In this document: in pieces, positions 1-64,000 of the stretch | Position numbering within the stretch: position 1 is the stretch's first letter | How the letters are laid out: every line of letters begins with the position of its first letter | Source: Paracoccus sp. MC1862 | GTDB taxonomy: Bacteria; Pseudomonadota; Alphaproteobacteria; Rhodobacterales; Rhodobacteraceae | Assembly: GCF_016617715.1 (NCBI RefSeq) | Contig: NZ_CP067225.1 | Coordinates: 248,001 to 312,000 of the forward strand | DNA: 64,000 nt | Reading direction: 5' to 3' | Made by a program: the position numbers and the translations under genes | Notes under the pieces: generated by a model | The model's input: only the letters and a program-made list of their open reading frames with translations | Told to the model about the DNA's origin: nothing | The model's database searches: none

Positions 1-1119
1 ACGGATCTGCGCCATGATCAGGGGGACCGGCTGACACTGGGCGGGCAGCTCTGGGGCAGCGATCGCATCATGGAAGCGGGACAATACCTGGACCATGACG
101 GCGATGGCGTCGTCGATGACATGATGCTGGACTGGGGGGCGGGCCAGGTGATCCTGATGAACCTCCGCCGGCCGGACGGGATCATCCAGGGCACGGAAGA
201 CGCGGACAGCATCGCGGTCGGCTTCCAGGACATCCAGGGCGAGCGTTTCACCCGCGACGGCGGGCGCGTGCACGGGCTTGGGGGCGACGACACCATCACC
301 GGCAGCACCGGCAATGACTGGCTGGAAGGCGGTGCCGGCGATGACCACATCGCCGCGGGGGCCGGCAACGATACCCTATGGGGGAATGACGGCGCGGATA
401 CGCTGGACGGCGGCAACGGCAACGACCTGATCCGCGGAGGAGCGGGGGACGACCGGCTTCTGGGCGCGGTCGGGAACGACACCATCCATGGCGACGACGG
501 CGATGACGAACTCCTTGGCGGCGGCGGGCATGACAGCCTGGACGGAGGCGACGGCGCCGACGTGATCGACGGAAACGCCGATAACGACACGATCACCGGC
601 GGCGACGGCGACGACCGGCTGATCGGCAATGGCGGTCATGACCTGCTGCTTGGCGGCAATCATGCCGATACCCTGCATGGCGGCGAGGGGAACGACACCC
701 TGCATGGCCAGGCGGGCGATGACACGCTTTACGGCAACAACGGCAATGATGTGCTGAACGGCGGGGACGGCGACGATTATCTCGACGGTGGCGCGGGGAC
801 CGACTACCTGGATGGCGGCAACGGAAACGACCGGTTCGTCTGCAACATGAGCGGCATCAGCACCAGTTTCTTGACCGGGGGCGCGGGGGCCGATCACTTC
901 GTCTTTCTGAACATCCATTCCTCGGGGCAGAGCAGGGCGACCTTCACCGATTTCGAGATCGGCGTTGACAGTATCAGCATCGGCGGCACCTTCGGGCTTA
1001 AGGCGATCATGGAGATGCGGGTGTTCGGGGGTCTTCATGCCGCCGGTCCCGACACGGTGATGAAGGTCGGCGACGACGTTTATATCTTCAAGAACCATGA
1101 TCCGCTTGATTTCGTTTAG
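1..1119 (+). CDS. RTX calcium-binding repeat protein, 5' partial
   Basis: The reading frame is open from base 1, so the start lies outside the window; the first internal ATG is at 70. The visible 372 residues hold about a dozen glycine- and aspartate-rich nonapeptides of the GGxGxDxLx type (roughly residues 110-285). These fold into a calcium-binding parallel beta-roll in secreted RTX proteins. A non-repeat C-terminal part of about 90 residues follows, which in this family usually carries the type I secretion signal. Just before the repeats there is an EF-hand-like DHDGDG stretch. No enzymatic domain is visible, so the activity is unknown. No type I secretion genes are present here. Confidence 0.85.
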   Translation, partial: TDLRHDQGDRLTLGGQLWGSDRIMEAGQYLDHDGDGVVDDMMLDWGAGQVILMNLRRPDGIIQGTEDADSIAVGFQDIQGERFTRDGGRVHGLGGDDTITGSTGNDWLEGGAGDDHIAAGAGNDTLWGNDGADTLDGGNGNDLIRGGAGDDRLLGAVGNDTIHGDDGDDELLGGGGHDSLDGGDGADVIDGNADNDTITGGDGDDRLIGNGGHDLLLGGNHADTLHGGEGNDTLHGQAGDDTLYGNNGNDVLNGGDGDDYLDGGAGTDYLDGGNGNDRFVCNMSGISTSFLTGGAGADHFVFLNIHSSGQSRATFTDFEIGVDSISIGGTFGLKAIMEMRVFGGLHAAGPDTVMKVGDDVYIFKNHDPLDFV

Positions 1120-1208
1120 GCCGGCGTCGCAGGAAGGCTGATCTTGCGCGCGACATGGCGCCAATGCCCGTGCCCGGCAATGGCGCTATGATTTATCATG
1201 AGCTGAGT

Positions 1209-1232
1209 TCATGTCTTATCTGCAAGACATGA
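1209..1232. promoter_or_regulatory. Inverted repeat upstream of metH
   Basis: A perfect 9-bp inverted repeat (TCATGTCTT, 6-base spacer, AAGACATGA) lies 58-81 bases before the metH start. It has no T-run, so it does not look like a terminator. Its symmetry suits a dimeric repressor operator, and methionine genes are often controlled by ArsR-family SAH/SAM sensors. Assigning it to such a regulator is inference. Confidence 0.4.
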
Positions 1233-1289
1233 GTTTCACCTTTCCTTCTTTGCCCGCTATACCGGACCGGTAATTGCCCGAGGTCCGTC

Positions 1290-5021
<3,732 letters not shown>

Positions 5022-5070
5022 CCCCTTTTCAAACCCGGCGGGCGCGGCTATGTCACGCCCACCACGGAAT

Positions 5071-5157
5071 GCGGTCGTGGCGGAATTGGTAGACGCGCAG
5101 CGTTGAGGTCGCTGTTCCTTAACCGGAGTGAAAGTTCGAGTCTTTTCGACCGCACCA
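5071..5157 (+). tRNA. tRNA-Leu (anticodon GAG)
   Basis: Acceptor strands GCGGTCG and CGACCGC pair perfectly, followed by discriminator A and an encoded CCA at 5155-5157. The anticodon stem CAGCG/CGCTG encloses loop TTGAGGT, giving anticodon GAG at 5105-5107. A long variable arm (class II) and the TTCGAGT T-loop confirm a leucine tRNA reading CUC/CUU. Confidence 0.97.
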
Positions 5158-5164
5158 TGACAAG

Positions 5165-5187
5165 GGCGCCCCTCGGGGCGCCTTTTT
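5165..5187 (+). terminator. Rho-independent terminator after tRNA-Leu
   Basis: An 8-bp GC-only stem (GGCGCCCC, loop TC, GGGGCGCC) is followed directly by five T. It lies 8 bases after the tRNA and would end its transcript. Confidence 0.85.
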
Positions 5188-5356
5188 CATGTCGTGGGCA
5201 TGGAATATCCCGCCTTCCGGCAGGTTGCCGCTGCACCCGGCAAGTTCCCGGTCGGTGCCACGCCCGGTAAAACCTGCCGCATTATCACGTTGCAGCTTTG
5301 CGTTTCCGTTGCATAGAGTGACGCAACAAAGAACAGGAAGACAGGGAGCAGACGCC

Positions 5357-6457
5357 TTGACCCCGACCGGCAATGACGGATTCGTCGTCTTCGACCATGT
5401 CCAGAAAAGTTACGACGGCCAGACGCTTGTGGTGAAGGACCTCAATCTGTCGATCGGCAAGGGCGAGTTCCTGACGATGCTGGGGCCGTCCGGTTCCGGC
5501 AAGACCACCTGCCTGATGATGCTGGCGGGCTTCGAGACGGCGACCCATGGCGAGATCAGGCTGGGGGATCGCAACATCAACGACGTGCCGCCGCACAAGC
5601 GCGGCATCGGGATGGTGTTCCAGAACTACGCCTTGTTCCCGCACATGACGGTGGGCGAGAATCTGGCCTTTCCGCTGGAAGTGCGCGGCATGGGCAAGGC
5701 CGAACGCGAAAGCCGGATTATCCGGGCGCTGGACATGGTGCAGATGGGCCGCTTCCGCAACCGCCGTCCGGCACAGCTTTCGGGGGGTCAGCAGCAGCGG
5801 ATCGCCTTGGCCCGCGCGCTGGTCTTCGACCCGCAGCTTGTGCTGATGGATGAACCCCTGGGCGCGCTGGACAAGCAGCTTCGTGAGCATATGCAGTATG
5901 AGATCAAGTCGCTGCATGACAATCTCGGGATCACGGTCGTCTATGTGACCCATGACCAGGGCGAGGCGCTGACGATGTCGGACCGCATCGCCGTCTTCAA
6001 CGACGGGCGCATCCAGCAGCTCGCGCCGCCCTCGGTGCTGTATGAACAGCCGGAAAACAGCTTTGTTGCCGGGTTCATCGGGGAAAACAACAAGCTGTCC
6101 GGCACGATCGAGAAACTGGATGGCCAACGCGCCGAGGTTCGGTTGGCGACGGGCGAGCTGATCGACGCCACTGCCGTCAACATCCGTGAGGTGGGGCAGC
6201 AGACGATGGTCTCGATCCGCCCGGAACGGGTCGAGTTCAAGCCCGACCTGATGCCCGCGGGCACCCATACGATCGACGCCGAGGTGCGCGACGTGATCTA
6301 CATGGGTGATATCCTGCGGGCGCGGATGAAGGTCGCGGGCAGCGACGACTTCGTGATGAAATTCCGCAACACGCTGGGCCAGACCCGTCTGCAGCCCGGC
6401 CAGCATATCCGCATCGGCTGGAACCCGCAGGATGCGCGGGCGCTCGATCGGGTTTGA
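5357..6457 (+). CDS. Spermidine/putrescine-type ABC transporter ATPase (PotA-like)
   Basis: ATPase subunit that would drive uptake through the permeases encoded downstream. It has Walker A GPSGSGKTT, signature LSGGQQQR, Walker B LVLMDEPLG and H-loop YVTHDQGEA, then a C-terminal TOBE domain (about 280-366), as in the PotA/FbpC/CysA group. The TTG at 5357 is chosen because GGGAG lies 8 bases before it and the 366 residues fit the family; an earlier in-frame ATG would start inside the tRNA terminator region. It opens a seven-gene operon with three binding proteins, two permeases and a hemerythrin. Polyamine specificity is inferred from family only; related systems import opines or other amines. 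Confidence 0.9.
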   Translation: MTPTGNDGFVVFDHVQKSYDGQTLVVKDLNLSIGKGEFLTMLGPSGSGKTTCLMMLAGFETATHGEIRLGDRNINDVPPHKRGIGMVFQNYALFPHMTVGENLAFPLEVRGMGKAERESRIIRALDMVQMGRFRNRRPAQLSGGQQQRIALARALVFDPQLVLMDEPLGALDKQLREHMQYEIKSLHDNLGITVVYVTHDQGEALTMSDRIAVFNDGRIQQLAPPSVLYEQPENSFVAGFIGENNKLSGTIEKLDGQRAEVRLATGELIDATAVNIREVGQQTMVSIRPERVEFKPDLMPAGTHTIDAEVRDVIYMGDILRARMKVAGSDDFVMKFRNTLGQTRLQPGQHIRIGWNPQDARALDRV

Positions 6458-6484
6458 ATGAATAACAATAAAGGGAGGAAAGAC

Positions 6485-7567
6485 ATGAAGAAACTTCTGA
6501 TCGCCACGACCGCGCTGGTCGGTCTGGGCTCGGCGGCCTTTGCCCAAAGCGGCGGCGTGCTGAACGTTCTGGACTGGGGGGGGGCCTACGGCCAGTCCCA
6601 TGCCATCGCCTATAACGCGCCCTTCGAGGCCGAGACCGGCATCCGCATCACCGTGGCCGACGCCGACAACCCGGCGACCCCGATCAAGGCGATGGTCGAG
6701 GCGGGCAACGTCACCGCCGACGTGGCCTCGGTCGAATATGCCGACGCGGTTCGGCTTTGCGACGAGGGCGCGCTGGAAGAGATCGATCCGTCGATCCTCA
6801 GCGCGGCTGCCGACGGCACCTCGGCCGAGGAGGATTTCATCGAGGGCGCGCTGACGGATTGCTTCGTGGCGACCGATGTCTATTCGATGGTGCTGGCCTA
6901 TGACGACAGCAAGTTCCCCGACGCCAAGCCGGCATCCCCGGCCGATTTCTTCGACACCGCCGCCTTCCCCGGCAAGCGCACCATGCGGAAAGGGGCCAAG
7001 TTCAACCTGGAACTGGCGCTGATGGCCGATGGCGTCCCCCCGGCCGAGGTCTATGACGTGCTGGCGACGCCCGAGGGCGTGGACCGCGCCTTTGCCAAGC
7101 TGGACACGATCAAGAATGACGTGATCTGGTGGGAAGCTGGCGCCCAGCCGCCGCAGCTTCTGGCGGATGGCGAGGTCACGATGGCCTTTGCCTTCAACGG
7201 CCGGATATTCAACGCCGCCATCGGCGAGAACAAGCCCTTCAACATCATCTGGAACGGCCAGATATACGAGATGGAAGGCTGGGTCATCCCCAAGGGCGCG
7301 CCCAACATGGAAAACGCGCTGAAATACATCGAGTTCTCGACCCGCCCCGAGCAGCTTGCCAAGGCCGCCGAGCATATCAGCTACGGCCCTCCGCGCCGGT
7401 CGTCGTCGTCGCTGGTCGGCAATGTCGCGGGCACCGAAACCCCGATGTCGCCGCACCTGCCGACCTCGCCCGAGAACCTCGACCAGGGGATCGCCTCGAA
7501 CCTCGACTTCTGGGTCGATCACGACGGCGAACTGAGCGAGCGTTTCAACGCTTGGCTGGCCGGCTGA
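6485..7567 (+). CDS. ABC transporter periplasmic binding protein, PotD-like, copy 1
   Basis: Periplasmic solute receptor of the PotD/PotF class (360 residues). It starts with a Sec signal (basic KK, hydrophobic core, AFA-Q cleavage) and continues with the VLDWGGAYG strand typical of polyamine-binding proteins. The ATG at 6485 is preferred over one nine codons upstream because GGGAGGA sits just before it. It lies 27 bases after the ATPase. It is the first of three consecutive paralogues sharing segments such as LDTIK-x2-V-x-WWEAGAQ and YGPPRRS near the C-terminus, a local gene triplication. A GC-rich hairpin follows the stop and may protect the upstream message. Confidence 0.9.
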   Translation: MKKLLIATTALVGLGSAAFAQSGGVLNVLDWGGAYGQSHAIAYNAPFEAETGIRITVADADNPATPIKAMVEAGNVTADVASVEYADAVRLCDEGALEEIDPSILSAAADGTSAEEDFIEGALTDCFVATDVYSMVLAYDDSKFPDAKPASPADFFDTAAFPGKRTMRKGAKFNLELALMADGVPPAEVYDVLATPEGVDRAFAKLDTIKNDVIWWEAGAQPPQLLADGEVTMAFAFNGRIFNAAIGENKPFNIIWNGQIYEMEGWVIPKGAPNMENALKYIEFSTRPEQLAKAAEHISYGPPRRSSSSLVGNVAGTETPMSPHLPTSPENLDQGIASNLDFWVDHDGELSERFNAWLAG

Positions 7568-7576
7568 CGGTCCTGC

Positions 7577-7600
7577 GGCGGCGCCGGGCATGGCGCCGCC
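7577..7600 (+). other. Intergenic hairpin between binding-protein copies 1 and 2
   Basis: A perfect 9-bp stem (GGCGGCGCC / GGCGCCGCC, 6-base loop) lies 9 bases after the stop, with no T-run. Such structures commonly stabilise the upstream part of a transporter message; that role is inferred. Confidence 0.55.
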
Positions 7601-7629
7601 TTCACCCTTATGGTTGCGAAAGAGCGGAC

Positions 7630-8709
7630 ATGGCACGGAACCTGATCGCGGGAACGGCTTTGGCGCTGGCCCTCGCGGGCGCGGCGCAGGCGCAGGATTC
7701 AATCAACATCACTACCTATGGCGGCGCCTTCGGCGAGGCGGTGAACCAGGCCTTCGCCCGGCCCTTCACCGAGGCGACCGGCATCCAGGCCAACATGGTC
7801 GACAACTCGGACCCTCCGGCCAAGCTGAAGGCCGAGGTCGAGGCCGGCAACGTCACCAGCGACGTTTATGACGTCGAGCAGTCGGACGTGATCCGCCTGT
7901 GCGACGAGGGGCTGATCGAGCCGATCGACCCGGCGACGCTGCCCGCCGCGGCGGACGGGACCACCGCTGCCGACGACTACCTGCCGCAGGCGCTGCATGA
8001 CTGCGCGACCGCCATCATGGTGTGGTCGACCGTGATCGCCTATGACACCGAGGCTTTCCCGAACGGCGCGCCCGCGACTGTCGCGGATTTCTTTGACACG
8101 GCGCAGTTCCCCGGCAAGCGCGGCATCATCAAGCGCCCGAAATATGCGCTGGAATTCGCCCTGCTGGGCGACGGCGTGCCGCCCGACCAAGTCTATGACG
8201 TGCTTTCGACGCCCGAGGGCGTGGACCGCGCCTTTGCCAAGCTGGACACGATCAAGGACCAGGTGGTCTGGTGGGAGGCAGGCGCGCAGGCGCCGCAACT
8301 GCTGGCCGACAGGGAGGTCTCGATGACGCTGGCCTATAACGGTCGGATCTTCGACGCCATTGTCGAGGAAGGGAAGCCTTTCGCCTTTATCTGGGACGGC
8401 GCGAACCTGGACATGGATTACTGGGTGGTGCCGAGGGGCGCGCCGGATGTCGAGAAGTCGATGCAGTTCATCGCCTTTGCCTCGGACCCGGCGCGGCAGG
8501 CAGACCTGTCGAAATACATCGCCTATGGCCCGCCGCGCAAATCGGCGGCGGCCAGCGTCGGCACCTACAAGGACGGGACCACCGAGATGGCGCCCTACCT
8601 GCCGACCACCCCTGAGAACGCCGAAAGCGCGCTGGTCAACGACGCCGGCTTCTGGGCCGACCATGGCACCGAGTTGACGGAACGCTTCAACGCCTGGCTT
8701 GCTGGCTGA
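7630..8709 (+). CDS. ABC transporter periplasmic binding protein, PotD-like, copy 2
   Basis: Second tandem receptor, 359 residues. It starts with MARNLIAGTALALALAGA and an AQA-Q signal-peptidase site, then ITTYGGAFGEAVNQAF. It aligns end to end with copies 1 and 3 and keeps the shared WWEAGAQ and YGPPRKS segments. Divergence is concentrated where ligand contacts would be expected, for example ALHDCATAIMVWSTVIAY against ALTDCFVATDVYSMVLAY in copy 1. The start at 7630 gives a complete signal peptide. Whether the copies bind different ligands for one permease is unknown. Confidence 0.9.
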   Translation: MARNLIAGTALALALAGAAQAQDSINITTYGGAFGEAVNQAFARPFTEATGIQANMVDNSDPPAKLKAEVEAGNVTSDVYDVEQSDVIRLCDEGLIEPIDPATLPAAADGTTAADDYLPQALHDCATAIMVWSTVIAYDTEAFPNGAPATVADFFDTAQFPGKRGIIKRPKYALEFALLGDGVPPDQVYDVLSTPEGVDRAFAKLDTIKDQVVWWEAGAQAPQLLADREVSMTLAYNGRIFDAIVEEGKPFAFIWDGANLDMDYWVVPRGAPDVEKSMQFIAFASDPARQADLSKYIAYGPPRKSAAASVGTYKDGTTEMAPYLPTTPENAESALVNDAGFWADHGTELTERFNAWLAG

Positions 8710-8718
8710 CATGATGGC

Positions 8719-8736
8719 GGGGGCGTTCGCGCCCCG
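8719..8736 (+). other. Intergenic hairpin between copies 2 and 3
   Basis: Stem GGGGCG / CGCCCC closed by a TTCG tetraloop, 10 bases after the stop and without a T-run. It occupies the same position as the hairpin after copy 1, so both look like message-stabilising or partial-attenuation elements within the operon. Confidence 0.5.
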
Positions 8737-8763
8737 GCTGCCCCTTGCAACCCGGACATTCCG

Positions 8764-9837
8764 ATGCACCGATCGCTGATCCTTGCCGCCGTGATGCTTG
8801 CCGCGCCCGCTTGGGCGCAGCAGAAGCCGCTGGTGATCGTCTCGTGGGGCGGCGACTTTGCGGCGCTGCAGGATGCCGCGATGGCCCGCCCCTTTACTGA
8901 ACGGACCGGCCATCCGGTGCGCTTCGTCGATACCGATGACCCTGCCGGCATGGTCAAGGCGCAGGTCGAGGCCGGCAATGTCTCTGCCGATGTCGCCAGC
9001 GTCGGGCAGGGGGCGGGGATGCGGCTCTGCGAGGAAGGCGATGCCGAGCCGATCGATCCCTCCCGCCTCGCACCGGCGCCGGACGGCACGGTGGCCGAGG
9101 ATTTCCTGCCCGGCACCCTGACCGAATGCTTTGTCGCCACGGATATCTATTCGACCGTCATCGCCTATGATGCGGGGCGGCTTGAAACGCCCCCCGCCAC
9201 GGCTGCCGACTTCTTCGACCTGCAGCGCTTTCCCGGACGCCGCGGCCTGGGCCGCACGCCCCAGTTCACGATGGAACTCGCGCTGGTCGGCGACGGCGTG
9301 CCGCTGGACCAGGTCTATGACGTGCTGGCCACGCCCGAGGGGGTGGAACGCGCGCTGGCGAAGCTCGACACCATTCGCGACGAGATCGTCTGGTGGGAGG
9401 CCGGGGCCCAGCCGATCCAGCTTCTTGCCGATGGCGAGGTCGCGCTGGCCCATGCCTATAACGGCCGCGTCTTCAAGGCCGCGCAGGTGGACGGGCTGCC
9501 GCTGGCGATCCTGTGGGACGCCCAGATGCTGGAAGTCGAGGGCTGGGTGATCCCGAAAGGTGCGCCGAACCTTGAGGCCGCGCGGGATTTCGTGGCTTTC
9601 TCGACCTCGCCCGAGGTGCTGGCCCATGCCGCCGAGATCCTGCCCTATGGTCCGCCCCGCCGGTCGGCGCAGGCGATGGTAGGCAATTTCGTAGGCGATG
9701 GCACAACGCCGATGGGTCCGCACCTGCCAACCGCACCCGACAACATGACCAGTTCCCTGTTCGTGGACCCGGCATTCTGGGCCGACCACGAAACCGAACT
9801 GCGCGCCCGCTTCACCGCGTGGCTGGGCAGCGAATGA
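8764..9837 (+). CDS. ABC transporter periplasmic binding protein, PotD-like, copy 3
   Basis: Third tandem receptor, 357 residues, with a short Sec signal (MHRSLILAAVMLAAPAWAQ). It has VIVSWGGDFAALQDAAMARP, then the shared LATPEGVERALAKLDTIRDE segment, WWEAGAQ and YGPPRRS. It lies 39 bases before the first permease, so it is nearest the membrane components. Three receptors with one ATPase and one permease pair is unusual, since most systems have one receptor. Confidence 0.9.
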   Translation: MHRSLILAAVMLAAPAWAQQKPLVIVSWGGDFAALQDAAMARPFTERTGHPVRFVDTDDPAGMVKAQVEAGNVSADVASVGQGAGMRLCEEGDAEPIDPSRLAPAPDGTVAEDFLPGTLTECFVATDIYSTVIAYDAGRLETPPATAADFFDLQRFPGRRGLGRTPQFTMELALVGDGVPLDQVYDVLATPEGVERALAKLDTIRDEIVWWEAGAQPIQLLADGEVALAHAYNGRVFKAAQVDGLPLAILWDAQMLEVEGWVIPKGAPNLEAARDFVAFSTSPEVLAHAAEILPYGPPRRSAQAMVGNFVGDGTTPMGPHLPTAPDNMTSSLFVDPAFWADHETELRARFTAWLGSE

Positions 9838-9876
9838 CGACCGGCCCGATACCGCGGCCAAAGCGATAGGACCGAC

Positions 9877-11172
9877 ATGGCAACCGCTCTCGACCCCCAT
9901 GCAGCCATCGTCAGGAAAGCCGGCGGCGCGCCCGCAATGCTGACGACCGCGGACGGCCGCCCCTTGGCCCGGGCATTGGCCCGCAGTTCGGCTCGGTCAC
10001 GCCGGCGGGCCTTCCTGCTGGTGGCGCCGCTGCTGCTGTTCGTGGTCGTGACCTTCGTGATTCCGATCGGGCAGATGCTGCACCGCTCGATGTACAACGA
10101 CGGCTTTGCGGCCAACATGCCGCAGATTTCCGCCTGGTTCGCCGAGAACCCGCCCGGCACCCAGCCCGACGAGACGGCTTTCGCCGCGCTGACCGCCGAC
10201 CTGACGGCGGCGGCCGAGGCCCGCACCATTGGCATCGTCGGCACCCGGATGAACTATGACGTGCCGGGCACCCGCTCGCTGTTCACCTCGACCGGCCGGC
10301 AGGGGCGCGGCGGGTTCGAGCCGCCTTACCGCGAGGCGTTGACCGAGGTCGATCCTCGGTGGCAGGATCCGACGCTGTGGCGGGCCATGCGTTCGGCCTC
10401 GACAGCCTATACGGCGAATTTCTACCTGGCCGCAATGGACCTGACCCGCAACGACCAGAACGAGATCGTCAGCGTCCCCGAGCGCCAGCAGGTCTACGGG
10501 ATGCTGTTCATGCGGACCTTCTGGCTGTCGCTGCTGATCACCGGGCTGACCTTTGTGCTGGGTTTCCCCATCGCGCATCTGCTGGCGACGCTGCCGACGC
10601 GGAAATCGAACCTGCTGATGATCCTAGTTCTGCTGCCCTTCTGGACCTCGCTTCTGGTGCGGACGACAGCTTGGATGGTCCTGCTGCAGCAGCAGGGGGT
10701 CGTGAACGACATCCTCGTCTGGCTGGGGATGATCGGGCAGGACGGGCGGCTGCAGATGATCTACAACCGCACCGGCACGATCATCGCCATGACCCATATC
10801 CTGCTGCCCTTCATGATCCTGCCGCTCTATTCCGTCATGCGGACGATCAATCCCAGCTATGTCCGCGCCGCCCGCTCGCTTGGGGCGACAAGCTGGACGG
10901 CCTTCCGCCGGGTCTATTTCCCACAGACCCTGCCGGGGCTGGGAGCGGGCGCCCTGCTCGTGTTCATCCTGGCGGTCGGCTACTACATCACGCCGGCGCT
11001 GGTGGGCGGGTCCTCGGGGCAGTTGATTTCCAACATGATCGCCATGCACATGACGGAAACGCTGAACTGGTCGATGGCCGCGGCATTGGCCGCGCTGCTG
11101 CTGGCCGGAGTCCTCATCCTCTACTGGGTCTATGACCGCATGGTCGGGATCGACAATCTCAAGCTGGGGTGA
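9877..11172 (+). CDS. ABC transporter permease, PotB-like, with long extracytoplasmic insert
   Basis: Inner-membrane permease, 431 residues against about 280-300 for PotB. After a cytoplasmic N-terminus, TM1 (about 47-66) is followed by about 140 mostly hydrophilic residues before TM2 (about 210), then a normal five-helix core. The EAA loop is visible as YVRAARSLGATSWTAFRRVY, which contacts the ATPase. The extra loop should lie in the periplasm, where it could contact the three receptors; that role is inference. Its last codons overlap a possible GTG start of the next gene. Confidence 0.88.
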   Translation: MATALDPHAAIVRKAGGAPAMLTTADGRPLARALARSSARSRRRAFLLVAPLLLFVVVTFVIPIGQMLHRSMYNDGFAANMPQISAWFAENPPGTQPDETAFAALTADLTAAAEARTIGIVGTRMNYDVPGTRSLFTSTGRQGRGGFEPPYREALTEVDPRWQDPTLWRAMRSASTAYTANFYLAAMDLTRNDQNEIVSVPERQQVYGMLFMRTFWLSLLITGLTFVLGFPIAHLLATLPTRKSNLLMILVLLPFWTSLLVRTTAWMVLLQQQGVVNDILVWLGMIGQDGRLQMIYNRTGTIIAMTHILLPFMILPLYSVMRTINPSYVRAARSLGATSWTAFRRVYFPQTLPGLGAGALLVFILAVGYYITPALVGGSSGQLISNMIAMHMTETLNWSMAAALAALLLAGVLILYWVYDRMVGIDNLKLG

Positions 11173-11177
11173 ACCGA

Positions 11178-12149
11178 ATGGCGCTGCCGACCTATGCTTC
11201 GCCGCTGGAACGGATCTGGCACTGGATCTACATCGCGATCTGCGTAGCGATCTTTTTCTTCCTGATCGCGCCGATCGTGGTGGTGATCCCGCTCAGCTTC
11301 AACGCCGAGCCTTATTTCACCTTCACCGACAGGATGCGCTCCTTCGACCCCGAGGGTTATTCCCTGCGCTGGTATGACACGCTGCTGACATTCGGCATGG
11401 CGAACCCGGATGCGCCGCGGGACACAAGCTGGTGGGCGGATGCGTGGAACAACGCGCGCTGGATCAATGCGGCCAAGAACTCGCTGATCATCGGCTTCTT
11501 CTCGACGATCCTTGCCACCGTGCTGGGGACGCTGGCGGCGCTGGGGCTGGCGCGGAAAGAGATGCCGTTCCGCCGGATCATCATGGCGGTGCTGATCTCG
11601 CCCATGATCGTGCCGATCATCATCACCGCGACAGGGATGTTCTTCTTCTATTCGTCCGCCTGCGTGGACACGACCTCGACCTTCGGGCGACTGCTGGCGC
11701 CGGTGCTGTCGAACTCGGGCTGCCTGGCCAATACCTACCTGGGCGTGATCCTCGCCCATGCGACACTGGGGATTCCCTTCGTCATCATCACCGTGACCGC
11801 GACGCTGATCGGCTTTGACCAGTCGTTGAACCGGGCAGCAGCGTCCTTGGGGGCGAACCCGAGGACGACCTTCTTCAAGGTCACGATGCCGCTGATCCTG
11901 CCGGGCGTGATCTCGGGCGCGCTGTTCGCCTTCGTCACCTCGTTCGATGAGGTGGTGGCGGTGCTGTTCATTGCCGGCCCCGACCAGCAGACGATCCCGC
12001 GGCAGATGTGGAACGGCATTCGCGAGCAGATCAGCCCGGCGATCCTCGCCGTCGCCACGCTGCTGGTGATCTTCTCGATCGCGCTGCTGGCGACGGTGGA
12101 ACTGCTGCGCCGCCGGGGCGAGCGGCTGCGCGGGTTGACCCACTCATGA
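11178..12149 (+). CDS. ABC transporter permease, PotC-like
   Basis: Second permease subunit (323 residues from ATG 11178, which has GGGGTGA just upstream; a GTG at 11169 overlapping the previous stop is an alternative). Hydrophobic segments occur near residues 20-40, 100-125, 135-155, 195-215, 250-270 and 290-310. The EAA motif appears as AAASLGANPRTTFFKVTMPL. An insert between the first two helices carries WWADAWNNARW. It would form the heteromeric channel with the upstream permease. It overlaps the hemerythrin gene by four bases, so the two are translationally coupled. Confidence 0.88.
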   Translation: MALPTYASPLERIWHWIYIAICVAIFFFLIAPIVVVIPLSFNAEPYFTFTDRMRSFDPEGYSLRWYDTLLTFGMANPDAPRDTSWWADAWNNARWINAAKNSLIIGFFSTILATVLGTLAALGLARKEMPFRRIIMAVLISPMIVPIIITATGMFFFYSSACVDTTSTFGRLLAPVLSNSGCLANTYLGVILAHATLGIPFVIITVTATLIGFDQSLNRAAASLGANPRTTFFKVTMPLILPGVISGALFAFVTSFDEVVAVLFIAGPDQQTIPRQMWNGIREQISPAILAVATLLVIFSIALLATVELLRRRGERLRGLTHS

Positions 12150-12703
12150 CGCCCGAGGAGATCGCGGACGATGTCGCCCGCCCCCGCGCGCCCGGCTTCA
12201 CGCTGGACCCTTTTCAGGAACTGAACGGCCGGGGTCTGGCCGCGATCCACCGCCTGTATCTGCGCGACCTGTCGGCGGTGGGCGCGCTGATGGGCGACAT
12301 CCGGGCGGGGCTGCGGCAGCCCGGCGAGCTTGCGCCTGCGGTGCGCGGGATGCCGATGGCGCAAAACCTGAGGCTGTTCGGGACGGCCTGCGGGGCATCC
12401 TGCCGGGCGATCACCACGCATCACCAGATCGAGGATTTCCACCTTTACCCGCAGTTGGAAGTGCAGGGGAACGAGGTCCTGAACGCCGTGCTGTTCCGGC
12501 TGCGGCAGGAACATCGCGGGCTTGAGCATCTGATCGAGGTGCTGGCCGAGGCCGCCGATGCGCTGGCCACGGATCCGTCGCCTGCACGGTTCGATGCCTG
12601 CGCCGAGCGCTTTGCCGCGCTCGACCGCGCCGTGCGGTCGCATTTCCGCTACGAGGAAGACGAGATCGGCCCCGCGATTGGCTACTACGGGGTGCGGGTC
12701 TAG
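12146..12703 (+). CDS. Hemerythrin HHE-domain protein
   Basis: Cytoplasmic four-helix bundle of 185 residues. The diiron ligand pattern is visible: THHQIEDFHLYPQLE, LRQEHRGLEHL, and VRSHFRYEEDEIGPAI near the C-terminus. The ATG at 12146 overlaps the permease stop (ATGA), placing it as the last gene of the transporter operon. HHE proteins bind O2 or sense iron or redox state. A role next to amine uptake is not established; amine oxidation consumes oxygen, which is one possible link. The 3' end overlaps the convergent permease gene by four bases. Confidence 0.85.
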   Translation: MTPEEIADDVARPRAPGFTLDPFQELNGRGLAAIHRLYLRDLSAVGALMGDIRAGLRQPGELAPAVRGMPMAQNLRLFGTACGASCRAITTHHQIEDFHLYPQLEVQGNEVLNAVLFRLRQEHRGLEHLIEVLAEAADALATDPSPARFDACAERFAALDRAVRSHFRYEEDEIGPAIGYYGVRV

Positions 12704-13644
12704 GGCAGGATCTCCAGCCAGCCCCAGACCGTCAGGATCGACAGGGCCGTGCCAATGAGCACCGCCGAAGCCGCGCTTCGGATGGCTGTGCCGTAAAGAT
12801 TGGCGAACAGATAGGCGTTCACGCCCGGCGCCATCGTCGCCGTCACCACCGCCGACCGCAGCCCGTCCGTATCCAGCCCGAAGATCATCCCCAGCCCATA
12901 GGTCAGGCCGGGGTGCAGGATCAGCGAGCAGCCGCAGATCAGGGCGATGGACGCCGCGTCCCCTTGGGGCTTGTAGCGCAGCAACACGCCCCCCAAGGCG
13001 AACAGCGCCGCGGGAAGGGCAGAGCGCGCGATCATCTCGACCGCCGCCCAGAAGCCTTCGGGCAGGACCAGCCCGCCTTGCGTCAGCAGGTTCACCGCCA
13101 GCCCGCAAAGGATACCGATGACCAGCGGCGTCCGCACGACCCCGTGCAGTGCCCGCAGGGCGACCCGGCCGGGCGAGACCCCGCTGCCATGGGCGCGCGT
13201 GAACTCCATCACCGTGATCCCCAGCGTGTAAAGCAGGGGCGAGTGCAGTGCGATGATGGTGAAGTTGCCGGCCAGCGACTGCGGACCGTAAGCGCGCTCC
13301 ATGATCGGGATGCCCAGCAGCAGCGAGTTCGAGAACAGGCAGGCGAAGCCGATGGCGACGGCATCCTCGGGCGAGCGGCCGATCACCCGCCACGCGACGA
13401 TCCAGCCGACCAGGAACGAGGTGAACGCGCCAAGGTAGAAGGCCAGCAACAGCCATGGATCGAAGTCGGCCGACAGGTCCAGCGCCGCCATCGAGCTGAA
13501 CAGCAGCACCGGCACCGCGAAGTTCTGGGCATAGCGCTGCAGCCCGTCGACCCCCGCCGGGCTGAACCACCCGCGCCAAGAGACGAGATAGCCCGCGCCG
13601 ATCACCAGGAAGACCGGCAGGATGACGTCGAACAGCGCGCTCAA
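12700..13644 (-). CDS. AEC family permease (auxin/malonate efflux type)
   Basis: Ten-helix inner-membrane transporter of 314 residues, the usual AEC length. It starts VILPVFLVIGAGYLVSWRG and has the family-typical helix-breaking segments ACLFSNSLLLGIPIMERAYG and TATMAPGVNAYLFANLYG. AEC members export or import organic anions such as malonate; the substrate here is unknown. It is the last gene of the reverse operon beginning at dacC, and its start overlaps the MBL gene stop by four bases. Its end overlaps the convergent hemerythrin gene. Confidence 0.85.
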   Translation of the reverse strand: MSALFDVILPVFLVIGAGYLVSWRGWFSPAGVDGLQRYAQNFAVPVLLFSSMAALDLSADFDPWLLLAFYLGAFTSFLVGWIVAWRVIGRSPEDAVAIGFACLFSNSLLLGIPIMERAYGPQSLAGNFTIIALHSPLLYTLGITVMEFTRAHGSGVSPGRVALRALHGVVRTPLVIGILCGLAVNLLTQGGLVLPEGFWAAVEMIARSALPAALFALGGVLLRYKPQGDAASIALICGCSLILHPGLTYGLGMIFGLDTDGLRSAVVTATMAPGVNAYLFANLYGTAIRSAASAVLIGTALSILTVWGWLEILP

Positions 13645-14441
13645 AGCTCGACGACCATCCCGTCATGGGCGGGGATGACGTGATCGGGCGTCTCGGCCAT
13701 CACTGCGTCATGGTCCAGGTCGATGTGCATGTTGGTCAGGATGCCACGCCGGGCGCGTGAGCGCTCGATCCATTCCAGCGCCAGCGCCAGATGCGCGTGG
13801 CTGGGATGGGGCGTGCGGCGCAGGGCGTCGCAGATGAAGACCTCTGCGTCCATGATCGCGGGCCAGGCGTCATCGGGGATCGCCAGCACGTCCGGCAGAT
13901 AGACCAGCGCCGGGGCGTCCTCACCCCCAAAGATGCGAAGTCCCAGCGCGGGAATGCCGTGGTCCACGGTGAAGGGGGTGACATGGATCGGGCCGCCCTC
14001 GCCGTGGATCGTGAAGGGACCGCCGATCAGATGCAGTTCAAGGATCGGAGGATAGGGCGATCCGGGCGGCGTCTCGAAGGCATAGCCGAAGCGGTTCATC
14101 AGCGCCGCAGTGGTGGGCCGGTCGGCCCAGCCCGGCAGGATGGATCGCCGGTTGTGGACGATCTGGCGCAGGTCGTCGATGCCGTGGATGTGGTCGGCAT
14201 GAGGATGGGTCCAGACCACCCCGTCCAGCAGTCCTACGCCCGCGTCCAGCAGTTGCGGCACCATGTCCGGCCCGGTGTCGATCAGCACGCGGGTCGCCCC
14301 CCCGGCGCCCTGCCGTTCGACCAGCAGCGCGCAGCGCCGGCGCCGGTTCCTGGGGTTCGCCGGATCGCAGGCGCCCCAGTTTCCGCCCAGCCTCGGCACG
14401 CCCCCCGACGACCCGCAGCCGAGGATCGTCGCGCGGATCAT
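13641..14441 (-). CDS. MBL-fold metallo-hydrolase, PhnP-like
   Basis: Metallo-beta-lactamase-fold phosphodiesterase-like enzyme of 266 residues. The signature THPHADHIHG supplies the HxHxDH metal ligands. LGCGSSGGVPRLGG at the N-terminus, an FTVDHGIPALGLRI segment and the C-terminal IPAHDGM histidine are typical of the PhnP/YycJ-like group. These cleave cyclic phosphates or other phosphodiesters. No phn genes are nearby. In many Rhodobacterales it follows tatD, as here, overlapping it by four bases, so a housekeeping nucleotide or RNA-related role is likely. Confidence 0.85.
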   Translation of the reverse strand: MIRATILGCGSSGGVPRLGGNWGACDPANPRNRRRRCALLVERQGAGGATRVLIDTGPDMVPQLLDAGVGLLDGVVWTHPHADHIHGIDDLRQIVHNRRSILPGWADRPTTAALMNRFGYAFETPPGSPYPPILELHLIGGPFTIHGEGGPIHVTPFTVDHGIPALGLRIFGGEDAPALVYLPDVLAIPDDAWPAIMDAEVFICDALRRTPHPSHAHLALALEWIERSRARRGILTNMHIDLDHDAVMAETPDHVIPAHDGMVVEL

Positions 14442-15241
14442 GCGGCGGCCTTGGGGAACAGGCGGTCGAAATTGGCGCTGGTGAGCACCGCGAACTCAGG
14501 GAAGGTCATGCCGAAAAGCTCGGCGCCGACGCGGGCGGTATGGGCGACATAGGCCGGTTCGTTGCGCTTGCCGCGATGGGGCGGGGGCGCAAGGAAGGGC
14601 GCGTCGGTTTCCACCAGCACCCGGTCGCGGGGGGCGGCCGCGAAGATCTCGCGGATCTCGGTCGAGCGGGGGAAGGCCGCGATCCCCGACATCGACAGGT
14701 AGAAGCCGAGGTCCAGCGCCGTGCGCGCCAATTGCGGCCCCGAGGTATAGCAGTGCATCACGGCCGAGAACGGCCCCGCCGCGTGCTCGCGGGTCAGGAT
14801 CGCGGCCATGTCGTCGTCTGCATCGCGCGAATGGATGATCAGCGGCAGCCCGGTTTGCCGCGCGGCCTCTATGTGGACTTCCAAGCTTTCGGCCTGAATG
14901 GCGGCGCTGTCGGCGGTATAGTGGTAATCCAGCCCGGTTTCGCCGATGCCGACGAACTTGGGATGCGCGGACAGGACAGCCAGTTCCCCGACGCTGGCAA
15001 GGGGTTCCTCGGCCGCCTGCATCGGGTGGGTGCCGGCGGCGTAGAAGACGCCCTCATGCGCCTCGGCGATGGCGCGGACCTGCGGTTCCAGCCGCAGGCG
15101 GGTGCAGATCGTGACCATGCGGGTGACGCCGGCGGCACGGGCACGGGCAACCAGATCGGTCTGCTGCCCGTCGAAATCGGGAAAGTCCAGGTGGCAGTGG
15201 CTGTCCACCAATGCCGGCGCAAGATTGTCGGTCGGGGTCAT
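14438..15241 (-). CDS. tatD: TatD family metal-dependent deoxyribonuclease
   Basis: TIM-barrel amidohydrolase-fold DNase of 267 residues. Metal ligands are visible: DSHCHLDF at the N-terminus, IGETGLDYHY, LIIHSRDADDD, HCYTSGP and VETDAPFLAP. TatD enzymes trim 3' DNA ends or process oligonucleotides in the cytoplasm. The ATG at 15241 is preferred over one 11 codons upstream because GAGGATGA lies just before it and the upstream start would overlap holB. It sits four bases after the holB stop, so the pair is co-translated. Confidence 0.92.
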   Translation of the reverse strand: MTPTDNLAPALVDSHCHLDFPDFDGQQTDLVARARAAGVTRMVTICTRLRLEPQVRAIAEAHEGVFYAAGTHPMQAAEEPLASVGELAVLSAHPKFVGIGETGLDYHYTADSAAIQAESLEVHIEAARQTGLPLIIHSRDADDDMAAILTREHAAGPFSAVMHCYTSGPQLARTALDLGFYLSMSGIAAFPRSTEIREIFAAAPRDRVLVETDAPFLAPPPHRGKRNEPAYVAHTARVGAELFGMTFPEFAVLTSANFDRLFPKAAA

Positions 15242-15245
15242 CGCG

Positions 15246-16349
15246 TCATCCTCGGCCCCGCGCCTCGGTGGCACCGGGGGCCTGCGCCAGGGTCAGGAGC
15301 ATATCCATCACCAGCGCCACAGGGTCAAGGTTGACCGCCCGCCCGGCGCGGGCGCGCGCCGAAAGTTCGGCCTGCGCAGAGGCCCAGTGCCGGGCGGCGC
15401 GGTCGTCGGGCGAGATGCGGGCCAGCACCGCGCTTTCCCCCTCGGCCGCCTCGGGCAGTTGCGCGCCCATCAGCCCGGTGCGCGCCGCGCGGGAAAGAAA
15501 GCGGTCGAGCAGTGTCATGGTCAGGTCAAAGGGATCGCCCCCGGCGCCCGGACGGCCCGCCGCGTCCTGCGCGAAGGCAGCGGCGGCCTGCCGGTCCATC
15601 TCGGGCCGGGCAAACAGCGCGACGAGATCGGCATAGCGGTCCAGCCCGTCCTGGCCCGAAAGCCGCAGCGCCTCGCCGACCGAACCGCCTGCCAGCGCCC
15701 CCAGTCGCGCCGGATTGCCCGCCACCTCAAGCGGCGCGAGCGCCGTCGCCATGTCCTCGGGCGACAGCGGCATCAGCCGCAACTCGCGGCAGCGCGAGCG
15801 GATCGTCGGCAGAAGCCGCGCGGGCTGGTGCGCGACCAGCAGCAGGACCGCGCCCGCGGGCGGCTCTTCCAGCATTTTCAGCACGGCGTTGGCGGCGGCG
15901 GTGTTCATGTCGTCGGCGGCGTCGATGATGGCGACGCGGCGGCCGCCCTCGGCCGCGCTCATGTGGAAGAAGGACAGCAGCTTGCGGATATCCTCGACCA
16001 CGATCTCGGCCCGCAGGCGGCCCTTGTCGTCGAGAGAGCGGCGGACCAGATGCAGGCGCGGCTCGGACAGGGCGCGCAGGCGGCGGGCGACGGGGTGATC
16101 CTCGGGCACCGACAGGTCGGGCGAGCCTGTTCCGGCCAGAAGCCAGCGGGCGATGATCCAGGCCAGCGTCGCCTTGCCGGTGCCGCGGGGGCCGGTGATG
16201 AGCCAGCCATGATGCATCCGGCCCGAGGCAGCGGCGGTCTGGAAGGCGGCAAGGGCTGGGTCCTGACCGACCAGCCGGCGCGTCTCGCGCGGGTGCGGCG
16301 CGCCGGGAACGCGGTCGGATTCGACCGGTATATCGGGATCGTCGCTCAT
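15246..16349 (-). CDS. holB: DNA polymerase III subunit delta'
   Basis: Clamp-loader subunit of 367 residues. An AAA+ domain carries a Walker A-like GPRGTGKATLAW and the segment MLEEPPAGAVLLLVAHQPAR followed by LPTIRSRCRELRL, the SRC motif of clamp loaders. The C-terminal half is a helical collar domain. Its ATG overlaps the tmk stop (ATGA), a neighbour arrangement conserved in many bacteria. The zinc-module cysteines common in delta' are not evident. Confidence 0.93.
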   Translation of the reverse strand: MSDDPDIPVESDRVPGAPHPRETRRLVGQDPALAAFQTAAASGRMHHGWLITGPRGTGKATLAWIIARWLLAGTGSPDLSVPEDHPVARRLRALSEPRLHLVRRSLDDKGRLRAEIVVEDIRKLLSFFHMSAAEGGRRVAIIDAADDMNTAAANAVLKMLEEPPAGAVLLLVAHQPARLLPTIRSRCRELRLMPLSPEDMATALAPLEVAGNPARLGALAGGSVGEALRLSGQDGLDRYADLVALFARPEMDRQAAAAFAQDAAGRPGAGGDPFDLTMTLLDRFLSRAARTGLMGAQLPEAAEGESAVLARISPDDRAARHWASAQAELSARARAGRAVNLDPVALVMDMLLTLAQAPGATEARGRG

Positions 16350-17095
16350 GTCGCGGCCCTGACGCGGGCGGCCACGGTTTCGGCCGGGCCGCTGCCGTCA
16401 ATCAGCCGGACGCGGTTGGGATGGGCGCGGGCGAGATCTTGGAAGCCTTGGCGCAGCGCGGTCTGGAAGCCGAGGCCCATGGCCTCGAAGCGGTCCTCGG
16501 CGGCAAGATCCGCAACCGGAGGGAGCGAGGGATCAGGTTGCCGGTCTGCAACCGCAGGCGTGACGGTCCCGGCAGGGACCGGCGATTCGACATCCTTGGC
16601 CAAAGGGGGCGGCGAGGCCCAAGCGGGATCATGGGCAATGGGGAAGGGTGAGGCGGGCATCCGGCCTGTCGCCCTTGCGAGCGCCTCGGCGGGGTCGAGG
16701 TCGATCACGAAGGTCCGGTCCGGCTCGATCCCGATCAGCAGGCGATGCAGGTCCTCGACAGCTTGCGCCAGATCGGCGCGGGCGACGCCCTGATAGACCC
16801 GGGTGGAATCCGCGAAACGGTCGGTCACCACCCAGGCGCCGCGATCCAGCGCGGGAAGGATGGTGCGTTCCAGGTGGTCGCGGCGGGCGGCGGTGAACAG
16901 CAGAAGCTCGGTTTCCGGCGACCAGCGGTCGGCGCGGCCCTCGACCAGCAGGCGGCGGATCTGTTCCGCCCCCGGCGAGCCGCCCGGCTCGCGGGTCAGC
17001 ACGACCTCGCGGCCCTCGGCCTGCAGGCTTTCGGCCAGCCGCCGCGCCTGGGTGGACTTGCCCGACCCGTCGATGCCTTCGAAGCTGATGAACAC
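16346..17095 (-). CDS. tmk: Thymidylate kinase with a proline-rich insertion
   Basis: Phosphorylates dTMP to dTDP. The P-loop is FEGIDGSGKSTQ (residues 5-16), with LTREPGG, a DR(F/Y) substrate motif VVTDRFADSTRVYQG and the LID region EDRFEAMGLGFQ. At 249 residues it is about 40 longer than usual. The excess is a Pro/Ala/Asp-rich segment (about residues 165-205) inserted between the VIDLDPAEALARA strand and the LID, where other members have only a short linker. The fold should tolerate it as a surface loop. It lies 12 bases after dacC and overlaps holB. Confidence 0.92.
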   Translation of the reverse strand: MFISFEGIDGSGKSTQARRLAESLQAEGREVVLTREPGGSPGAEQIRRLLVEGRADRWSPETELLLFTAARRDHLERTILPALDRGAWVVTDRFADSTRVYQGVARADLAQAVEDLHRLLIGIEPDRTFVIDLDPAEALARATGRMPASPFPIAHDPAWASPPPLAKDVESPVPAGTVTPAVADRQPDPSLPPVADLAAEDRFEAMGLGFQTALRQGFQDLARAHPNRVRLIDGSGPAETVAARVRAAT

Positions 17096-17107
17096 CGTGG
17101 CGCCGTC

Positions 17108-18274
17108 TCAGCCGCCGACAGCGGCCACGGCGCGCTCGCCCAGCCGGAAGGCGGCGTTCTGCAGCCGCCCGACAAAGCCCGCGCGGGCCACCTCGGTCGC
17201 GGCAACCAGCGGCAGGCGGGATTCGACCGAGCCAGGCACGGATACAACCAGATCGCCCACCCGCTGACCGGCGGCGATCGGCGCCTCGATGGGGCCGTCA
17301 AAGACGGCTTCCGCGGTCACGCCCAAGGCCGCGCCCGCGGGGATCAGCACGTTCACGCCCTCGGGCGCGGTCAGGGCGACGCGGCGTGACTGACCCAGCC
17401 AGACCGGCGCCCAGGCGACGGTTTCGCCCTTAGGTATCACTGTCTTCATGGTGAACTGCCGGAAGGCCCAGTTGACGATCCGTTCCGATTCCTCGGCCCG
17501 CGCGCGTTCCGAGGGCAGGCCATTGACCACGAAGATCACCCGCCGCCCGTCCTGCACCGCCGAGCCGACAAGGCCGTAGCCCGCCTCTTGCGTATGCCCG
17601 GTCTTCAGCCCGTCCGCGCCGATGCCAAGCCCGAGGATCGGGTTGCGGTTGCGGGCATTGGCCGGGGCGCGGCCGTCATACTCGAAGCTGTTCAGGGCGA
17701 AGTTCCTGTAAAGCTCGGGGAAGTCCTCGACCAGATGCTGGGCGAGCTTGCCCAGGTCGCTGGCCGACATGACATGCCCCGGCGCAGGCCAGCCCGAGGA
17801 ATTGACAAGATGCGTATCCTGCAGGCCGAGTTCCTGCGCCCGGGCGTTCATCTCGCGCGCAAAGGCCTCCTCGGTTCCCGCCAGCCCTTCGGCCACCACG
17901 ACGCAGGCGTCGTTGCCCGACAGCACGATGATGCCCTTGATGAGTTCATCCACCGTGGGCCGGTCGAGTTCGTTCAGGAACATCGTCGAGCCGCCCATCT
18001 GCCGCGCCTTGGTCGAGACGGGAAAGCGCGTGTCCAGCGTCACGCGGCCCTGATCCAGCGCCTCGAACAGCATGTAGACGGTCATCAGCTTGGACATCGA
18101 GGCGGGCGGCATCGGCTCATGCGCGTTCTTTTCCATCAGCACGCTGCCGGTCGCGACGTCATAGACCCAGGCGGACTGGGCATTGGTGTCAAAGGATTGC
18201 GCCGCCACCCCGAGCGGGCCGAGGACGACCGCCGCAACGATTCCGGCGAGAACACGGGACCAGAGCGCGCGCAT
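17108..18274 (-). CDS. dacC: D-alanyl-D-alanine carboxypeptidase (PBP5/6 type)
   Basis: Periplasmic low-molecular-weight penicillin-binding protein that removes the terminal D-Ala from peptidoglycan stem peptides. From the ATG at 18274 (with GGAAAGGA upstream; an ATG nine codons earlier lacks one) it is 388 residues. A Sec signal ends near VAAQS. The catalytic motifs are SMSK (Ser59-Lys62), SGND (SxN) and KTGHT (KTG). A C-terminal beta domain follows (about 285-370), but no clear amphipathic membrane anchor is seen. It is the first gene of the reverse operon dacC-tmk-holB-tatD-MBL-AEC. Confidence 0.92.
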   Translation of the reverse strand: MRALWSRVLAGIVAAVVLGPLGVAAQSFDTNAQSAWVYDVATGSVLMEKNAHEPMPPASMSKLMTVYMLFEALDQGRVTLDTRFPVSTKARQMGGSTMFLNELDRPTVDELIKGIIVLSGNDACVVVAEGLAGTEEAFAREMNARAQELGLQDTHLVNSSGWPAPGHVMSASDLGKLAQHLVEDFPELYRNFALNSFEYDGRAPANARNRNPILGLGIGADGLKTGHTQEAGYGLVGSAVQDGRRVIFVVNGLPSERARAEESERIVNWAFRQFTMKTVIPKGETVAWAPVWLGQSRRVALTAPEGVNVLIPAGAALGVTAEAVFDGPIEAPIAAGQRVGDLVVSVPGSVESRLPLVAATEVARAGFVGRLQNAAFRLGERAVAAVGG

Positions 18275-18478
18275 GAGGTTTCCTTTCCCAGTTTCGGCCA
18301 AGCGTTAGCCCAGCCGGTTCCGCCCCGCAACGTTGCCCGTCCCCGCAGTCATTGCATCCAGAGATAAAGATTTGCTGAATGCCGTTCGCACGGGAAGCGC
18401 GCAGACCAGCCCGACCGACCGCCACCCTCTGCCGCGACAGAACAGCCGCCATCGGCCTGCGAGGAGGCCTCAACGTGA

Positions 18479-18502
18479 AAAACGCGCCGGTGGCGCGTTT
18501 TC
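18479..18502 (-). terminator. Terminator after the DEAD-box helicase gene
   Basis: An AAAACGCGCC / GGCGCGTTTT hairpin with a 3-base loop and T-run on the minus strand, 23 bases after the helicase stop. The mirrored A-run would let it act in both directions. Confidence 0.8.
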
Positions 18503-18524
18503 CAGATGGTTCTCAGAGCCGTAA

Positions 18525-19946
18525 TCAGCCGTCGCGCTGCTGTGATTTTGGTGCGCGCGAGGGGCGGCGGGCGGGACGCTTGTGCTGGCCCTCGGGGCGG
18601 CCCGGCCGGGCAGGGCGGCCCGAAGGGCGCGGCGCGGCGGGGATGCCGACCGGCGGCTCGCCCCCGATTACCGGGATTGCGGCCTTCATCGCCTTTTCGA
18701 TCGCCCGCAGTTCCCCTGCCTCGGCCGGGGCGCAGAAAGCCACGGCGCGGCCATCGCGTCCCGCCCGCGCGGTGCGGCCGATGCGGTGGACATAGTTTTC
18801 CGGCACGTTCGGCAGGTCGTAGTTGTAGATATGCGCCACCTGCGGGATGTCGAGCCCGCGCGCCGCCACGTCGGTCGCCACCAGCACCTGCGTCTCGCCG
18901 GCCCGGAACGAGGCCAAGGCGCGTTCCCGCTGGCCCTGGCTCTTGTTGCCGTGGATGGCGGCCACCTTGAAGCCCCACTTCTCCAGCAGCTTGGCCAGCT
19001 TTTCGGACCCGTGCTTGGTGCGTCCGAAGACGATGGCAAGCTCGCCCGGATACTTCGACAGGTATTCGGCCAGCAGCTCCGCCTTGTCGCCCTGGTTCAC
19101 GAAATGCACGCCCTGGTCGATCTTTTCGGCCGGCTTGCCCGGCGGGTCCACCGCCACCCGGACCGGATCGGTCAGGTAGCTTTCGGCCAGTTCCTCCATC
19201 AGCTTGGGCATGGTGGCGGAAAACAGCATCGTCTGGCGGTCGCGCGGCAGCAGCTTGGCGATGCGGCGCAGCGCGTGGATGAAGCCGATGTCGAGCATCT
19301 GGTCGGCCTCGTCCAGCACCAGATAGCGGGTCTGATCGAAGCGGACGGCCTTGCGCTCGATCAGGTCGATCAGGCGGCCGGGCGTCGCGATCAGCACATC
19401 GACGCCGCGCGACAGGCGGTCGATCTGCACGTTGATCGAGGCGCCGCCGACCACGCGGAAGGCGCGGATGCCGGTGCCGCGGGCAAAGCCCTCGACGTTC
19501 TGGGCGATCTGGGTCGCGAGTTCCCGCGTGGGGGCCAGGATCAGCGCCTTGCAGCTGTGCGGCTCGGCCCGCTCGCCCTTGATGACAAGGCGGGACAGCA
19601 TCGGCAGGCTGAAGGCCGCCGTCTTGCCGGTGCCGGTCTGGGCGAGGCCCAGCAGGTCGCGGCCCGCGACCAGCGCCGGGATCGCCTCGGTCTGAATCGG
19701 GGTGGGTTCGTTCAGGCCCAGTTCCGGCAGGTTGATCGCCACGCGTGCGTCGATGCCCATGCGGGTGAAGGGCGTGTCCATGTCCGGGATGGCGCGACGG
19801 ATGAAGGGCTCGGGTTCGGTGCGGGCCTTCTTGGCGCGGCCGGGACCGCGGCGGGCGTCGAAGCCGGCCGAGCGCGGCTTGTCGTGGTCGCGCTGGTTGC
19901 GGTCGGTCCGGGCGCGTGCCGGACGGGTGGTGGTGGTGTCTGTCAT
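18525..19946 (-). CDS. DEAD-box ATP-dependent RNA helicase, RhlE-like
   Basis: Unwinds RNA duplexes in ribosome assembly and RNA decay. Motifs appear in order: Q motif (PTPIQTEAIP), I AQTGTGKT, Ia PTRELATQ, II DEAD in LVLDEADQML, III SAT, IV IVFGRTK, V ATDVAARGLDIP and VI HRIGRTARAGR. The ATG at 19946 is chosen over an earlier in-frame one because AAGGAC precedes it and translation then begins MTDTTTTRPARARTDRNQ. At 473 residues it has basic low-complexity N- and C-terminal tails (Arg/Pro/Gln-rich) that probably bind RNA. It is a single gene with its own terminator. Confidence 0.93.
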   Translation of the reverse strand: MTDTTTTRPARARTDRNQRDHDKPRSAGFDARRGPGRAKKARTEPEPFIRRAIPDMDTPFTRMGIDARVAINLPELGLNEPTPIQTEAIPALVAGRDLLGLAQTGTGKTAAFSLPMLSRLVIKGERAEPHSCKALILAPTRELATQIAQNVEGFARGTGIRAFRVVGGASINVQIDRLSRGVDVLIATPGRLIDLIERKAVRFDQTRYLVLDEADQMLDIGFIHALRRIAKLLPRDRQTMLFSATMPKLMEELAESYLTDPVRVAVDPPGKPAEKIDQGVHFVNQGDKAELLAEYLSKYPGELAIVFGRTKHGSEKLAKLLEKWGFKVAAIHGNKSQGQRERALASFRAGETQVLVATDVAARGLDIPQVAHIYNYDLPNVPENYVHRIGRTARAGRDGRAVAFCAPAEAGELRAIEKAMKAAIPVIGGEPPVGIPAAPRPSGRPARPGRPEGQHKRPARRPSRAPKSQQRDG

Positions 19947-20316
19947 CTCATGTCCTTGGTCGCCGTCCCTCGTACCGGGACGCGCGGAAGGCCGCGGCAC
20001 GGGGCTGCGGCAGGCAGGGGCGCGGGTCAGATACGAAACCCGCCGGCAACCCTGCGTGACATGGGGAACCAGTCTGATCGTCGGCCCTGGCGGGAACAGG
20101 ATGCCCTGCGGCTGCTCACGCGGCAGCGGGTGGCGACCGGGACAACATGGCCAGTCTGGGGGAAAAGTCAAGGACAGAGGGTTGCCGCTGCCGAAAACGT
20201 GGCGGAAAACAGGCAGGCGGTCGACCGGTTGATTGCGGCTTCCGCCAGCTTCGTCAGAATCCCTTGAGTTCCGGATTCCTCGGCCGGCGTCTGGTCCGGC
20301 AACCGCGCAGCATCAT
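19947..20316. other. Gene-free stretch upstream of the helicase
   Basis: About 370 bases holding the helicase leader and the decayed 3' side of a GcvT-like gene. I see no convincing gene or strong hairpin. Long 5' leaders are common for DEAD-box helicase genes, often cold-responsive, but no element can be named here. Confidence 0.4.
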
Positions 20317-20885
20317 TCAGGCATAGCGGGCAATCCCGTTGCCGTCGATGTTGTCGGTCATCACCAGCGTGCAGAGCATCGCCGGCTGGTGGTCCCGCGC
20401 GGCATATTCCAGATGCTTCGCCTTGCCGCGGAAATCTGCCTCTTTCACCTTCGGCCGGGCAAGGCTCGCCTCGAACAGGTTGTATTCCGTCCGCAGGTCG
20501 GCGTTCTGCAGCCGCAGGCTTTTCTCCATCCGGCGCGAGTTGGCGTAGGTCTCGATCCCCACCGCGATGGCGCCGGTCGAGCGCAGGGCGTCCCAGACGG
20601 CCAGCCCGTCCTCGTAGGCCATGTGCAGTTCCCACCCCCGTTCCCCGACATAGGAGATGCGGAAGGCCGTGACCTCGCGCCCCGCGATCCTGATCGGGCG
20701 GAGGGCGGCGAAGGGGAAGGCCTCGGGTTCCAGCGCGGCGGGGTCTTCCACCACAGTTTGAAGCTTGGCGCGAGCCTCCGGCCCCCAGAAGCCGATGGTG
20801 ATGCGGTCCTCGGTCGCGTCCGTCAGGGTGACGTCCAGCTCCCGGTCCTGCGCCACGCGGCGCATGTAGGTCAGGTCGCGCGGAC
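20317..20885 (-). pseudogene. Fragment of a GcvT-domain dehydrogenase (dimethylglycine/sarcosine type)
   Basis: About 190 residues resemble the folate-binding GcvT module at the C-terminus of FAD-dependent dimethylglycine or sarcosine dehydrogenases: TLTDATEDRITIGFWGPEAR, the SYVGERGWELH motif and an YANSRRMEKSLR segment. The roughly 400-residue FAD domain that normally precedes it is absent, and the C-terminus stops short of the usual GcvT end. Both ends are missing and the 5' end abuts IS3 debris, so it is a remnant left by IS activity. Confidence 0.7.
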
Positions 20886-21011
20886 CGGCATCTGACAAAG
20901 CTCAGTAGCAGACCAGGAATGGACCGAAGCCGAGACTAAAGAGGCCTAAATCCTGGAGTCCCGAGCAGCCGAAATCTTGACACGGCAAAAAGATCCGCCT
21001 CCTGTCCTGAG

Positions 21012-21132
21012 GAACCCTATGGAGTGAACCCCTGAGGCTGGACCACATCGCGCCATCCGAACTAAGCCGCCTTTCGGGCGAACAGGCTTTCGAATTCCTC
21101 GGGGGTGCGGTAGCCGAGGGGTTCACTCCAAA
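21012..21132 (-). mobile_element. IS3-family remnant (3' end of transposase orfB)
   Basis: On the minus strand 21121-21063 encodes LGYRTPEEFESLFARKAA and a stop, the characteristic C-terminus of an IS3-family integrase-core transposase. The sequence TGGAGTGAACCCC at 21019 and its inverse at the other edge may mark element ends. Nothing upstream of this tail survives. Confidence 0.6.
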
Positions 21133-21161
21133 CTCGGGTCAGTTCCAGGTGGAAATCAACA
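21133..21161 (+). repeat. Solo IS21-type end
   Basis: 29 bases nearly identical (2 differences) to the right end of the complete IS21 element at 24491-24519, in the same orientation. No IS21 genes adjoin it. It marks a former second copy, so the toxin-antitoxin pair lay between two IS21 elements. Confidence 0.65.
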
Positions 21162-21223
21162 TCCTCGACAACTCACGAGCGAGAAGGGGTTGCCGTACAT
21201 ACGGAAATCCCGTATATTCGTAA

Positions 21224-21502
21224 TCCAAGACGCAGGACAGGTTCGACCCCGCCAAGGATGCGGCAAACCGCGAGAAGCACAAGTTATCGCTGGTCTTTGG
21301 CGACCAGGTTTTTGAAGACGATAACCACCTCATCATTCCCTCCATCCGCGAGATTGACGGCGAGGAGCGGTTCAAGGTGGTCGGTATCGTCGGAGAGAAG
21401 CTGTTCACCGGCGTCTTCGTCTGGCGGGGCGAACGGCCCCGCTTCATCTCGGTGAGAAGGAGCAACAAGGGTGAAGAAAAAGCATATCGCACTGCCTGCT
21501 GA
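21224..21502 (+). pseudogene. BrnT-family toxin without a start codon
   Basis: The frame encodes FDPAKDAANREKHKL and LVFGDQVFEDDN, then RFKVVGIVGEKLFTGVFVWR and FISVRRSNKGEEKAYR. This is the BrnT RNase fold with its typical C-terminal Arg-rich ending. A stop at 21221-21223 precedes it, and no ATG, GTG or TTG occurs before the conserved FDPAKD motif. The solo IS21 end lies just upstream. The usual N-terminus (M-x-F-x-FDPAK) is therefore lost or mutated, and the toxin is probably not made. It overlaps the downstream antitoxin start. Confidence 0.7.
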
Positions 21503-21749
21503 CCCGGCCGACGCCGAGGATTTCGACGTGACCGCTGAGGCGCTGGACCGGAGCCAGCGCGCCCGGCTGATCCGCAAGACCAGAACCGGTCTTGGTCTGT
21601 CGCAGACCGAGTTCGCCAGCCGCTTCCGCGTTCCAGTCGGCACCTTGCGCGACTGGGAGCAGGCACGGGCGACCGCGCCGGATTTCGCCATCGCCTATGT
21701 GCGCGTGATCGCCAAGCATCCGGACATGGTGGCTAAGGCCGTCGCATAG
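21471..21749 (+). CDS. HTH antitoxin partner of the BrnT toxin
   Basis: 92 residues from a GTG at 21471 inside the toxin's 3' end, the normal toxin-first layout of BrnT systems. The C-terminal half is an XRE-like helix-turn-helix, GLGLSQTEFASRFRVPVGTLRDWEQ. It would bind the toxin and autorepress the promoter. The start MKKKHIALP has AACAAGGGT upstream. It is intact although the toxin appears dead, a common end state because loss of the antitoxin first would be lethal. Confidence 0.75.
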   Translation: MKKKHIALPADPADAEDFDVTAEALDRSQRARLIRKTRTGLGLSQTEFASRFRVPVGTLRDWEQARATAPDFAIAYVRVIAKHPDMVAKAVA

Positions 21750-21930
21750 CTTGGCTTGCGGGAGAGTTTGGCTGCTTGCTCTACTCCAGATTGAAAAGGA
21801 ATCAACCTCGGAGAAGCCGCAGGAGTAGCGTCCACAAGCCAGAAGATCGGCGCTGCTGATGCCGGGCTGGCCTGCTGCCGGTTTCGTGGACACGAAGATA
21901 AGATCGTGACCAAGGGACCCGAAAGTGGAT

Positions 21931-22044
21931 ATGACGAGACGGAAGTTCCGCGGCGAGTTCAAGGTCGAGGCCGTCAGGCTGGTGACCGAGCGCGGCGTAG
22001 CGGTGGCGCAAGCCGCCCGTGTGTTGATTTCCACTCGGAACTGA
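21931..22044 (+). pseudogene. N-terminal fragment of IS3-family orfA, cut by IS21
   Basis: Encodes MTRRKFRGEFKVEAVRLVTE and GVAVAQAARVL, the HTH start of an IS3-family OrfA. After codon 33 the frame runs into the IS21 end at 22022. No convincing continuation is found beyond 24519. Confidence 0.65.
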
Positions 22045-22094
22045 CCCGGGTTTTCCATCGAGAACTGACCCACCCTCAGGTTATGTTTCGTGGG

Positions 22095-22889
22095 TTAGGC
22101 TTGGGTCAAGGCATGGCCGGCCTCCTTGGTTTTCCTGGCTGCTGCGGCTGAGCTTGCCTTGAAGCGGAAGCTGTCGTTTCCGGTCTCCAGGATGTGGCAG
22201 CGGTGGGTGAGGCGATCGAGCAGCGCGGTGGTCATTTTGGCATCGCCGAAGACGGTGGCCCATTCGCTGAAGCTCAGGTTGGTGGTGATGACAACGCTGG
22301 TGCGCTCATAGAGCTTGCTCAGAAGGTGGAAGAGCAGCGCACCGCCTGAAGCGCTGAACGGCAAGTAGCCCAGTTCGTCCAGGATCACGAGATCGAGCCG
22401 GGTCAATCCCTCCGCGATCTGGCCCGCCTTGCCCTTGGTTTTCTCCTGCTCGAGGGCATTGACGAGTTCGATGGTGGAGAAGAAGCGGACCTTCCGGCGG
22501 TGGTGTTCGATGGCCTGGATGCCCAGGGCGGTTGCGACATGGGTCTTGCCGGTGCCCGGCCCGCCGATCAGCACGACATTCTGCGCGCCGTCGATGAACT
22601 CGCAGCGGTGGAGCTGGCGCACCGTGACCTCGTTGATCTCGCTGGCAGCGAAGTCGAAGCCCGAGAGATCCTTGTAGGCCGGGAAGCGCGCGGCCTTCAT
22701 GTGATAGGCAATGGAGCGCACTTCGCGTTCCGCCAGTTCGGCCTTCAGCAGCTGGGACAGGATCGGCACGGCTGTCTCGAATGCCGGCGCCCCCTGTTCG
22801 ATCAGGTCGGTGACGGCCTGGGCCATGCCGTGCATCTTCAGGCTGCGGAGCATGATGACGATGGCGCCGCTGGCGGGATCATGACGCAT
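22095..22889 (-). CDS. istB: IS21 helper ATPase IstB
   Basis: DnaA/DnaC-like AAA+ ATPase (264 residues) that assembles on target DNA and recruits the IstA transposase. Walker A is [15 protein letters not shown] and Walker [13 protein letters not shown]; sensor I is seen at [13 protein letters not shown]. The start at 22889 overlaps the istA end by 11 bases, the conserved istAB coupling; a start 20 codons upstream would lie deep inside istA. Confidence 0.93.
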
Positions 22890-24408
22890 GGCGGTCTCCG
22901 ATCTGCGCCCGCAGGTCGTCATAGCGTTCGACATTGGCCTTCGGCTCATGGCGCAGGATCAGCGCCTCCGGTGTGTCGATGTTCGGGCCGCCGGTCGTCT
23001 TGCCATCGATCAGCCTGTGCAGGAGATTCAACACATGGGTCTTGGTCGCGACGCCTTCGGCCAGGGCCATTTCCACAGCAACCAGCACAGCCTGTTCATC
23101 ATGCTGCAGGACCAGCGCCAGGATATCGACCATCTCGCGATCGCCACCGGGTCGTCGCAGCATCTGGTCCTGCAACTGTCGGAAGGCCGCGGGCAGTTCC
23201 GCGAAGGGCGCACCGTTCCTGAGGGCACCCGGCTTGCGCTGGATGACGGCCAGATAATGCCGCCAGTCATAGATCGTGCGAGGCGGCAGGTGATGGGACC
23301 GCTGGATCACCCGCCCATGTTCGCACAGGATCTGTCCCTCGGCGGCAACCACCAGCCGATCCGGGTAGACCCTGAGGCTGACAGGACGGTTGGCAAAGGA
23401 CGCCGGCACGCTGTAGCGGTTGCGCTCGAAGCTGATCAGGCAGGTGGGTGAGACACGCTTGCTCCGCTCGACGAAGCCGTCGAAGGCAGGCGGCAGCGGC
23501 ATCAGCGCGGCCTGTTCTTCGGCCCAGGCGTCGGCGACGGTTCCGGGCAGAACCCCGTGCGGGATCTCGCGCCACAACTCCAGGCAGCGCCGTTCCAGCC
23601 AGGCGTTCAGCGCCGCCAGGTCAGGAAAGTTCGGCATCGGCTGCCACAAACGAGGCCGGGCATCCTGAACGTTCTTCTCGACCTGTCCCTTCTCCCATCC
23701 CGCGGCAGGATTGCAGAACTCCGGCTCGAAGACATAGTGGTTGGTCATGGCGAGGAAGCGGATGTTGACCTGCCGTTCCTTGCCGCGGCCAACGCGGTCA
23801 ACCGCTGTCTTCATGTTATCGTAGATGCCGCGACCCGGCACGCCGCCAAAGACGCGGAACCCGTGCCAATGGGCATCGAACAGCATCTCGTGGGTTTGCA
23901 GCAGATAGGCCCGAACCAGGAAGGCCCGGCTGTGTGCCAGCTTGATGTGGGCGACCTGAAGCTTCGTGCGCTCCCCGCCCAGAACCGCGTAGTCCTCGCT
24001 CCAATCGAACTGGAACGCCTCGCCCGGACGAAAGACCAAGGGGACGAAGGTGCCGCGGCCCGTCGTCTGCTGCTCGCGCTGCCGGTCCATCCGCCATTGC
24101 CGGGCGAAGGCCGCGACCCGGCCGTAGGAGCCGGTGAAGCCGAGCGCCACGAGGTCGGCATGGAGTTGCTTCAGCGTCCGGCGCTGCTTGCGTGACTTGC
24201 CGGCTTCCGTCTTCAGCCACGCCGCCAGCTTCTCGGAAAACGGATCGAGCTTGCTCGGCCGATCAGGCGTCGCGAACCTCGGCTCGATGGTCCCAGCGCT
24301 CAGATACTTCCTGATGGTGTTGCGCGACAGGCCGGTCCGCCGTGCGATCTCCCGGATCGGCAGCTTCTCCCGCAACGCCATGCGTCGGATGATGTTCAAA
24401 AGTCCCAT
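22879..24408 (-). CDS. istA: IS21 transposase IstA
   Basis: DDE transposase of 509 residues from the ATG at 24408 (GGAG upstream; a GTG three codons earlier is possible). The N-terminal HTH is [20 protein letters not shown]. The rve core contains [14 protein letters not shown] (first Asp), [13 protein letters not shown] (second Asp) and [13 protein letters not shown] (Glu). It is full length and appears intact, so the element may still be mobile. Confidence 0.93.
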
Positions 24409-24567
24409 GTGGATCACTCCATTACCCCCGCCGCGCTCCGCTTTGGGGAAGGTTCACATGGGTCAGTTCTCAGTGGAAATTACGCCCCTACCCGGGTCAG
24501 TTCCGGGTGGAAATCAACAGCTCGGGATCATGCAGGGAACCATTTCACCCGTTCGCGCGTAGTTATG

Positions 24568-24578
24568 CTGCACTGCAG
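24568..24578. promoter_or_regulatory. PhaR-type operator (CTGC-N3-GCAG)
   Basis: CTGC-ACT-GCAG inside a longer palindrome ATGCTGC-ACT-GCAGCAT, 53 bases before the alpha/beta hydrolase start. PhaR of Paracoccus denitrificans, the polyhydroxyalkanoate sensor-repressor, is known to recognise CTGC-N3-4-GCAG. A close variant lies before the phasin-like gene at 25967. Binding is inferred. Confidence 0.5.
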
Positions 24579-24630
24579 CATGGCGTTTCCCTTGCCGCCA
24601 GGACGCAGCTTTCTCAGATCGGATATTCCC

Positions 24631-25671
24631 ATGAACGCTCAACCTCGCAGGCAACTGCATGATGATCCCCGCGGCGCATTGCGCAGGCAGTCGTCGCCCG
24701 CGCGCCCTGCGGCCCGGGCCGCAGTCATCGGCCTCGCGGCCGCAGGACTGGCCATCTCGGCCCTCGTCAACCATCGCCTGGCCCGCAAGGCCGAGCAGGA
24801 CAATCCCCCGGTCGGGCAGTTCCTGAACGTCAACGGCGTCCGTCTGCACTATGTGGAGCGGGGCAGCGGCGAGCCGGTCGTCCTGCTGCATGGCAATGGC
24901 AGCATGATCCAGGACTTTGAATCGAGCGGCCTCATCGACCTTGCAGCCAGGAAATACCGTGTGATCGTCCTGGACCGGCCCGGCTATGGTCACAGCGACC
25001 GCCCGCGCAGCACGATCTGGACGCCTGCGGCGCAGGCGGACCTGATCCACGACGCGCTTGCGCAGATCGGCATCACGCGCGCGACGATCCTCGGCCATTC
25101 CTGGGGTTGCTCGGTGGCGGTGGCGCTTGCGCATAAATACCCCGATCTGGTCGGCGGGCTCGTTCTGGCGTCGGGCTATTACTATCCGACGGCGCGGCTT
25201 GATGTGGTCGGCATGGGGGTTCCGGCAGTGCCAGTAGCGGGCGACGTCATCCGCTACACGATCTCGCCGGTCCTGAGCCGGCTGATGTGGCCGCTCCTCA
25301 TGCGGAAGATCTTCGGCCCCGAGGCAGTACCCGGAAAATTCGCCGGGTTCCCGAAGGCCATGGCGGTCCGCCCGTCCCAGATCCGCGCAAGCGCCGCAGA
25401 GTCGGCCCTGATGGTTCCGGATGCCTTGGCCGCTCGTGACACCTACGCCCGCCTCAAGATGCCCGTGGCCATCATCGCGGGCGCCGAGGACCGCCTTGTG
25501 GATGCCGAGGATCAGTCCGCCAGACTGCACGGCGACATCCCGCACAGCAGCTTCCACCGCATCCCCGGGGCGGGCCACATGATCCATCAGACCGAGACCG
25601 AAGCGGTCATGTCCGCCATCGAGAAGGTGGCTCCGCCGCACGGCCGGAACGCAAGGCTCAACGCCGCCTGA
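24631..25671 (+). CDS. Alpha/beta hydrolase with N-terminal membrane anchor
   Basis: 346 residues. A basic N-terminus and one hydrophobic segment (about 29-45, AVIGLAAAGLAISAL) suggest a membrane anchor or uncleaved signal. The hydrolase core has LLHGNGSMIQDF (oxyanion), nucleophile elbow GHSWGCS, acid at AGAEDRLVDAED and His in PGAGHMIHQTE. The substrate is unknown; the family includes esterases, haloperoxidases and epoxide hydrolases. The PhaR-like operator upstream hints at coregulation with the phasin-like gene 0.5 kb downstream, so polyester metabolism is possible. It follows the IS21 element, with weak Shine-Dalgarno pairing. Confidence 0.8.
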   Translation: MNAQPRRQLHDDPRGALRRQSSPARPAARAAVIGLAAAGLAISALVNHRLARKAEQDNPPVGQFLNVNGVRLHYVERGSGEPVVLLHGNGSMIQDFESSGLIDLAARKYRVIVLDRPGYGHSDRPRSTIWTPAAQADLIHDALAQIGITRATILGHSWGCSVAVALAHKYPDLVGGLVLASGYYYPTARLDVVGMGVPAVPVAGDVIRYTISPVLSRLMWPLLMRKIFGPEAVPGKFAGFPKAMAVRPSQIRASAAESALMVPDALAARDTYARLKMPVAIIAGAEDRLVDAEDQSARLHGDIPHSSFHRIPGAGHMIHQTETEAVMSAIEKVAPPHGRNARLNAA

Positions 25672-25716
25672 GGCAAAGGCACGCCTGTGCGGTGGAGCTG
25701 TCGAACAGAACTGTTC

Positions 25717-25734
25717 GGCGGCTCTGCCGCCTTT
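25717..25734 (+). terminator. Hairpin after the alpha/beta hydrolase
   Basis: GGCGGC-TCT-GCCGCC followed by TTT, 45 bases after the stop. The T-run is short, so termination is probable but may be weak. Between it and 26160 only regulatory-looking sequence is seen. Confidence 0.5.
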
Positions 25735-25966
25735 CACCAAGCGGGTGCGCGCGTTCCTGGAACGCACCTGGCCGTGGCCGCGGATGGATGCAGACCCCAC
25801 GCGCGGGCAAATCTGGCGACCGGGCGCTACGTCGCGGCAGCGGCAACCTTCTCATGGGGGACGCTGTCACTGGTCGGTAGGCGCCTTCATGCTCATTCGA
25901 AGGACAAGCGGCGGGAGAGGCCAAATTATCCGGACCCTGCGGAACTCTTGTGCGGCCGGGACATTG

Positions 25967-25977
25967 TTGCAGTGCAG
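25967..25977. promoter_or_regulatory. PhaR-like operator upstream of the phasin-like gene
   Basis: TTGC-AGT-GCAG, one mismatch from the CTGC-N3-GCAG consensus. It lies about 180 bases before the phasin-like start and shares GCAGCAT with the site at 24568. Phasin genes are classic PhaR targets, which supports the assignment. Confidence 0.4.
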
Positions 25978-26160
25978 CATCCGTGAATGCACACGCAGCA
26001 TTCGCGTTATCAGAAACTCCCCTTGGGGAAACTTGGGCCACCTTGCCGCCAAAACGCGGCGCCTGTTCACCCCAGCTTCCTCACGTCGCGTGAGGCCGTC
26101 CTAAGGAAGGCTCCCGAGCCTTGCGACGGTCCCCCACGCCTCTCAACAAGGACCAGAAAA

Positions 26161-27039
26161 ATGACCACCATCCAGCAACTGATGCAGACCGGCCAGCTCA
26201 AGGCCAACGAGATCTTCGCGAAGCTCGCCGAAACTCCTCTGGCAGCCAGGACACGCGACCGGCTGGTCTCCGACCTGAAGGTCGAGTTCGACCGCCAGGC
26301 CGAGTTCGAGGAACAGCGTCTCCTTCCGGTGCTGAGAGAGAACAGGGAGACGAAGGACCTCGTGGCCGCGGCGCTGAACGACAGCCAGCAGATGCGCAAG
26401 CTCCTCGGCGAGATCGAGCGCAGCCCGAGGGACGGCGAGGCGTTCGGCACCAAGGTCGCCGAGTTCCGGGACCTGTTCCAGCGGCGCTTTCGTGACGACA
26501 GGAACGAGATCCTGCCGGCCGTCGTGAAGGCGCTGAGCGACGCGGAGGCCGGCACCGCCGCCAGCAAGACCGAAGGCGGGACAACCGGGATCACGCCGGC
26601 GCGCCGCGCGGGCGGGCGAGAGAACCCGATGACGGACGCCGCGCGCCAGAGCGGGGAGATCATGAAGGCCGGCATGGATGTGGTGCAACAAGGCGCCCAG
26701 GTGGCACGCAGGGCCATGGGAGCCGGCACCGATGCGGCTGGCGGAAGGGACCGGGGGCTTCAGCCCACGGCTGTTCTCGGGGAACTGCAGGAAACGGCCC
26801 GCGAGGCGGGCTCTGTCGGCAATTCGATGATGGCGCTGCTCAACGAGCAGGCGCTGCAGGCGCTGCAGGTCCAGACCTCGATGGCGGCCGGGCGCATCCG
26901 GACGCTGGCAGAAATGGCCCAGATGCAAAGCGCCTTCATGGCCGGCAGCTTCCAGCGGATGGGGCAGATCAACGACCGCTACCTTGCTTTCCTGCGCGGC
27001 TGGAGGACCGTCCCGGCCTTCCCGTCCGCCCGTCGCTGA
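26161..27039 (+). CDS. Phasin-like protein with degenerate hemerythrin-like N-terminal bundle
   Basis: 292 residues from an ATG with AAGGACC upstream. Residues 1-130 follow the four-helix spacing of hemerythrin HHE domains, but the iron-ligand positions are changed: FDRQAEFEEQRLLPVL, NDSQQMRKLLGEIE and FQRRFRDDRNEILPAV carry Gln or Arg where His is expected. After an Ala/Gly linker, residues about 165-292 form an amphipathic Ala/Gln/Met-rich region (MMALLNEQALQALQVQTSMA) like the phasin domain that coats PHA granules. The helical fold could survive without metal. It heads a cluster with two YsnF-type stress genes. Phasin assignment rests on pattern and the PhaR-like operator. Confidence 0.65.
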   Translation: MTTIQQLMQTGQLKANEIFAKLAETPLAARTRDRLVSDLKVEFDRQAEFEEQRLLPVLRENRETKDLVAAALNDSQQMRKLLGEIERSPRDGEAFGTKVAEFRDLFQRRFRDDRNEILPAVVKALSDAEAGTAASKTEGGTTGITPARRAGGRENPMTDAARQSGEIMKAGMDVVQQGAQVARRAMGAGTDAAGGRDRGLQPTAVLGELQETAREAGSVGNSMMALLNEQALQALQVQTSMAAGRIRTLAEMAQMQSAFMAGSFQRMGQINDRYLAFLRGWRTVPAFPSARR

Positions 27040-27079
27040 ACCTGGGAACAGTCCGCAGCCGTCCGGGATCGGAGAATCC

Positions 27080-27511
27080 ATGTCGAAGCAATCCAGACCC
27101 GCGCGGGATGCCGTTTCCGCGCCCCCTGCCCAGATCATCCCGATCGTCGAAGAGCAGGTCCTTGTCCTCAAGCGCAAGACGCTGACCGAAGGCGTTCGTG
27201 TCCGCACGGTGGTGCGCGAGGACGAGGCGCTGATCGACGAGCCCGTCGTCCGCGAGACCGTCGAGGTCGAGCGGGTGCCGCTCGGCCGATGGGTGGATGG
27301 TCCGGTTCCGGTGCGGCAGGAGGGCGACATCACGATCGTCACGCTCGTCGAAGAGGTCGTGGTGGTCGAGAAGCGCCTGCGCGCGACCGAGGAGATCCGC
27401 ATCACCCGGCGCAAGGACACCGAACAGCATTCCGAGACCGTCACGCTGCGCCATGAGGAAGCCGTCATCGAACGCCTGAACGCCAACGGCGACAGCCACG
27501 ACCCGGACTGA
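27080..27511 (+). CDS. YsnF/AvaK (DUF2382) domain stress protein
   Basis: 143 residues with GGAG five bases before the start. The central part is the DUF2382 pattern: IPIVEEQVLVLKRKTLTEG, then VRTVVREDEALIDEPVVRE, VEVERVPLGRWV and a second VVVVEKRLRATEEIRITR unit. It is rich in alternating charged residues (Glu/Arg/Val). YsnF-type proteins are general-stress proteins of unknown mechanism. No signal peptide or membrane segment is seen. It lies 40 bases after the phasin-like gene and 61 before a second DUF2382 gene. Confidence 0.82.
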   Translation: MSKQSRPARDAVSAPPAQIIPIVEEQVLVLKRKTLTEGVRVRTVVREDEALIDEPVVRETVEVERVPLGRWVDGPVPVRQEGDITIVTLVEEVVVVEKRLRATEEIRITRRKDTEQHSETVTLRHEEAVIERLNANGDSHDPD

Positions 27512-27572
27512 ACGGGCGCCTGCCTGTCCTGTCCGACACGACCCCGAACACCTACCAATTGGAGAGATCCCC

Positions 27573-28247
27573 ATGACAACCGTCATCAACGCCTATGCCG
27601 ACCAGAAGATCGCCGACATGGCGGTCGCCGCCCTCCGCAAGGAAGGGCTCAGCGACCAGCAGGCCCGCATCCTCGGCGGCGACACCAAGGCGCTTCTGCG
27701 CGAGCTTTCCGAGTACGGCTTCGCGGATGCCGACGCCCAAGCCTATGCCGAGGCGGTCAAGCAGGGTCAGACGCTGGTCATCGCCAGCATTTCCGAAGAG
27801 CGGGCCGACTGGGCGCTGTCCATCATGGACCGCATCCTGTCGGACCATGGCAGCCTCAAGGAAAGCAGCGCCGGCTCGGTGCCGATCGTCGAGGAAGAGC
27901 TTTCGGTCAGCAAGGCCCGGAGCGCCAACGGCGGTGTCCGCGTGACCTCGCGCGTCGTCGAGACGCCGGTCGAGGAAACCGTCACCCTGACGACCGAGAC
28001 CGTGGGGGTGAAGCGTCACGCCGCCAATCGCGTGCTGGAGGACGACGAGGCCGCTGCCGTCTTCGAGGAAAAGACCGTCGAGATGATGGGCACCGAGGAA
28101 GAGGTCGAGGTGCGCAAGGAAGCCCGGGTCGTGGGCGAGGTCGAACTCACCAAAGAGGTCGAGGCGCATCAGAAGACCATCAAGGACACGGTCCGCAAGA
28201 CCGAGGTCGAGGTCGAGGAAGTCGGCGTCCGCGCCACGAAGAAGTAA
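27573..28247 (+). CDS. General stress protein with DUF2382 (YsnF) domain
   Basis: 224 residues, preceded by GGAGAG. Residues 1-90 form an alpha/beta unit (TTVINAYADQKIADMAVAAL, with repeated 'ALRKEGLSDQQARILGG'-like helix turns) similar to the YflT/GsiB-adjacent N-terminal domain of YsnF proteins. Residues about 105-224 are DUF2382: VPIVEEELSVSKARSANGGV, VSSRVVE-like strands, EETVTLTTETVGVKRHA and a Glu/Lys/Val-rich tail. The gene pairs with the preceding DUF2382 gene, suggesting duplication. Function beyond stress association is unknown. Confidence 0.8.
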   Translation: MTTVINAYADQKIADMAVAALRKEGLSDQQARILGGDTKALLRELSEYGFADADAQAYAEAVKQGQTLVIASISEERADWALSIMDRILSDHGSLKESSAGSVPIVEEELSVSKARSANGGVRVTSRVVETPVEETVTLTTETVGVKRHAANRVLEDDEAAAVFEEKTVEMMGTEEEVEVRKEARVVGEVELTKEVEAHQKTIKDTVRKTEVEVEEVGVRATKK

Positions 28248-28343
28248 GACCTGCGTCCCGGCCCGTTTCGGGTGGGTCCCTGATCCTGCAAGGGATCGGG
28301 GACCTGAGGCCGAGGTGGGCTTCGATGACGTGAAAGGCTGGGA

Positions 28344-28486
28344 GTGAAGCGCGGTGATCTGGTCACGGTCGCGCTGCAAGGTGAGCACGGCAAGCCGCGT
28401 CCGGCCCTTGTGATCCAGGCGGATGACTTCGCCGGGGCGGCATCCATCACTGTCCTGTTCGTCACATCGACGCTGACGGTGACTGA
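28344..28486 (+). pseudogene. MazF/PemK-family toxin truncated by an IS end
   Basis: GTG at 28344 overlaps a TGA and begins MKRGDLVTVALQGEHGKPRP, ALVIQADDF and VLFVTSTLT, the first two beta-strands of MazF/PemK mRNA interferases. Homology stops exactly where the 126-bp repeat begins (TGACCTGCGCC at 28484). About half the toxin is missing, including the strand with the catalytic Thr/Ser and the C-terminal helix. The preceding frame ends GFDDVKGWE, possibly the tail of a lost antitoxin. Confidence 0.7.
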
Positions 28487-28609
28487 CCTGCGCCCCGTTG
28501 GTGCCTCGGTCATGACGAGAGCCTGTGGGTTTGAGATTGGTCGTCTTCGGGTGGATTTGAGGCAAGCGCGCCGGACGTGGCGCCATCAGGTAGCGCGAGC
28601 GTCCGGCGC
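28484..28609. repeat. 126-bp repeat, copy 1 (IS-end-like)
   Basis: Matches 52029-52154 over 126 bases with a handful of substitutions and no indels. It begins TGACCTGCGCCCC, like an IS3-family terminal repeat, and truncates a gene at that point in both copies. The inner edge joins different IS debris each time. Confidence 0.75.
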
Positions 28610-28847
28610 GCTGTCCGGCGTCACGTTCGGCCTGCTGGCACCAGACGCGCAGGCTATCGGACGAACAGCCAAGCTTCGGGGCAATCGCCTTGCAGGCGGC
28701 CGTGTCGCTGGAGTAGTCGGCCCGGTTCTCTCGGAAAAGCCGAACACCGCGTTCGCGCAGCTCGGCCGGATAGGCGGAGGTGAATTTTTGCTGCGTCATA
28801 GGCTCATCCTTTGAGTATTTACTCTCCAGCAAACCCGGGGCGGTTCA
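28610..28847 (-). mobile_element. IS3-family remnant with truncated orfA
   Basis: Left terminal repeat TGAACCGCCCCGGG (minus strand, from 28847), then an ATG at 28799 encoding MTQQKFTSAYPAELRERGVR, LFRENRADYSSD and LGCSSDSLRVWCQQ, the HTH start of an IS3-family OrfA. The frame is cut by the 126-bp repeat. The insertion lies inside the orfB of the next element, a nested arrangement. Confidence 0.75.
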
Positions 28848-29793
28848 GATCGACGTCGCAAACGACGCAGGCAGGCTTTCCGTAGATCCGCACCAGCGCG
28901 TCCAGTTCCCGCGCCACCCTTGCACCCGAGATGCTGGTGTCGGCGATCAGGCACAGGTTCTCCCGGCAGCAATCGTCGATTGCCGCCAGTATGCGGAACT
29001 TGCGCGAGGCGCCGAAGGTGTCGGCCACGAAGTCGAGCGACCAACGCTGGTTCGGCACAAGGGCCACCGGCATCGACGTGCGGGTGCCCCGGGCGCGCCT
29101 GGGGCCACGCCGCCGCTTCACCGCCAGGCCCTCCTCGCGGTAGAGCCGATAGAGCTTCTTGGGGTTCATCAGCATGCCCCTGCGCGCCAGCAGCAGACCG
29201 ATCCGCCGAGAGCCGAACCTGCGGCGCACGGCTGCGATCTCCTGCAGGACCTTGCGGATCTCGGGGTTGTCAGGCGGACGTCCGCGCCGCACCGTCTTCG
29301 GATCGACACCGACCAGGGTCGGCGCATGCCGCCGACGGCCCGGCGCTGCGAGATGTCGTGATCCCGCATGGCCCGCAGCACCGCCTCCCGCCGCGCGTTC
29401 GGTGTCGTCAGGCCTCAGCCATGGTCCTCGGACCAGTGGCGTCCCATGGCTTCGATCCCAGCAGATCCTTCAGCACGATGTTGTCGAGCATCGCGTCCGC
29501 CGGCAATCGCTTCAGCTTGCCGTTCTCGTCCTCGAGCGCCTTCGGCCTCTGAGCGTCGGACACGTCCATGCCGCCATACTTGGACTTCAGCTTGTGAGAC
29601 ACCTGGCCGGGCTCAGCCCATGGCGCCGACAGACTTCCGCCGTCGCCAGGCCGTCAACGCAGTGCGTTGACCCTGTTCCTTGATCATTCCGATGATCTGC
29701 GCCTCGGTGAAGCGGCTTTTCCTCATTGCGTCTGCTCGGTCGTGATGAAGCAAACTCTACATCAGAACGAGAGACGTTCCGGGGGGCAGGTCA
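28848..29793 (-). mobile_element. IS3-family (IS407-like) remnant, orfA frameshifted and orfB truncated
   Basis: Begins at the minus-strand end TGACCTGCCCCCCGGAACG (29793). OrfA starts MRKSRFTEAQIIGMIKEQG, is then frameshifted, and resumes as KYGGMDVSDAQRPKALEDEN and MLDNIVLKDLLGSK. OrfB survives as RPPDNPEIRKVLQEI, NPKKLYRLYREEGLAVKRRR and NQRWSLDFVADTFGASRKFR (first catalytic Asp). It ends at ELDALVRIYGKPACVV where the next IS inserted. It cannot transpose. Confidence 0.85.
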
Positions 29794-29891
29794 GCCTGCT
29801 GCAAGAACCTTCGAGGATTGGCATGTGCAACTTTGAAAGCTTTTTGGTTCATCAGACAAAAGAAATATTGCGCCGCGAAGCCGGGTCGTGA

Positions 29892-30986
29892 TTGGCTGAT
29901 GCAGTGATCCTTTCGCAAGAGGCGTCCAGCACACCAAGTCTTGCCAGGAGGTTTCCGATACTGCTGTCATGCCAGTCTGAATGTGATTTGTCCCTTGTCT
30001 CGTGCCGAGCCGACGCCGTGAAGGAAGGTGACTCCCTTGTTGCGCGTGACGCTGAACTGATTTCGCCCGAGGAGCTTCCCCTCTGGGTGCCTGGGGACAT
30101 CCTGACCGACAGTGGCGAACTGCGGTGGAAGGGCATCGGCCAGCGGACCTATCGTTATCGCGGTCTCGATGTCGTGATTCCTCCGATGGACCACTACATG
30201 ATCGTCCACTACCTGCACGGGGTTACACCGATGGACCGGCAGGTCGGCGGACGGTGGTCGCGAGCGGAATGCCAGCCCGGAATCTTCTCGCTGCTGAGCC
30301 TTGCAACCCATTCGCACTGGCACTGGACGCAGCCGCTGGAAGTCTCGCATGTCTATCTGTCGGGCGAGGTTCTGGCGAAGGTCGCGGGTGACATGCAGGG
30401 CCGCGACGTGGCCGAGGTGACGCTGCATGACGTCCTGCATGGCTGCGACGCGACCTTGACCAACATTGCCGCCGAGGTCCTGCGGGAGGCCAGGCGCGGC
30501 GGCGACGGAAGCCCGCTTTATGCCGAGGCCCTGTCGATCCAGATGGCAGTCCACCTCCTGCGCAATTATGCGACCTGCCAGTTCCGCGAACGCGCGCCGC
30601 GCCAGTTGTCTGAAGCCCAGCGCCGCCTGCTGGACGACTACATCAATGCCAACCTGGAAGGCGAAATCACCATCGAGGGCATGGCGACGGTGCTCGGCAT
30701 GGGAGTCTGGACGCTGAACCGGCTGCTGCGCAGCACACTTGGCTGCTCGGCCCACGGCCTCATCACCGCACGCCGGATCGAGAGGGCGCGCACGCTCATG
30801 TCCGAGTCTTCGCTGTCGCTCAAGCAGATCGCAGCGGCAGCGGGGTTTTCCGACCAGGCCCACATGACACGCGTCTTCCGTGCATATCTCGGCACCACGC
30901 CGGGGCGGACGCGGGCTGGCATCGATCACCGGAAAGTTCAAAGGACTGTTCCATTCGTTCAAGACCCGCAGGAGGCCCGTTCATAA
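29892..30986 (+). CDS. AraC-family transcriptional regulator
   Basis: Up to 364 residues from TTG 29892; a GTG at 30018 (322 residues) is an alternative and neither has a clear ribosome site. The C-terminal third holds the double HTH of AraC proteins: EGEITIEGMATVLGMGVWTL then SLSLKQIAAAAGFSDQAHMT and RVFRAYLGTTPGRTR. The N-terminal part, with HYMIVHYLHGV and a THSHWHW segment, is probably the effector-binding domain. It lies 78 bases before the Baeyer-Villiger monooxygenase in the same direction, so it likely activates that cassette in response to a ketone or lactone; this is inferred. Confidence 0.85.
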   Translation: MADAVILSQEASSTPSLARRFPILLSCQSECDLSLVSCRADAVKEGDSLVARDAELISPEELPLWVPGDILTDSGELRWKGIGQRTYRYRGLDVVIPPMDHYMIVHYLHGVTPMDRQVGGRWSRAECQPGIFSLLSLATHSHWHWTQPLEVSHVYLSGEVLAKVAGDMQGRDVAEVTLHDVLHGCDATLTNIAAEVLREARRGGDGSPLYAEALSIQMAVHLLRNYATCQFRERAPRQLSEAQRRLLDDYINANLEGEITIEGMATVLGMGVWTLNRLLRSTLGCSAHGLITARRIERARTLMSESSLSLKQIAAAAGFSDQAHMTRVFRAYLGTTPGRTRAGIDHRKVQRTVPFVQDPQEARS

Positions 30987-31064
30987 TCTTTCCCAGCGGG
31001 GGGCGCAGTTGCCGCCCTCGGCGGGTCCGGGGAGGGACCCGTATTCAGGAGGAGGAAAATATCG

Positions 31065-32708
31065 ATGGCTCTGGATTCTCATATCTCGCCGCAGGCCGAA
31101 GCATCGGCGGGCCAGCAGGTACTGGACGCGCTGATCATCGGGGCCGGGGTGGCGGGGCTCTATCAGTTGCACCAGTTGCGCCAGCTCGGCCTGAAGGTGC
31201 GGGCTTTCGACACGGCGGCCGACGTGGGCGGCACCTGGTACTGGAACCGCTATCCCGGCGCCAAGTTCGACTCCGAGGCCTATATCTACCAGTACCTGTT
31301 CTCGGAAGACCTGTACAAGAACTGGTCATGGAGCTCGCGCTTTCCCGAGCAGCCCGAGATCGAACGCTGGCTGGGCTATATTGCCGACAGCCTGGACCTG
31401 CGGCGCGACATCAGCTTCTCGACCACGATCACCAGCGCCGTCTTTGACGAGGACCGGAACCGCTGGACCGTCACCACCGACAAGGGCGAGGTCTTCGATA
31501 CCCAGTTCCTGGTGACCTGCGGCGGGATGCTGTCCGCGCCCATGGCGGACGTCTTCCCGGGGCAGGACAGCTTCAAGGGGCAGATCGTCCACACCTCGCG
31601 CTGGCCGAAGGAAGACATCGACCTGACCGGCAAGCACGTGGGCGTGGTCGGCATCGGTGCCACCGGAATCCAGGTGATCCAGACCATCGCGGACGAGGTG
31701 GGCGAGCTGAAAGTCTTCGTGCGGACGCCGCAATATGTGCTGCCGATGAAGAACCCCTCCTATGGCCCCCCGGAGGTCGCCGCCTACAAGGCGCGGTTCG
31801 AGGAACTGCGCCAGACGCTGCCCAACACCTTCACCGGCTTCGAATACGACTTCGAGAAGCAGTGGAAGGACCTGACCCCCGAGGAGCGCCGCGCGCATCT
31901 GGAGGACTGCCACGAGAACGGCTCGCTCAAGCTGTGGCTGGCGTCCTTCGGCGAGATGTTCTTCGACCCCGAGGTCAGCGAGCAGGTGTCCGAGTTCGTG
32001 CGCGAGAAGATGCGCGCCCGGCTGAAGGATCCAAGGCTCTGCGATCTGTTGATTCCGACCGACTACGGCTTCGGCACGCACCGGGTGCCGCTGGAGATGA
32101 ACTACCTCGAGGTCTACCTGCGCCCGAATGTCGAGGCGGTGCCGGTCAAGGACAACCCCATTGCCCGCATCACGCCCGAAGGGATCGAGCTGGCGGATGG
32201 CACGCGCTACGATCTGGACGTCATCATCCTCGCGACGGGCTTCGACGCCGGGACAGGCGCCTTGACGCGCATCGACATTCGCGGGCGCGGCGGGCGTTCG
32301 CTGCGCGAGGACTGGGGCCGCGACATCCGCACCACGATGGGGCTGATGGTGCATGGCTATCCCAACATGTTCACGACGGCGGTGCCGCTCGCGCCCTCGG
32401 CAGCGCTTTGCAACATGACGACCTGCCTGCAGCAGCAGACGGAATGGATCACCGACGCGATCCGCACCATGCGCGAACAGGGCAAGTCGGTGATCGAGTC
32501 GACGGCGGAAGGCGAGGAAGCGTGGGTCAAGCACCATGACGAGACGGCCAGCGCGAACCTGATCTCGAAGACCAATTCCTGGTACCTGGGATCGAACGTG
32601 CCCGGCAAGCCGCGCCGCGTGCTGTCCTACACCGGCGGCGTCGGCACCTATCGCCGCAAATGCGCAGAGGAGGCAGCGGCCGGCTATCCCAGCTTCGCGA
32701 TGGCATGA
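31065..32708 (+). CDS. Baeyer-Villiger flavin monooxygenase (cyclohexanone/cyclopentanone type)
   Basis: FAD/NADPH enzyme inserting one oxygen next to a ketone carbonyl to give an ester or lactone. 547 residues, as for cyclohexanone monooxygenase. FAD-binding Rossmann motif IIGAGVAGL (about 25), the BVMO fingerprint [12 protein letters not shown] (170-181), NADPH motif [10 protein letters not shown] (about 195) and the [11 protein letters not shown] second signature are all present. The region [20 protein letters not shown] is typical of type I BVMOs. AGGAGGA precedes the start. The next gene, a serine esterase, could open the lactone. The ketone substrate cannot be read from sequence. Confidence 0.94.
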
Positions 32709-32784
32709 ACAGGATCGCGCCGGCGCGGGCAGGCACCGGCGCGGCCTTGGAACGGGAACCGCAGGTTCCGCAAGGGAGGACAGG

Positions 32785-33972
32785 ATGAACGATGATTTCA
32801 GAACCGCCGCCGACCGCGTGCTGAATGGCGTCGTCACCAGCGAGCCGCGGGTGCCGGGTGTCGTCGCGATGGCAACCGACCGGCAGGGTAATTTCTATGA
32901 AGGCGCCGCGGGGCAGCGCAGGCTCGACCGTGACGAGCCGATGACGACCGACAGCGTCTTCGCGCTGTTCTCGACCACCAAGGCGATAACCGCCACGGCC
33001 GCGCTGCAACTGGTCGAGGAGGGCAGGCTGGACCTTGACGCCCCGGCCGAGACCTACGCCCCCGACATCGGCACGCTGCAGGTGATCGAGGGCTTCGACG
33101 CGCAGGGCGAGCCGGTCCTGCGGGCGCCGAAAAGCAAGGTCACCACACGGCAGCTTCTGACCCACAGCGGGGGCTTCGGCTACGACTTCTTCAGCGAGAC
33201 CTACAATCGTCTTGCCCAGGACAAGGGCCAGCCGAGCGTCATCACCGCCTCCCGCGCGGCCATCATGACGCCCTTGCAGTTCGACCCCGGCGAGCGCTGG
33301 GAATACGGCAGCAACATCGACTGGGTCGGCCAGGTGGTCGAGGGCATCACCGGCAAGCGCCTGGGCGAGGTCTTCCGGTCCCGCATCTTCGAGCCCTTGG
33401 GCATCACCGACATGACCTTCGAGCTGAACGACCGGCTGCGCGCCCGGCTGGCGGGGATGCACAACCGCAATGCCGATGGCAGCCTGACGGCGACCGATTT
33501 CGAGCTGCCCGACAGGCCCGAGATCCACATGGGCGGGCATGGCCTTTACGGGACCGTCGGCGACTACATGCGCTTCATCCGCATGTGGCTGAACGACGGG
33601 CGCGGCGAGAACGGGCAGGTGCTGAAGCCCGAGACGGTGGCGATGGCCGAGCGCAACCACCTGGGCGACGCGAAGGTCACGATGCTGCCCGGCGTGATTC
33701 CGTCACTCTCGAACGACGCCGAATTTTTCCCGGGCCTCTCCAAGTCCTGGTCGCTGCCCTTCATGATCAACGACGAGGCGGCGCCGACCGGCCGCCCGGC
33801 TGGGGCGCTGGGCTGGGCGGGCCTTGCCAACCTGTTCTACTGGATCGACCGGCGGAACGGCGTCGGCGGCTTCTGGGCCACCCAGATCCTGCCCTTCGGC
33901 GACCCGGTGTCCTTCACGGGCTACATCGACTTCGAGACCGCCTGGTACCAGTCGCAGCGGCTGGCGGCGTGA
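32785..33972 (+). CDS. Beta-lactamase-fold serine esterase (EstB/class C type)
   Basis: 395 residues, no signal peptide, with GGGAGG before the start. The catalytic STTK (Ser63-Lys66) corresponds to SxxK, and YGSN near 173 gives the Tyr of the YxN motif. GGHGLYG near the C-terminus replaces KTG. These features fit family VIII esterases rather than beta-lactamases. As the gene directly after the Baeyer-Villiger enzyme (76-base gap) it probably hydrolyses the ester or lactone product. Cytoplasmic location is inferred from the lack of export signal. Confidence 0.85.
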
Positions 33973-34045
33973 CCACAGGGGCAGGGCCGGCGCCCTGCCC
34001 ACTGCACGGACGATCGTTCAACAACAGGGAAGAGGGACAGCACCG

Positions 34046-34372
34046 ATGCCATGCTATTTGATCGCCGAGGTGAAGATCACCGACGACAGCTGGGTTCCGG
34101 ATTATGCCGCCAAGGTCCACGACATCGTCGCGCGCCACGGGGGCCGCTACCTGTCGCGCAGCGGCAGGATCGAGGCGCTGGAAGGCCAGGCGCCCGACGC
34201 CTCGCTGATCGCGCTGATCCAGTTCCCCTCAAGCGAAGCAGCGACGGCGTTCGCCACCGACCCGGAATACGCGCCCTTTGGCGAGGCCCGGAAGGCAGGC
34301 AGCGTCAGCAACCTTTACCTGATCGACGACACCGACCTGGCAGGATCCATCCCCTATCTCGCCAAGGGGTAA
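34046..34372 (+). CDS. DUF1330 family protein
   Basis: 108-residue ferredoxin-fold (dimeric alpha+beta barrel) protein: CYLIAEVKITDDSWVPDYA at the start, then RHGGRYLSRSGRIEALEGQ and LIALIQFPSSEAATAFATDP. Members often accompany oxidative catabolic genes, with unknown function. The start at 34046 follows GAGGGAC. It is the last gene of the monooxygenase-esterase cassette and stops just before IS3 debris. Confidence 0.82.
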   Translation: MPCYLIAEVKITDDSWVPDYAAKVHDIVARHGGRYLSRSGRIEALEGQAPDASLIALIQFPSSEAATAFATDPEYAPFGEARKAGSVSNLYLIDDTDLAGSIPYLAKG

Positions 34373-34419
34373 GCGGTGCGACTGGCATCCGAGAACCCTT
34401 CGGGCGCATGGGAAAAGTT

Positions 34420-34590
34420 CATGAACCAGTGAGCGTTCGGACATTCGGATCCGAGCCTGTTGTTGAACGCTTCGATGAAACCATTGTCGGTCGGCTTGCC
34501 CGCGCGCGAGAACTCCAAGACAACGCGCCTGGCGCAAGCCCGCAGGTCGAGGTCGCGCGAGAGGAACGCGCTACCTTGGCCTGTCAGGAG
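34420..34590 (-). mobile_element. IS3-family orfB fragment
   Basis: Minus strand encodes LSRDLDLRACARRVVLEFSR, then AGKPTDNGFIEAFNNRLGSE and CPNAHWFM, the Asp-Glu end of an IS3 transposase core. Both flanks are unrelated sequence. A similar fragment on the opposite strand lies at 35430, so the two form an inverted pair bracketing the IsdG-like gene. Confidence 0.75.
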
Positions 34591-34658
34591 TGAAGTGCTG
34601 AAGAAGGCTGTGGCCGCGCGAAACCCTAAGGTCGCGCAGCCGACGGTCACGCCGGGGC

Positions 34659-34982
34659 TCAGGCCTTTTCGGCGGTGATTTCCTGAATGGCGGTGAAGCC
34701 CTCGAAGCGCGGGGAGCCGCTGTGCAGCTTGCGGGTCTCGCCCGCGCCGGCATGGGCGTCGCGGAACTGCTGGCTGCGGGTCCAGTTGCGGAACGCATCC
34801 TCGCTTTCCCAGACCGTGTGCGAGGCGTAGAGCCGCGCGCCGTTCTCCTCGGGACCCTTCAGCATGTGAAACTGGACGAAGCCGGGCAGCTCCTTCAGGC
34901 GGCTGTCGCGGCCGAGCCAGAGCGTCTCGAAATCGGCGGCATTCTCGATCGGGACGGTGAAGCGGTTCATGGCGATGAACAT
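34659..34982 (-). CDS. IsdG/HmoB-like heme-degrading or antibiotic biosynthesis monooxygenase
   Basis: 107-residue ABM-domain protein with AGGAG before the start. The three residues that define IsdG-type heme degradation are in register: Asn6, Trp67 and His77 (N7/W67/H77 in staphylococcal IsdG), within MFIAMNRFTVPIENAADFE and RNWTRSQQFRDAHAGAG. It would open heme and release iron in the cytoplasm. No heme-uptake gene is near; the gene sits alone between two IS3 fragments, so it may have been separated from a hemin locus. Other ABM proteins are quinol or aldehyde monooxygenases, hence moderate certainty. Confidence 0.75.
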   Translation of the reverse strand: MFIAMNRFTVPIENAADFETLWLGRDSRLKELPGFVQFHMLKGPEENGARLYASHTVWESEDAFRNWTRSQQFRDAHAGAGETRKLHSGSPRFEGFTAIQEITAEKA

Positions 34983-35429
34983 GAAAATCTCCTGTGTCGA
35001 GTTTGAAGGCAGAGCGGGGCGGCTGCCGGAAGATCAGCCGGATACGGAGCCGGAAGCAAGGAGGCGTGTCAGGCTTCTTGGACAGCCGGAGGTTCGAGGG
35101 TGGGCGGCAGGCGGCAGGTCAACGGCACCGCCCTCCGGCCGGAGGCGCCGATCACCTCTCAAGCGGCATGACGATCTGAGGCTCCAACGGGTACCTCCTC
35201 GACCTGACCGGCGGCCGTAGGGCCGATCATGTCATGGAGATCGGCGGCCCGGGAACGCTGTCGCAGTCAAAGGAGGCCTGCCGGATCGGCGGCCATATCG
35301 GATGATCGGCATCCTGACCGGTGCGAAGGGCGAGGTCTTGAAGTGCCGGAAAGCGCTGCGCTGGGTCATGCCAGCAGGGCAGGGCGGCCACTTCTCCTCG
35401 GGCAAGCCGAGTTTATCTGACAGTGCCCA
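34983..35429. other. Gene-free stretch between the IsdG-like gene and IS3 debris
   Basis: About 450 bases. It contains the IsdG-like gene's leader and GC-rich sequence with no supported reading frame. Weak similarity to the middle of IS3 orfB may start near 35395. No hairpin with a T-run is evident. Confidence 0.35.
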
Positions 35430-35707
35430 GGCAGGTGACACTGGAGTTCTCGCGTCCCGGCAAGCCGACCGACAATGGCTTCACTGAGGCGTTCGAAAAC
35501 AGGCTCGGATCCGAATGCCTGAACAGACACTGGTTCATTAGCCTTGCCGATGCGGCCGAAAAGCTGGAAAATTGGCGAGGACGCTACAACGACGATCGAC
35601 CCCATAGCGCAATCGAATACAAAGTCCCGAGCGCACTGCATTTTCCCGACGGCCTCACCAGCCCGCCGTCGTGACAAAGCCCGAAAACTCCAGCTTGGGG
35701 CGGTCCA
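35430..35707 (+). mobile_element. IS3-family orfB 3' end with terminal repeat
   Basis: Encodes VTLEFSRPGKPTDNGFTEAF, ENRLGSECLNRHWFISLADA and YNDDRPHSAIEYKVPSALH to a stop at 35674. The terminal repeat complement (GGAGCTTGGGGCGGTCCA-like) ends at 35707. All sequence upstream of the second catalytic Asp is missing. Confidence 0.8.
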
Positions 35708-35885
35708 AAGTTGGTGGCAGGGCAAATGACCACCAGGCGTCGGTCGCAACTAAATATAAGATTCGTGGCAGGTCCCGCAGATGGTCCGTGCCCGGCTGCG
35801 CAAGGAAGCTGCCGGCTTCCACCCCAGCCGCAGCGAGTGATCGATAAACGTGCATCACTGGCCCGATCGGGGCTCTGCCTTTCAC
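35708..35885 (-). pseudogene. Gene fragment cut by the IS3 end, possibly AraC-type
   Basis: Minus strand from 35885 reads [27 protein letters not shown] and LYLVATDAWWSFALPPTL before running into the IS end. The pattern recalls the N-terminal domain of some AraC-family regulators (helix, GV-x-AG-x-FL, then AT-x-x-WW). The match is weak. Confidence 0.3.
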
Positions 35886-35924
35886 AAACGCATCGTCTCA
35901 CCGGACGGCTGCGCTAGGAGACGA

Positions 35925-36427
35925 TCATTCCCGCAGCGGCCCCCCCAAGCGGTCGGCCAGCAGCGCCAGATCCACCTGCCGGTGGGTGCCGGTCTTGTTG
36001 AACAGCCGCAGCAGGTGGGTGCGGACCGTGCTGGGACGAATGCCGATCGCCTCGGCGGCGGCGCTGACGGTCATGCCCGAGGCGATATGCGAAAAGACCT
36101 GCATCTCGGCCGCGGTCAGGCCGAAGGCGCTCGCGGCCACGGCGGCTGCGCCCGAAGGCGCCCGGCAGTCCGACAGGAAAAGCGCGCAGAGCGCGCGGCT
36201 TTCCAGCCTTTGGGCACCACCGGCCGGCGTGCCGGGAAGCGCAAGGGGCATGACATGCAGCGCCGACAGGCGGCCGTCATCATGCAACACCGGGGTTCCG
36301 CTGCCGCATGCGCCGGTCCCCGCGGCAAGGCCGCAAGCGCGGTTCACCGCCTGCTGCAGCGTCCCCCGCGCCGCGGGAATGGCGAGGCGCAGCCGGCCCT
36401 GTTCGAGGCGCAGCGGATCGCCCGAAG
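35925..36427 (-). pseudogene. LuxR-type regulator, C-terminal half, split by IS256
   Basis: Carries the Lux[42 protein letters not shown] and [18 protein letters not shown] to the stop. The part before it ([18 protein letters not shown] onward) continues the N-terminal half at 37828-38490 in the correct frame once the IS256 and one copy of the 8-bp target duplication (36420-36427) are removed. The rejoined protein would be about 385 residues. Confidence 0.88.
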
Positions 36428-37827
36428 GGCCGTGCCCCTGGTGCTGGTGTAGGAGGCCGCGCGCGGAGCCCCAGCGTAGCGCAGCGCGCGGCCGGGGTGA
36501 CGCTGGCGGCCATCGCCGGTCTTCGGAGAAGGTTCGGGTTGCAAGACCTGGAACCGGAACGGAGACGACGATGACCGACAAGAGAATGGCGCTGATCGAG
36601 CTGGTTGAGAAGCGGGCCGACTGCGACCTCGTGCGCGAGATGCTGGCCTTCGCGGCCGAGCGGATCATGGATGTGGAGGTCGAGGCGCGGACGGGCGCGG
36701 CGAAGGGCGCGCGTTCGCCTCTGCGGGAAGTCCAGCGGAACGGCTACCGCAATCGCGATTGGGACACCCGCGCCGGACGGATCGCGCTGGAGATCCCGAA
36801 GCTGCGCAAGGGCAGCTACTTCCCGAGCTTCATCGAGCCGCGCCGAACGGCCGAGAAGGCGCTCGTGGCCGTCATTCAAGAAGCCTACGTCTATGGCGTC
36901 TCGACCCGGTCCGTGGACGACCTGGTCAAGGCCATGGGCGCGGGCGGCATGTCGAAGTCCCAAGTCAGCCGTCTCTGCGTCGAGATCGACGAACGCGTCA
37001 ACGCGTTCCTCTCCCGGCCCCTGGAGGGAGCTTGGCCCTACCTCTGGCTCGATGCCACCTACCTCAAGGTCCGCGAGGGCGGACGCATCGTCAGCCGTGC
37101 CGTGATAATCGCTGTCGCGGTCAACGAGGACGGCAAGCGCGAGGTTCTTGGCGTCGCCACGGGGCCTTCGGAAGCCGAGACCTTCTGGACCGACTTCCTG
37201 CGTAGCCTCGCCGACCGCGGCCTGCGCGGCGTGAAGCTGGTCATCGCCGACGACCACAAGGGCCTGCGCGCGGCAGCGCGCCGGGTGTTCAACGCCACGC
37301 ATCAAAGGTGCCGGATTCATTGGCTCCGGAACGCCCTGGCGCACGTGCCGACCAAGGGCCGCACGGCGGTTGCGGCGATGCTGAAGACGATCTTCGCGTG
37401 AGGCAGACGAAGGCGGAAGCCGAGGCTCAGTGGGACACCGTAGCCGACGCACTGCGCGAGAAGAACGAGAAGCTCGGCGCTCTCATGGACGCCTCCCGCG
37501 ACGATGTCCTGGCCTACATGTCGTTCCCGCGCGAGCACTGGGCGCAGATCGCGTCGACGAACCCACTCGAGCGGGTCAACCGCGAGGTCAAGCGGAGGTC
37601 AGATGTCATCGGGATCTTCCCCAATGACGAAGCCATCGTCCGGCTTGTCGGCGCGCTGATGCTGGAGACTAATGACGAATGGGCCGTGGCGCGGCGATAC
37701 ATGAGCCTTGAAACGCTCGCGCGCGTCACAGACAATCCCACCGTCAGGCTGCCCGCCGTGGCGTCCTGATCAGGCTCGGACCTTTCCGAAGGCCCGGCGC
37801 TCCTACACCACGCCCCGGGGCACGATC
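36428..37827 (+). mobile_element. IS256-family element with 8-bp target duplication
   Basis: 1400 bp bounded by imperfect inverted ends (GGCCGTGCCCCTGG...GGTGTAGGAG and GATCGTGCCCCGGG...GGTGTAGGAG). GCCCGAAG is duplicated at 36420-36427 and 37828-37835. It inserted into a LuxR-type gene and its transposase is frameshifted. The clear duplication indicates a recent event relative to the surrounding IS debris. Confidence 0.92.
36571..37769 (+). pseudogene. IS256-family transposase with a frameshift
   Basis: First frame (36571-37401): [53 protein letters not shown] (first Asp) and [17 protein letters not shown] (second Asp), ending [16 protein letters not shown] and a stop. A -1 shift at 37398 restores the frame: QTKAEAEAQWDTVADALRE, then FPREHWAQIASTNPLERVNR, which holds the final catalytic Glu (E in PLERVNRE). 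About 399 residues in total. The lesion would inactivate it unless recoded. Confidence 0.88.
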
Positions 37828-38490
37828 GCCCGAAGCGAGCGCCGCGCGGCCGGCCTCGTTGGCGTGGATCAGGATCAGCTTTCCGTCCACAAGGAAAATC
37901 GGCGCGGCGAGTGCATCGACCACCTGCCGAAAGGCAGACAGGGCTGCCGCCTGCCGCTCGAAGACGCGATTGATGGCCACAGTCCGCCGCAGGTGGGGAA
38001 GAAACAGGCACAGTGCGTTCATGTCCGCATCGGTGATCGGCCCGGCATCGCGCTGTCGGCCCATGATCAGCGAGGTCACTATTCCTCCATCCCGCGCAAG
38101 CGTGACGCAGATCGCGTCGGTCAGGTCCTGAGGTCTGGCCCATTCGCGGTAGAACCGCCCCCTCAGCATGGCCCCGCCGGGATCGACACGGGACAGCACG
38201 GCGGGCTCCTCCATCGGTAGGGCGGCCATCACCTCGGCCCATTGGGCGATTTCTTCGGCCTCGAAGTCGGCCAGGCGCCGGGCTTGGTATTCTGGCACGC
38301 CGACGGTCTCGATACGGACCATGACGCCCGAGGGAAGCAGGCTGAATGCGAGGATGGCGTTGGCAAAGCCAAGCCGCCGGTGCAGCAGTCCAAGCATCTC
38401 CGGCCAGCGGTCGGGGGCGACGGCGCAATCATAGATCGCGGCGATCAGCCCGCTGACCGCAGCGGCGTCGAGGGAAGGCGACATCTGCAC
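37828..38490 (-). pseudogene. LuxR-type regulator, N-terminal half, split by IS256
   Basis: Starts MQMSPSLDAAAVSGLIAAIY and runs through ARPQDLTDAICVTLARDGG and FLPHLRRTVAINRVFERQAA to EAGRAALASGD at the IS junction. This PAS/GAF-like sensor part is typical of proteobacterial LuxR-type regulators. It is divergent from the BTAD regulator at 38711, with about 220 bases between, so it may once have controlled the downstream gene train. The insertion removes its HTH. Confidence 0.85.
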
Positions 38491-38710
38491 GGCCCCTCAG
38501 GATGCGACAGCGGGAAAATATCACGTCCAGGTTGCGCCTTCCACCGTTTGGTGGACGCAGCCGCCGCGCAACCTGACCATCCTCTGCCGTGATGGGGGCG
38601 GCGACCGTCGCAACGGACGTGCCGCCGCTGGCATCGCCGCTTCCCGCGTCGCCGCGCAACGCCCGGTGCGTTCCGGGCGGAAGGGGCGGCAGGAACGAGG
38701 GGGGCGGTCC

Positions 38711-39610
38711 TTGGCGCATCTGGCCTTGCGATTCTGCGGCGAGGAAGCCCTGCTGCGAACGGGCGCGGCAAAAGCGGGGCGGCCTGCCGCCGGCCATGAT
38801 CGCGCGGCGCTGCCCGACCTAGCCTGGCCGATCCTCGGCTGCCTGCTGGCCTCGCCCCATCATCGCGCCACGCGCGGCGGCCTGATGGCGCAGCTTTGGC
38901 CGGACCAGGACGAGGATGGCGCGCGGCACCGCTTTGCGACGGCATTGTGGCGGATCCGCTCGGCTCTGGCCGAGGCCGCGCCGATGATCGTCGCGGAAGG
39001 AGAGGTCATCGCCCTGAACCTCGACGCCCATGCCTGGGTGGACGCCGTCGCGGTCGAGCGGCGGCTGACCGCAGTCCTTGCCGCGCCGCAGCGGCTGGCG
39101 TTGCCGGGCGAGCGGCGGCGGCTTGTCCACGCGCTGGGCCAATATCGCGGCCCCTTCCTGCCCGAACGCGACCAGGAATGGATCATGCTTCAGCGGGCGC
39201 GGCTGCAAAGCCTGCATCTGGACGCGCTTTATGCCTTGACCGCGGCGGCGGCACAGGCGGGCGCCTGGTCCGAGGCGCAGGTCAGCGCCAGCCGTCTTTG
39301 CGCCGCAGAGCCGCTGCGCGAGGATGCCCAGCGCCTGCTGATGGAGGCCCATCTGCGCTGCGGCAACCGGGCGCTGGCGTTGCGGCAATACCGCCGGTGC
39401 GAGGCGATCCTGGCGCAGGAACTGGGAGTCGCCCCCATGCCCGAAACCCGGGCCTTGGCTGCGACGATCGCGGGCGAGGACCACGGGGCGGCCATTCCCG
39501 TGCTCCTGCCGGCCGTTCCTGACGACGCGACCAGCCGGGCGGCGCTGATCGACGCGCGCGACAAGGTACTGGAAACGCTGCGCATCATAGATCGCGCGCT
39601 GACCTGCTGA
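38711..39610 (+). CDS. BTAD/SARP-like transcriptional activator
   Basis: 299 residues from TTG 38711 (GAGGGGGG upstream; a GTG at 38666 is possible). The N-terminal winged-HTH region contains ATRGGLMAQLWPDQDEDGAR and RHRFATALWRIRSAL, matching the OmpR-like DNA-binding domain of SARP regulators. Residues about 130-260 form the TPR-like BTAD: RARLQSLHLDALYALTAAAA, CAAEPLREDAQRLLMEAHLR and ALRQYRRCEAILAQELGV. SARP proteins activate specialised gene clusters in actinobacteria; in alphaproteobacteria they are less studied. Its position just upstream of and collinear with the envelope-enzyme genes suggests it activates them. Confidence 0.82.
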   Translation: MAHLALRFCGEEALLRTGAAKAGRPAAGHDRAALPDLAWPILGCLLASPHHRATRGGLMAQLWPDQDEDGARHRFATALWRIRSALAEAAPMIVAEGEVIALNLDAHAWVDAVAVERRLTAVLAAPQRLALPGERRRLVHALGQYRGPFLPERDQEWIMLQRARLQSLHLDALYALTAAAAQAGAWSEAQVSASRLCAAEPLREDAQRLLMEAHLRCGNRALALRQYRRCEAILAQELGVAPMPETRALAATIAGEDHGAAIPVLLPAVPDDATSRAALIDARDKVLETLRIIDRALTC

Positions 39611-39784
39611 CCTGCAGCCGCCCTGGTGCGCGGAATCCTTCCGCCGTGACGTCCCGGTGATGCTGCGGTGATCCCGCCATGGGACTTTGTGAGTCGCAAT
39701 CAACCTTCAGCGCCGCGAGGACGAGGTGGATGATGGTGCCGACGACGACAAGGAAGCGCCAAGGCCAGCGCCCGCGCGCCTGCG

Positions 39785-39943
39785 CGGACGCTGCTGCTGC
39801 GGATCTGGTCGGAACACGACGGCCGCGAGCCTGTCGTCCGGGGGACCCTCAGCGATCTTTCCGGCAAGCCGCAAGGGGCCTTCGCATCATTCCAGGCGCT
39901 TTGGGCGCTGCTTGCGCGGCTGTTGTCGCAGCCCTGCCGGTAA
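39785..39943 (+). pseudogene. Small conserved-looking reading frame without a start codon
   Basis: Encodes RTLLLRIWSEHDGREPVVRG, TLSDLSGKPQGAFASFQALW and ALLARLLSQPCR, which looks like a real short protein. The frame opens at 39734 but has no ATG, GTG or TTG before this segment. It ends 17 bases before the next gene, whose AAGGAG site overlaps its stop. Either the start is mutated or a frameshift lies upstream. Function unknown. Confidence 0.4.
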
Positions 39944-39960
39944 GGAGACGTGAGAGTCAT

Positions 39961-40531
39961 GGAAGATTTCATGCTGATGAACCAGCCGCCCCGAAACGAC
40001 CTGCAGAACCTGCGCCAGGTGGTGCAGGCGCAACTGGCTGCGATGCCGACTGCACAACTGCGCCATGTCGTGGACGGAACCTTCGGACCCGGAACCGCGG
40101 AAGGCATCGACGAGGATCTTGAGGGGATATTCGGCGACATCGGCAAGGCCCTCTCCTCGGCCGCCCGCGATGTCGGCCGCTTCGCCAGCAAGGCCGCCCC
40201 GGGCATCGCCTCTATCGGCGGCGGCGTCCTGAAGGGCGCGGCGGCGGGCTCGGCCCTTGGGCTGCCCGGCATCATCGCGGGTGCCGCAACCGGCGGCGTC
40301 GGCGCGGGGCTGAGCACCTATGGCAAGGCCGCCGCAAGGCAGGTCGGGCAGGCACTGAGCGGCGTGACCCAGCTGGCGGGCGGACTGACGCCGATGGGCC
40401 AGTTGGGCGGGACGCTCGGCTCGGCCGTCGGAAGCCTTGGCGCCCCCGCCGACCCGGCCGGCAGCCGGGGCCAGCGGGGGCGCTGGGGCAGATCGCGGGG
40501 ATGCTGGGCTCGCCACAGGCGGGAGCCTTGA
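39961..40531 (+). CDS. Gly/Ala-rich hydrophobic protein, N-terminal part
   Basis: Begins MEDFMLMNQPPRNDLQNLRQ after AAGGAGACG. Residues about 50-140 are a Gly/Ala-rich alternating hydrophobic stretch (SIGGGVLKGAAAGSALGLPG, IIAGAATGGVGAGLSTYG). This recalls glycine-zipper proteins that insert in or coat membranes. After about residue 160 the frame turns into Arg-rich nonsense. A shift of one base near 40445-40470 reaches another frame with GALGQIAGMLGS repeats. The annotated end is thus an artefact of a frameshift. Function is unknown. Confidence 0.55.
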
Positions 40532-41154
40532 TGCGCGGTGGCGGCATGGGCGGCGGTGCGCTGGGCCAGATTGCCGGGCTGCTGGGCTCGCCGCAGGCCG
40601 CCTCGGCCCTGGGGGGGCTGTTCGGCGGGGGCGGCGCGCCGGGCCAACTGGCCGCGGCGACCCGCAATCCCGACGTGCAGAAGGCGCTGGCGGCCCTGCG
40701 GCTGGGACCGCTGGGCCGACCGACCATTCCCGTGGGCGCCGCCGGATAGGCCGTCCCCACCGCCGCCTTCGCGCAACTGCTGGGCCACCTGTCGAACCGG
40801 GTGGCGGCCGAGGCGGAAGGCGCGGACGAAGCCGAGGCGCTGGGCTTCATGGCCGACGGCGAGGGCGGCTTCATCGGCGATCCGGCCAGCGCCTCGGATC
40901 GCGCCGCGCGGCTGTGGGACATGATGAACGAGGCGATGGCCGAACGGATGATCGAAACGATCAAGGCCGAGTATCTCGCCAGCGAAGGTTCCGAAGCCGA
41001 GGACGAGGGCGAGGACTGGGACGGCGAGGACATCGAGGATTGGGACGACGAGGTCGAATGGGCCGAGTTCATCGACGCGATGGACATGGCCGACCTGGCC
41101 GAGATGGACTACGCGCCCGAGCTTGATCCGATGGAGGCGCGCCATGCCTGGTGA
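40469..41154 (+). pseudogene. Continuation of the Gly/Ala-rich protein, acidic C-terminal part, with in-frame TAG
   Basis: In this frame GALGQIAGMLGSPQAGALM and the near-repeat GALGQIAGLLGSPQAASAL continue the upstream protein. A TAG at 40747-40749 interrupts PTIPVGAAG and AVPTAAFAQLLGHLSNRVAA, which read on without change of frame. The C-terminus is strongly acidic (EDEGEDWDGEDIEDWDDEVE). If the shift and the TAG are ignored the protein would be about 395 residues. A single C-to-T change from CAG would explain the stop. It overlaps the next gene by 11 bases. Confidence 0.6.
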
Positions 41155-41767
41155 GATCGAGGACATCGGGATGGCGGGCGGCGGCGATCATGGCGACGTG
41201 ACGCAGCATCCGGCCGGGCCGCATCCCCCCGACGTGACGCTGCCCGGCCTGGCGCTGCTGGACGCGATCCGCAGCAATGCCGCGGACCCGGGCCGCGCGC
41301 TTCTGGGCGCGCTGGCGGGACAAGGGGACGGCGGCAGCGGCACGGACTGGCTGATGAAGCTGATGGCCGGGCAGGACGAGGCCGAGACCGACCGCATCCG
41401 TGAGGAACTGCGCGAGGAGGTCCGGGCCGAGCAGGCCGACGCCATCGCCGAACTCGGCGACACCGCCCGCCGCCTGTTCGCCGAACGCGAGGAGGTGCGC
41501 CGCCGGCTTGAGGAGCTGGCCGCCGCGCTGGGCGCCTGTCCGCTGTGCTTTGGCGAGGATCTGCTTTGCCCGACCTGCCACGGCGCGGGCGAACCCGGCG
41601 CGCGCGCACCCGATCCTGTCGCGTTCCCTCGCTTCGTCGTGCCGGCGCTCGATCGCGCGCGCGCGGTCATGCGCCGCACGGCTGCGCGCCGGCCGTGGCC
41701 GCAGCCGACCCCGAGGCCGCCGTCCTTCGACCCGGCCACGGTCAACAGAGGAGGAACCGCATCATGA
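41144..41767 (+). CDS. Coiled-coil protein with a zinc-ribbon-like Cys cluster
   Basis: 207 residues from the ATG at 41144 (GGAGG upstream). Residues about 75-120 are a charged helix (ETDRIREELREEVRAEQADA, EEVRRRLEELAAALG) likely to form a coiled coil. Immediately after, CPLCFGEDLLCPTCHGAG supplies two CxxC pairs, a compact zinc knuckle like the DnaJ-type. The tail is Pro/Arg-rich. No signal peptide is seen. It overlaps both neighbours (11 bases before, 4 after), so it belongs to one translationally coupled unit. No known family is recognised. Confidence 0.65.
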   Translation: MPGEIEDIGMAGGGDHGDVTQHPAGPHPPDVTLPGLALLDAIRSNAADPGRALLGALAGQGDGGSGTDWLMKLMAGQDEAETDRIREELREEVRAEQADAIAELGDTARRLFAEREEVRRRLEELAAALGACPLCFGEDLLCPTCHGAGEPGARAPDPVAFPRFVVPALDRARAVMRRTAARRPWPQPTPRPPSFDPATVNRGGTAS

Positions 41768-42372
41768 CTTATCCCTATGCTGACACCGAGGATCTGGATT
41801 TCGCCGAAGGCGAGTCTTGGGCCGGCGAGAACTGGCCCGGCGAAAACTGGGACAACTATTTCGAGGCCGAGAACTGGGAAGCCGCCCGCCGCCGGCGCGG
41901 CAGACCCCAGCGGCCCGTGCCCACCGCCAAGGGCGCCAATGCGTTCCGCGGCCGAGGCCCGAGTTCTGGCCCCGTGACGCAGGCGCAGCTTGCCGCCTCG
42001 CTGGCGCAGGTCCGGCAGGAGATGCAGGCCAATGCCACCGGCATCAAGACGCTGGACGGGCGCGTGCGGGCCGCCACGGCCAGCCAGCAGCGGTTCGAAA
42101 CCGTCACCCGCAGGCAGGTGGACAAGCTGCGGTCGGATCTGAAGACCACGCAGACGCTGTCGGCGCTGATCCCGCTGCTGACCAGCGGAACCCAGTTCGA
42201 GAAGGTCGCCCCGCTGATCCACCTGGTCAGTCCCGACCTCGCGAGCGGGACCACCGCCACCGCGGCCGGCCCCGGCTCGTCGCCGGGCGGGCTGCTGGGC
42301 AACACCAACAATCTAATCGCCATCGGTGGGCTGCTTTATGCCACCGGCACCTTCGACAAGTCCAAGAAGTGA
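41764..42372 (+). CDS. Acidic/aromatic N-terminus, coiled-coil protein of unknown function
   Basis: 202 residues with GAGGAGG before the start. The N-terminus is acidic and aromatic (TEDLDFAEGESWAGENWPGE, then NWDNYFEAENWE), followed by a basic RRRRGRPQRP patch. A helical region AQLAASLAQVRQEMQANATG to LRSDLKTTQTLSALIPLL resembles a trimeric stalk or coiled coil. It ends with a short hydrophobic segment (NNLIAIGGLLYATG). No signal peptide. Similar acidic Trp/Phe-rich tails recur in neighbouring proteins. The function is unknown. Confidence 0.6.
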   Translation: MTYPYADTEDLDFAEGESWAGENWPGENWDNYFEAENWEAARRRRGRPQRPVPTAKGANAFRGRGPSSGPVTQAQLAASLAQVRQEMQANATGIKTLDGRVRAATASQQRFETVTRRQVDKLRSDLKTTQTLSALIPLLTSGTQFEKVAPLIHLVSPDLASGTTATAAGPGSSPGGLLGNTNNLIAIGGLLYATGTFDKSKK

Positions 42373-42381
42373 GGGGCGGTG

Positions 42382-42990
42382 ATGGCAAACTACAATCCCC
42401 TGTTCGCCGGCTACATCACCAAGGAGGGCGGGCTGCCGGTGGACGAATGCATCGCCCTGACCGCCGCGGCCATGGTCATCCAGGGTCCGCTGGCGCTTGC
42501 CCCCGCGCTGGTGGCGGTCCAGCGCCACCGCGACATGGACAGATTGGACGGGTCCGGTTCGGACGGCTCGGGCGAGGTGACCGGGCCGGTGGGGCCGCCG
42601 CTCGTGGACGTGCCGGACCTTATCGGCCAGCCCCTCGACGACGTGCGCCGCCGGCTCAAGGAGCTGGGGCTGGTGCCCGATGTGTCCTTGCATGAGAGCG
42701 CCGACGACGAGAAGGGCATGGTCCTCGACCAGCCCCCGCCGCCGTCGGTGGGCGACATGGTGGACACCGGAACCATGATCGCCCTGAAGGTTGGCGCGGG
42801 CCAGCCGAAGCGCAACGAGACTCCGGGCGACGACGCCGCCGCGATCGCCGATCTGCGGCGCGACGTCGATGAGCGGCTTGGCAAGATCGAGCAGTCCATC
42901 GCCAAGCTGACGGAGATGGTGGCCAAGGCCGCCGCCTCGGTCGCACCGCCCACCGCGCAGGCCGGCGACAAGAAACAGGCGGGCGGCTAG
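42382..42990 (+). CDS. Small PASTA-domain protein
   Basis: 202 residues from ATG 42382 (GAGGGG upstream; a GTG one codon earlier is possible). Residues about 74-140 form a PASTA domain: VPDLIGQPLDDVRRRLKELG, LVPDVSLHESADD and VLDQPPPPSVGDMVDTGTMI. PASTA domains bind peptidoglycan or beta-lactams. A short helix-rich N-terminus (LTAAAMVIQGPLALAPALVA) precedes it, and a coiled coil (RRDVDERLGKIEQSIAKLTE) follows. No kinase or transpeptidase is attached. In this cluster it probably supplies wall affinity. Confidence 0.75.
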   Translation: MANYNPLFAGYITKEGGLPVDECIALTAAAMVIQGPLALAPALVAVQRHRDMDRLDGSGSDGSGEVTGPVGPPLVDVPDLIGQPLDDVRRRLKELGLVPDVSLHESADDEKGMVLDQPPPPSVGDMVDTGTMIALKVGAGQPKRNETPGDDAAAIADLRRDVDERLGKIEQSIAKLTEMVAKAAASVAPPTAQAGDKKQAGG

Positions 42991-43095
42991 GCGCCGCCGC
43001 CATCGACGGGACGCGTGCGGCTGACCTCTGCGCGCGTCCCGCGACCCGAGATTCACCCGCGTTCGCAAGGATGCGCCCGATGGAAAGGGGCCGCC

Positions 43096-43803
43096 GTGGA
43101 AAGCGCGTTGCACGAGCTTATCGCCGAGGGGCAGCCGGGCGACGAGGTTTCGGCGATCGCCCGCCTGCGCCCGGACGGGCTGATCCCGCCCGAGATGCGG
43201 GTGATCGCGCGCTTCGGCCGGATCGTCACCTTCCGCGCCCCCCGTGCCGCGATCGAGCGGATCTATCCGCTGATGGAAAGCATCAAGCGCCCGCAGCAAT
43301 ACACCATCACCTTGGAGGACGAGGGCGAAGACGGGACCGGGGCCGACCCGGACGGGAACGGGCGCGACGAACTCGTTTCCATCAGGCATGGCGCCAGCGG
43401 GGACGAGGACGCCGCCCTCGACGGGAGGCCGATGCCGGGCGACGGGCGGCGTGCGCCCGGCTGGCCCACCGGCAAGGGGGTGATCGTGGCCCATCTCGAC
43501 TGGGGTCTCGACTTCACCCATCCCGTCTTCCGCAACCCCGACGGCAGCACCCGGCTGCTGGCGCTGTGGGATCAGGGCGCGGCCTATGACCCCGCCCGGC
43601 CCAACCGCTACGGCATCGGCCGCATCCACGACCGCGACCGGATCAACAGTGCGCTGCGCCGCGATGACCCCTTCGCCGCCTTCGGCTATCGCTGGTGGAT
43701 GTCGGACCGCAAGGCCGGCAGTCATGGCACCCACACGCTGGGCATCTCGGCCGGCGGCATGGTCGAGGGGGCGAGCCGGGCAGGGCGCCCGAGGCCGACC
43801 TGA
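43096..43803 (+). pseudogene. Subtilisin-family (S8) serine protease, N-terminal part
   Basis: From GTG 43096 (GAAAGGGG upstream) the frame gives 235 residues. It contains the catalytic Asp135 in GVIVAHLDWGLDFTHP and His210 in GSHGTHTLGISAGG. After GGMVEGAS the frame runs off to a stop at 43803. A one-base shift in the G-rich stretch 43767-43785 restores homology as RAPEADLIFVDLTTR. The catalytic Ser lies in the other frame, so no active enzyme is made without correction or recoding. No signal peptide is seen. Confidence 0.85.
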
Positions 43804-46082
43804 TCTTCGTGGACCTGACGACCCGCACCCCGGAAGGACCGAGGCCGCTGGGCGATTCCACCGACCTGATCGAGGGCTGCGATTTGATCCTGAGGGTGGC
43901 GGGGGACCGGCGGCTGGTCATCAACGCCAGCCTTGGCCGGCAGGCGAGCCAGCACGACGGGCTGACCCTGACCGAACAGGCCTTCGACGCCATGCTGGCC
44001 GCGCGTCCGGGCCGCGCCATGACCATGAGCTGCGGCAACTACTACGCCCGCGCCGCCCATGCCCAGACCACCCTGGACCCCGGCGAGCAGCATGACTTCG
44101 CGCTGGAACTCGCCCCCGGCGACCGCCGCAGCGAGGTGGACCTGTGGTATCCCCGCGCCGACCGGCTGTCGCTGTCGCTGTCGGTGCGGGGGCCGGGCGG
44201 CATCCACGCCGGGCCGGTGGCCGGGGGCGGCAAGGCCGACGTGCTGCTGGAGGGGCGGGTGGTGGCGCGGCTTTACAACCGCCGCGACGATCCCAACAAC
44301 GGCGACTCGCAAGGCTCGCTGTTCCTGCACGGCGATGCACCGGCCGGCGCCTGGACGCTGACGGTTCATGGGGAAGCCGTCGGAGACGGTCGCCTGCACG
44401 CCTGGGTGGAACGCGACCCCGCCGGGCCGGGCCGGCTGCGCTTTGCGGCGGATGATGCCGACCCGACCTGCACCGTGGGCACCATCTGCAACGGCTTCCG
44501 CACGATCGCGGTCGCGGCCTACGACGCGCATTCGACGGCGCGTGGACCCGGCCGGTTTTCCAGTGCCGGGCCGACGCGCGACGGGCGCACCAACCGCCCC
44601 GGCATCGGCGCGCCGGGGGTGCGGGTGCTCAGCACCCGCTCGACCCCGCGCGACCGCAGCCCGGCGCCGCGCTACAGCCGGATGTCGGGGACCAGCATGG
44701 CGGCACCTTATGTGGCGGGCACCATCGCGCTGATGTTCGCCGCCGCACGCCGCCCGCTGACCATCGACGAAACCCGCGACGCCCTGTTCGCCAGCGTCGA
44801 GCCGGTGCCAGACGCGCTGCGCCTGCGCTTTGGCGCGGGCTTCTGCGCCCCGGCCGCGGCGATTGCGCGGGCCGCCGCCATCCACGGACCGCCCGCCGCG
44901 GCCCCCGCCATCCCGACGGAGCCGCGCAGGCTGGTTCCGATCACCGACAGGGAGGAGATCACCATGGACGAGTTCGAGGACGACACCGACCAGACCGACG
45001 AAGCCTTCGATTGCGACGCCGATTCCGACGCCGAGCAGCAGGCCGCCGACGAGGCCGCCTCTGCGCCGCTGTACGAGGGCTTCGAGGAAACCATCCTGCC
45101 GGTGATGGAGGGAGAGGAGGAGGGCGAGGAGGGGGCGGAGGAGGATCCCGGCGCCGAATGGCAGCCCGAGGCGCAGGGCCGACGCCAGCGCAGCGGCTTT
45201 GGGGGCGGATTGTCGTTCCAGTTCCAGATCCCCCTCGGCGGAAGTGGCGGCCTTGGCCTTGGGATATCGATCGGCGCCCGGTCCAGCCCCTTTGCGCTCA
45301 GCGTGCCGCTGTCCTCGCCTGCTGCACCGAAGCCTTATCCACCCGCGCCTTACCCGGCGCAGCCTTATCCGGCCCCGCCTTACGCCGCGCAGCCCTATGC
45401 CGCACAGCCCATCGCGCCTGTCATGCCGGGCGAGCCGCCCGTGACCACCGCGCTCGACCTGCCGCCCGAGCCGGGCGATGTCGCCGCCGCCGCGCAGGCC
45501 GCCGCCGATGCGGGCGAGTTCGACCTGGCCGAGAACGAGACCTGCCCCGACTGCGCCGCCCGCGAAACCGAGGATCAGGCCGCGCTGACCGAGGCGCTTG
45601 CGCTCGACACCCTAGAACGCAGCTTCATGCCGGCGGACGCGGGCGAATGTGACGGCCGCTACGCCACCGAACGGATGATGGCCGAGGTCGCCTGCGCCGC
45701 CCGCTTCGGGTCGTCGGCCGAGATGCTTTCGGCCTTGGGCGAGGCCTTGGGTGACGGCGAAGCCGACGACAGCCCGACCCTGATCGCGCTGTTTCACGCA
45801 CTTGCCGACCGCAACCTGCCCCAGCCGCGGTTGTTCGGCCGCAGCGTCCGCGTCCTGCTGCGGCCGGGGCAGCCCGTGGGCGATGTCGCGCCCCGGCGCG
45901 GGGATATGCTGCTTCGGGCGCTTCCGGGGGCAGGGTTGGGTGCAGGCGTCCTTCGTGGCATCGGACCGCCTTGTGGCCGGCGCGGATGCCGCGGCGCTGG
46001 GCTTCCGGGCCGAGACCGACCCGTTGCCAACGACCGGAGGCTTCGTCCATGTGGCGGAACTGTGGCCGGTCCGACGCGCTGA
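43785..46082 (+). pseudogene. S8 protease C-terminal part running into an acidic/proline-rich protein
   Basis: Continues the protease: APEADLIFVDL, an inserted beta-domain (DPNNGDSQGSLFLHGDAPAG, as in CspB-like S8 members), and the catalytic Ser in MSGTSMAAPYVAGTIALM. After the protease ends (about 44900) the frame reads on without a stop into MDEFEDDTDQTDEAFDCDAD, a Glu-rich stretch and Pro/Tyr repeats (KPYPPAPYPAQPYPAPPYAA). A GGAGGAG site and ATG at 44951-44966 suggest a separate gene starts there. A five-G run at 45926-45930 contains another frameshift; beyond it the frame is spurious to the stop at 46082. Confidence 0.75.
44951..44966 (+). promoter_or_regulatory. Strong internal ribosome site and ATG after the S8 domain
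   Basis: GGAGGAG, seven bases, then ATG at 44964, exactly where the acidic protein begins. It is one of the best Shine-Dalgarno matches in this cluster, so translation of the multidomain protein can start independently of the protease. Confidence 0.6.
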
Positions 46083-47049
46083 AGAGGACCGATTCCTGCG
46101 CCGCCTTTCCACCGGCGCGGGCCTGACTGCCCCCGACACCCTGCTGCTGCGTCTGGGCGTAGGCGACGCCGCCGAAACCTTTGGCGAAGACGAGCAGGAC
46201 GCCGGGCTGGCGCCGGGCGCGTCCGGCCCTTCGGTGGCCGAGCTGCGACGGCGGCTGAACCTGCTGCACGCGCGGCGGACGACGCAGGGCCTTGCAGGCC
46301 TGCCCGACATGCCGCTGGCAGAGGATGGACGCTACGGTCCCCGCCTGCGCGCCGCCCTCGCGGCACTGCAGCGCATGGCCCCCGCTGGGCTGGTGCGCGC
46401 CATCGACGGGATCGCCGGGCCCGCCACGCTGAAGGCACTTGCGCTGCTGGAGGCGTCGCTGGCGCTCGTCTCGCCCTCGGCCCCGCCGACCCCACCAGTC
46501 CAGCCCACGTCCGGCGGCATCGCCGCGGGCGAGCTGGTCGAGGACCGGCTGCCGCTTCTTGCCAATCACCGTGGCACCCGTCCCGACCTGGTCCTGCGCT
46601 GGAACGCCATGCCGTCCGCGCCCGAACGCGTGGATATGGTGGTTCACCTGCACGGCTTTTGTGGTCGTCGGGCCGCCATGCGGATCGACCGGGACAAGCT
46701 GCCGGCAAGCGGCCTCGATTTCGCCGACCCGGACGCGCCGGGCAGCGTCGGGCGCAGCCGGCCGACGCTGGCGATCCTGCCGCGCGGCAACTTCTATGGC
46801 GGGCGCAGCGGCAGCGGCTATGACTTTCCCGCGCTGCTGGCGCCGGGCGCCTTGGAGCAACTGATCCGGCAGTCGCTGGCGCTGTTCGCCCGCGCGGGCG
46901 GGCTGGCGCCGGTCGCGGCGGGGCGGTTGGTCCTGACCGCCCATTCCGGCGGCGGCGCGCCTCTGATGCGGCTGCTTGCGGACCACGACCCCGACGAGGT
47001 GCATTGTTTCGATGCCCTTTACGGCGATCCTGCCGCGCTGATCCGCTAG
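45931..47049 (+). pseudogene. Multidomain envelope protein, middle: peptidoglycan-binding and alpha/beta hydrolase domains
   Basis: Continues from the acidic part once one G of the run at 45926-45930 is skipped: GWVQASFVASDRLVAGADAA. A peptidoglycan-binding (PG_binding_1) domain follows: PSVAELRRRLNLLHARR to AIDGIAGPATLKALALLEAS. Then comes an alpha/beta hydrolase: HLHGFCGRRAAM, nucleophile elbow LTAHSGGGAPLM and an acid near HCFDALYGD. A TAG at 47047 interrupts between AALIR and AESRLRG, and the same frame continues beyond with the likely His in QAHNDIPRHYGW. The hydrolase is thus split by the stop. Confidence 0.7.
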
Positions 47050-49287
47050 GCCGAATCCAGGCTGCGCGGTCCGGCCGCCGGCGGGGGCGCGCTGCGCGTC
47101 CTTTACCGCGCGGGCGAGGGCACCGCCTCCCACAGCCAGGCCGTCGCGCGGGCGCTGGCGCCGCTGACGTCCTCGGACCCTGGCCTCGCCCGCCGCTATC
47201 GAGCCGATGCCGTGCCGCAGGCGCATAACGACATTCCCCGGCACTATGGCTGGCGGCTGCTGGCGGATGCCGGGGCCGCCATCGCCCCGGCGACCCGGCG
47301 GCGCGCGGCCTTGGGGGAATCCGACGAAGGCCGCTTCCCTGACATTGCCGAGCAGGCGGCGCCCGCCGGCGGCCTCGACCAGCCGCGCATCGACCTGCTC
47401 GCCTCGCGCGAGTTCGGCAATGCCGCCGAGTTGCAGGCGTGGTTTGCCGCCGAAGGAGGCTTTGCCGACTGGTTCAACCGCAATCTGGCCGGGCAGGGGC
47501 CGTTCAACCGCCCCGGCCGGGGCGGCGCATTGAGGATGCCGACCGGCGCCGCGCCCCGCGCCCGCTTCGACGCCTTCTGGGACCGGCTGTCCCGGGCTTA
47601 CGGGCAGGACCGCATCAGCCTGCTGGATTTCGCGGCGCTGATGGCCATCGTCCTCAACGAGACGGACGGCGACTTTGCCGGGCGGACGGAATCCAGCGGC
47701 AGGGGAGGGGCCGGGCGCAGCGACGCGCGGGGCCCGCACCGGGGCCTTGCCTATTTCTTCGACCGGATCGAGCTGCATCCGGGCCATTTCAAGGCCAGCT
47801 ACAACCATCTGAGCGGCGGGCGCACCGCAGGCTCGCTGTTCGACGATCCGCTGTATATCCGCGCCCATGGCAGCCTAGGCGGGGCCGACCGTCTTGCCGG
47901 GCAGGGCGGGGGCTTCGGCGGCGCGTGGCACGGGCACTATTACCCGCAAGACCAGGTTTCGACCGACGAGCGCGAGGCCGCCACCGCCTTCATCTGCGAG
48001 ACCGATTTCCACAAGTTCCGCGGCCGGGCGGTGATCCAGACGACCGGGCGGGCCAGCTATCTGCGGCACGTGGGGTTCGTGCAGGGCTATAACGGCGGCG
48101 ACCCGGCGATCCTCGCGCTGCGGCAGGCCTGGTCCGGGATGTCGGCGGACCAAGCCTGCACTATCAGCACCAACGACCAATGGGAGCGGTGGTTCGCGCT
48201 GCCCGACACGCTGGCGCTGGGCCTGCGCTTTCACGCCGGGCCGCGCGGCTATCAGCACATAGCGCGTTCGGCCGAGGCGCTGAACGCGCTGCCACCGGCC
48301 AAAGGCCGCCCGCCGAACGGGGCGATCGCCACGATGGGTCAGCGGATCAGCGGCAGCCGCGCCTATGGGGCGGGGATCTACCGCGACCGGGTGTTGGCGC
48401 TGATGGAGGCGATGGCGGCGCTGGCTGCGCCCGCGCGCCGCCCGCCGCAGGAGCCCGCGCGCCGTCCCTCGCCGCCTCCTTCCCCTCATCCGCCTCCCCC
48501 TCGCCCCGGGCAGGAGCTGGAGCATCGGCAGAACCGTCGCACTCCCGACCGGCCGCAGGGGGGCTCTCCTGCGCCTTCGCCGGTGCCACCGCCCGACGCG
48601 GGGGCTGCCCGCGCCCAATGGGACGCCAACCCCCGCACGCATGGCTACTTCAACAATAGCTTCGACACCTATCTGGGCTTCGTCCCGGCCTTTTCCGCGC
48701 GGGGCGTGGGCGATGCGGCGGGATACCTTGCCCGGAACATGACCCGGCTGACCTTCTTCGGGCGGCGGCAGGACGGGCACCGCGACCTTGCCGCACCGCT
48801 GGCGGCGGCCGAGGCGGCGCTGGCGGGCCGCAGCCTCGATCCGCCGGTCACCAGCTTCGGCTGCCTCAACGTGCGGTTCATCGCGGGCACGCGACGGCTC
48901 AGCTTTCACGGGCTGGGGCGTGCTGTGGACCTGAACCCGCGGGCGAACCCCCATGTGAAGCAGGCGGCCGATTTCCTGGTGATCCAGGCGGTGACCGGCG
49001 CCGACCTGCGGCGCGAAACCGATCCCGTGCGGCTGCGCGACCTCAGCGCGCAGTTCCAGCGCGGCTTCACCCCGGAATGGCAGGCAGCGCAGACCGACCG
49101 GGCCGTCGCACGGGCGCTTGCCGACCACGATACCCGCACCCGGCTGGAGGGCTATGCCCGCCGCGGCTTCTGCACGCTGGACCCCGCGCTGGTCGGGGCG
49201 CTGATGGCCGCGGGCCTGCGCTGGGGCGACAGCTGGTCCAGCAGCAAGGATTTCATGCATTTCGAACTGCCCGCCGGCACGGCGTGA
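47050..49287 (+). CDS. Multidomain envelope protein, C-terminal part: GH19-like glycosidase and M15 peptidase
   Basis: In the same frame as the preceding part after the TAG; the first internal ATG-like start is a GTG-class codon near 47212. Residues complete the alpha/beta hydrolase, then a GH19-like domain with MAIVLNETDGDFAGRT (probable catalytic Glu) and KFRGRAVIQTTGRASYL, the motif shared by chitinases and lysozyme-like endolysins. After a Pro-rich linker a metallopeptidase M15 domain shows SFHGLGRAVDLNPRANP (His and Asp ligands) and KDFMHFELP (His ligand), as in D-Ala-D-Ala carboxypeptidases and phage endolysins. It would cut both glycan and peptide of peptidoglycan. No signal peptide. 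Confidence 0.72.
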   Translation, partial: AESRLRGPAAGGGALRVLYRAGEGTASHSQAVARALAPLTSSDPGLARRYRADAVPQAHNDIPRHYGWRLLADAGAAIAPATRRRAALGESDEGRFPDIAEQAAPAGGLDQPRIDLLASREFGNAAELQAWFAAEGGFADWFNRNLAGQGPFNRPGRGGALRMPTGAAPRARFDAFWDRLSRAYGQDRISLLDFAALMAIVLNETDGDFAGRTESSGRGGAGRSDARGPHRGLAYFFDRIELHPGHFKASYNHLSGGRTAGSLFDDPLYIRAHGSLGGADRLAGQGGGFGGAWHGHYYPQDQVSTDEREAATAFICETDFHKFRGRAVIQTTGRASYLRHVGFVQGYNGGDPAILALRQAWSGMSADQACTISTNDQWERWFALPDTLALGLRFHAGPRGYQHIARSAEALNALPPAKGRPPNGAIATMGQRISGSRAYGAGIYRDRVLALMEAMAALAAPARRPPQEPARRPSPPPSPHPPPPRPGQELEHRQNRRTPDRPQGGSPAPSPVPPPDAGAARAQWDANPRTHGYFNNSFDTYLGFVPAFSARGVGDAAGYLARNMTRLTFFGRRQDGHRDLAAPLAAAEAALAGRSLDPPVTSFGCLNVRFIAGTRRLSFHGLGRAVDLNPRANPHVKQAADFLVIQAVTGADLRRETDPVRLRDLSAQFQRGFTPEWQAAQTDRAVARALADHDTRTRLEGYARRGFCTLDPALVGALMAAGLRWGDSWSSSKDFMHFELPAGTA

Positions 49288-49297
49288 GGGGGAGGCG

Positions 49298-50940
49298 ATG
49301 ATGGAACAGCAGCAGCTTTCCTGGGCGGGTCCACTGGCCGGAACGGCCGAGGCGGGGCCTGCCGATGTCGAGACCGTGGCCCAGCCCGAGCTTGCGCCCC
49401 CGCATGGCGCTGCAGGCGCCAGCACCATCCGCTGGTTGCAGGCAGCGCTGAACCGCGTCGGCAATGCCGGTCTCGCCGAGAATGGTGTGGCAGGACGGGC
49501 CACGTGCGAGGCCGTGCGCGGCTTCCAGGCGGCGCAGGGGCTGGCGGCGGACGGCGTGGCCGGGCCGCGCACGATGGCCGCCCTGCGCGCGGCGCTGGAG
49601 GATGGGGGCGGCGCGGCGGCACTGGCCGGGGACCGCGCCGCCTGCGCGGGTCTTCCTCAACGGCAGGTGCTGGACCGCTTCGCCTTCGGCCAGCCAGGCG
49701 TGCCGCCGATCCACCAGCCGCGCATCGACGCCATCGCGGCCTGCCTGCTGGCGAGCCTTGACAGTCCGACGCCGATGGACGGCCTTTCGCTGATCGGCCA
49801 TACCGACCCGGTCGGCAGCGAGGCCGACAACCTCGCGCTGGGCCAGCGGCGGGCCGAAGCGGTGGCCGCGGCCATCGAGGCAAGCCTGCGGCGGCGGGCG
49901 GGAGGCCGGCCCTTCAGCTTCGTCTTCACCCCAAGCAGCCGCGGCGAAACCGAGCCGCTGGCCGATCCCGCCAGCAGCCGCCGGGTCGAGGTCGTGGCGC
50001 CCTTCGCCTTCCCGAAAATCGGCCCCCGCCCCGAACCGACGCCGCCGGTTCCGCCTGTGCCACCCTTCCGCTCGGACCTCGATCCGCCGCGCTGGGGGCC
50101 GATCCTTTCCCGCGTCATCGGTCCCCGCGCCACGATCCGCAGCGGCAATGCCGTGCGCCACCTGGTCGATGCCGAGAATCCCGGCGCGCCCGCGCTCGCC
50201 GGCTATCCGGCGATGGTGGACGCGATCCGCGGGGCGAGCGGCGGCGAGGCGTTCATCTACCTGCTCGGCTGGATCTGCGTGGACGACTTTCCGATGATAA
50301 CCTGCGATGCCAGCAGCAAGCTGCGCGTCCTGCTGGCCGACGCCGCCGCGCGCGGGGTGCAGGTCCGCGCCGTCTTCTGGGAGGCCCCCATCATCTACCT
50401 GACCCAGCGGCGCCAGACGCAGGCCTCGGCGGACCGCATCAACGCGCTTCCCGGCGGCGGCGCGATCATCGACGGCGAAACGCTGCGGAGCGGCGCGCAC
50501 CACCAGAAGCTGCTGGTCGTGGGCGACGGCCGGGGACTGGTGGGCTTCACCGGCGGGCTGGACGTCAACCCCGACCGGATCCTGCCCTCGACCATCACCT
50601 GTCCGCCCGTGCCGGTGGGCCGCGGCACGATCCTCGCCCGCGAGGACGAGACGGAGGTCTGGGACGGGGCGATCCCCGAGGCCGGCGGGGCGGTCTGGCC
50701 GGACGACTGGCCCGGCAACCCGCCGAACGTGGAAAGCATGAGCGGGGGCGGCGGAAGTCCCCTGCACGACGTCCACTGCCGGGTCGAGGGACCGGCCGCC
50801 TTCGACCTGCTGGGCACCTTCATCACCCGCTGGGACCATCACCCCGGCAGCCGCCGGATCGAGGCGCGCGCGCCCCTGCGCGGCCGCCGCGCGGCGGTGC
50901 CCGCGCCCCTGACCCGGCCGCTGCCGCCCGGCATCAGCAG
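49298..50940 (+). pseudogene. Peptidoglycan-binding/OmpA/phospholipase D fusion, N-terminal part
   Basis: Starts MMEQQQLSWAGPLAGTAEAG after GGGGGAGG. Domains in order: PG_binding_1 (about 40-105; ASTIRWLQAALNRVG, GLAADGVAGPRTMAAL), an OmpA-like wall-binding domain (about 120-245; LIGHTDPVGSEADNLALGQR and RRAEAVAAAI), a Pro linker, then a phospholipase D domain from about 290. Its first HKD region is HHQKLLVVGDGRGLVGFTGG; the Asp is one residue further than in the canonical HxKx4D. Near 50935-50941 the frame shifts by one base; the original frame runs to a spurious stop at 51091. The second HKD lies in the next entry. Confidence 0.8.
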
Positions 50941-51702
50941 CACGGGCGAAACCTGCTCGGCCTGGTCGGGCGCACGTTCAACCCGCGCTGCGGCTCGGGC
51001 TTGCCGCGCGAGCGGGACATCCGCGCGATGCTGCTGGCCGGGATCGCCAACGCGCGCCGCTTCATCTACATGGAGGACCAGTACCTGCTGAACCTCGAGG
51101 CCGCCCGCGCGCTGCCGCGGATTGCCCATCTGACGATCGTGATCGCCGCTTCGGACGTCAACGGCGACACCCCCTGCATCTGGACCTACCGGCGCGAGTT
51201 CGTCACCGTCCTGACCCGCGGCCTGACGCCGGACCTTGCCGCCAAGGTCCGCATCTTCCAGCTGGTCACGCCGCCGGTCCCGCCGGTGGCGCCGCCATGC
51301 TCGACCAAGCGCAAGGTGTTCCGCCCGACCTTCGGCCGCCACACCTATGTCCACGCCAAGGCCTGGGTGTTCGACGACGAGCTGGCGGTGATCGGCTCGG
51401 CGAACTGCAACCGCCGCGGCTGGGAACACGACTCAGAGCTGAACGCCTTCGTCTTCGACGACCGCGTGCCGGTGACGGCGGCGACCCGCAGCTTCGCCCA
51501 GCAGACGCGGATGAGCCTCTGGTCCGAGCACCTGACCCTGCCCGAGGCGCGGCTGGCAGACGGCGTCGCCAGCGCCTCGGCCTGGCTGCGGCCGCCGACG
51601 ACCGCCCGCGTGCTGCCCTACTGCCCGGGGGACGACACCGACATCGCTGAGTTCAAATGCCCCCTTATCAAGGACAGCATTGTCGATCCCCCGGTAACGT
51701 GA
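50941..51702 (+). pseudogene. Phospholipase D domain, C-terminal part (second HKD)
   Basis: After the frameshift HGRNLLGLVGRTFNPRCGS and LPRERDIRAMLLAGIANARR resume the domain, then FIYMEDQYLLN and the second HKD motif TYVHAKAWVFDDELAVIGSA, followed by NCNRRGWEHDSELNAFVFD. This half alone cannot act, since PLD needs both motifs. An ATG-less stretch precedes 51001; an independent start is unlikely. It is the last gene of the envelope-enzyme train; AT-richer sequence follows. Confidence 0.82.
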
Positions 51703-51952
51703 GGTGCTGGTGGCAGCGCTGACTCACGCCGCCAATCATTTTCGGCAGACCCGGGATGGCTCATAGTATCCGACCCAAGATACTGCTGGGCCGCATGCTC
51801 GGTTTGAAGGCACTTGGAGAGTGAATCTGCCTCTGTCAGAGGGAGACTGCGGCCACGCGATCCGATCGTTATATGCTGGACCATTTCGACGGCATTGAGG
51901 CAGAAAGACCCCTCAGCTTGTCCTTTTATGATCGGCATGAAAGGAATCTCCC

Positions 51953-52028
51953 ATGCGTAATAAGAGTCTGAATTCGGAATCTTCCGACGATCGTGACGTG
52001 GATCTTGATCGCCGGGAGGTACTCGCGT
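51953..52028 (+). pseudogene. N-terminus of a Tat-signal-like protein cut by the 126-bp repeat
   Basis: ATG at 51953 with AAGGAAT upstream. The encoded MRNKSLNSESSDDRDVDLDR and REVLAL suggests the start of a twin-arginine signal (DRREVLAL) before the frame enters the repeat at 52029. No continuation is found. The 250 bases before it contain no gene I can support. Confidence 0.45.
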
Positions 52029-52154
52029 TGACCTGCGCCCCGTTGGTGCCTCGGTCATATCGAGAGTCTGCGGGTTTGAGATTGGTCGTCTTCGGGTGGA
52101 TTTGAGGCAAGCGCGCCAGACGTGGCGCCATCAGGTAGCGCGAGCGTCCGGCGC
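52029..52154. repeat. 126-bp repeat, copy 2 (IS-end-like)
   Basis: Same sequence and orientation as 28484-28609, beginning TGACCTGCGCCCC. It again truncates a gene at its first base and joins another IS3 remnant at its last. Each copy is probably one surviving end of the same element. Confidence 0.75.
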
Positions 52155-53480
52155 CTTCCGCAGGAACTGGTCCGCCCCCTGGAAAGTGGTCCTCCCTGAA
52201 GCAGGCTTTCGAGCCGGATGGAGGCCGGCGGAATGTCGCGGAAGAAGCACGAACCCGAGGAGATCGTGGCCAGGCTCCGGCAGGTCGGCGTGTTGGTGTC
52301 GCGGGGCCGGTCGGTGGCCGGGGCGGTGCGCTCGATCGGCGTGACGCAGTTGACCTGCTCCCGGTGGCGCAAGGAGTTCGGCGGGCTGCAGGGCGATCGG
52401 GTCAAACGCCTGAAGGAGCGGGAGAAGGAGAACGGGCGGCTGCGGAAGGCCGTCTCCGGCCTGACGCCGGAGAAGCTGATCCTGCGTGGTGAGGCCTGTG
52501 GCCGAACGCCTCGGGCAACTTCCAGGCCCCGCGCGTCGCCGTGCCTGCATCGGGCAGGTCCGGCAGGAGTTCCGTGTCTCGGCGCGCCTCGCCTGCCGCG
52601 TGCCCGGCCCGCCTCGCTCGACCCGAGCCGGAAGGTGCCGCGCGGACGGGCCGATGAAGAGGCGCTGACTGCCGGCATCGTTGCGCTTGCCGCCCGGCAG
52701 GGGCGCTGCGGCCAGCGGCGGATCCCGGCCCTGCTCGGGCATGCCGGCCGGACGGGGAACGTGACGCGCGGCGCGGGGGCGAGGCCTGCGTCGACGGCGG
52801 CGGGAGGGGCTGACGGCGCCTGCGCCGCAACCGGGGAAGGCGCGGCTCCGGCGCGACGACGGATCGTGCCTCCGTCTGCGGCCAGCGCGTCCAGACCACG
52901 TCCGGTCTTGCGACTTCGTCGCGGCCCGGACCCATGACGGCGGGAAGTTCCGCATGCGCGACCTGATCGGCGGGTTCGCCCGGGAATCCCTGGCGCTCCG
53001 GCTCAGCCGCAAGCCGAACGCGCCGGCTGTCATCGACGTGCTGCCGGACCGGTTCCTCCTCCGCGGCGTGCCCGGCCCTGTCCGGCCGGACAACGGCCCG
53101 GCGTTCGTGGCCACCGCGCTGCGCGACCGGATCGCCGCGGCCGGCGCCGGAACGGCCTCTGTCGAGCCTGGATCCCCCGGGGAGGGAGGAGGATCAGGAA
53201 ACGGTCCGGGGGACTGTGTGCCCGACGACGGGCCGCTGCGAGAGCTTCACCGCCAAGCTGCGCGACGAGCGGCTCACCGGCGACATCCTCTGCAGCCTCG
53301 CCGCGGCGAAGATCGTCCTCGCGGCGTGGCGCCGCCCTTGCACCACAAAGCGCCCGCATTCCTCCCCGGGCGAGCGGCCCCCCGCTCCCGAGGTCCCGCA
53401 GGGACCGCCTTCGCCACCCGGAGCATGGCGCCAGGACCCGTCATGCACCAAGATCGGAAAGGGACCACCCCAGCGGGGCT
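52155..53480 (+). mobile_element. Heavily decayed IS3-family element
   Basis: OrfA starts at 52233: MSRKKHEPEEIVARLRQVGV, RSVAGAVRSIGVTQLTCSRW and LKEREKENGRLRKAVSGLT. OrfB is scattered over frames: LTAGIVALAARQGRCGQRRI, VLPDRFLLRGVPGPVRPDNG and LREL-type ends, with several frameshifts. Conserved Tyr/Lys/Asn positions are often replaced by Arg, Ala or Gly through GC-raising changes. It has a terminal-repeat-like GGTCCGCCCCCTGGAAAG near 52170. It is inactive. Confidence 0.8.
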
Positions 53481-53634
53481 GGCCAACGCGTGGCGCAGCT
53501 GGTGCGGCCTGCGGACTCGACCCCGGCCATGATCCCGTGGTGGTCGGGACGCCGAGGATGCGGGCTTGCTTTTATCCCCGGGGTGACGACGCCTTCGGAC
53601 ATCATCCTTGCCGCGGTGGGTCGCCCGTCCAAGC

Positions 53635-53760
53635 GGTGCCTCGGCCCCCCTCATAGCCCAGATGTGCGGTCAGTTCCTTCACCAGCCCGGCGTCACCCAG
53701 CAGATCCACAGGCCGTTGCAGCCCTTCAAGGGTTAGGTAGAAACCGTCATCGTCCCTTAC
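53635..53760 (-). mobile_element. Possible IS256-family transposase N-terminal fragment
   Basis: Minus strand reads YLTLEGLQRPVDLLGDAGLV and KELTAHLGYEGG, similar in pattern to the start of IS256 transposases (LL-x-x-x-GL-x-x-LTK-x-L-x-x-x-x-L). No ends or core survive. Confidence 0.3.
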
Positions 53761-53937
53761 CCCTCTCGGCAGGCATGGACCGGATCAGTCATCCACAGAA
53801 GACTGGGCACTCTCTGGCGCCGAGTCATCATTGATGCACCCTGATCGGCTGAGCCAACAGCCACGTCGAAAGCGCGGCTGATCGCGGAACAGTTTCGTGG
53901 CAGGCGCGGTTTCTGAACTGATCGAAGGAGTAGCCCG

Positions 53938-54720
53938 ATGATCCGAGCGCTTCTCGCCACGACCATCGCCCTCGTTGCCACGTGGCACTCAGACACCCTG
54001 GTTCGTGCTCATGTCGCTGAGACCCATGACCGGCAGCCGCCTTCCTCCACCAAGGCGCACCGATTCCCAACATCGTTCGACCTCACACGTCTCGCAGTCA
54101 TGGATGCGCAGCCCCTGATCTCGCTGGATCGCTTCACATCCTCGGCCACTGCACTCAGGCAGCCCAGCCCTGTACCCACGCCTCCGGATCTGACGCTTGA
54201 GGCCGCCCCTGCTCCTGTGCCGCGTCCCCTCAGGGTTATCGTGTCTCGCCCGCTCCCTCGTCCTGCCATGCCCGAGCAAATCCTGGAGGGCGCAAGTATC
54301 CCCCTGCCACCGGCCTCTCTACGCAATGCGAGCGATCTCTCCTGCATCGCCGTGGCGATCTATCATGAGGCACGTGATCAGGAGGACTTCGGCCAGCGCG
54401 CTGTCGCTTCGGTGATCCTTCAGCGCGTTGCAGTCCCGCACCGTTGGGGCGGCACGGCCTGCGACAACGTTGTCCCAACGCAGTTCAGCTTCCTGACCTC
54501 ACGCTATGATTACCCGCCGATCGACGACATGAAGGCGTGGGAGAAGGCGGTGCGCTTCGCCGCCCATGCCTTGCTTGAAGGCCCCATGCCTGAACTCAAG
54601 GGTGCTGATCACTACCACACCACGGCCGTATCGCCCCCATGGGCGCCGAGAATGGCCCGAGTTCGGCTGATTGACGATCACGTCTTCTACGTTGATCCTC
54701 GCTCTTCCTTATCCCTGTAG
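53938..54720 (+). CDS. SleB/CwlJ-type cell wall hydrolase
   Basis: 260 residues with an N-terminal signal-like segment (MIRALLATTIALVATWHS) and a Pro-rich linker. The C-terminal half is a Hydrolase_2 domain: CIAVAIYHEARDQEDFGQRA (catalytic Glu in YHEAR), VASVILQRVAVPHRWGG, QFSFL and GADHYHTTAVSPPWAPRMA. SleB-type enzymes are lytic transglycosylase-like or amidase enzymes for peptidoglycan; in alphaproteobacteria they serve wall remodelling rather than spore germination. GAAGGAG lies upstream. It is separated from the envelope-enzyme train by IS debris and appears independent, with lower GC in its coding sequence than its neighbours. Confidence 0.82.
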   Translation: MIRALLATTIALVATWHSDTLVRAHVAETHDRQPPSSTKAHRFPTSFDLTRLAVMDAQPLISLDRFTSSATALRQPSPVPTPPDLTLEAAPAPVPRPLRVIVSRPLPRPAMPEQILEGASIPLPPASLRNASDLSCIAVAIYHEARDQEDFGQRAVASVILQRVAVPHRWGGTACDNVVPTQFSFLTSRYDYPPIDDMKAWEKAVRFAAHALLEGPMPELKGADHYHTTAVSPPWAPRMARVRLIDDHVFYVDPRSSLSL

Positions 54721-54802
54721 TGCCAGCGGCCCATGCTGTGCCAGCCTCTCTGTGCCGGTCCCACATTCCCCCGGACAACACCCGGGGGAATGGCTGCGAT
54801 CC

Positions 54803-55029
54803 TCACGCCTCCGGCAGGTCCGATGCGCCATGGAGAAAGAAGCGCACCATGGCCGTGGCGGCATCGGGTCCGCGCGGATCGGTGTGGGAGCCGCTCGGGT
54901 GTCCTCCGGACCAAGCGTGCTGCGCCCCGTCAATCATCCAGCTCTCGATCCCATGGGTGCCGTCCTTCCGTTTCGTGACGAGGCGCGTGTACCCGCGGAC
55001 TCCACCCGCGACTCCTGCGGACAGAGCTC
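54803..55029 (-). pseudogene. C-terminal fragment of a PHB-depolymerase-family esterase
   Basis: Minus strand encodes GIESWMIDGAQHAWSGGHPS, GSHTDPRGPDAATAMVRFFL and a stop. This is the conserved His-containing end of the secreted PHB depolymerase/LpqC esterase family. The nucleophile half is missing, so it is a remnant; upstream it meets the hairpin at 55030. Confidence 0.65.
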
Positions 55030-55060
55030 ATTGAGTGCCGACTGCCAGTCAGCACTCAAT
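55030..55060. terminator. Long hairpin between the esterase remnant and the RTX gene
   Basis: ATTGAGTGC, a mismatch, GACTG, loop C, CAGTC, a mismatch, GCACTCAAT. On the plus strand it is followed by CTTTTCTT. It lies 39 bases beyond the RTX gene's stop, so it could end that transcript from the minus strand, although no T-run lies on that side. Confidence 0.5.
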
Positions 55061-55098
55061 GCTTTTCTTGCTTCCTGCCAAGACGCCTCGTCGCCGTT

Positions 55099-55678
55099 TC
55101 AGACGAACAGGAAGCTCGATGCTGCAAGATCTGTGACATCGACCACCGTCACCACGTCCTCGCCCTGATGGCTCGAACGGGAGGCCGCGCCATAGTCGAT
55201 GCGGGTACCGCCCTCTTGGAGGGAGATGAAGCGGTCGGCGTCGTCGAGCCTTCCGTTGCGGTTGGTGTCGAGATCGGACCACTTCAGCTTCGGCATCGCG
55301 AACTGGATGGCGTCGACGTCCTCGCTGCGGAAGTCCATGATCTGGTCGCGCCCGCCATTAGCCCTGAAGACAAAGGTGTCTGCTCCCCTGGTGAGAACCA
55401 CCTCCCTGCCGGCTGTGGCCTCGCCGTCACCCCAGAGAATGTCATCGCCGCGGCCACCTATGATCCTGTCATCCCCACCGATTAGTTCGGCCGCACCCCA
55501 TGGATAGTCCGGGTTGCCACTTCTGACCGTTCCGTCACCGTAGATCACGTCATCGCCGTCGCCGCCGAGGATCCTGTCATTCCCGCCGGCGAGAGAGGCC
55601 GTTTCTCCACCGTAGATCATTCCATCGCCGTGGAGCGTATCATCTCCGCTGCCGCCCTCGATGCGGTCCAGACCCGCC
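55099..55678 (-). pseudogene. RTX repeat protein, C-terminal part (after a frameshift)
   Basis: Continues the upstream RTX protein in another frame: GLDRIEGGSGDDTLHGDGM, GGNDRILGGDGDDVIYGDG and GGDDRIIGGRGDDILWGDG. After the repeats a typical C-terminal module follows: GADTFVFRANGGRDQIMDFR and DLDTNRNGRLDDADRFISL, then a Ser/Phe ending (SSFLFV) like type I secretion signals. Without correction of the shift near 55679 this end, with its secretion signal, would not be joined to the repeats. Confidence 0.8.
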
Positions 55679-56692
55679 GACAAGGGTCGAATAGCCATTG
55701 GTATCCATGCTCCCGTCACCGAGCACGGAATCCGCGCCCGATCCTGCGATGATCGTGTCATTGCCTCCCGCCAGATTGCCGGTGCCGAGGTTGTGGCCCG
55801 GTGCCGCGCTCAACTCTCCGTCTCCACGGATCGTGTCATTGCCCGATCCGGCATCGAGAAGGTCGTTGCCTCCTTCGATCACGACCCCTCCGCCATTGGC
55901 CCAGCCGTTACCCACCATGAGGTCGTTGCCGCTGCCGCCCCGGATCCTGTCATCTCCGCCAATGAGCTTCGCGAAGGATCTGAAGGTCCCGATCCCGCCA
56001 TCGCCATAAAGGACATCGTCGCCTGCGCCGCCATGCAGGCTGTCCCTGCCTCCCGTCATCTCTCCGTCGCCGAAACTGCCCGCAGAGATGATGCCGTCCC
56101 CATAGAGAGTGTCCTGGCCCTTGCCGCCGTCCAGGAGGTCGCTGCCGCCGGTCCTGTAGCCGCTGGTGGAAATAGTCCCCGAGGCGATACCGTCTCCATA
56201 GAGGAGGTCATTGCCGTCCCAAGCAAACAGGCTGTCGGCACCGCCAATCATCCAGGCGCGCTCGCTGACAGGGCCTGCCATTGCATGGCCGTCTCCAAAA
56301 AGCACGTCATTGCCAGAGCCAGCATGAAGGATGTCACGAACGCTGCGGATACCCGAACTGCGTGCATATTCCCGGGTGCCGGTGGTTCCATCGCCGTAGA
56401 GCGTGTCCTCTCCGGCACCACCATGCAGGAGGTCATTGCCGCCGTTGATCGTTGCTACGGCGCTGTATCCGCCCCCCATGACGCGGCCGTCGCCCCAAAG
56501 CATGTCGTTGCCCTGCCCGCCGTGCAGGGCATCTGTGGCGCCACGCAGATCGGCCTTCTCGCCATCGTCCCTGCTGACGTCCCCGTCACCCAGCAGACTG
56601 TCGGCGCCGCCGAGACCGAGAATGAGGTCGCGGCCCGGCGACCCCACCAGATAGTCGGCCAAGTTCGAGCCTTTTTTGTGATTTATGGCCAT
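55679..56692 (-). pseudogene. RTX repeat protein, N-terminal part
   Basis: Starts MAINHKKGSNLADYLVGSPG (ATG 56692; a GTG at 56761 would add 23 residues, and neither has a strong ribosome site). Then nine or more units of about 30-40 residues, each with GGxDxLxGGxGxDxLYGDG plus a variable spacer, for example GGNDLLHGGAGEDTLYGDG and GGRDSLHGGAGDDVLYGDG. The recurring YGDG or WGDG after each nonapeptide pair is unusual for RTX. The frame ends after STLVGGSGPHRG; a one-base shift there restores the C-terminal part. Homology is to secreted calcium-binding repeats; activity is unknown. Confidence 0.8.
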
Positions 56693-56761
56693 GCTGGTAA
56701 CCCATTTACCTCTTGAGAAGCGAATGCCGTCGAGGATCAACGGATAAAGGAATGATGGCAC

Positions 56762-57305
56762 AGGACAGCTCGGTTACAAAATCCGATAAAAGATAATTCA
56801 ATGCTTAAAACGCTCGCGGAGTGTTCGCAGAATGAATTTGTAATCGCCTACAAGGTGCGGATGCCTTCTTTTCAGTTATTATCCGTACCTTGCCTCTGAT
56901 GATGTGGCTGCCCCTGAAATGTTCATTGTAAAAAATCTAGATTATTGTTCTTCAGATCATTGCGTCATTATTTCAACTCACGCCTAAATCTTCTGCGCCT
57001 ACGCCGCTGCGCCGCCTGCAGCTGACTGACGGCCTGCAGTCTTGCAATGTCCTGTTCGACCTCCGTCACCACCATGCCGCTGTTGGTCCCCGCGACCATG
57101 CAAAGGTCATGTCGAGCGTCTACGACCTTACCAACCAGCCGCCGTGGTCGGCTGCAACAGCATCAAAACCGATCAGCAAGCAGAGCGACCAGCTTGAACC
57201 AGCCGTGAACCTGTCTGGGATCGAGGAAGTGCTCGCTCGCTTCCCTGTAACCGCACGCCTTTGATCCCCTGCCGGATGGACATACATAATTGACGGGCCA
57301 GCCTG
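56762..57305. other. AT-rich intergenic region with a possible small gene
   Basis: About 540 bases, clearly AT-richer than the rest (56790-56990), suiting promoters of the divergent RTX and membrane protein genes. An ATG at 57109 opens a 51-codon frame (MSSVYDLTNQPPWSAATASK at the start, ending 57264) with no recognisable family and AAAGGT upstream. I cannot decide whether it is expressed. Confidence 0.35.
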
Positions 57306-58139
57306 ATGAGGTCGCACGCGTCCATGCAGCACAACTCGACTGACAAGCCGCGGGACGCGGAGATTCGCCGGTTCGTACGCGCCACATACGGCGTGAAGGG
57401 AACGTTGACCCTGCACCGGGCAGCCCTGCCTTGGGACATGGTGCGGGCGCCTGTCAACGTGATGCTGTCGCCCATGTTCCTGCTGATCAAACTGAGCGCT
57501 CGGCTCGCGGATCTTTGTCGCTTGCGATGGCTTGGGCGATGGCTGGCGACGCGAAGGATATTCCTGACCTCGGATCTGTCGCGCCAGTTGGAATCCAATC
57601 TGAGGGGCTTCTTCGCTCAACTCGACCAGAGAGGGATTTCGCCGGCTGCCTCGGACGATGAAATCGATGCCGCAATCTCCAGCTATGCCGAGACGCGTAA
57701 CGCGGTTGCCGAGATCACGACCTCGCTGATCGTGGTGCTTGCCGGGTTGCTCATCTTCCATCGCGTCACCCCCGGGGTCATCTCTCTAGCGGGACCGGTG
57801 GCGCATCTGAGGGCACAGGCGCAGGCCATCGAGGATTTCGCCTTGGGCAGCTGGATCGGGCGGATGTGGTACGGGGCGTTCCCGACCGAACTTTCCACGG
57901 CCGAGCTTTTCTTCGCTGGTCTGTTTCTGACCGGAGCCGCCTCGCTTGTGACCACTTTTGCGGGCTTGCTGGCCGATCCGATTCAGCTTTGGACAGGCAT
58001 CCATCGCCGGCGACTGAGCCGCATGTTGGAACGGCTCGACCGCAAGCATGCGCCACCCGCGTTGGAACGGGAGCATCTCCTTGCCCGCGCCGGCGATCTT
58101 GGCGATGTCGCGGCGTGGCTGTGGCGCAGCTGGCGATAA
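57306..58139 (+). CDS. Membrane protein, DUF6635-like
   Basis: 277 residues. The N-terminal part FVRATYGVKGTLTLHRAALP and MVRAPVNVMLSPMFLLIKLS matches the pattern I associate with DUF6635. Hydrophobic segments occur near residues 48-68, 138-156 and 198-220. The last 40 residues (SRMLERLDRKHAPPALEREH) are charged and cytoplasmic in appearance. The role is unknown. It is alone in its orientation, between the AT-rich region and IS5 debris. Confidence 0.65.
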   Translation: MRSHASMQHNSTDKPRDAEIRRFVRATYGVKGTLTLHRAALPWDMVRAPVNVMLSPMFLLIKLSARLADLCRLRWLGRWLATRRIFLTSDLSRQLESNLRGFFAQLDQRGISPAASDDEIDAAISSYAETRNAVAEITTSLIVVLAGLLIFHRVTPGVISLAGPVAHLRAQAQAIEDFALGSWIGRMWYGAFPTELSTAELFFAGLFLTGAASLVTTFAGLLADPIQLWTGIHRRRLSRMLERLDRKHAPPALEREHLLARAGDLGDVAAWLWRSWR

Positions 58140-58335
58140 GGAGCAGGCGGAAACGCCGGTGGAGCCGCTGAAAGTTGGTGATGGAAATTTGTAGGAACGT
58201 CTGATGAACTGAACCGGCTGCGCCGAGTTGGCTCCCTGACAGTCAGACCGCCTGCGCGACTTCACAGTTCTGACTGATTTCCGGGCTTTCACGCCGCCAT
58301 GGCGGAATTTTTTTGATTCTTGGACAGCCTCGTCC

Positions 58336-58700
58336 TTATGCCTTCAGCCTCCTTCGCAACAGAAACAGGTTGCCGAGCGCGAACAGCGTCAAAGGTTGGA
58401 TGCGGTTCTTGGCGAGGCTGCGGTAGTGGGTCTTCACGTGGCCGAACTGGCGCTTGATCACTCGAGACGGGCGCTCGACCTTGGCCCGCACCATGGCGAG
58501 GAGGCGGTTGATCCGTTCGTCAAGGGGATGCAGCTTGCCGTCTTTCAAGGCCTTGCGCATTATACCCCAGACCCTGCCTGGCGCCTTGAACGCAGCCTCG
58601 GGATGGCGCTGACATAGCCTTTGTCAGCCCAGACCGACGTCTCCTCGCCGTGCAGCAGTCCGTCCCAGACCTGGCTGTCGTGGAGCCTGGCAGTCGAGAT
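58336..58700 (-). mobile_element. IS5-family transposase 3' fragment
   Basis: Minus strand shows LHGEETSVWADKGYVSA (DDE-type second Asp), a frameshift, then AAFKAPGRVWGIMRKALKDG, RVIKRQFGHVKTHYRSLAKN and LGNLFLLRRRLKA to a stop at 58336. This is the C-terminal third of an IS5-group transposase. The upstream two-thirds are missing. Confidence 0.8.
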
Positions 58701-59032
58701 TGTGGGTCACAACCAGTGGAACGCGCAAGAGTTCGCAACTCGAAAGTTGGATTTGGACCTGACCCGCAGATCACCGTACCGGCCAGCGGCTTCTGAAGAT
58801 GCCGCATGAAATGCCTTGCAGAAGACCGCACGCGATCACACGCTCAAGAAGGAAAAAGGCTTCTTGCACTGGGGACAGCAATCACAGAAGAAGCGCGTCT
58901 CCGCTGCTGGTTCCATCATGAGGCACTTCAGCCTGGCGGCCCTGATTTTGGACAGATTCATTCTGGGCACCGCCATGCTTCTGTAGCGCCGAGCCGGAGG
59001 ACGCCAGTTGCCGGCATACTGCCTTGGGACTG
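58701..59032. other. Decayed stretch between IS5 debris and the attH-like gene
   Basis: About 330 bases of lower GC. A minus-strand frame contains FFCDCCPQCKKPFSFLS but has no start context or family match. I see no supportable gene. Confidence 0.35.
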
Positions 59033-60079
59033 TCACTCCGGGGGATATCCTGTCATTTCCAGGTAGCCGCGCCCGGTGACGGTGCCGCCGACCCTGACTG
59101 GGCCTTCCCAATAGGGTACCGAGGTTGTCATGCGGCTCTGCGGATTGACCGCCTCGACCACCAGCGCCAGCTCCTCGCCGGGCAGGTCCACGGACCAGGA
59201 CACCGGCGGCGTCCCCCGGCCGGGGCGCAGGGCGATGTCATTGCCACCTAATGTCCGCACGCGGCCATCCGCCTCGATCAGGCTGCCGAAGAGGTATGGC
59301 TCGGCCCCCCGGACGCGGGCCACCATCAGCTTGCGGCCATCGTCGAGATGGAAGGCGAACCAGTCCCAGCCGCTCTGACTGCGGTCGAGGGGCTGCGAGG
59401 ACCACTCGCGGTCCAGCCATGCAAGGCCGGTGACCTCCACATTGCCCTCGGGCAGCATCAGGCTACCCGTCACGCGATAGAAGGGCTGGCTGTAATAGTG
59501 GCTCGCCTGCCCGCCCGGCCCCTTGACCGAATAGCCGCCCTGCCCGTGCAGGACGAGCGGGCCGTCCGCCACGGCTTCCAGCGCATAGGCGAAGTCGCTG
59601 CCCCGCGCCTTGATCGTCAGCCGGTCGATGCCTCCGGCGCCCTCGGGCGCGCGCATGGACCAGTCGTCGATCCAGGCCGCGAAGGGCTGGGCGGTCACGC
59701 CCGCCTGGCCGATGCCGCCGCGGCCGAAGCGCTCGGCGAGGTGATGGCTGTCCGGCATAGTCACGGCGGCATGGGCCATCCAGACCTGCGGGACCGACCA
59801 GCCCTTGCCGGTCCCGTCGGGCGACAGGGCCGAGCGGAACAGCGTCCATTGCGCCCCGTAGTCGCGACCGTCCGCGTCGCGCAGGTTGGCAGTCAGGTAC
59901 CACCATTCGATGCGGAAATCCTCATGCGCGCCGTGGTCCTGCGGAAAGGCAAGTTCGCGGGTGGGATCGGGCAGGGCAAAGCCCTCGACATTGATTCCGA
60001 GGCCGGCGAAGCCCTGCTCCTGCCCCCAGGCGGGCAGGGTGCCGAGGATCAGCAGGATGAGCCATCGGCTAGCGTTCAT
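59033..60079 (-). CDS. AttH/CrtC-like lipocalin-domain protein
   Basis: 348 residues with a signal peptide (MNASRWLILLILGTLPAWGQ). The AttH/hydroxyneurosporene-synthase fold is recognisable: HEDFRIEWWYLTANLRDADG, a WMAHAAVTMPDSHH strand, GLAWLDREWSSQPLDRSQSG and WDWFAFHLDDGRKLMVARVR. It is exported and probably binds or modifies a lipophilic ligand. It overlaps the upstream FtsX-type permease by 11 bases and is the last gene of the ATPase-permease-AttH unit. No carotenoid genes are here, so CrtC activity is unlikely. Confidence 0.85.
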   Translation of the reverse strand: MNASRWLILLILGTLPAWGQEQGFAGLGINVEGFALPDPTRELAFPQDHGAHEDFRIEWWYLTANLRDADGRDYGAQWTLFRSALSPDGTGKGWSVPQVWMAHAAVTMPDSHHLAERFGRGGIGQAGVTAQPFAAWIDDWSMRAPEGAGGIDRLTIKARGSDFAYALEAVADGPLVLHGQGGYSVKGPGGQASHYYSQPFYRVTGSLMLPEGNVEVTGLAWLDREWSSQPLDRSQSGWDWFAFHLDDGRKLMVARVRGAEPYLFGSLIEADGRVRTLGGNDIALRPGRGTPPVSWSVDLPGEELALVVEAVNPQSRMTTSVPYWEGPVRVGGTVTGRGYLEMTGYPPE

Positions 60080-62489
60080 CGGCGAAGACCCTCAAGAGTT
60101 GCGCGGGCGTGATGCGGGCCAGGCGCAGCGCCGGCAGCGCGCCCGCCGCAAGTGCTGTCGCCAGCGCCGCGAGGCCGAGGCGCGCGATCAGCTCGGGCGA
60201 CAGGCGCATCGGCAACTGCCAGCCGAAGGCCTCGACGTTGATGACGGCCAGAAGCATCCAGGCGAGACCCAGGCCCACCGGCACCGCATAGACCGCCGTC
60301 GCCGCCGCCAGCGCCAGCGTCCGCGCCAGTTCCAGCCGCGCCAGCCGCCGCCGCGTCAAGCCTGCGGCCCAGACCGGGGCCAGCTGCGGCAGCCGCATCG
60401 AGGCCAGAGTCAGCAGCCCTGTCAGCAGCGCGATCCCCGCCACGCCCAGAGTCAGGACGTTCAGGGCGGCGGTGACGGCAAAGGTCCGCTCGAAGATCCG
60501 CAGCGACACTGCCTTGACCTGCCGCTGGTCGGTCACGGCGCTGTCGGGCAGGTCGAAGCGTTCCCGCAGCGCCTCGGCCAGCGCCGCCGCGCGCTCCGGG
60601 GCCACACGAACCGCCTGGTTGAGGCGCGGCGCATCGGGGAAGCGGCGCATGAAGCTGCCCTGCCCGAGGATCGCCTGCGGGCTGGGGTTGCCGTAATCGG
60701 AATAAACTCCCGCCACCGGCAGCGCGCCGCCGGGCAGGTCGAGGCTGTCGCCCAAGGCGAGGCCCGCGCGCCGGTAAAGCTGTTCGTTCACCAGCACCGC
60801 CGTCCCTCGGGCCACCTCGTCCCAGGCGCCCGGTCGCGCGCGCAGGATCGGCCAGTGCTGGCGATAGGTCGCGTGATCGACGACGCCGAAGACGCGGCCG
60901 GGCTGGCCCCGCAGTGGGACTTCCATGCTCCAGATCGGCAGGATGGCGTCCACCTGCGGGGCCAGCCAGTCGCGGATGGCGGCGGCCTCGGGCTCGTTGC
61001 GGGCGTTGACGTAAAGCTCGGCCACGAGGCGCTGGTCCAGCCAGCCGGTGAAGGTGCTGCGGAAGCTGCCGACCATCGTGCCCACGCCGATGTTCGCGGC
61101 CAGCGCCAGCATCAGCGCCATCAGGGCCAGCGACAGCCCGCCGAGCTGCTGGCGCGTGTCGGCGACGAACCATTGCGCCAGCACGCCGCGGGTGCGTCCC
61201 GAAAGCCAGCGCAGCGCCGCGTCCAGCACCACCGGCAGCAGCAGCGCCGCCGCCAGAAGCCCGCAGGCCAGCGCGGCAAAGCCCCCGACCAGCCCGCCCC
61301 AAGCGAGGCAGAGCGGCAGCGCCAGCACCAGCGCTCCCACCGCCACCATCTGCCGCCGCAACCCGCGCGCCGCGGCCAAGGCCCAAGGCCGGGCCTGCCC
61401 CGCCGCCAGCAGCGGCATCCGCGCAGTCCGCAGCAACCCGCGCGCGCCTGCCAAGCCGGCGCCGGCCAGCGCCATGCCCAAGCCCGACAGCATCCATCCG
61501 GGTCGCAGGGCGAGCGCACCGGACACCTCGGCCCCGTAGAGCCCCGACAGCGTCGCCGCCACCCCCGGCATCAGCGCCGCCGCCACGGCCCATCCCAACA
61601 GGATGCCCGCAAGCCCCGCGACCAGGGCCAGGATCGCCAACTCCGCCGCCATCACCCCCAGCACCTCGGCCAGCGGCACCCCGAGCGCGCGCAATGTGCG
61701 GACCACCTGGCGGCGCTGCTCGAAGGCCAGGCCCACGGCGGATTGGGTGATGAACAGGCCCACGATGAAGGACAAGAGCGCAAAGGCCGTGAGGTTGAGA
61801 TGGAAGCTCGCCGTCAGTGCCGCCGGATCGGCGCGGTCCTGCGGCGACTTTAGCAGCAGATGCGGCGCGATCTTTTCCAGCGGCGGCAGCCCTTGGGGCT
61901 GGTCCGGCGCGACGACCAGCGCCGAAAGCCGGTCGCCAAGCCCGAGCAGCCGTTGCGCGATCCCCACATCCACCACCAGCGTGTCCGGCGGCAGGCCTTC
62001 ACGCTGCGCGACGGTCAGGCCGCCGAGGTCGGCGCCCTCCAGTTCCCGAATGGTCGCCTCATCCGCATAGCCAAGGCCCGGCGGGGTGATGAAACCCAGC
62101 AGGTCGCCCGCCCCGATCTCTGCGCCCTGGGCCGGCCCGAGCGCCACCCGCGTCGCCGGCTCGATCCCCAGCACAGCGACGCGGCCCTCGCCCGCACGCA
62201 GCCTCCCCTCGACTAGCGGCGAGACGATCCAGCCCGCGCGCCGCAGCGCCACATGGTCGGCGGTCGTCAGGACCGTGCCCGGTCCCGGCTCCAGCCGGTC
62301 CAGTGCGCCGGTGCCGAACTGGTCGGCAGCCTCGGCATAGCTCGCCCGCGCCTCGGCGTTCACCGCCTGCACGCCCGACCACAGCGCCGTCGCCAGCATG
62401 ATGCCCGCCAGCAGCATGGCAAGCTGCAACGGCCGCCGGCGCCAGTGCGACAGCAGCGCCAAGAGCACGAGGCGCGCCCGCCCGATCAC
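60069..62489 (-). CDS. FtsX-type ABC transporter permease (LolE/MacB-like)
   Basis: 806 residues from a GTG at 62489 that overlaps the ATPase stop (GTGA). It has an N-terminal helix (LQLAMLLAGIMLATALWSGV), a large periplasmic domain, three helices (FALLSFIVGLFITQSAVGLA, LAILALVAGLAGILLGWAVA), a second repeat of core and periplasmic domain, and final helices near 700 and 760. This double-FtsX layout belongs to lipid or lipoprotein exporters. With the lipocalin-like AttH it matches the Agrobacterium att and similar loci, which probably move a lipophilic molecule to the periplasm. The substrate is unknown. Confidence 0.85.
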   Translation of the reverse strand: MIGRARLVLLALLSHWRRRPLQLAMLLAGIMLATALWSGVQAVNAEARASYAEAADQFGTGALDRLEPGPGTVLTTADHVALRRAGWIVSPLVEGRLRAGEGRVAVLGIEPATRVALGPAQGAEIGAGDLLGFITPPGLGYADEATIRELEGADLGGLTVAQREGLPPDTLVVDVGIAQRLLGLGDRLSALVVAPDQPQGLPPLEKIAPHLLLKSPQDRADPAALTASFHLNLTAFALLSFIVGLFITQSAVGLAFEQRRQVVRTLRALGVPLAEVLGVMAAELAILALVAGLAGILLGWAVAAALMPGVAATLSGLYGAEVSGALALRPGWMLSGLGMALAGAGLAGARGLLRTARMPLLAAGQARPWALAAARGLRRQMVAVGALVLALPLCLAWGGLVGGFAALACGLLAAALLLPVVLDAALRWLSGRTRGVLAQWFVADTRQQLGGLSLALMALMLALAANIGVGTMVGSFRSTFTGWLDQRLVAELYVNARNEPEAAAIRDWLAPQVDAILPIWSMEVPLRGQPGRVFGVVDHATYRQHWPILRARPGAWDEVARGTAVLVNEQLYRRAGLALGDSLDLPGGALPVAGVYSDYGNPSPQAILGQGSFMRRFPDAPRLNQAVRVAPERAAALAEALRERFDLPDSAVTDQRQVKAVSLRIFERTFAVTAALNVLTLGVAGIALLTGLLTLASMRLPQLAPVWAAGLTRRRLARLELARTLALAAATAVYAVPVGLGLAWMLLAVINVEAFGWQLPMRLSPELIARLGLAALATALAAGALPALRLARITPAQLLRVFADER

Positions 62490-63160
62490 GCGAGGCGTCC
62501 GGCGCTGAGATGGACACGGCGGTCGCACAATCCCGCCAGCCGCAGCGAATGGGTGACCAGCACCAGCGTCGTGCCCTGCCCGCGGACCAGCGACAGCATC
62601 AGTGCGGCCACCGCATCGCCGGTCGCCTCGTCCAGATTGCCGGTCGGCTCGTCCGCCAGCACCAGCGGCGGCTGCCCGGCCAGCGCCCGCCCGATCGCAA
62701 CCCGCTGCTGCTGCCCGCCCGACAGCTGTTCCGGGTAGCGCCCCATCAGGCCCGACAGCCCCAGCGCCTCGGCCAGCGCGGTCACGCGCGCCGGATCGTG
62801 ACGTTTTGCCAGGCGAGCCTGAAAGGCCAGGTTCGCGGCGACCGTCAAGGACGGGATCAGGTTGAACTGCTGGAAAACCATCCCGACCCGGTCCCGACGC
62901 AGCGCCGCGCGGGCGCGGTCGTCAGCCGCGCGCAGGTCGGTCCCCAAGACCGTCAGCGCACCCCCATCCGCCACGTCGAGCCCGGCAATCAGGTGCAGCA
63001 GCGTGCTCTTGCCGCTGCCCGACTCGCCTGTCACAGCGAGGCTTTCGCCCAGGCGCAACGCCAGATCGACCCCGTTGAGGACCGCCACCGGCCCGCCCAC
63101 GGAGGGAAATGCCTTGACGATCCCCCGGGCGCTGACGACTTCGGCATTCCCGCTGCTCAT
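62486..63160 (-). CDS. ABC transporter ATPase, LolD/MacB-like
   Basis: 224 residues, normal for LolD-type ATPases. Walker A GESGSGKSTLLHL, Q-loop VGMVFQQFNLIPSLTV, signature LSGGQQQRVAIGRAL and Walker B LVLADEPTGNLDE are all intact, and the H-loop is THS. It is translationally coupled to the FtsX-type permease and would power it. It starts 116 bases after the helicase gene, so it probably has its own promoter. Confidence 0.9.
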   Translation of the reverse strand: MSSGNAEVVSARGIVKAFPSVGGPVAVLNGVDLALRLGESLAVTGESGSGKSTLLHLIAGLDVADGGALTVLGTDLRAADDRARAALRRDRVGMVFQQFNLIPSLTVAANLAFQARLAKRHDPARVTALAEALGLSGLMGRYPEQLSGGQQQRVAIGRALAGQPPLVLADEPTGNLDEATGDAVAALMLSLVRGQGTTLVLVTHSLRLAGLCDRRVHLSAGRLA

Positions 63161-63276
63161 CCCGGCTCCGCTGAATCCAGCCTGCCGACAATATGAACAG
63201 CACCTTGCGCGTTACCACAACCGGCCATCGCCTGGTTGCCGTGGATGGTATTGTGCGTCTGAGGCGAACCCGGACC

Positions 63277-64000
63277 CTACGCCGCGGCGAGCCATTCAGC
63301 GAACTTCGTCCAGCGCCGCCGTCCCGCGACATTTCTCACGGCAATGGCGATGGCCTTCCTCTGGCCCACCAGCACGACCAGCTTCCTGCCGCGGGTGACG
63401 CCGGTATAAAGCAGGTTGCGCTGCAGCATGGCGTAGTGCTGGGTCATCACCGGGATCACCACCGCCGGATATTCCGACCCCTGCGCCTTGTGGATCGTGG
63501 CCGCACAGGCCGGCACGACGGTGTCGAGCTCACCGAGGCCGAAGACGACCGAACGCCCCTCAAAGTCGATCGTCACTTCGCCCTCTTCGGGATCGACCGC
63601 CTCGATCCGGCCGATGTCGCCGTTCCAGACCTCCTTGTCGTAGTCGTTCTCGACCTGCATGACCTTGTCGCCCGGCGCGAAGGTCCAGCCGAACCGCTCG
63701 ACCTTGGGGGCACCCGCCCCATTGAGGGCCGCCTGCAGTTCGATGTTGAGCGCCCGCGCGCCCACGCCGCCGCGGTTCATCGGGCAGAGCACCTGGATGT
63801 CGCGGATGGGGTCCAACCCGAAGCGGCGCGGGATACGGTGGCGCACCAGTTCGACAATGCGCGCCCCCGCCTGTTCGGGCTCCTCCGCCCGCACGAAGCA
63901 GAAGTCCGTTTCACCCTCGGGCGCCGAGAGGTCCGGCAGCCGCACCTCGTTGATCCGGTGGGCGCTGGTGATGATGCGGCTCTGCGCGGCTTGGCGGAAC
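63277..64000 (-). CDS. RecD2-like SF1 helicase, C-terminal part
   Basis: The frame is open to base 64000, so the N-terminal part lies outside the window. Visible are SRIITSAHRINEVRLPDLSA (after motif III), IQVLCPMNRGGVGARALNIE, FAPGDKVMQVENDYDKEVWN and the terminal helicase motifs CAATIHKAQGSEYPAVVIP and LLYTGVTRGRKLVVLVG. These are motifs V and VI of the RecD/TraA superfamily. RecD2 unwinds DNA 5'-3' in repair without RecBC. The C-terminus is complete (stop at 63277). Confidence 0.9.
   Translation of the reverse strand, partial: FRQAAQSRIITSAHRINEVRLPDLSAPEGETDFCFVRAEEPEQAGARIVELVRHRIPRRFGLDPIRDIQVLCPMNRGGVGARALNIELQAALNGAGAPKVERFGWTFAPGDKVMQVENDYDKEVWNGDIGRIEAVDPEEGEVTIDFEGRSVVFGLGELDTVVPACAATIHKAQGSEYPAVVIPVMTQHYAMLQRNLLYTGVTRGRKLVVLVGQRKAIAIAVRNVAGRRRWTKFAEWLAAA

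Follow-up and report, generated by a model that had tools for sequence, protein, structure and literature searches.

The clostridial protease CspB acts on the cortex hydrolase pro-SleC in spore germination (PMC3567191), and subtilisin, PGB1 and OmpA domains have been reported in PVC-delivered toxins (PMC3482391). eCIS loci have BTAD as one of their shell domains (PMC8213781), and known conflict systems also use peptidoglycan (PG)-cutting effectors (PMC7159879). We analysed a 64,000-nucleotide stretch of Paracoccus DNA (the window) that carries an island of candidate envelope-degrading enzymes. The island and its neighbours comprise the following features:

35986..37401, +, Mutator-family transposase ORF, upstream neighbour (Pfam Transposase_mut, E 3e-90)
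38666..39610, +, BTAD (SARP-like) regulator (Pfam BTAD, E 1e-26; Trans_reg_C only at E 0.095)
39950..40531, +, gene 1, Gly-zipper protein with acidic tail, N-terminal piece (64% identity to Microvirga gene 1 to about 40477, then frame change)
40468..41154, +, gene 1, C-terminal piece in another frame, with in-frame TAG at 40747-40749 (tblastn)
41123..41767, +, gene 2, Cys-cluster coiled-coil protein, open (43% identity to a Microvirga ORF)
41764..42372, +, gene 3, acidic/aromatic coil protein, 202 aa, open (homolog search, alignment A1)
42379..42990, +, gene 4, PASTA protein with hydrophobic N-terminal stretch, open (PASTA, E 3.5e-10)
43096..43803, +, S8/lytic chain, piece 1, prodomain and start of subtilase (tblastn frame 1)
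43767..45935, +, S8/lytic chain, piece 2, rest of subtilase, acidic and Pro-rich linker (tblastn frame 3; Peptidase_S8, E 5e-18, on ORF piece 43695-46079)
45928..47049, +, S8/lytic chain, piece 3, PG_binding_1 (E 6e-6) and hydrolase-like, ending at an in-frame TAG (tblastn)
47050..49287, +, S8/lytic chain, piece 4, hydrolase-like end, GH19-like and M15 (M15_4, E 2e-12; tblastn continues across the TAG in the same frame)
49298..50959, +, PG-binding/OmpA/PLD protein, N-terminal piece (PG_binding_1, E 6e-14; OmpA, E 3e-6; tblastn frame 2)
50854..51702, +, PG-binding/OmpA/PLD protein, C-terminal piece with PLD motif (PLDc_2, E 2e-8; tblastn frame 1)
52218..52937, +, transposase-like ORF, downstream neighbour (HTH_Tnp_1, E 9e-7)

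The one-way, overlapping layout described in a sequence-only reading of this DNA was confirmed: in the ORF list all island genes lie on the + strand, tightly packed, and the start of gene 3 overlaps the end of gene 2 by 4 nt. GC content is 72.4% across 39.7-51.7 kb, compared to 66.1% in the window outside 38-54 kb, and transposase ORFs are found on both sides of the island. Among the domains listed in that reading, BTAD, PASTA, subtilase, PG_binding_1, M15_4, OmpA and PLD were recovered by Pfam, and GH19 and alpha/beta hydrolase had no Pfam match. The best PDB match of the GH19-like module is an endolysin (E 0.003), while the alpha/beta hydrolase assignment is motif-based and has no significant PDB match; both are weak readings.

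Comparison by tblastn with the locus of Microvirga sp. BT688 revealed four frame changes and two in-frame TAG codons in Paracoccus, which interrupt gene 1, the protease/lytic chain and the PLD protein. Gene 1 changes frame near 40.47 kb, ahead of its TAG codon; the chain has frame breaks near 43.78 and 45.93 kb and a TAG at 47047-47049, and the PLD protein is disrupted between 50.85 and 50.96 kb. Because runs of five G are present at three of the four frame breaks, sequencing slips are possible there. Assembly error was nevertheless rejected as the source of all breaks, since the two TAG codons are not of the slip type and the genome is 99.05% complete. Elsewhere in the window, a script listed 24 non-overlapping ORFs of at least 300 aa, a count of open frames and not of gene integrity. 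We read the breaks as real decay of the island in this genome; the first proposal of an arsenal is not supported for the Paracoccus copy as a working one.

The Microvirga locus is intact. It encodes a single 2063-aa chain (S8 protease, PG-binding, hydrolase-like, GH19-like, M15), as well as an M23 protein and a PG-binding/OmpA/PLD protein of 767 aa. What was initially listed as two genes, a subtilisin and a PG-binding/hydrolase/GH19/M15 protein, is one broken chain, and the initial list of separate proteins partly reflects the frame breaks. S8 and M15_4 occur in a single chain in 28 of the 36 relatives returned by the search.

Plasmids of Cupriavidus, Gemmatirosa and Streptomyces also carry gene 1 followed by the Cys-cluster protein, the acidic coil protein, a fourth small protein and S8. 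This order is shared by all five examined loci with gene 1 (Alpha- and Betaproteobacteria, Gemmatimonadota, Streptomyces), three of which are plasmid-borne; the locus of Streptomyces canus NBC_01002 is intact. Seen again in four other loci, this order is far beyond chance, and synteny with intact frames across genera, the check proposed at the outset, was thus found in four distant lineages. Gene 1 of Microvirga shares 28-33% identity with that of the three non-alphaproteobacterial loci. The identity matrices of genes 1 and 3 are correlated (r 0.77, 0 of 9999 permutations), and 17 of the 28 gene-3 contig sizes of at least 5 kb were equal to a gene-1 one, which served as a measure of linkage. 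The motif ALGACxxCxGxxxxCxxCxGxG of gene 2 is common to the window and the four other loci, and gene 3 has 51 homologous database proteins at E <= 1e-3, itself counted. Genes 1 to 3 gave nothing reaching the cut-offs of Pfam, PHROG or NCBIfam, and no relative of known function was present in the libraries searched.

The best PDB matches of the protease are clostridial Csp (CspB-type) germination proteases, over residues 101-523, and its NCBIfam CspBA score is 96 bits, far below the cut-off of 1250. His and Ser are 322 residues apart in the island protease and 311 in CspB, which fits an inserted domain; position and spacing together suggest a prodomain and an inserted jellyroll. All 17 aligned S8 domains retain Asp, His, Asn and Ser, and in 28 of 28 chains the other modules keep their putative catalytic residues. 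The enzymes downstream of the protease differ between loci: on S8 heads 39-53% identical, the tails consist of M15, M74, lipase-like, VanY or PLD modules, or two PG-binding domains, and the same modules are fused in other combinations in relatives. In Cupriavidus, a cassette without S8 adjoins a second copy of gene 1. The cargo is a separate M4 protease in Streptomyces and a weak beta-lactamase-fold match in Gemmatirosa, neither clearly envelope-degrading; these cargoes, like the weak GH19 and hydrolase readings, count against the conflict-island explanation proposed below.

By its sequence the regulator appears to be of the SARP type (BTAD domain plus winged helix), with a winged helix below cut-off. 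BTAD exceeded the cut-off in three of the five loci (window, Microvirga, Streptomyces), the window protein sharing 34% identity with that of Microvirga, whereas the winged helix scored below cut-off in the window (E 0.095) and Microvirga (2e-5) and was not reported in Streptomyces. The AfsR match of the Microvirga regulator (E 2e-16) is below the curated cut-off. Control by a SARP-like regulator, suggested for the island beforehand, thus holds for these three loci; in Cupriavidus and Gemmatirosa, different regulator-like ORFs were seen close by (by eye only).

The island is rare and scattered (1/101, 1/385, 1/125 and 1/398), in genome searches that scored part of each genome's first-look candidates and may miss weak relatives. 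A single pattern scan of genome contigs yielded one locus out of 56 pattern matches. Among relatives of Microvirga there were two weak matches (E 2e-4 and 5e-4), and Streptomyces gene 1, used as a query on plasmids, matched only itself. Sphingomonas jaspsi, S. qomolangmaensis, Inquilinus limosus, Paraburkholderia hospita and Ramlibacter are carriers at the level of proteins only. The gene 1-4 set was absent, by eye, from five more plasmid S8 loci, in Rhizobium, Agrobacterium and Sinorhizobium (neighbour translations) and in Sphingobium and Acaryochloris (annotation table only).

The sequence-only reading would have been contradicted by a known phage, tailocin or eCIS cluster at this place. No tail or capsid gene was recognised in a Pfam scan of the island proteins, and gene 1 had zero matches in 50,697 phage records. 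The S8 chains matched six of these records, through the S8 part only and at 22-30% identity, which is generic. PHROG matches, the only comparison with phage families for genes 2 and 4 and the PLD protein, were confined to enzyme domains. Exact peptide patterns, whose reach is limited, detected no relative of gene 3, alignment A1, gene 1 or the S8 chain in viral contigs. A phage origin was rejected on the basis of the viral contigs, gene 1 and the generic S8 matches.

We propose, with a probability of roughly one half, that the locus is a rare, horizontally moved conflict island, in which a Csp-like protease heads an enzyme chain and cuts and activates the envelope hydrolases attached to it. 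The gene order, module exchange, conserved catalytic residues and Csp-like protease are established at the sequence level. Support for a conflict island comes from the order conserved in five of five loci, the linkage of genes 1 and 3, the CspB-type PDB matches of the protease and the kept catalytic residues, as well as from the varied tails on S8 heads, the S8-less Cupriavidus cassette, the patchy distribution and the transposases alongside. A regulator (BTAD in three of five loci) would turn on the four small proteins and the protease, which its prodomain would restrain until a signal arrives, by analogy with CspB acting on pro-SleC in clostridia. The protease would then cleave its own chain at the acidic and Pro-rich linkers. 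The PG-binding hydrolases so released, together with the phospholipase D protein, would open a cell envelope. We infer that the cargo is cut and activated, that lysis results and that the system is used against other cells. Among the Pfam and NCBIfam matches of the scanned proteins there was no export or leader domain and no immunity gene, the missing immunity gene arguing against a conflict island. Genes 1-4 might, tentatively, build a delivery particle or secretion apparatus that is so far undescribed and unrelated to phage tails. Shared by Alpha- and Betaproteobacteria, Gemmatimonadota and Streptomyces, it would bring self-cutting protease-headed chains to other cells; we consider this unlikely.

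Alternatively, the proteins may be cytosolic and serve programmed self-lysis or abortive infection, the Gly-zipper protein opening the cell's own membrane and the protease freeing wall enzymes, so that the cell lyses for defence or for release of goods. We hold this to be doubtful. In a crude hydrophobicity scan, gene 1 shows a hydrophobic Gly-rich segment and the intact loci encode no protein with an obvious signal peptide, the latter also speaking against a conflict island; a SIR2-like gene adjoins the Cupriavidus locus, and the PG-cutting effectors of known conflict systems (PMC7159879) point the same way. PADLOC gave domain-level matches for the S8 protease (subtilase), gene 4 (PD-T4-6, through PASTA) and the PLD protein (DrmC). 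These reflect shared domains, however, and the core genes had no PADLOC family match indicating a known anti-phage defence system, genes 1 and 3 being unmatched and gene 2 giving a weak AbiEi match (E 0.005). Moreover, no NTPase or sensor was recognised in the gene set, and the PG-binding, OmpA and PASTA domains fit action outside the cytosol.

It seems improbable that an eCIS, or another known secretion machine with its genes elsewhere in the genome, is loaded with the enzymes as effectors, despite an eCIS-like locus with sheath and tube families on another Paracoccus contig (C3), the occurrence of BTAD as an eCIS shell domain (PMC8213781) and the domains of the PVC-delivered toxins (PMC3482391). 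The island proteins had no Pfam match to sheath or tube genes, and Microvirga carries the intact island in a genome with no match to PF04984 (positive in three of 14 control genomes) or PF06841 (positive in Paracoccus and in 0 of 14 controls); a search of the Cupriavidus, Streptomyces and Gemmatirosa plasmids likewise gave no match to these families. None of 15 island-type query proteins gave a tblastn match on contig C3 (last 46.7 of 66.7 kb), and the Pfam matches of the scanned proteins did not include the eCIS toxin marker peptidase. An eCIS as the island's home was rejected on the Microvirga and contig C3 results and retained as a rival route of delivery; a PASTA protein beside the eCIS-like genes was rejected as a link, given its membrane segment (seen by eye) and the lack of island-type matches in that stretch. 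The Csp-like protease and SleC-like PG-binding domains would also suit developmental wall remodelling in cysts or resting cells; yet the locus is rare, scattered and plasmid-borne in three of five cases, and its cargo changes, unlike a core developmental set, and in our judgement wall remodelling has no need of a phospholipase D, which leaves this reading little chance. Finally, the flanking transposase ORFs might suggest unrelated genes gathered by transposons. This is largely refuted by the same order in five loci despite 28-33% identity of gene 1, and the correlated gene-1 and gene-3 trees and the modules fused in other combinations also speak against it, making it very improbable.

If the conflict island is real, chains of enzymes acting on walls and membranes have become linked to a Csp-type protease, which has crossed phyla together with uncharacterised helper proteins of its own. 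Such a lytic system would stand apart from phage lysis, T6SS and eCIS and would include three protein families below Pfam, NCBIfam and PHROG cut-offs, and the intact loci of Microvirga sp. BT688 and Streptomyces canus NBC_01002 make protease activation directly testable. In agreement with the original claim that no named system has this combination, literature searches returned no description of one.

Among the systems compared, CspB/pro-SleC (PMC3567191) offers the subtilase closest by sequence, and a protease beside wall hydrolases with PG-binding domains. The island differs in uniting protease and hydrolases in one chain, in having four small proteins and lipases or PLD besides, and in occurring in lineages that do not form spores; its cleavage is putative. 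Polymorphic toxin systems, including PVC-delivered ones (PMC3482391), share subtilisin and PG-binding domains, orphan cassettes (Cupriavidus) and a constant head with swappable C-terminal enzymes, a feature seen in the island family; they differ from the island, which has no known leader or delivery domain or recognised immunity gene and whose genes 1-3 match no library family. Likeness to eCIS (PMC8213781) lies in the possible BTAD neighbour and in enzymes lacking obvious signal peptides, whereas no sheath, tube, baseplate or ATPase was recognised in the island, and no sheath or tube in the Microvirga carrier. The island PLD module matches phospholipase D proteins in sequence (plant PLD alpha 6kz8; 7v53) but is fused to PG-binding and OmpA domains. 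Peptidase-NucA conflict system 3 (PMC7159879), whose NucA nuclease and EAD1 domain are absent from the island Pfam matches, resembles the island in combining proteases, including S8, with PG-cutting effectors in alphaproteobacteria.

In the window, the island occupies a single strand and is composed as follows.

38.7-51.7 kb, + strand: BTAD regulator, four small genes, protease/lytic-enzyme gene, PG-binding/OmpA/PLD gene

GC content is 72.4% for 39.7-51.7 kb, compared to 66.1% for the window outside 38-54 kb. The upstream neighbour of the island is a Mutator transposase, and the downstream one a transposase-like ORF. Just 3′ of the island lies a SleB-like cell wall hydrolase ORF (53938-54720; Hydrolase_2, E 7e-13), and six degenerate 56-nt repeats are found at 55424-55960, partly inside a minus-strand ORF (55640-56761) with a translation that resembles, by eye, RTX calcium-binding repeats.

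An intact locus was found in Microvirga sp. BT688 (L004), with the following content.

Strand opposite to the set: BTAD regulator
Genes 1 to 4, in this order: gene 1 (376 aa, Gly-zipper protein with acidic tail), gene 2 (Cys cluster), gene 3 (acidic coil), gene 4 (PASTA)
After gene 4: a single 2063-aa chain, then a 767-aa PG-binding/OmpA/PLD protein
After the PLD protein: a 512-aa protein with an M23 domain at its start

The chain unites an S8 protease with PG-binding, hydrolase-like, GH19-like and M15 modules, and "set" hereafter designates genes 1 to 4 plus S8. Residues 560-1320 of the chain matched 36 proteins, 28 of which have both S8 and M15_4 in a precomputed Pfam list. Since this search scored the 8000 candidates sharing the most words with the query and admitted lengths of 0.55-1.75 times that of the query, the count falls short for relatives that are split or broken. 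Matches with a named source come from Inquilinus limosus, Inquilinus sp., Sphingomonas qomolangmaensis, S. jaspsi and an Allosphingosinicella assembly.

Taking the intact Microvirga proteins as reference, the reading frame of the window copy shifts near 40.47 kb in gene 1, near 43.78 and 45.93 kb in the chain, and between 50.85 and 50.96 kb in the PLD protein, and TAG codons stand in frame at 40747-40749 and 47047-47049. The reading frames of genes 2, 3 and 4 are open. P0181, a database relative with an unbroken 2047-aa chain, shares 77-80% identity with the three pieces of the window chain. Runs of five G are present at 3 of the 4 frame breaks, where sequencing slips are possible; despite these, the two TAG codons and a genome completeness of 99.05% argue for a genuine decay of the window copy, which is probably not a sequencing artefact.

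The same gene order recurs in distant lineages. With the chain as query, an S8 match was obtained in 40 plasmid records, and in three of the eight that were read (Cupriavidus oxalaticus, L006; Gemmatirosa kalamazoonensis, L009; Streptomyces canus, L007) the whole set is present; in the remaining five, no gene 1-4 set was seen by eye. In all five loci carrying the set, window included, the order runs from gene 1 through genes 2 and 3 and another small gene, the fourth, to S8, and the loci share the motif ALGACxxCxGxxxxCxxCxGxG in gene 2. The fourth small gene encodes PASTA in 3 of the 5 (window, Microvirga, Cupriavidus), and none was found in that of Gemmatirosa or Streptomyces. BTAD adjoins the set in 3 of the 5 loci; near the sets of Cupriavidus and Gemmatirosa, ORFs of AraC- and LuxR-like appearance were noted by eye. 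Identity to Microvirga gene 1 is 33% (Cupriavidus), 30% (Gemmatirosa) and 28% (Streptomyces). A SIR2-like gene (L006 14591-15640; Pfam SIR2_2, E 2e-19) adjoins the Cupriavidus locus. On a Rhizobium plasmid (L019 6419-10638) and an Agrobacterium plasmid (L020 6440-10557), an S8 protease precedes an 85-aa ORF (S8 prodomain-like by eye in L019) and a PLD-like protein, with genes 1-4 absent, and in Sinorhizobium (L022 6758-10203) the annotation places an MBL-fold hydrolase gene after the S8 gene.

Linkage was estimated from contig sizes, the protein search giving the longest contig for each cluster. Among 28 gene-3 contig sizes of at least 5 kb, 17 were identical to a gene-1 size, 10 to an S8-chain size, and 7 were common to all three lists; no gene-1/gene-3 pairs were off by merely 1-2 bases. 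Across the 17 shared sizes, the identity matrices of gene 1 and gene 3 are correlated (r 0.77; none of 9999 permutations reached this value). These shared sizes are indirect evidence that genes 1, 3 and S8 may be linked. The island is also rare: with gene 3 or gene 1 as query, the own genome was the sole match among 101 relatives, 125 members of the genus, 385 of the class and 398 of the phylum, in overlapping samples where part of the first-look candidates was scored, and 249 Microvirga relatives gave one strong match (the known locus) and two weak ones. Being scattered, rare and flanked by transposases, the island behaves like a mobile accessory element.

The S8 heads are homologous (39-53% identity), and the enzymes behind them differ.

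Content behind the S8 domain
P0191: M74, lipase-like, VanY, M15_3
P0193: PLD
P0189: M15
Cupriavidus S8 protein: two PG-binding domains
Gemmatirosa S8 chain (L009 9959-16729): beta-lactamase-fold match, sub-threshold (E 0.006)
Streptomyces: separate M4 protease gene after S8

A contig size of 508456 is common to P0193, to the gene-1 protein P0119 and to P0187, which has hydrolase-like, GH19-like and M15 modules without S8; in P0193 and P0187 the modules are joined the opposite way to the window. In Cupriavidus, a protein lacking S8 lies behind a short second gene-1 copy; over residues 5-253 it shares 71% identity with the tail of the S8 protein at this locus, and it resembles an orphan cassette. 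In Microvirga, the end of gene 1, the start of gene 3 and the chain linker bear acidic stretches (net charge per 30 residues of -15, -13 and -15); the most acidic value among 41 other window ORFs is -11, and the Streptomyces and Gemmatirosa proteins are less acidic (-8 to -14).

Family searches placed genes 1-3 nowhere clearly. Microvirga genes 1 and 2 had no Pfam match, the window gene 1 and gene 3 pieces gave sub-threshold ones only (GP67, DUF1641, DUF2681, Lebercilin), and none of the three matched PHROG or NCBIfam. PADLOC returned AbiEi for gene 2 alone (E 0.005); in PDB, gene 3 had no match and gene 1 a best E of 0.036. A phage or eCIS cluster as home of the island was rejected by location: the Pfam matches of the island proteins include no sheath or tube family, gene 1 matched none of 50,697 phage records, and the S8 chains matched 6 records, through the S8 part alone (22-30% identity). 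The own genome does have an eCIS-like or tailocin-like locus, on another, 66.7-kb contig.

Contig C3 (L024, G000:C3:36001-56000), about 8300-19200 of locus: sheath, T4 gp19 tube, baseplate hub, Baseplate_J, Tail_P2_I; PAAR match below cut-off

This locus also encodes a 387-aa PASTA-domain protein with a membrane segment (by eye). In Microvirga, sheath and tube families were not matched, so the island needs no eCIS there.

The best-supported reading is that of a mobile island whose core stays constant and whose cargo, mostly envelope-degrading, varies and has a Csp-like protease at its head. No description of the gene set was found in the literature searched. All 17 aligned S8 domains have the catalytic Asp, His, Asn and Ser, including three from rhizobial loci that lack the set; S8 Asp and His are kept in 27 of 28 aligned chains, one row having a gap. 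The hydrolase-like, GH19-like and M15 modules keep their putative catalytic residues in all 28 chains, those of the first two modules being presumed from our motif reading; in P0053, these two modules had no Pfam model match. For the PLD protein, the structural database gave matches to plant phospholipase D alpha (E 2e-15) and to a further phospholipase D, 7v53 (E 3e-10).

Among solved structures, the S8 domain comes closest to CspB and other germination proteases (4i0w, E 2e-25; 9pr8, E 3e-24). According to PMC3567191, CspB retains its inhibiting prodomain, has a jellyroll of ~130 residues inserted into the subtilase, and its activity is required for SleC cleavage. By analogy with CspB and SleC, the island protease would cut the chain and so activate the cargo. 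The His-Ser spacing is 322 residues in the S8 domain here, compared to 311 in CspB by the residue numbers of that source.
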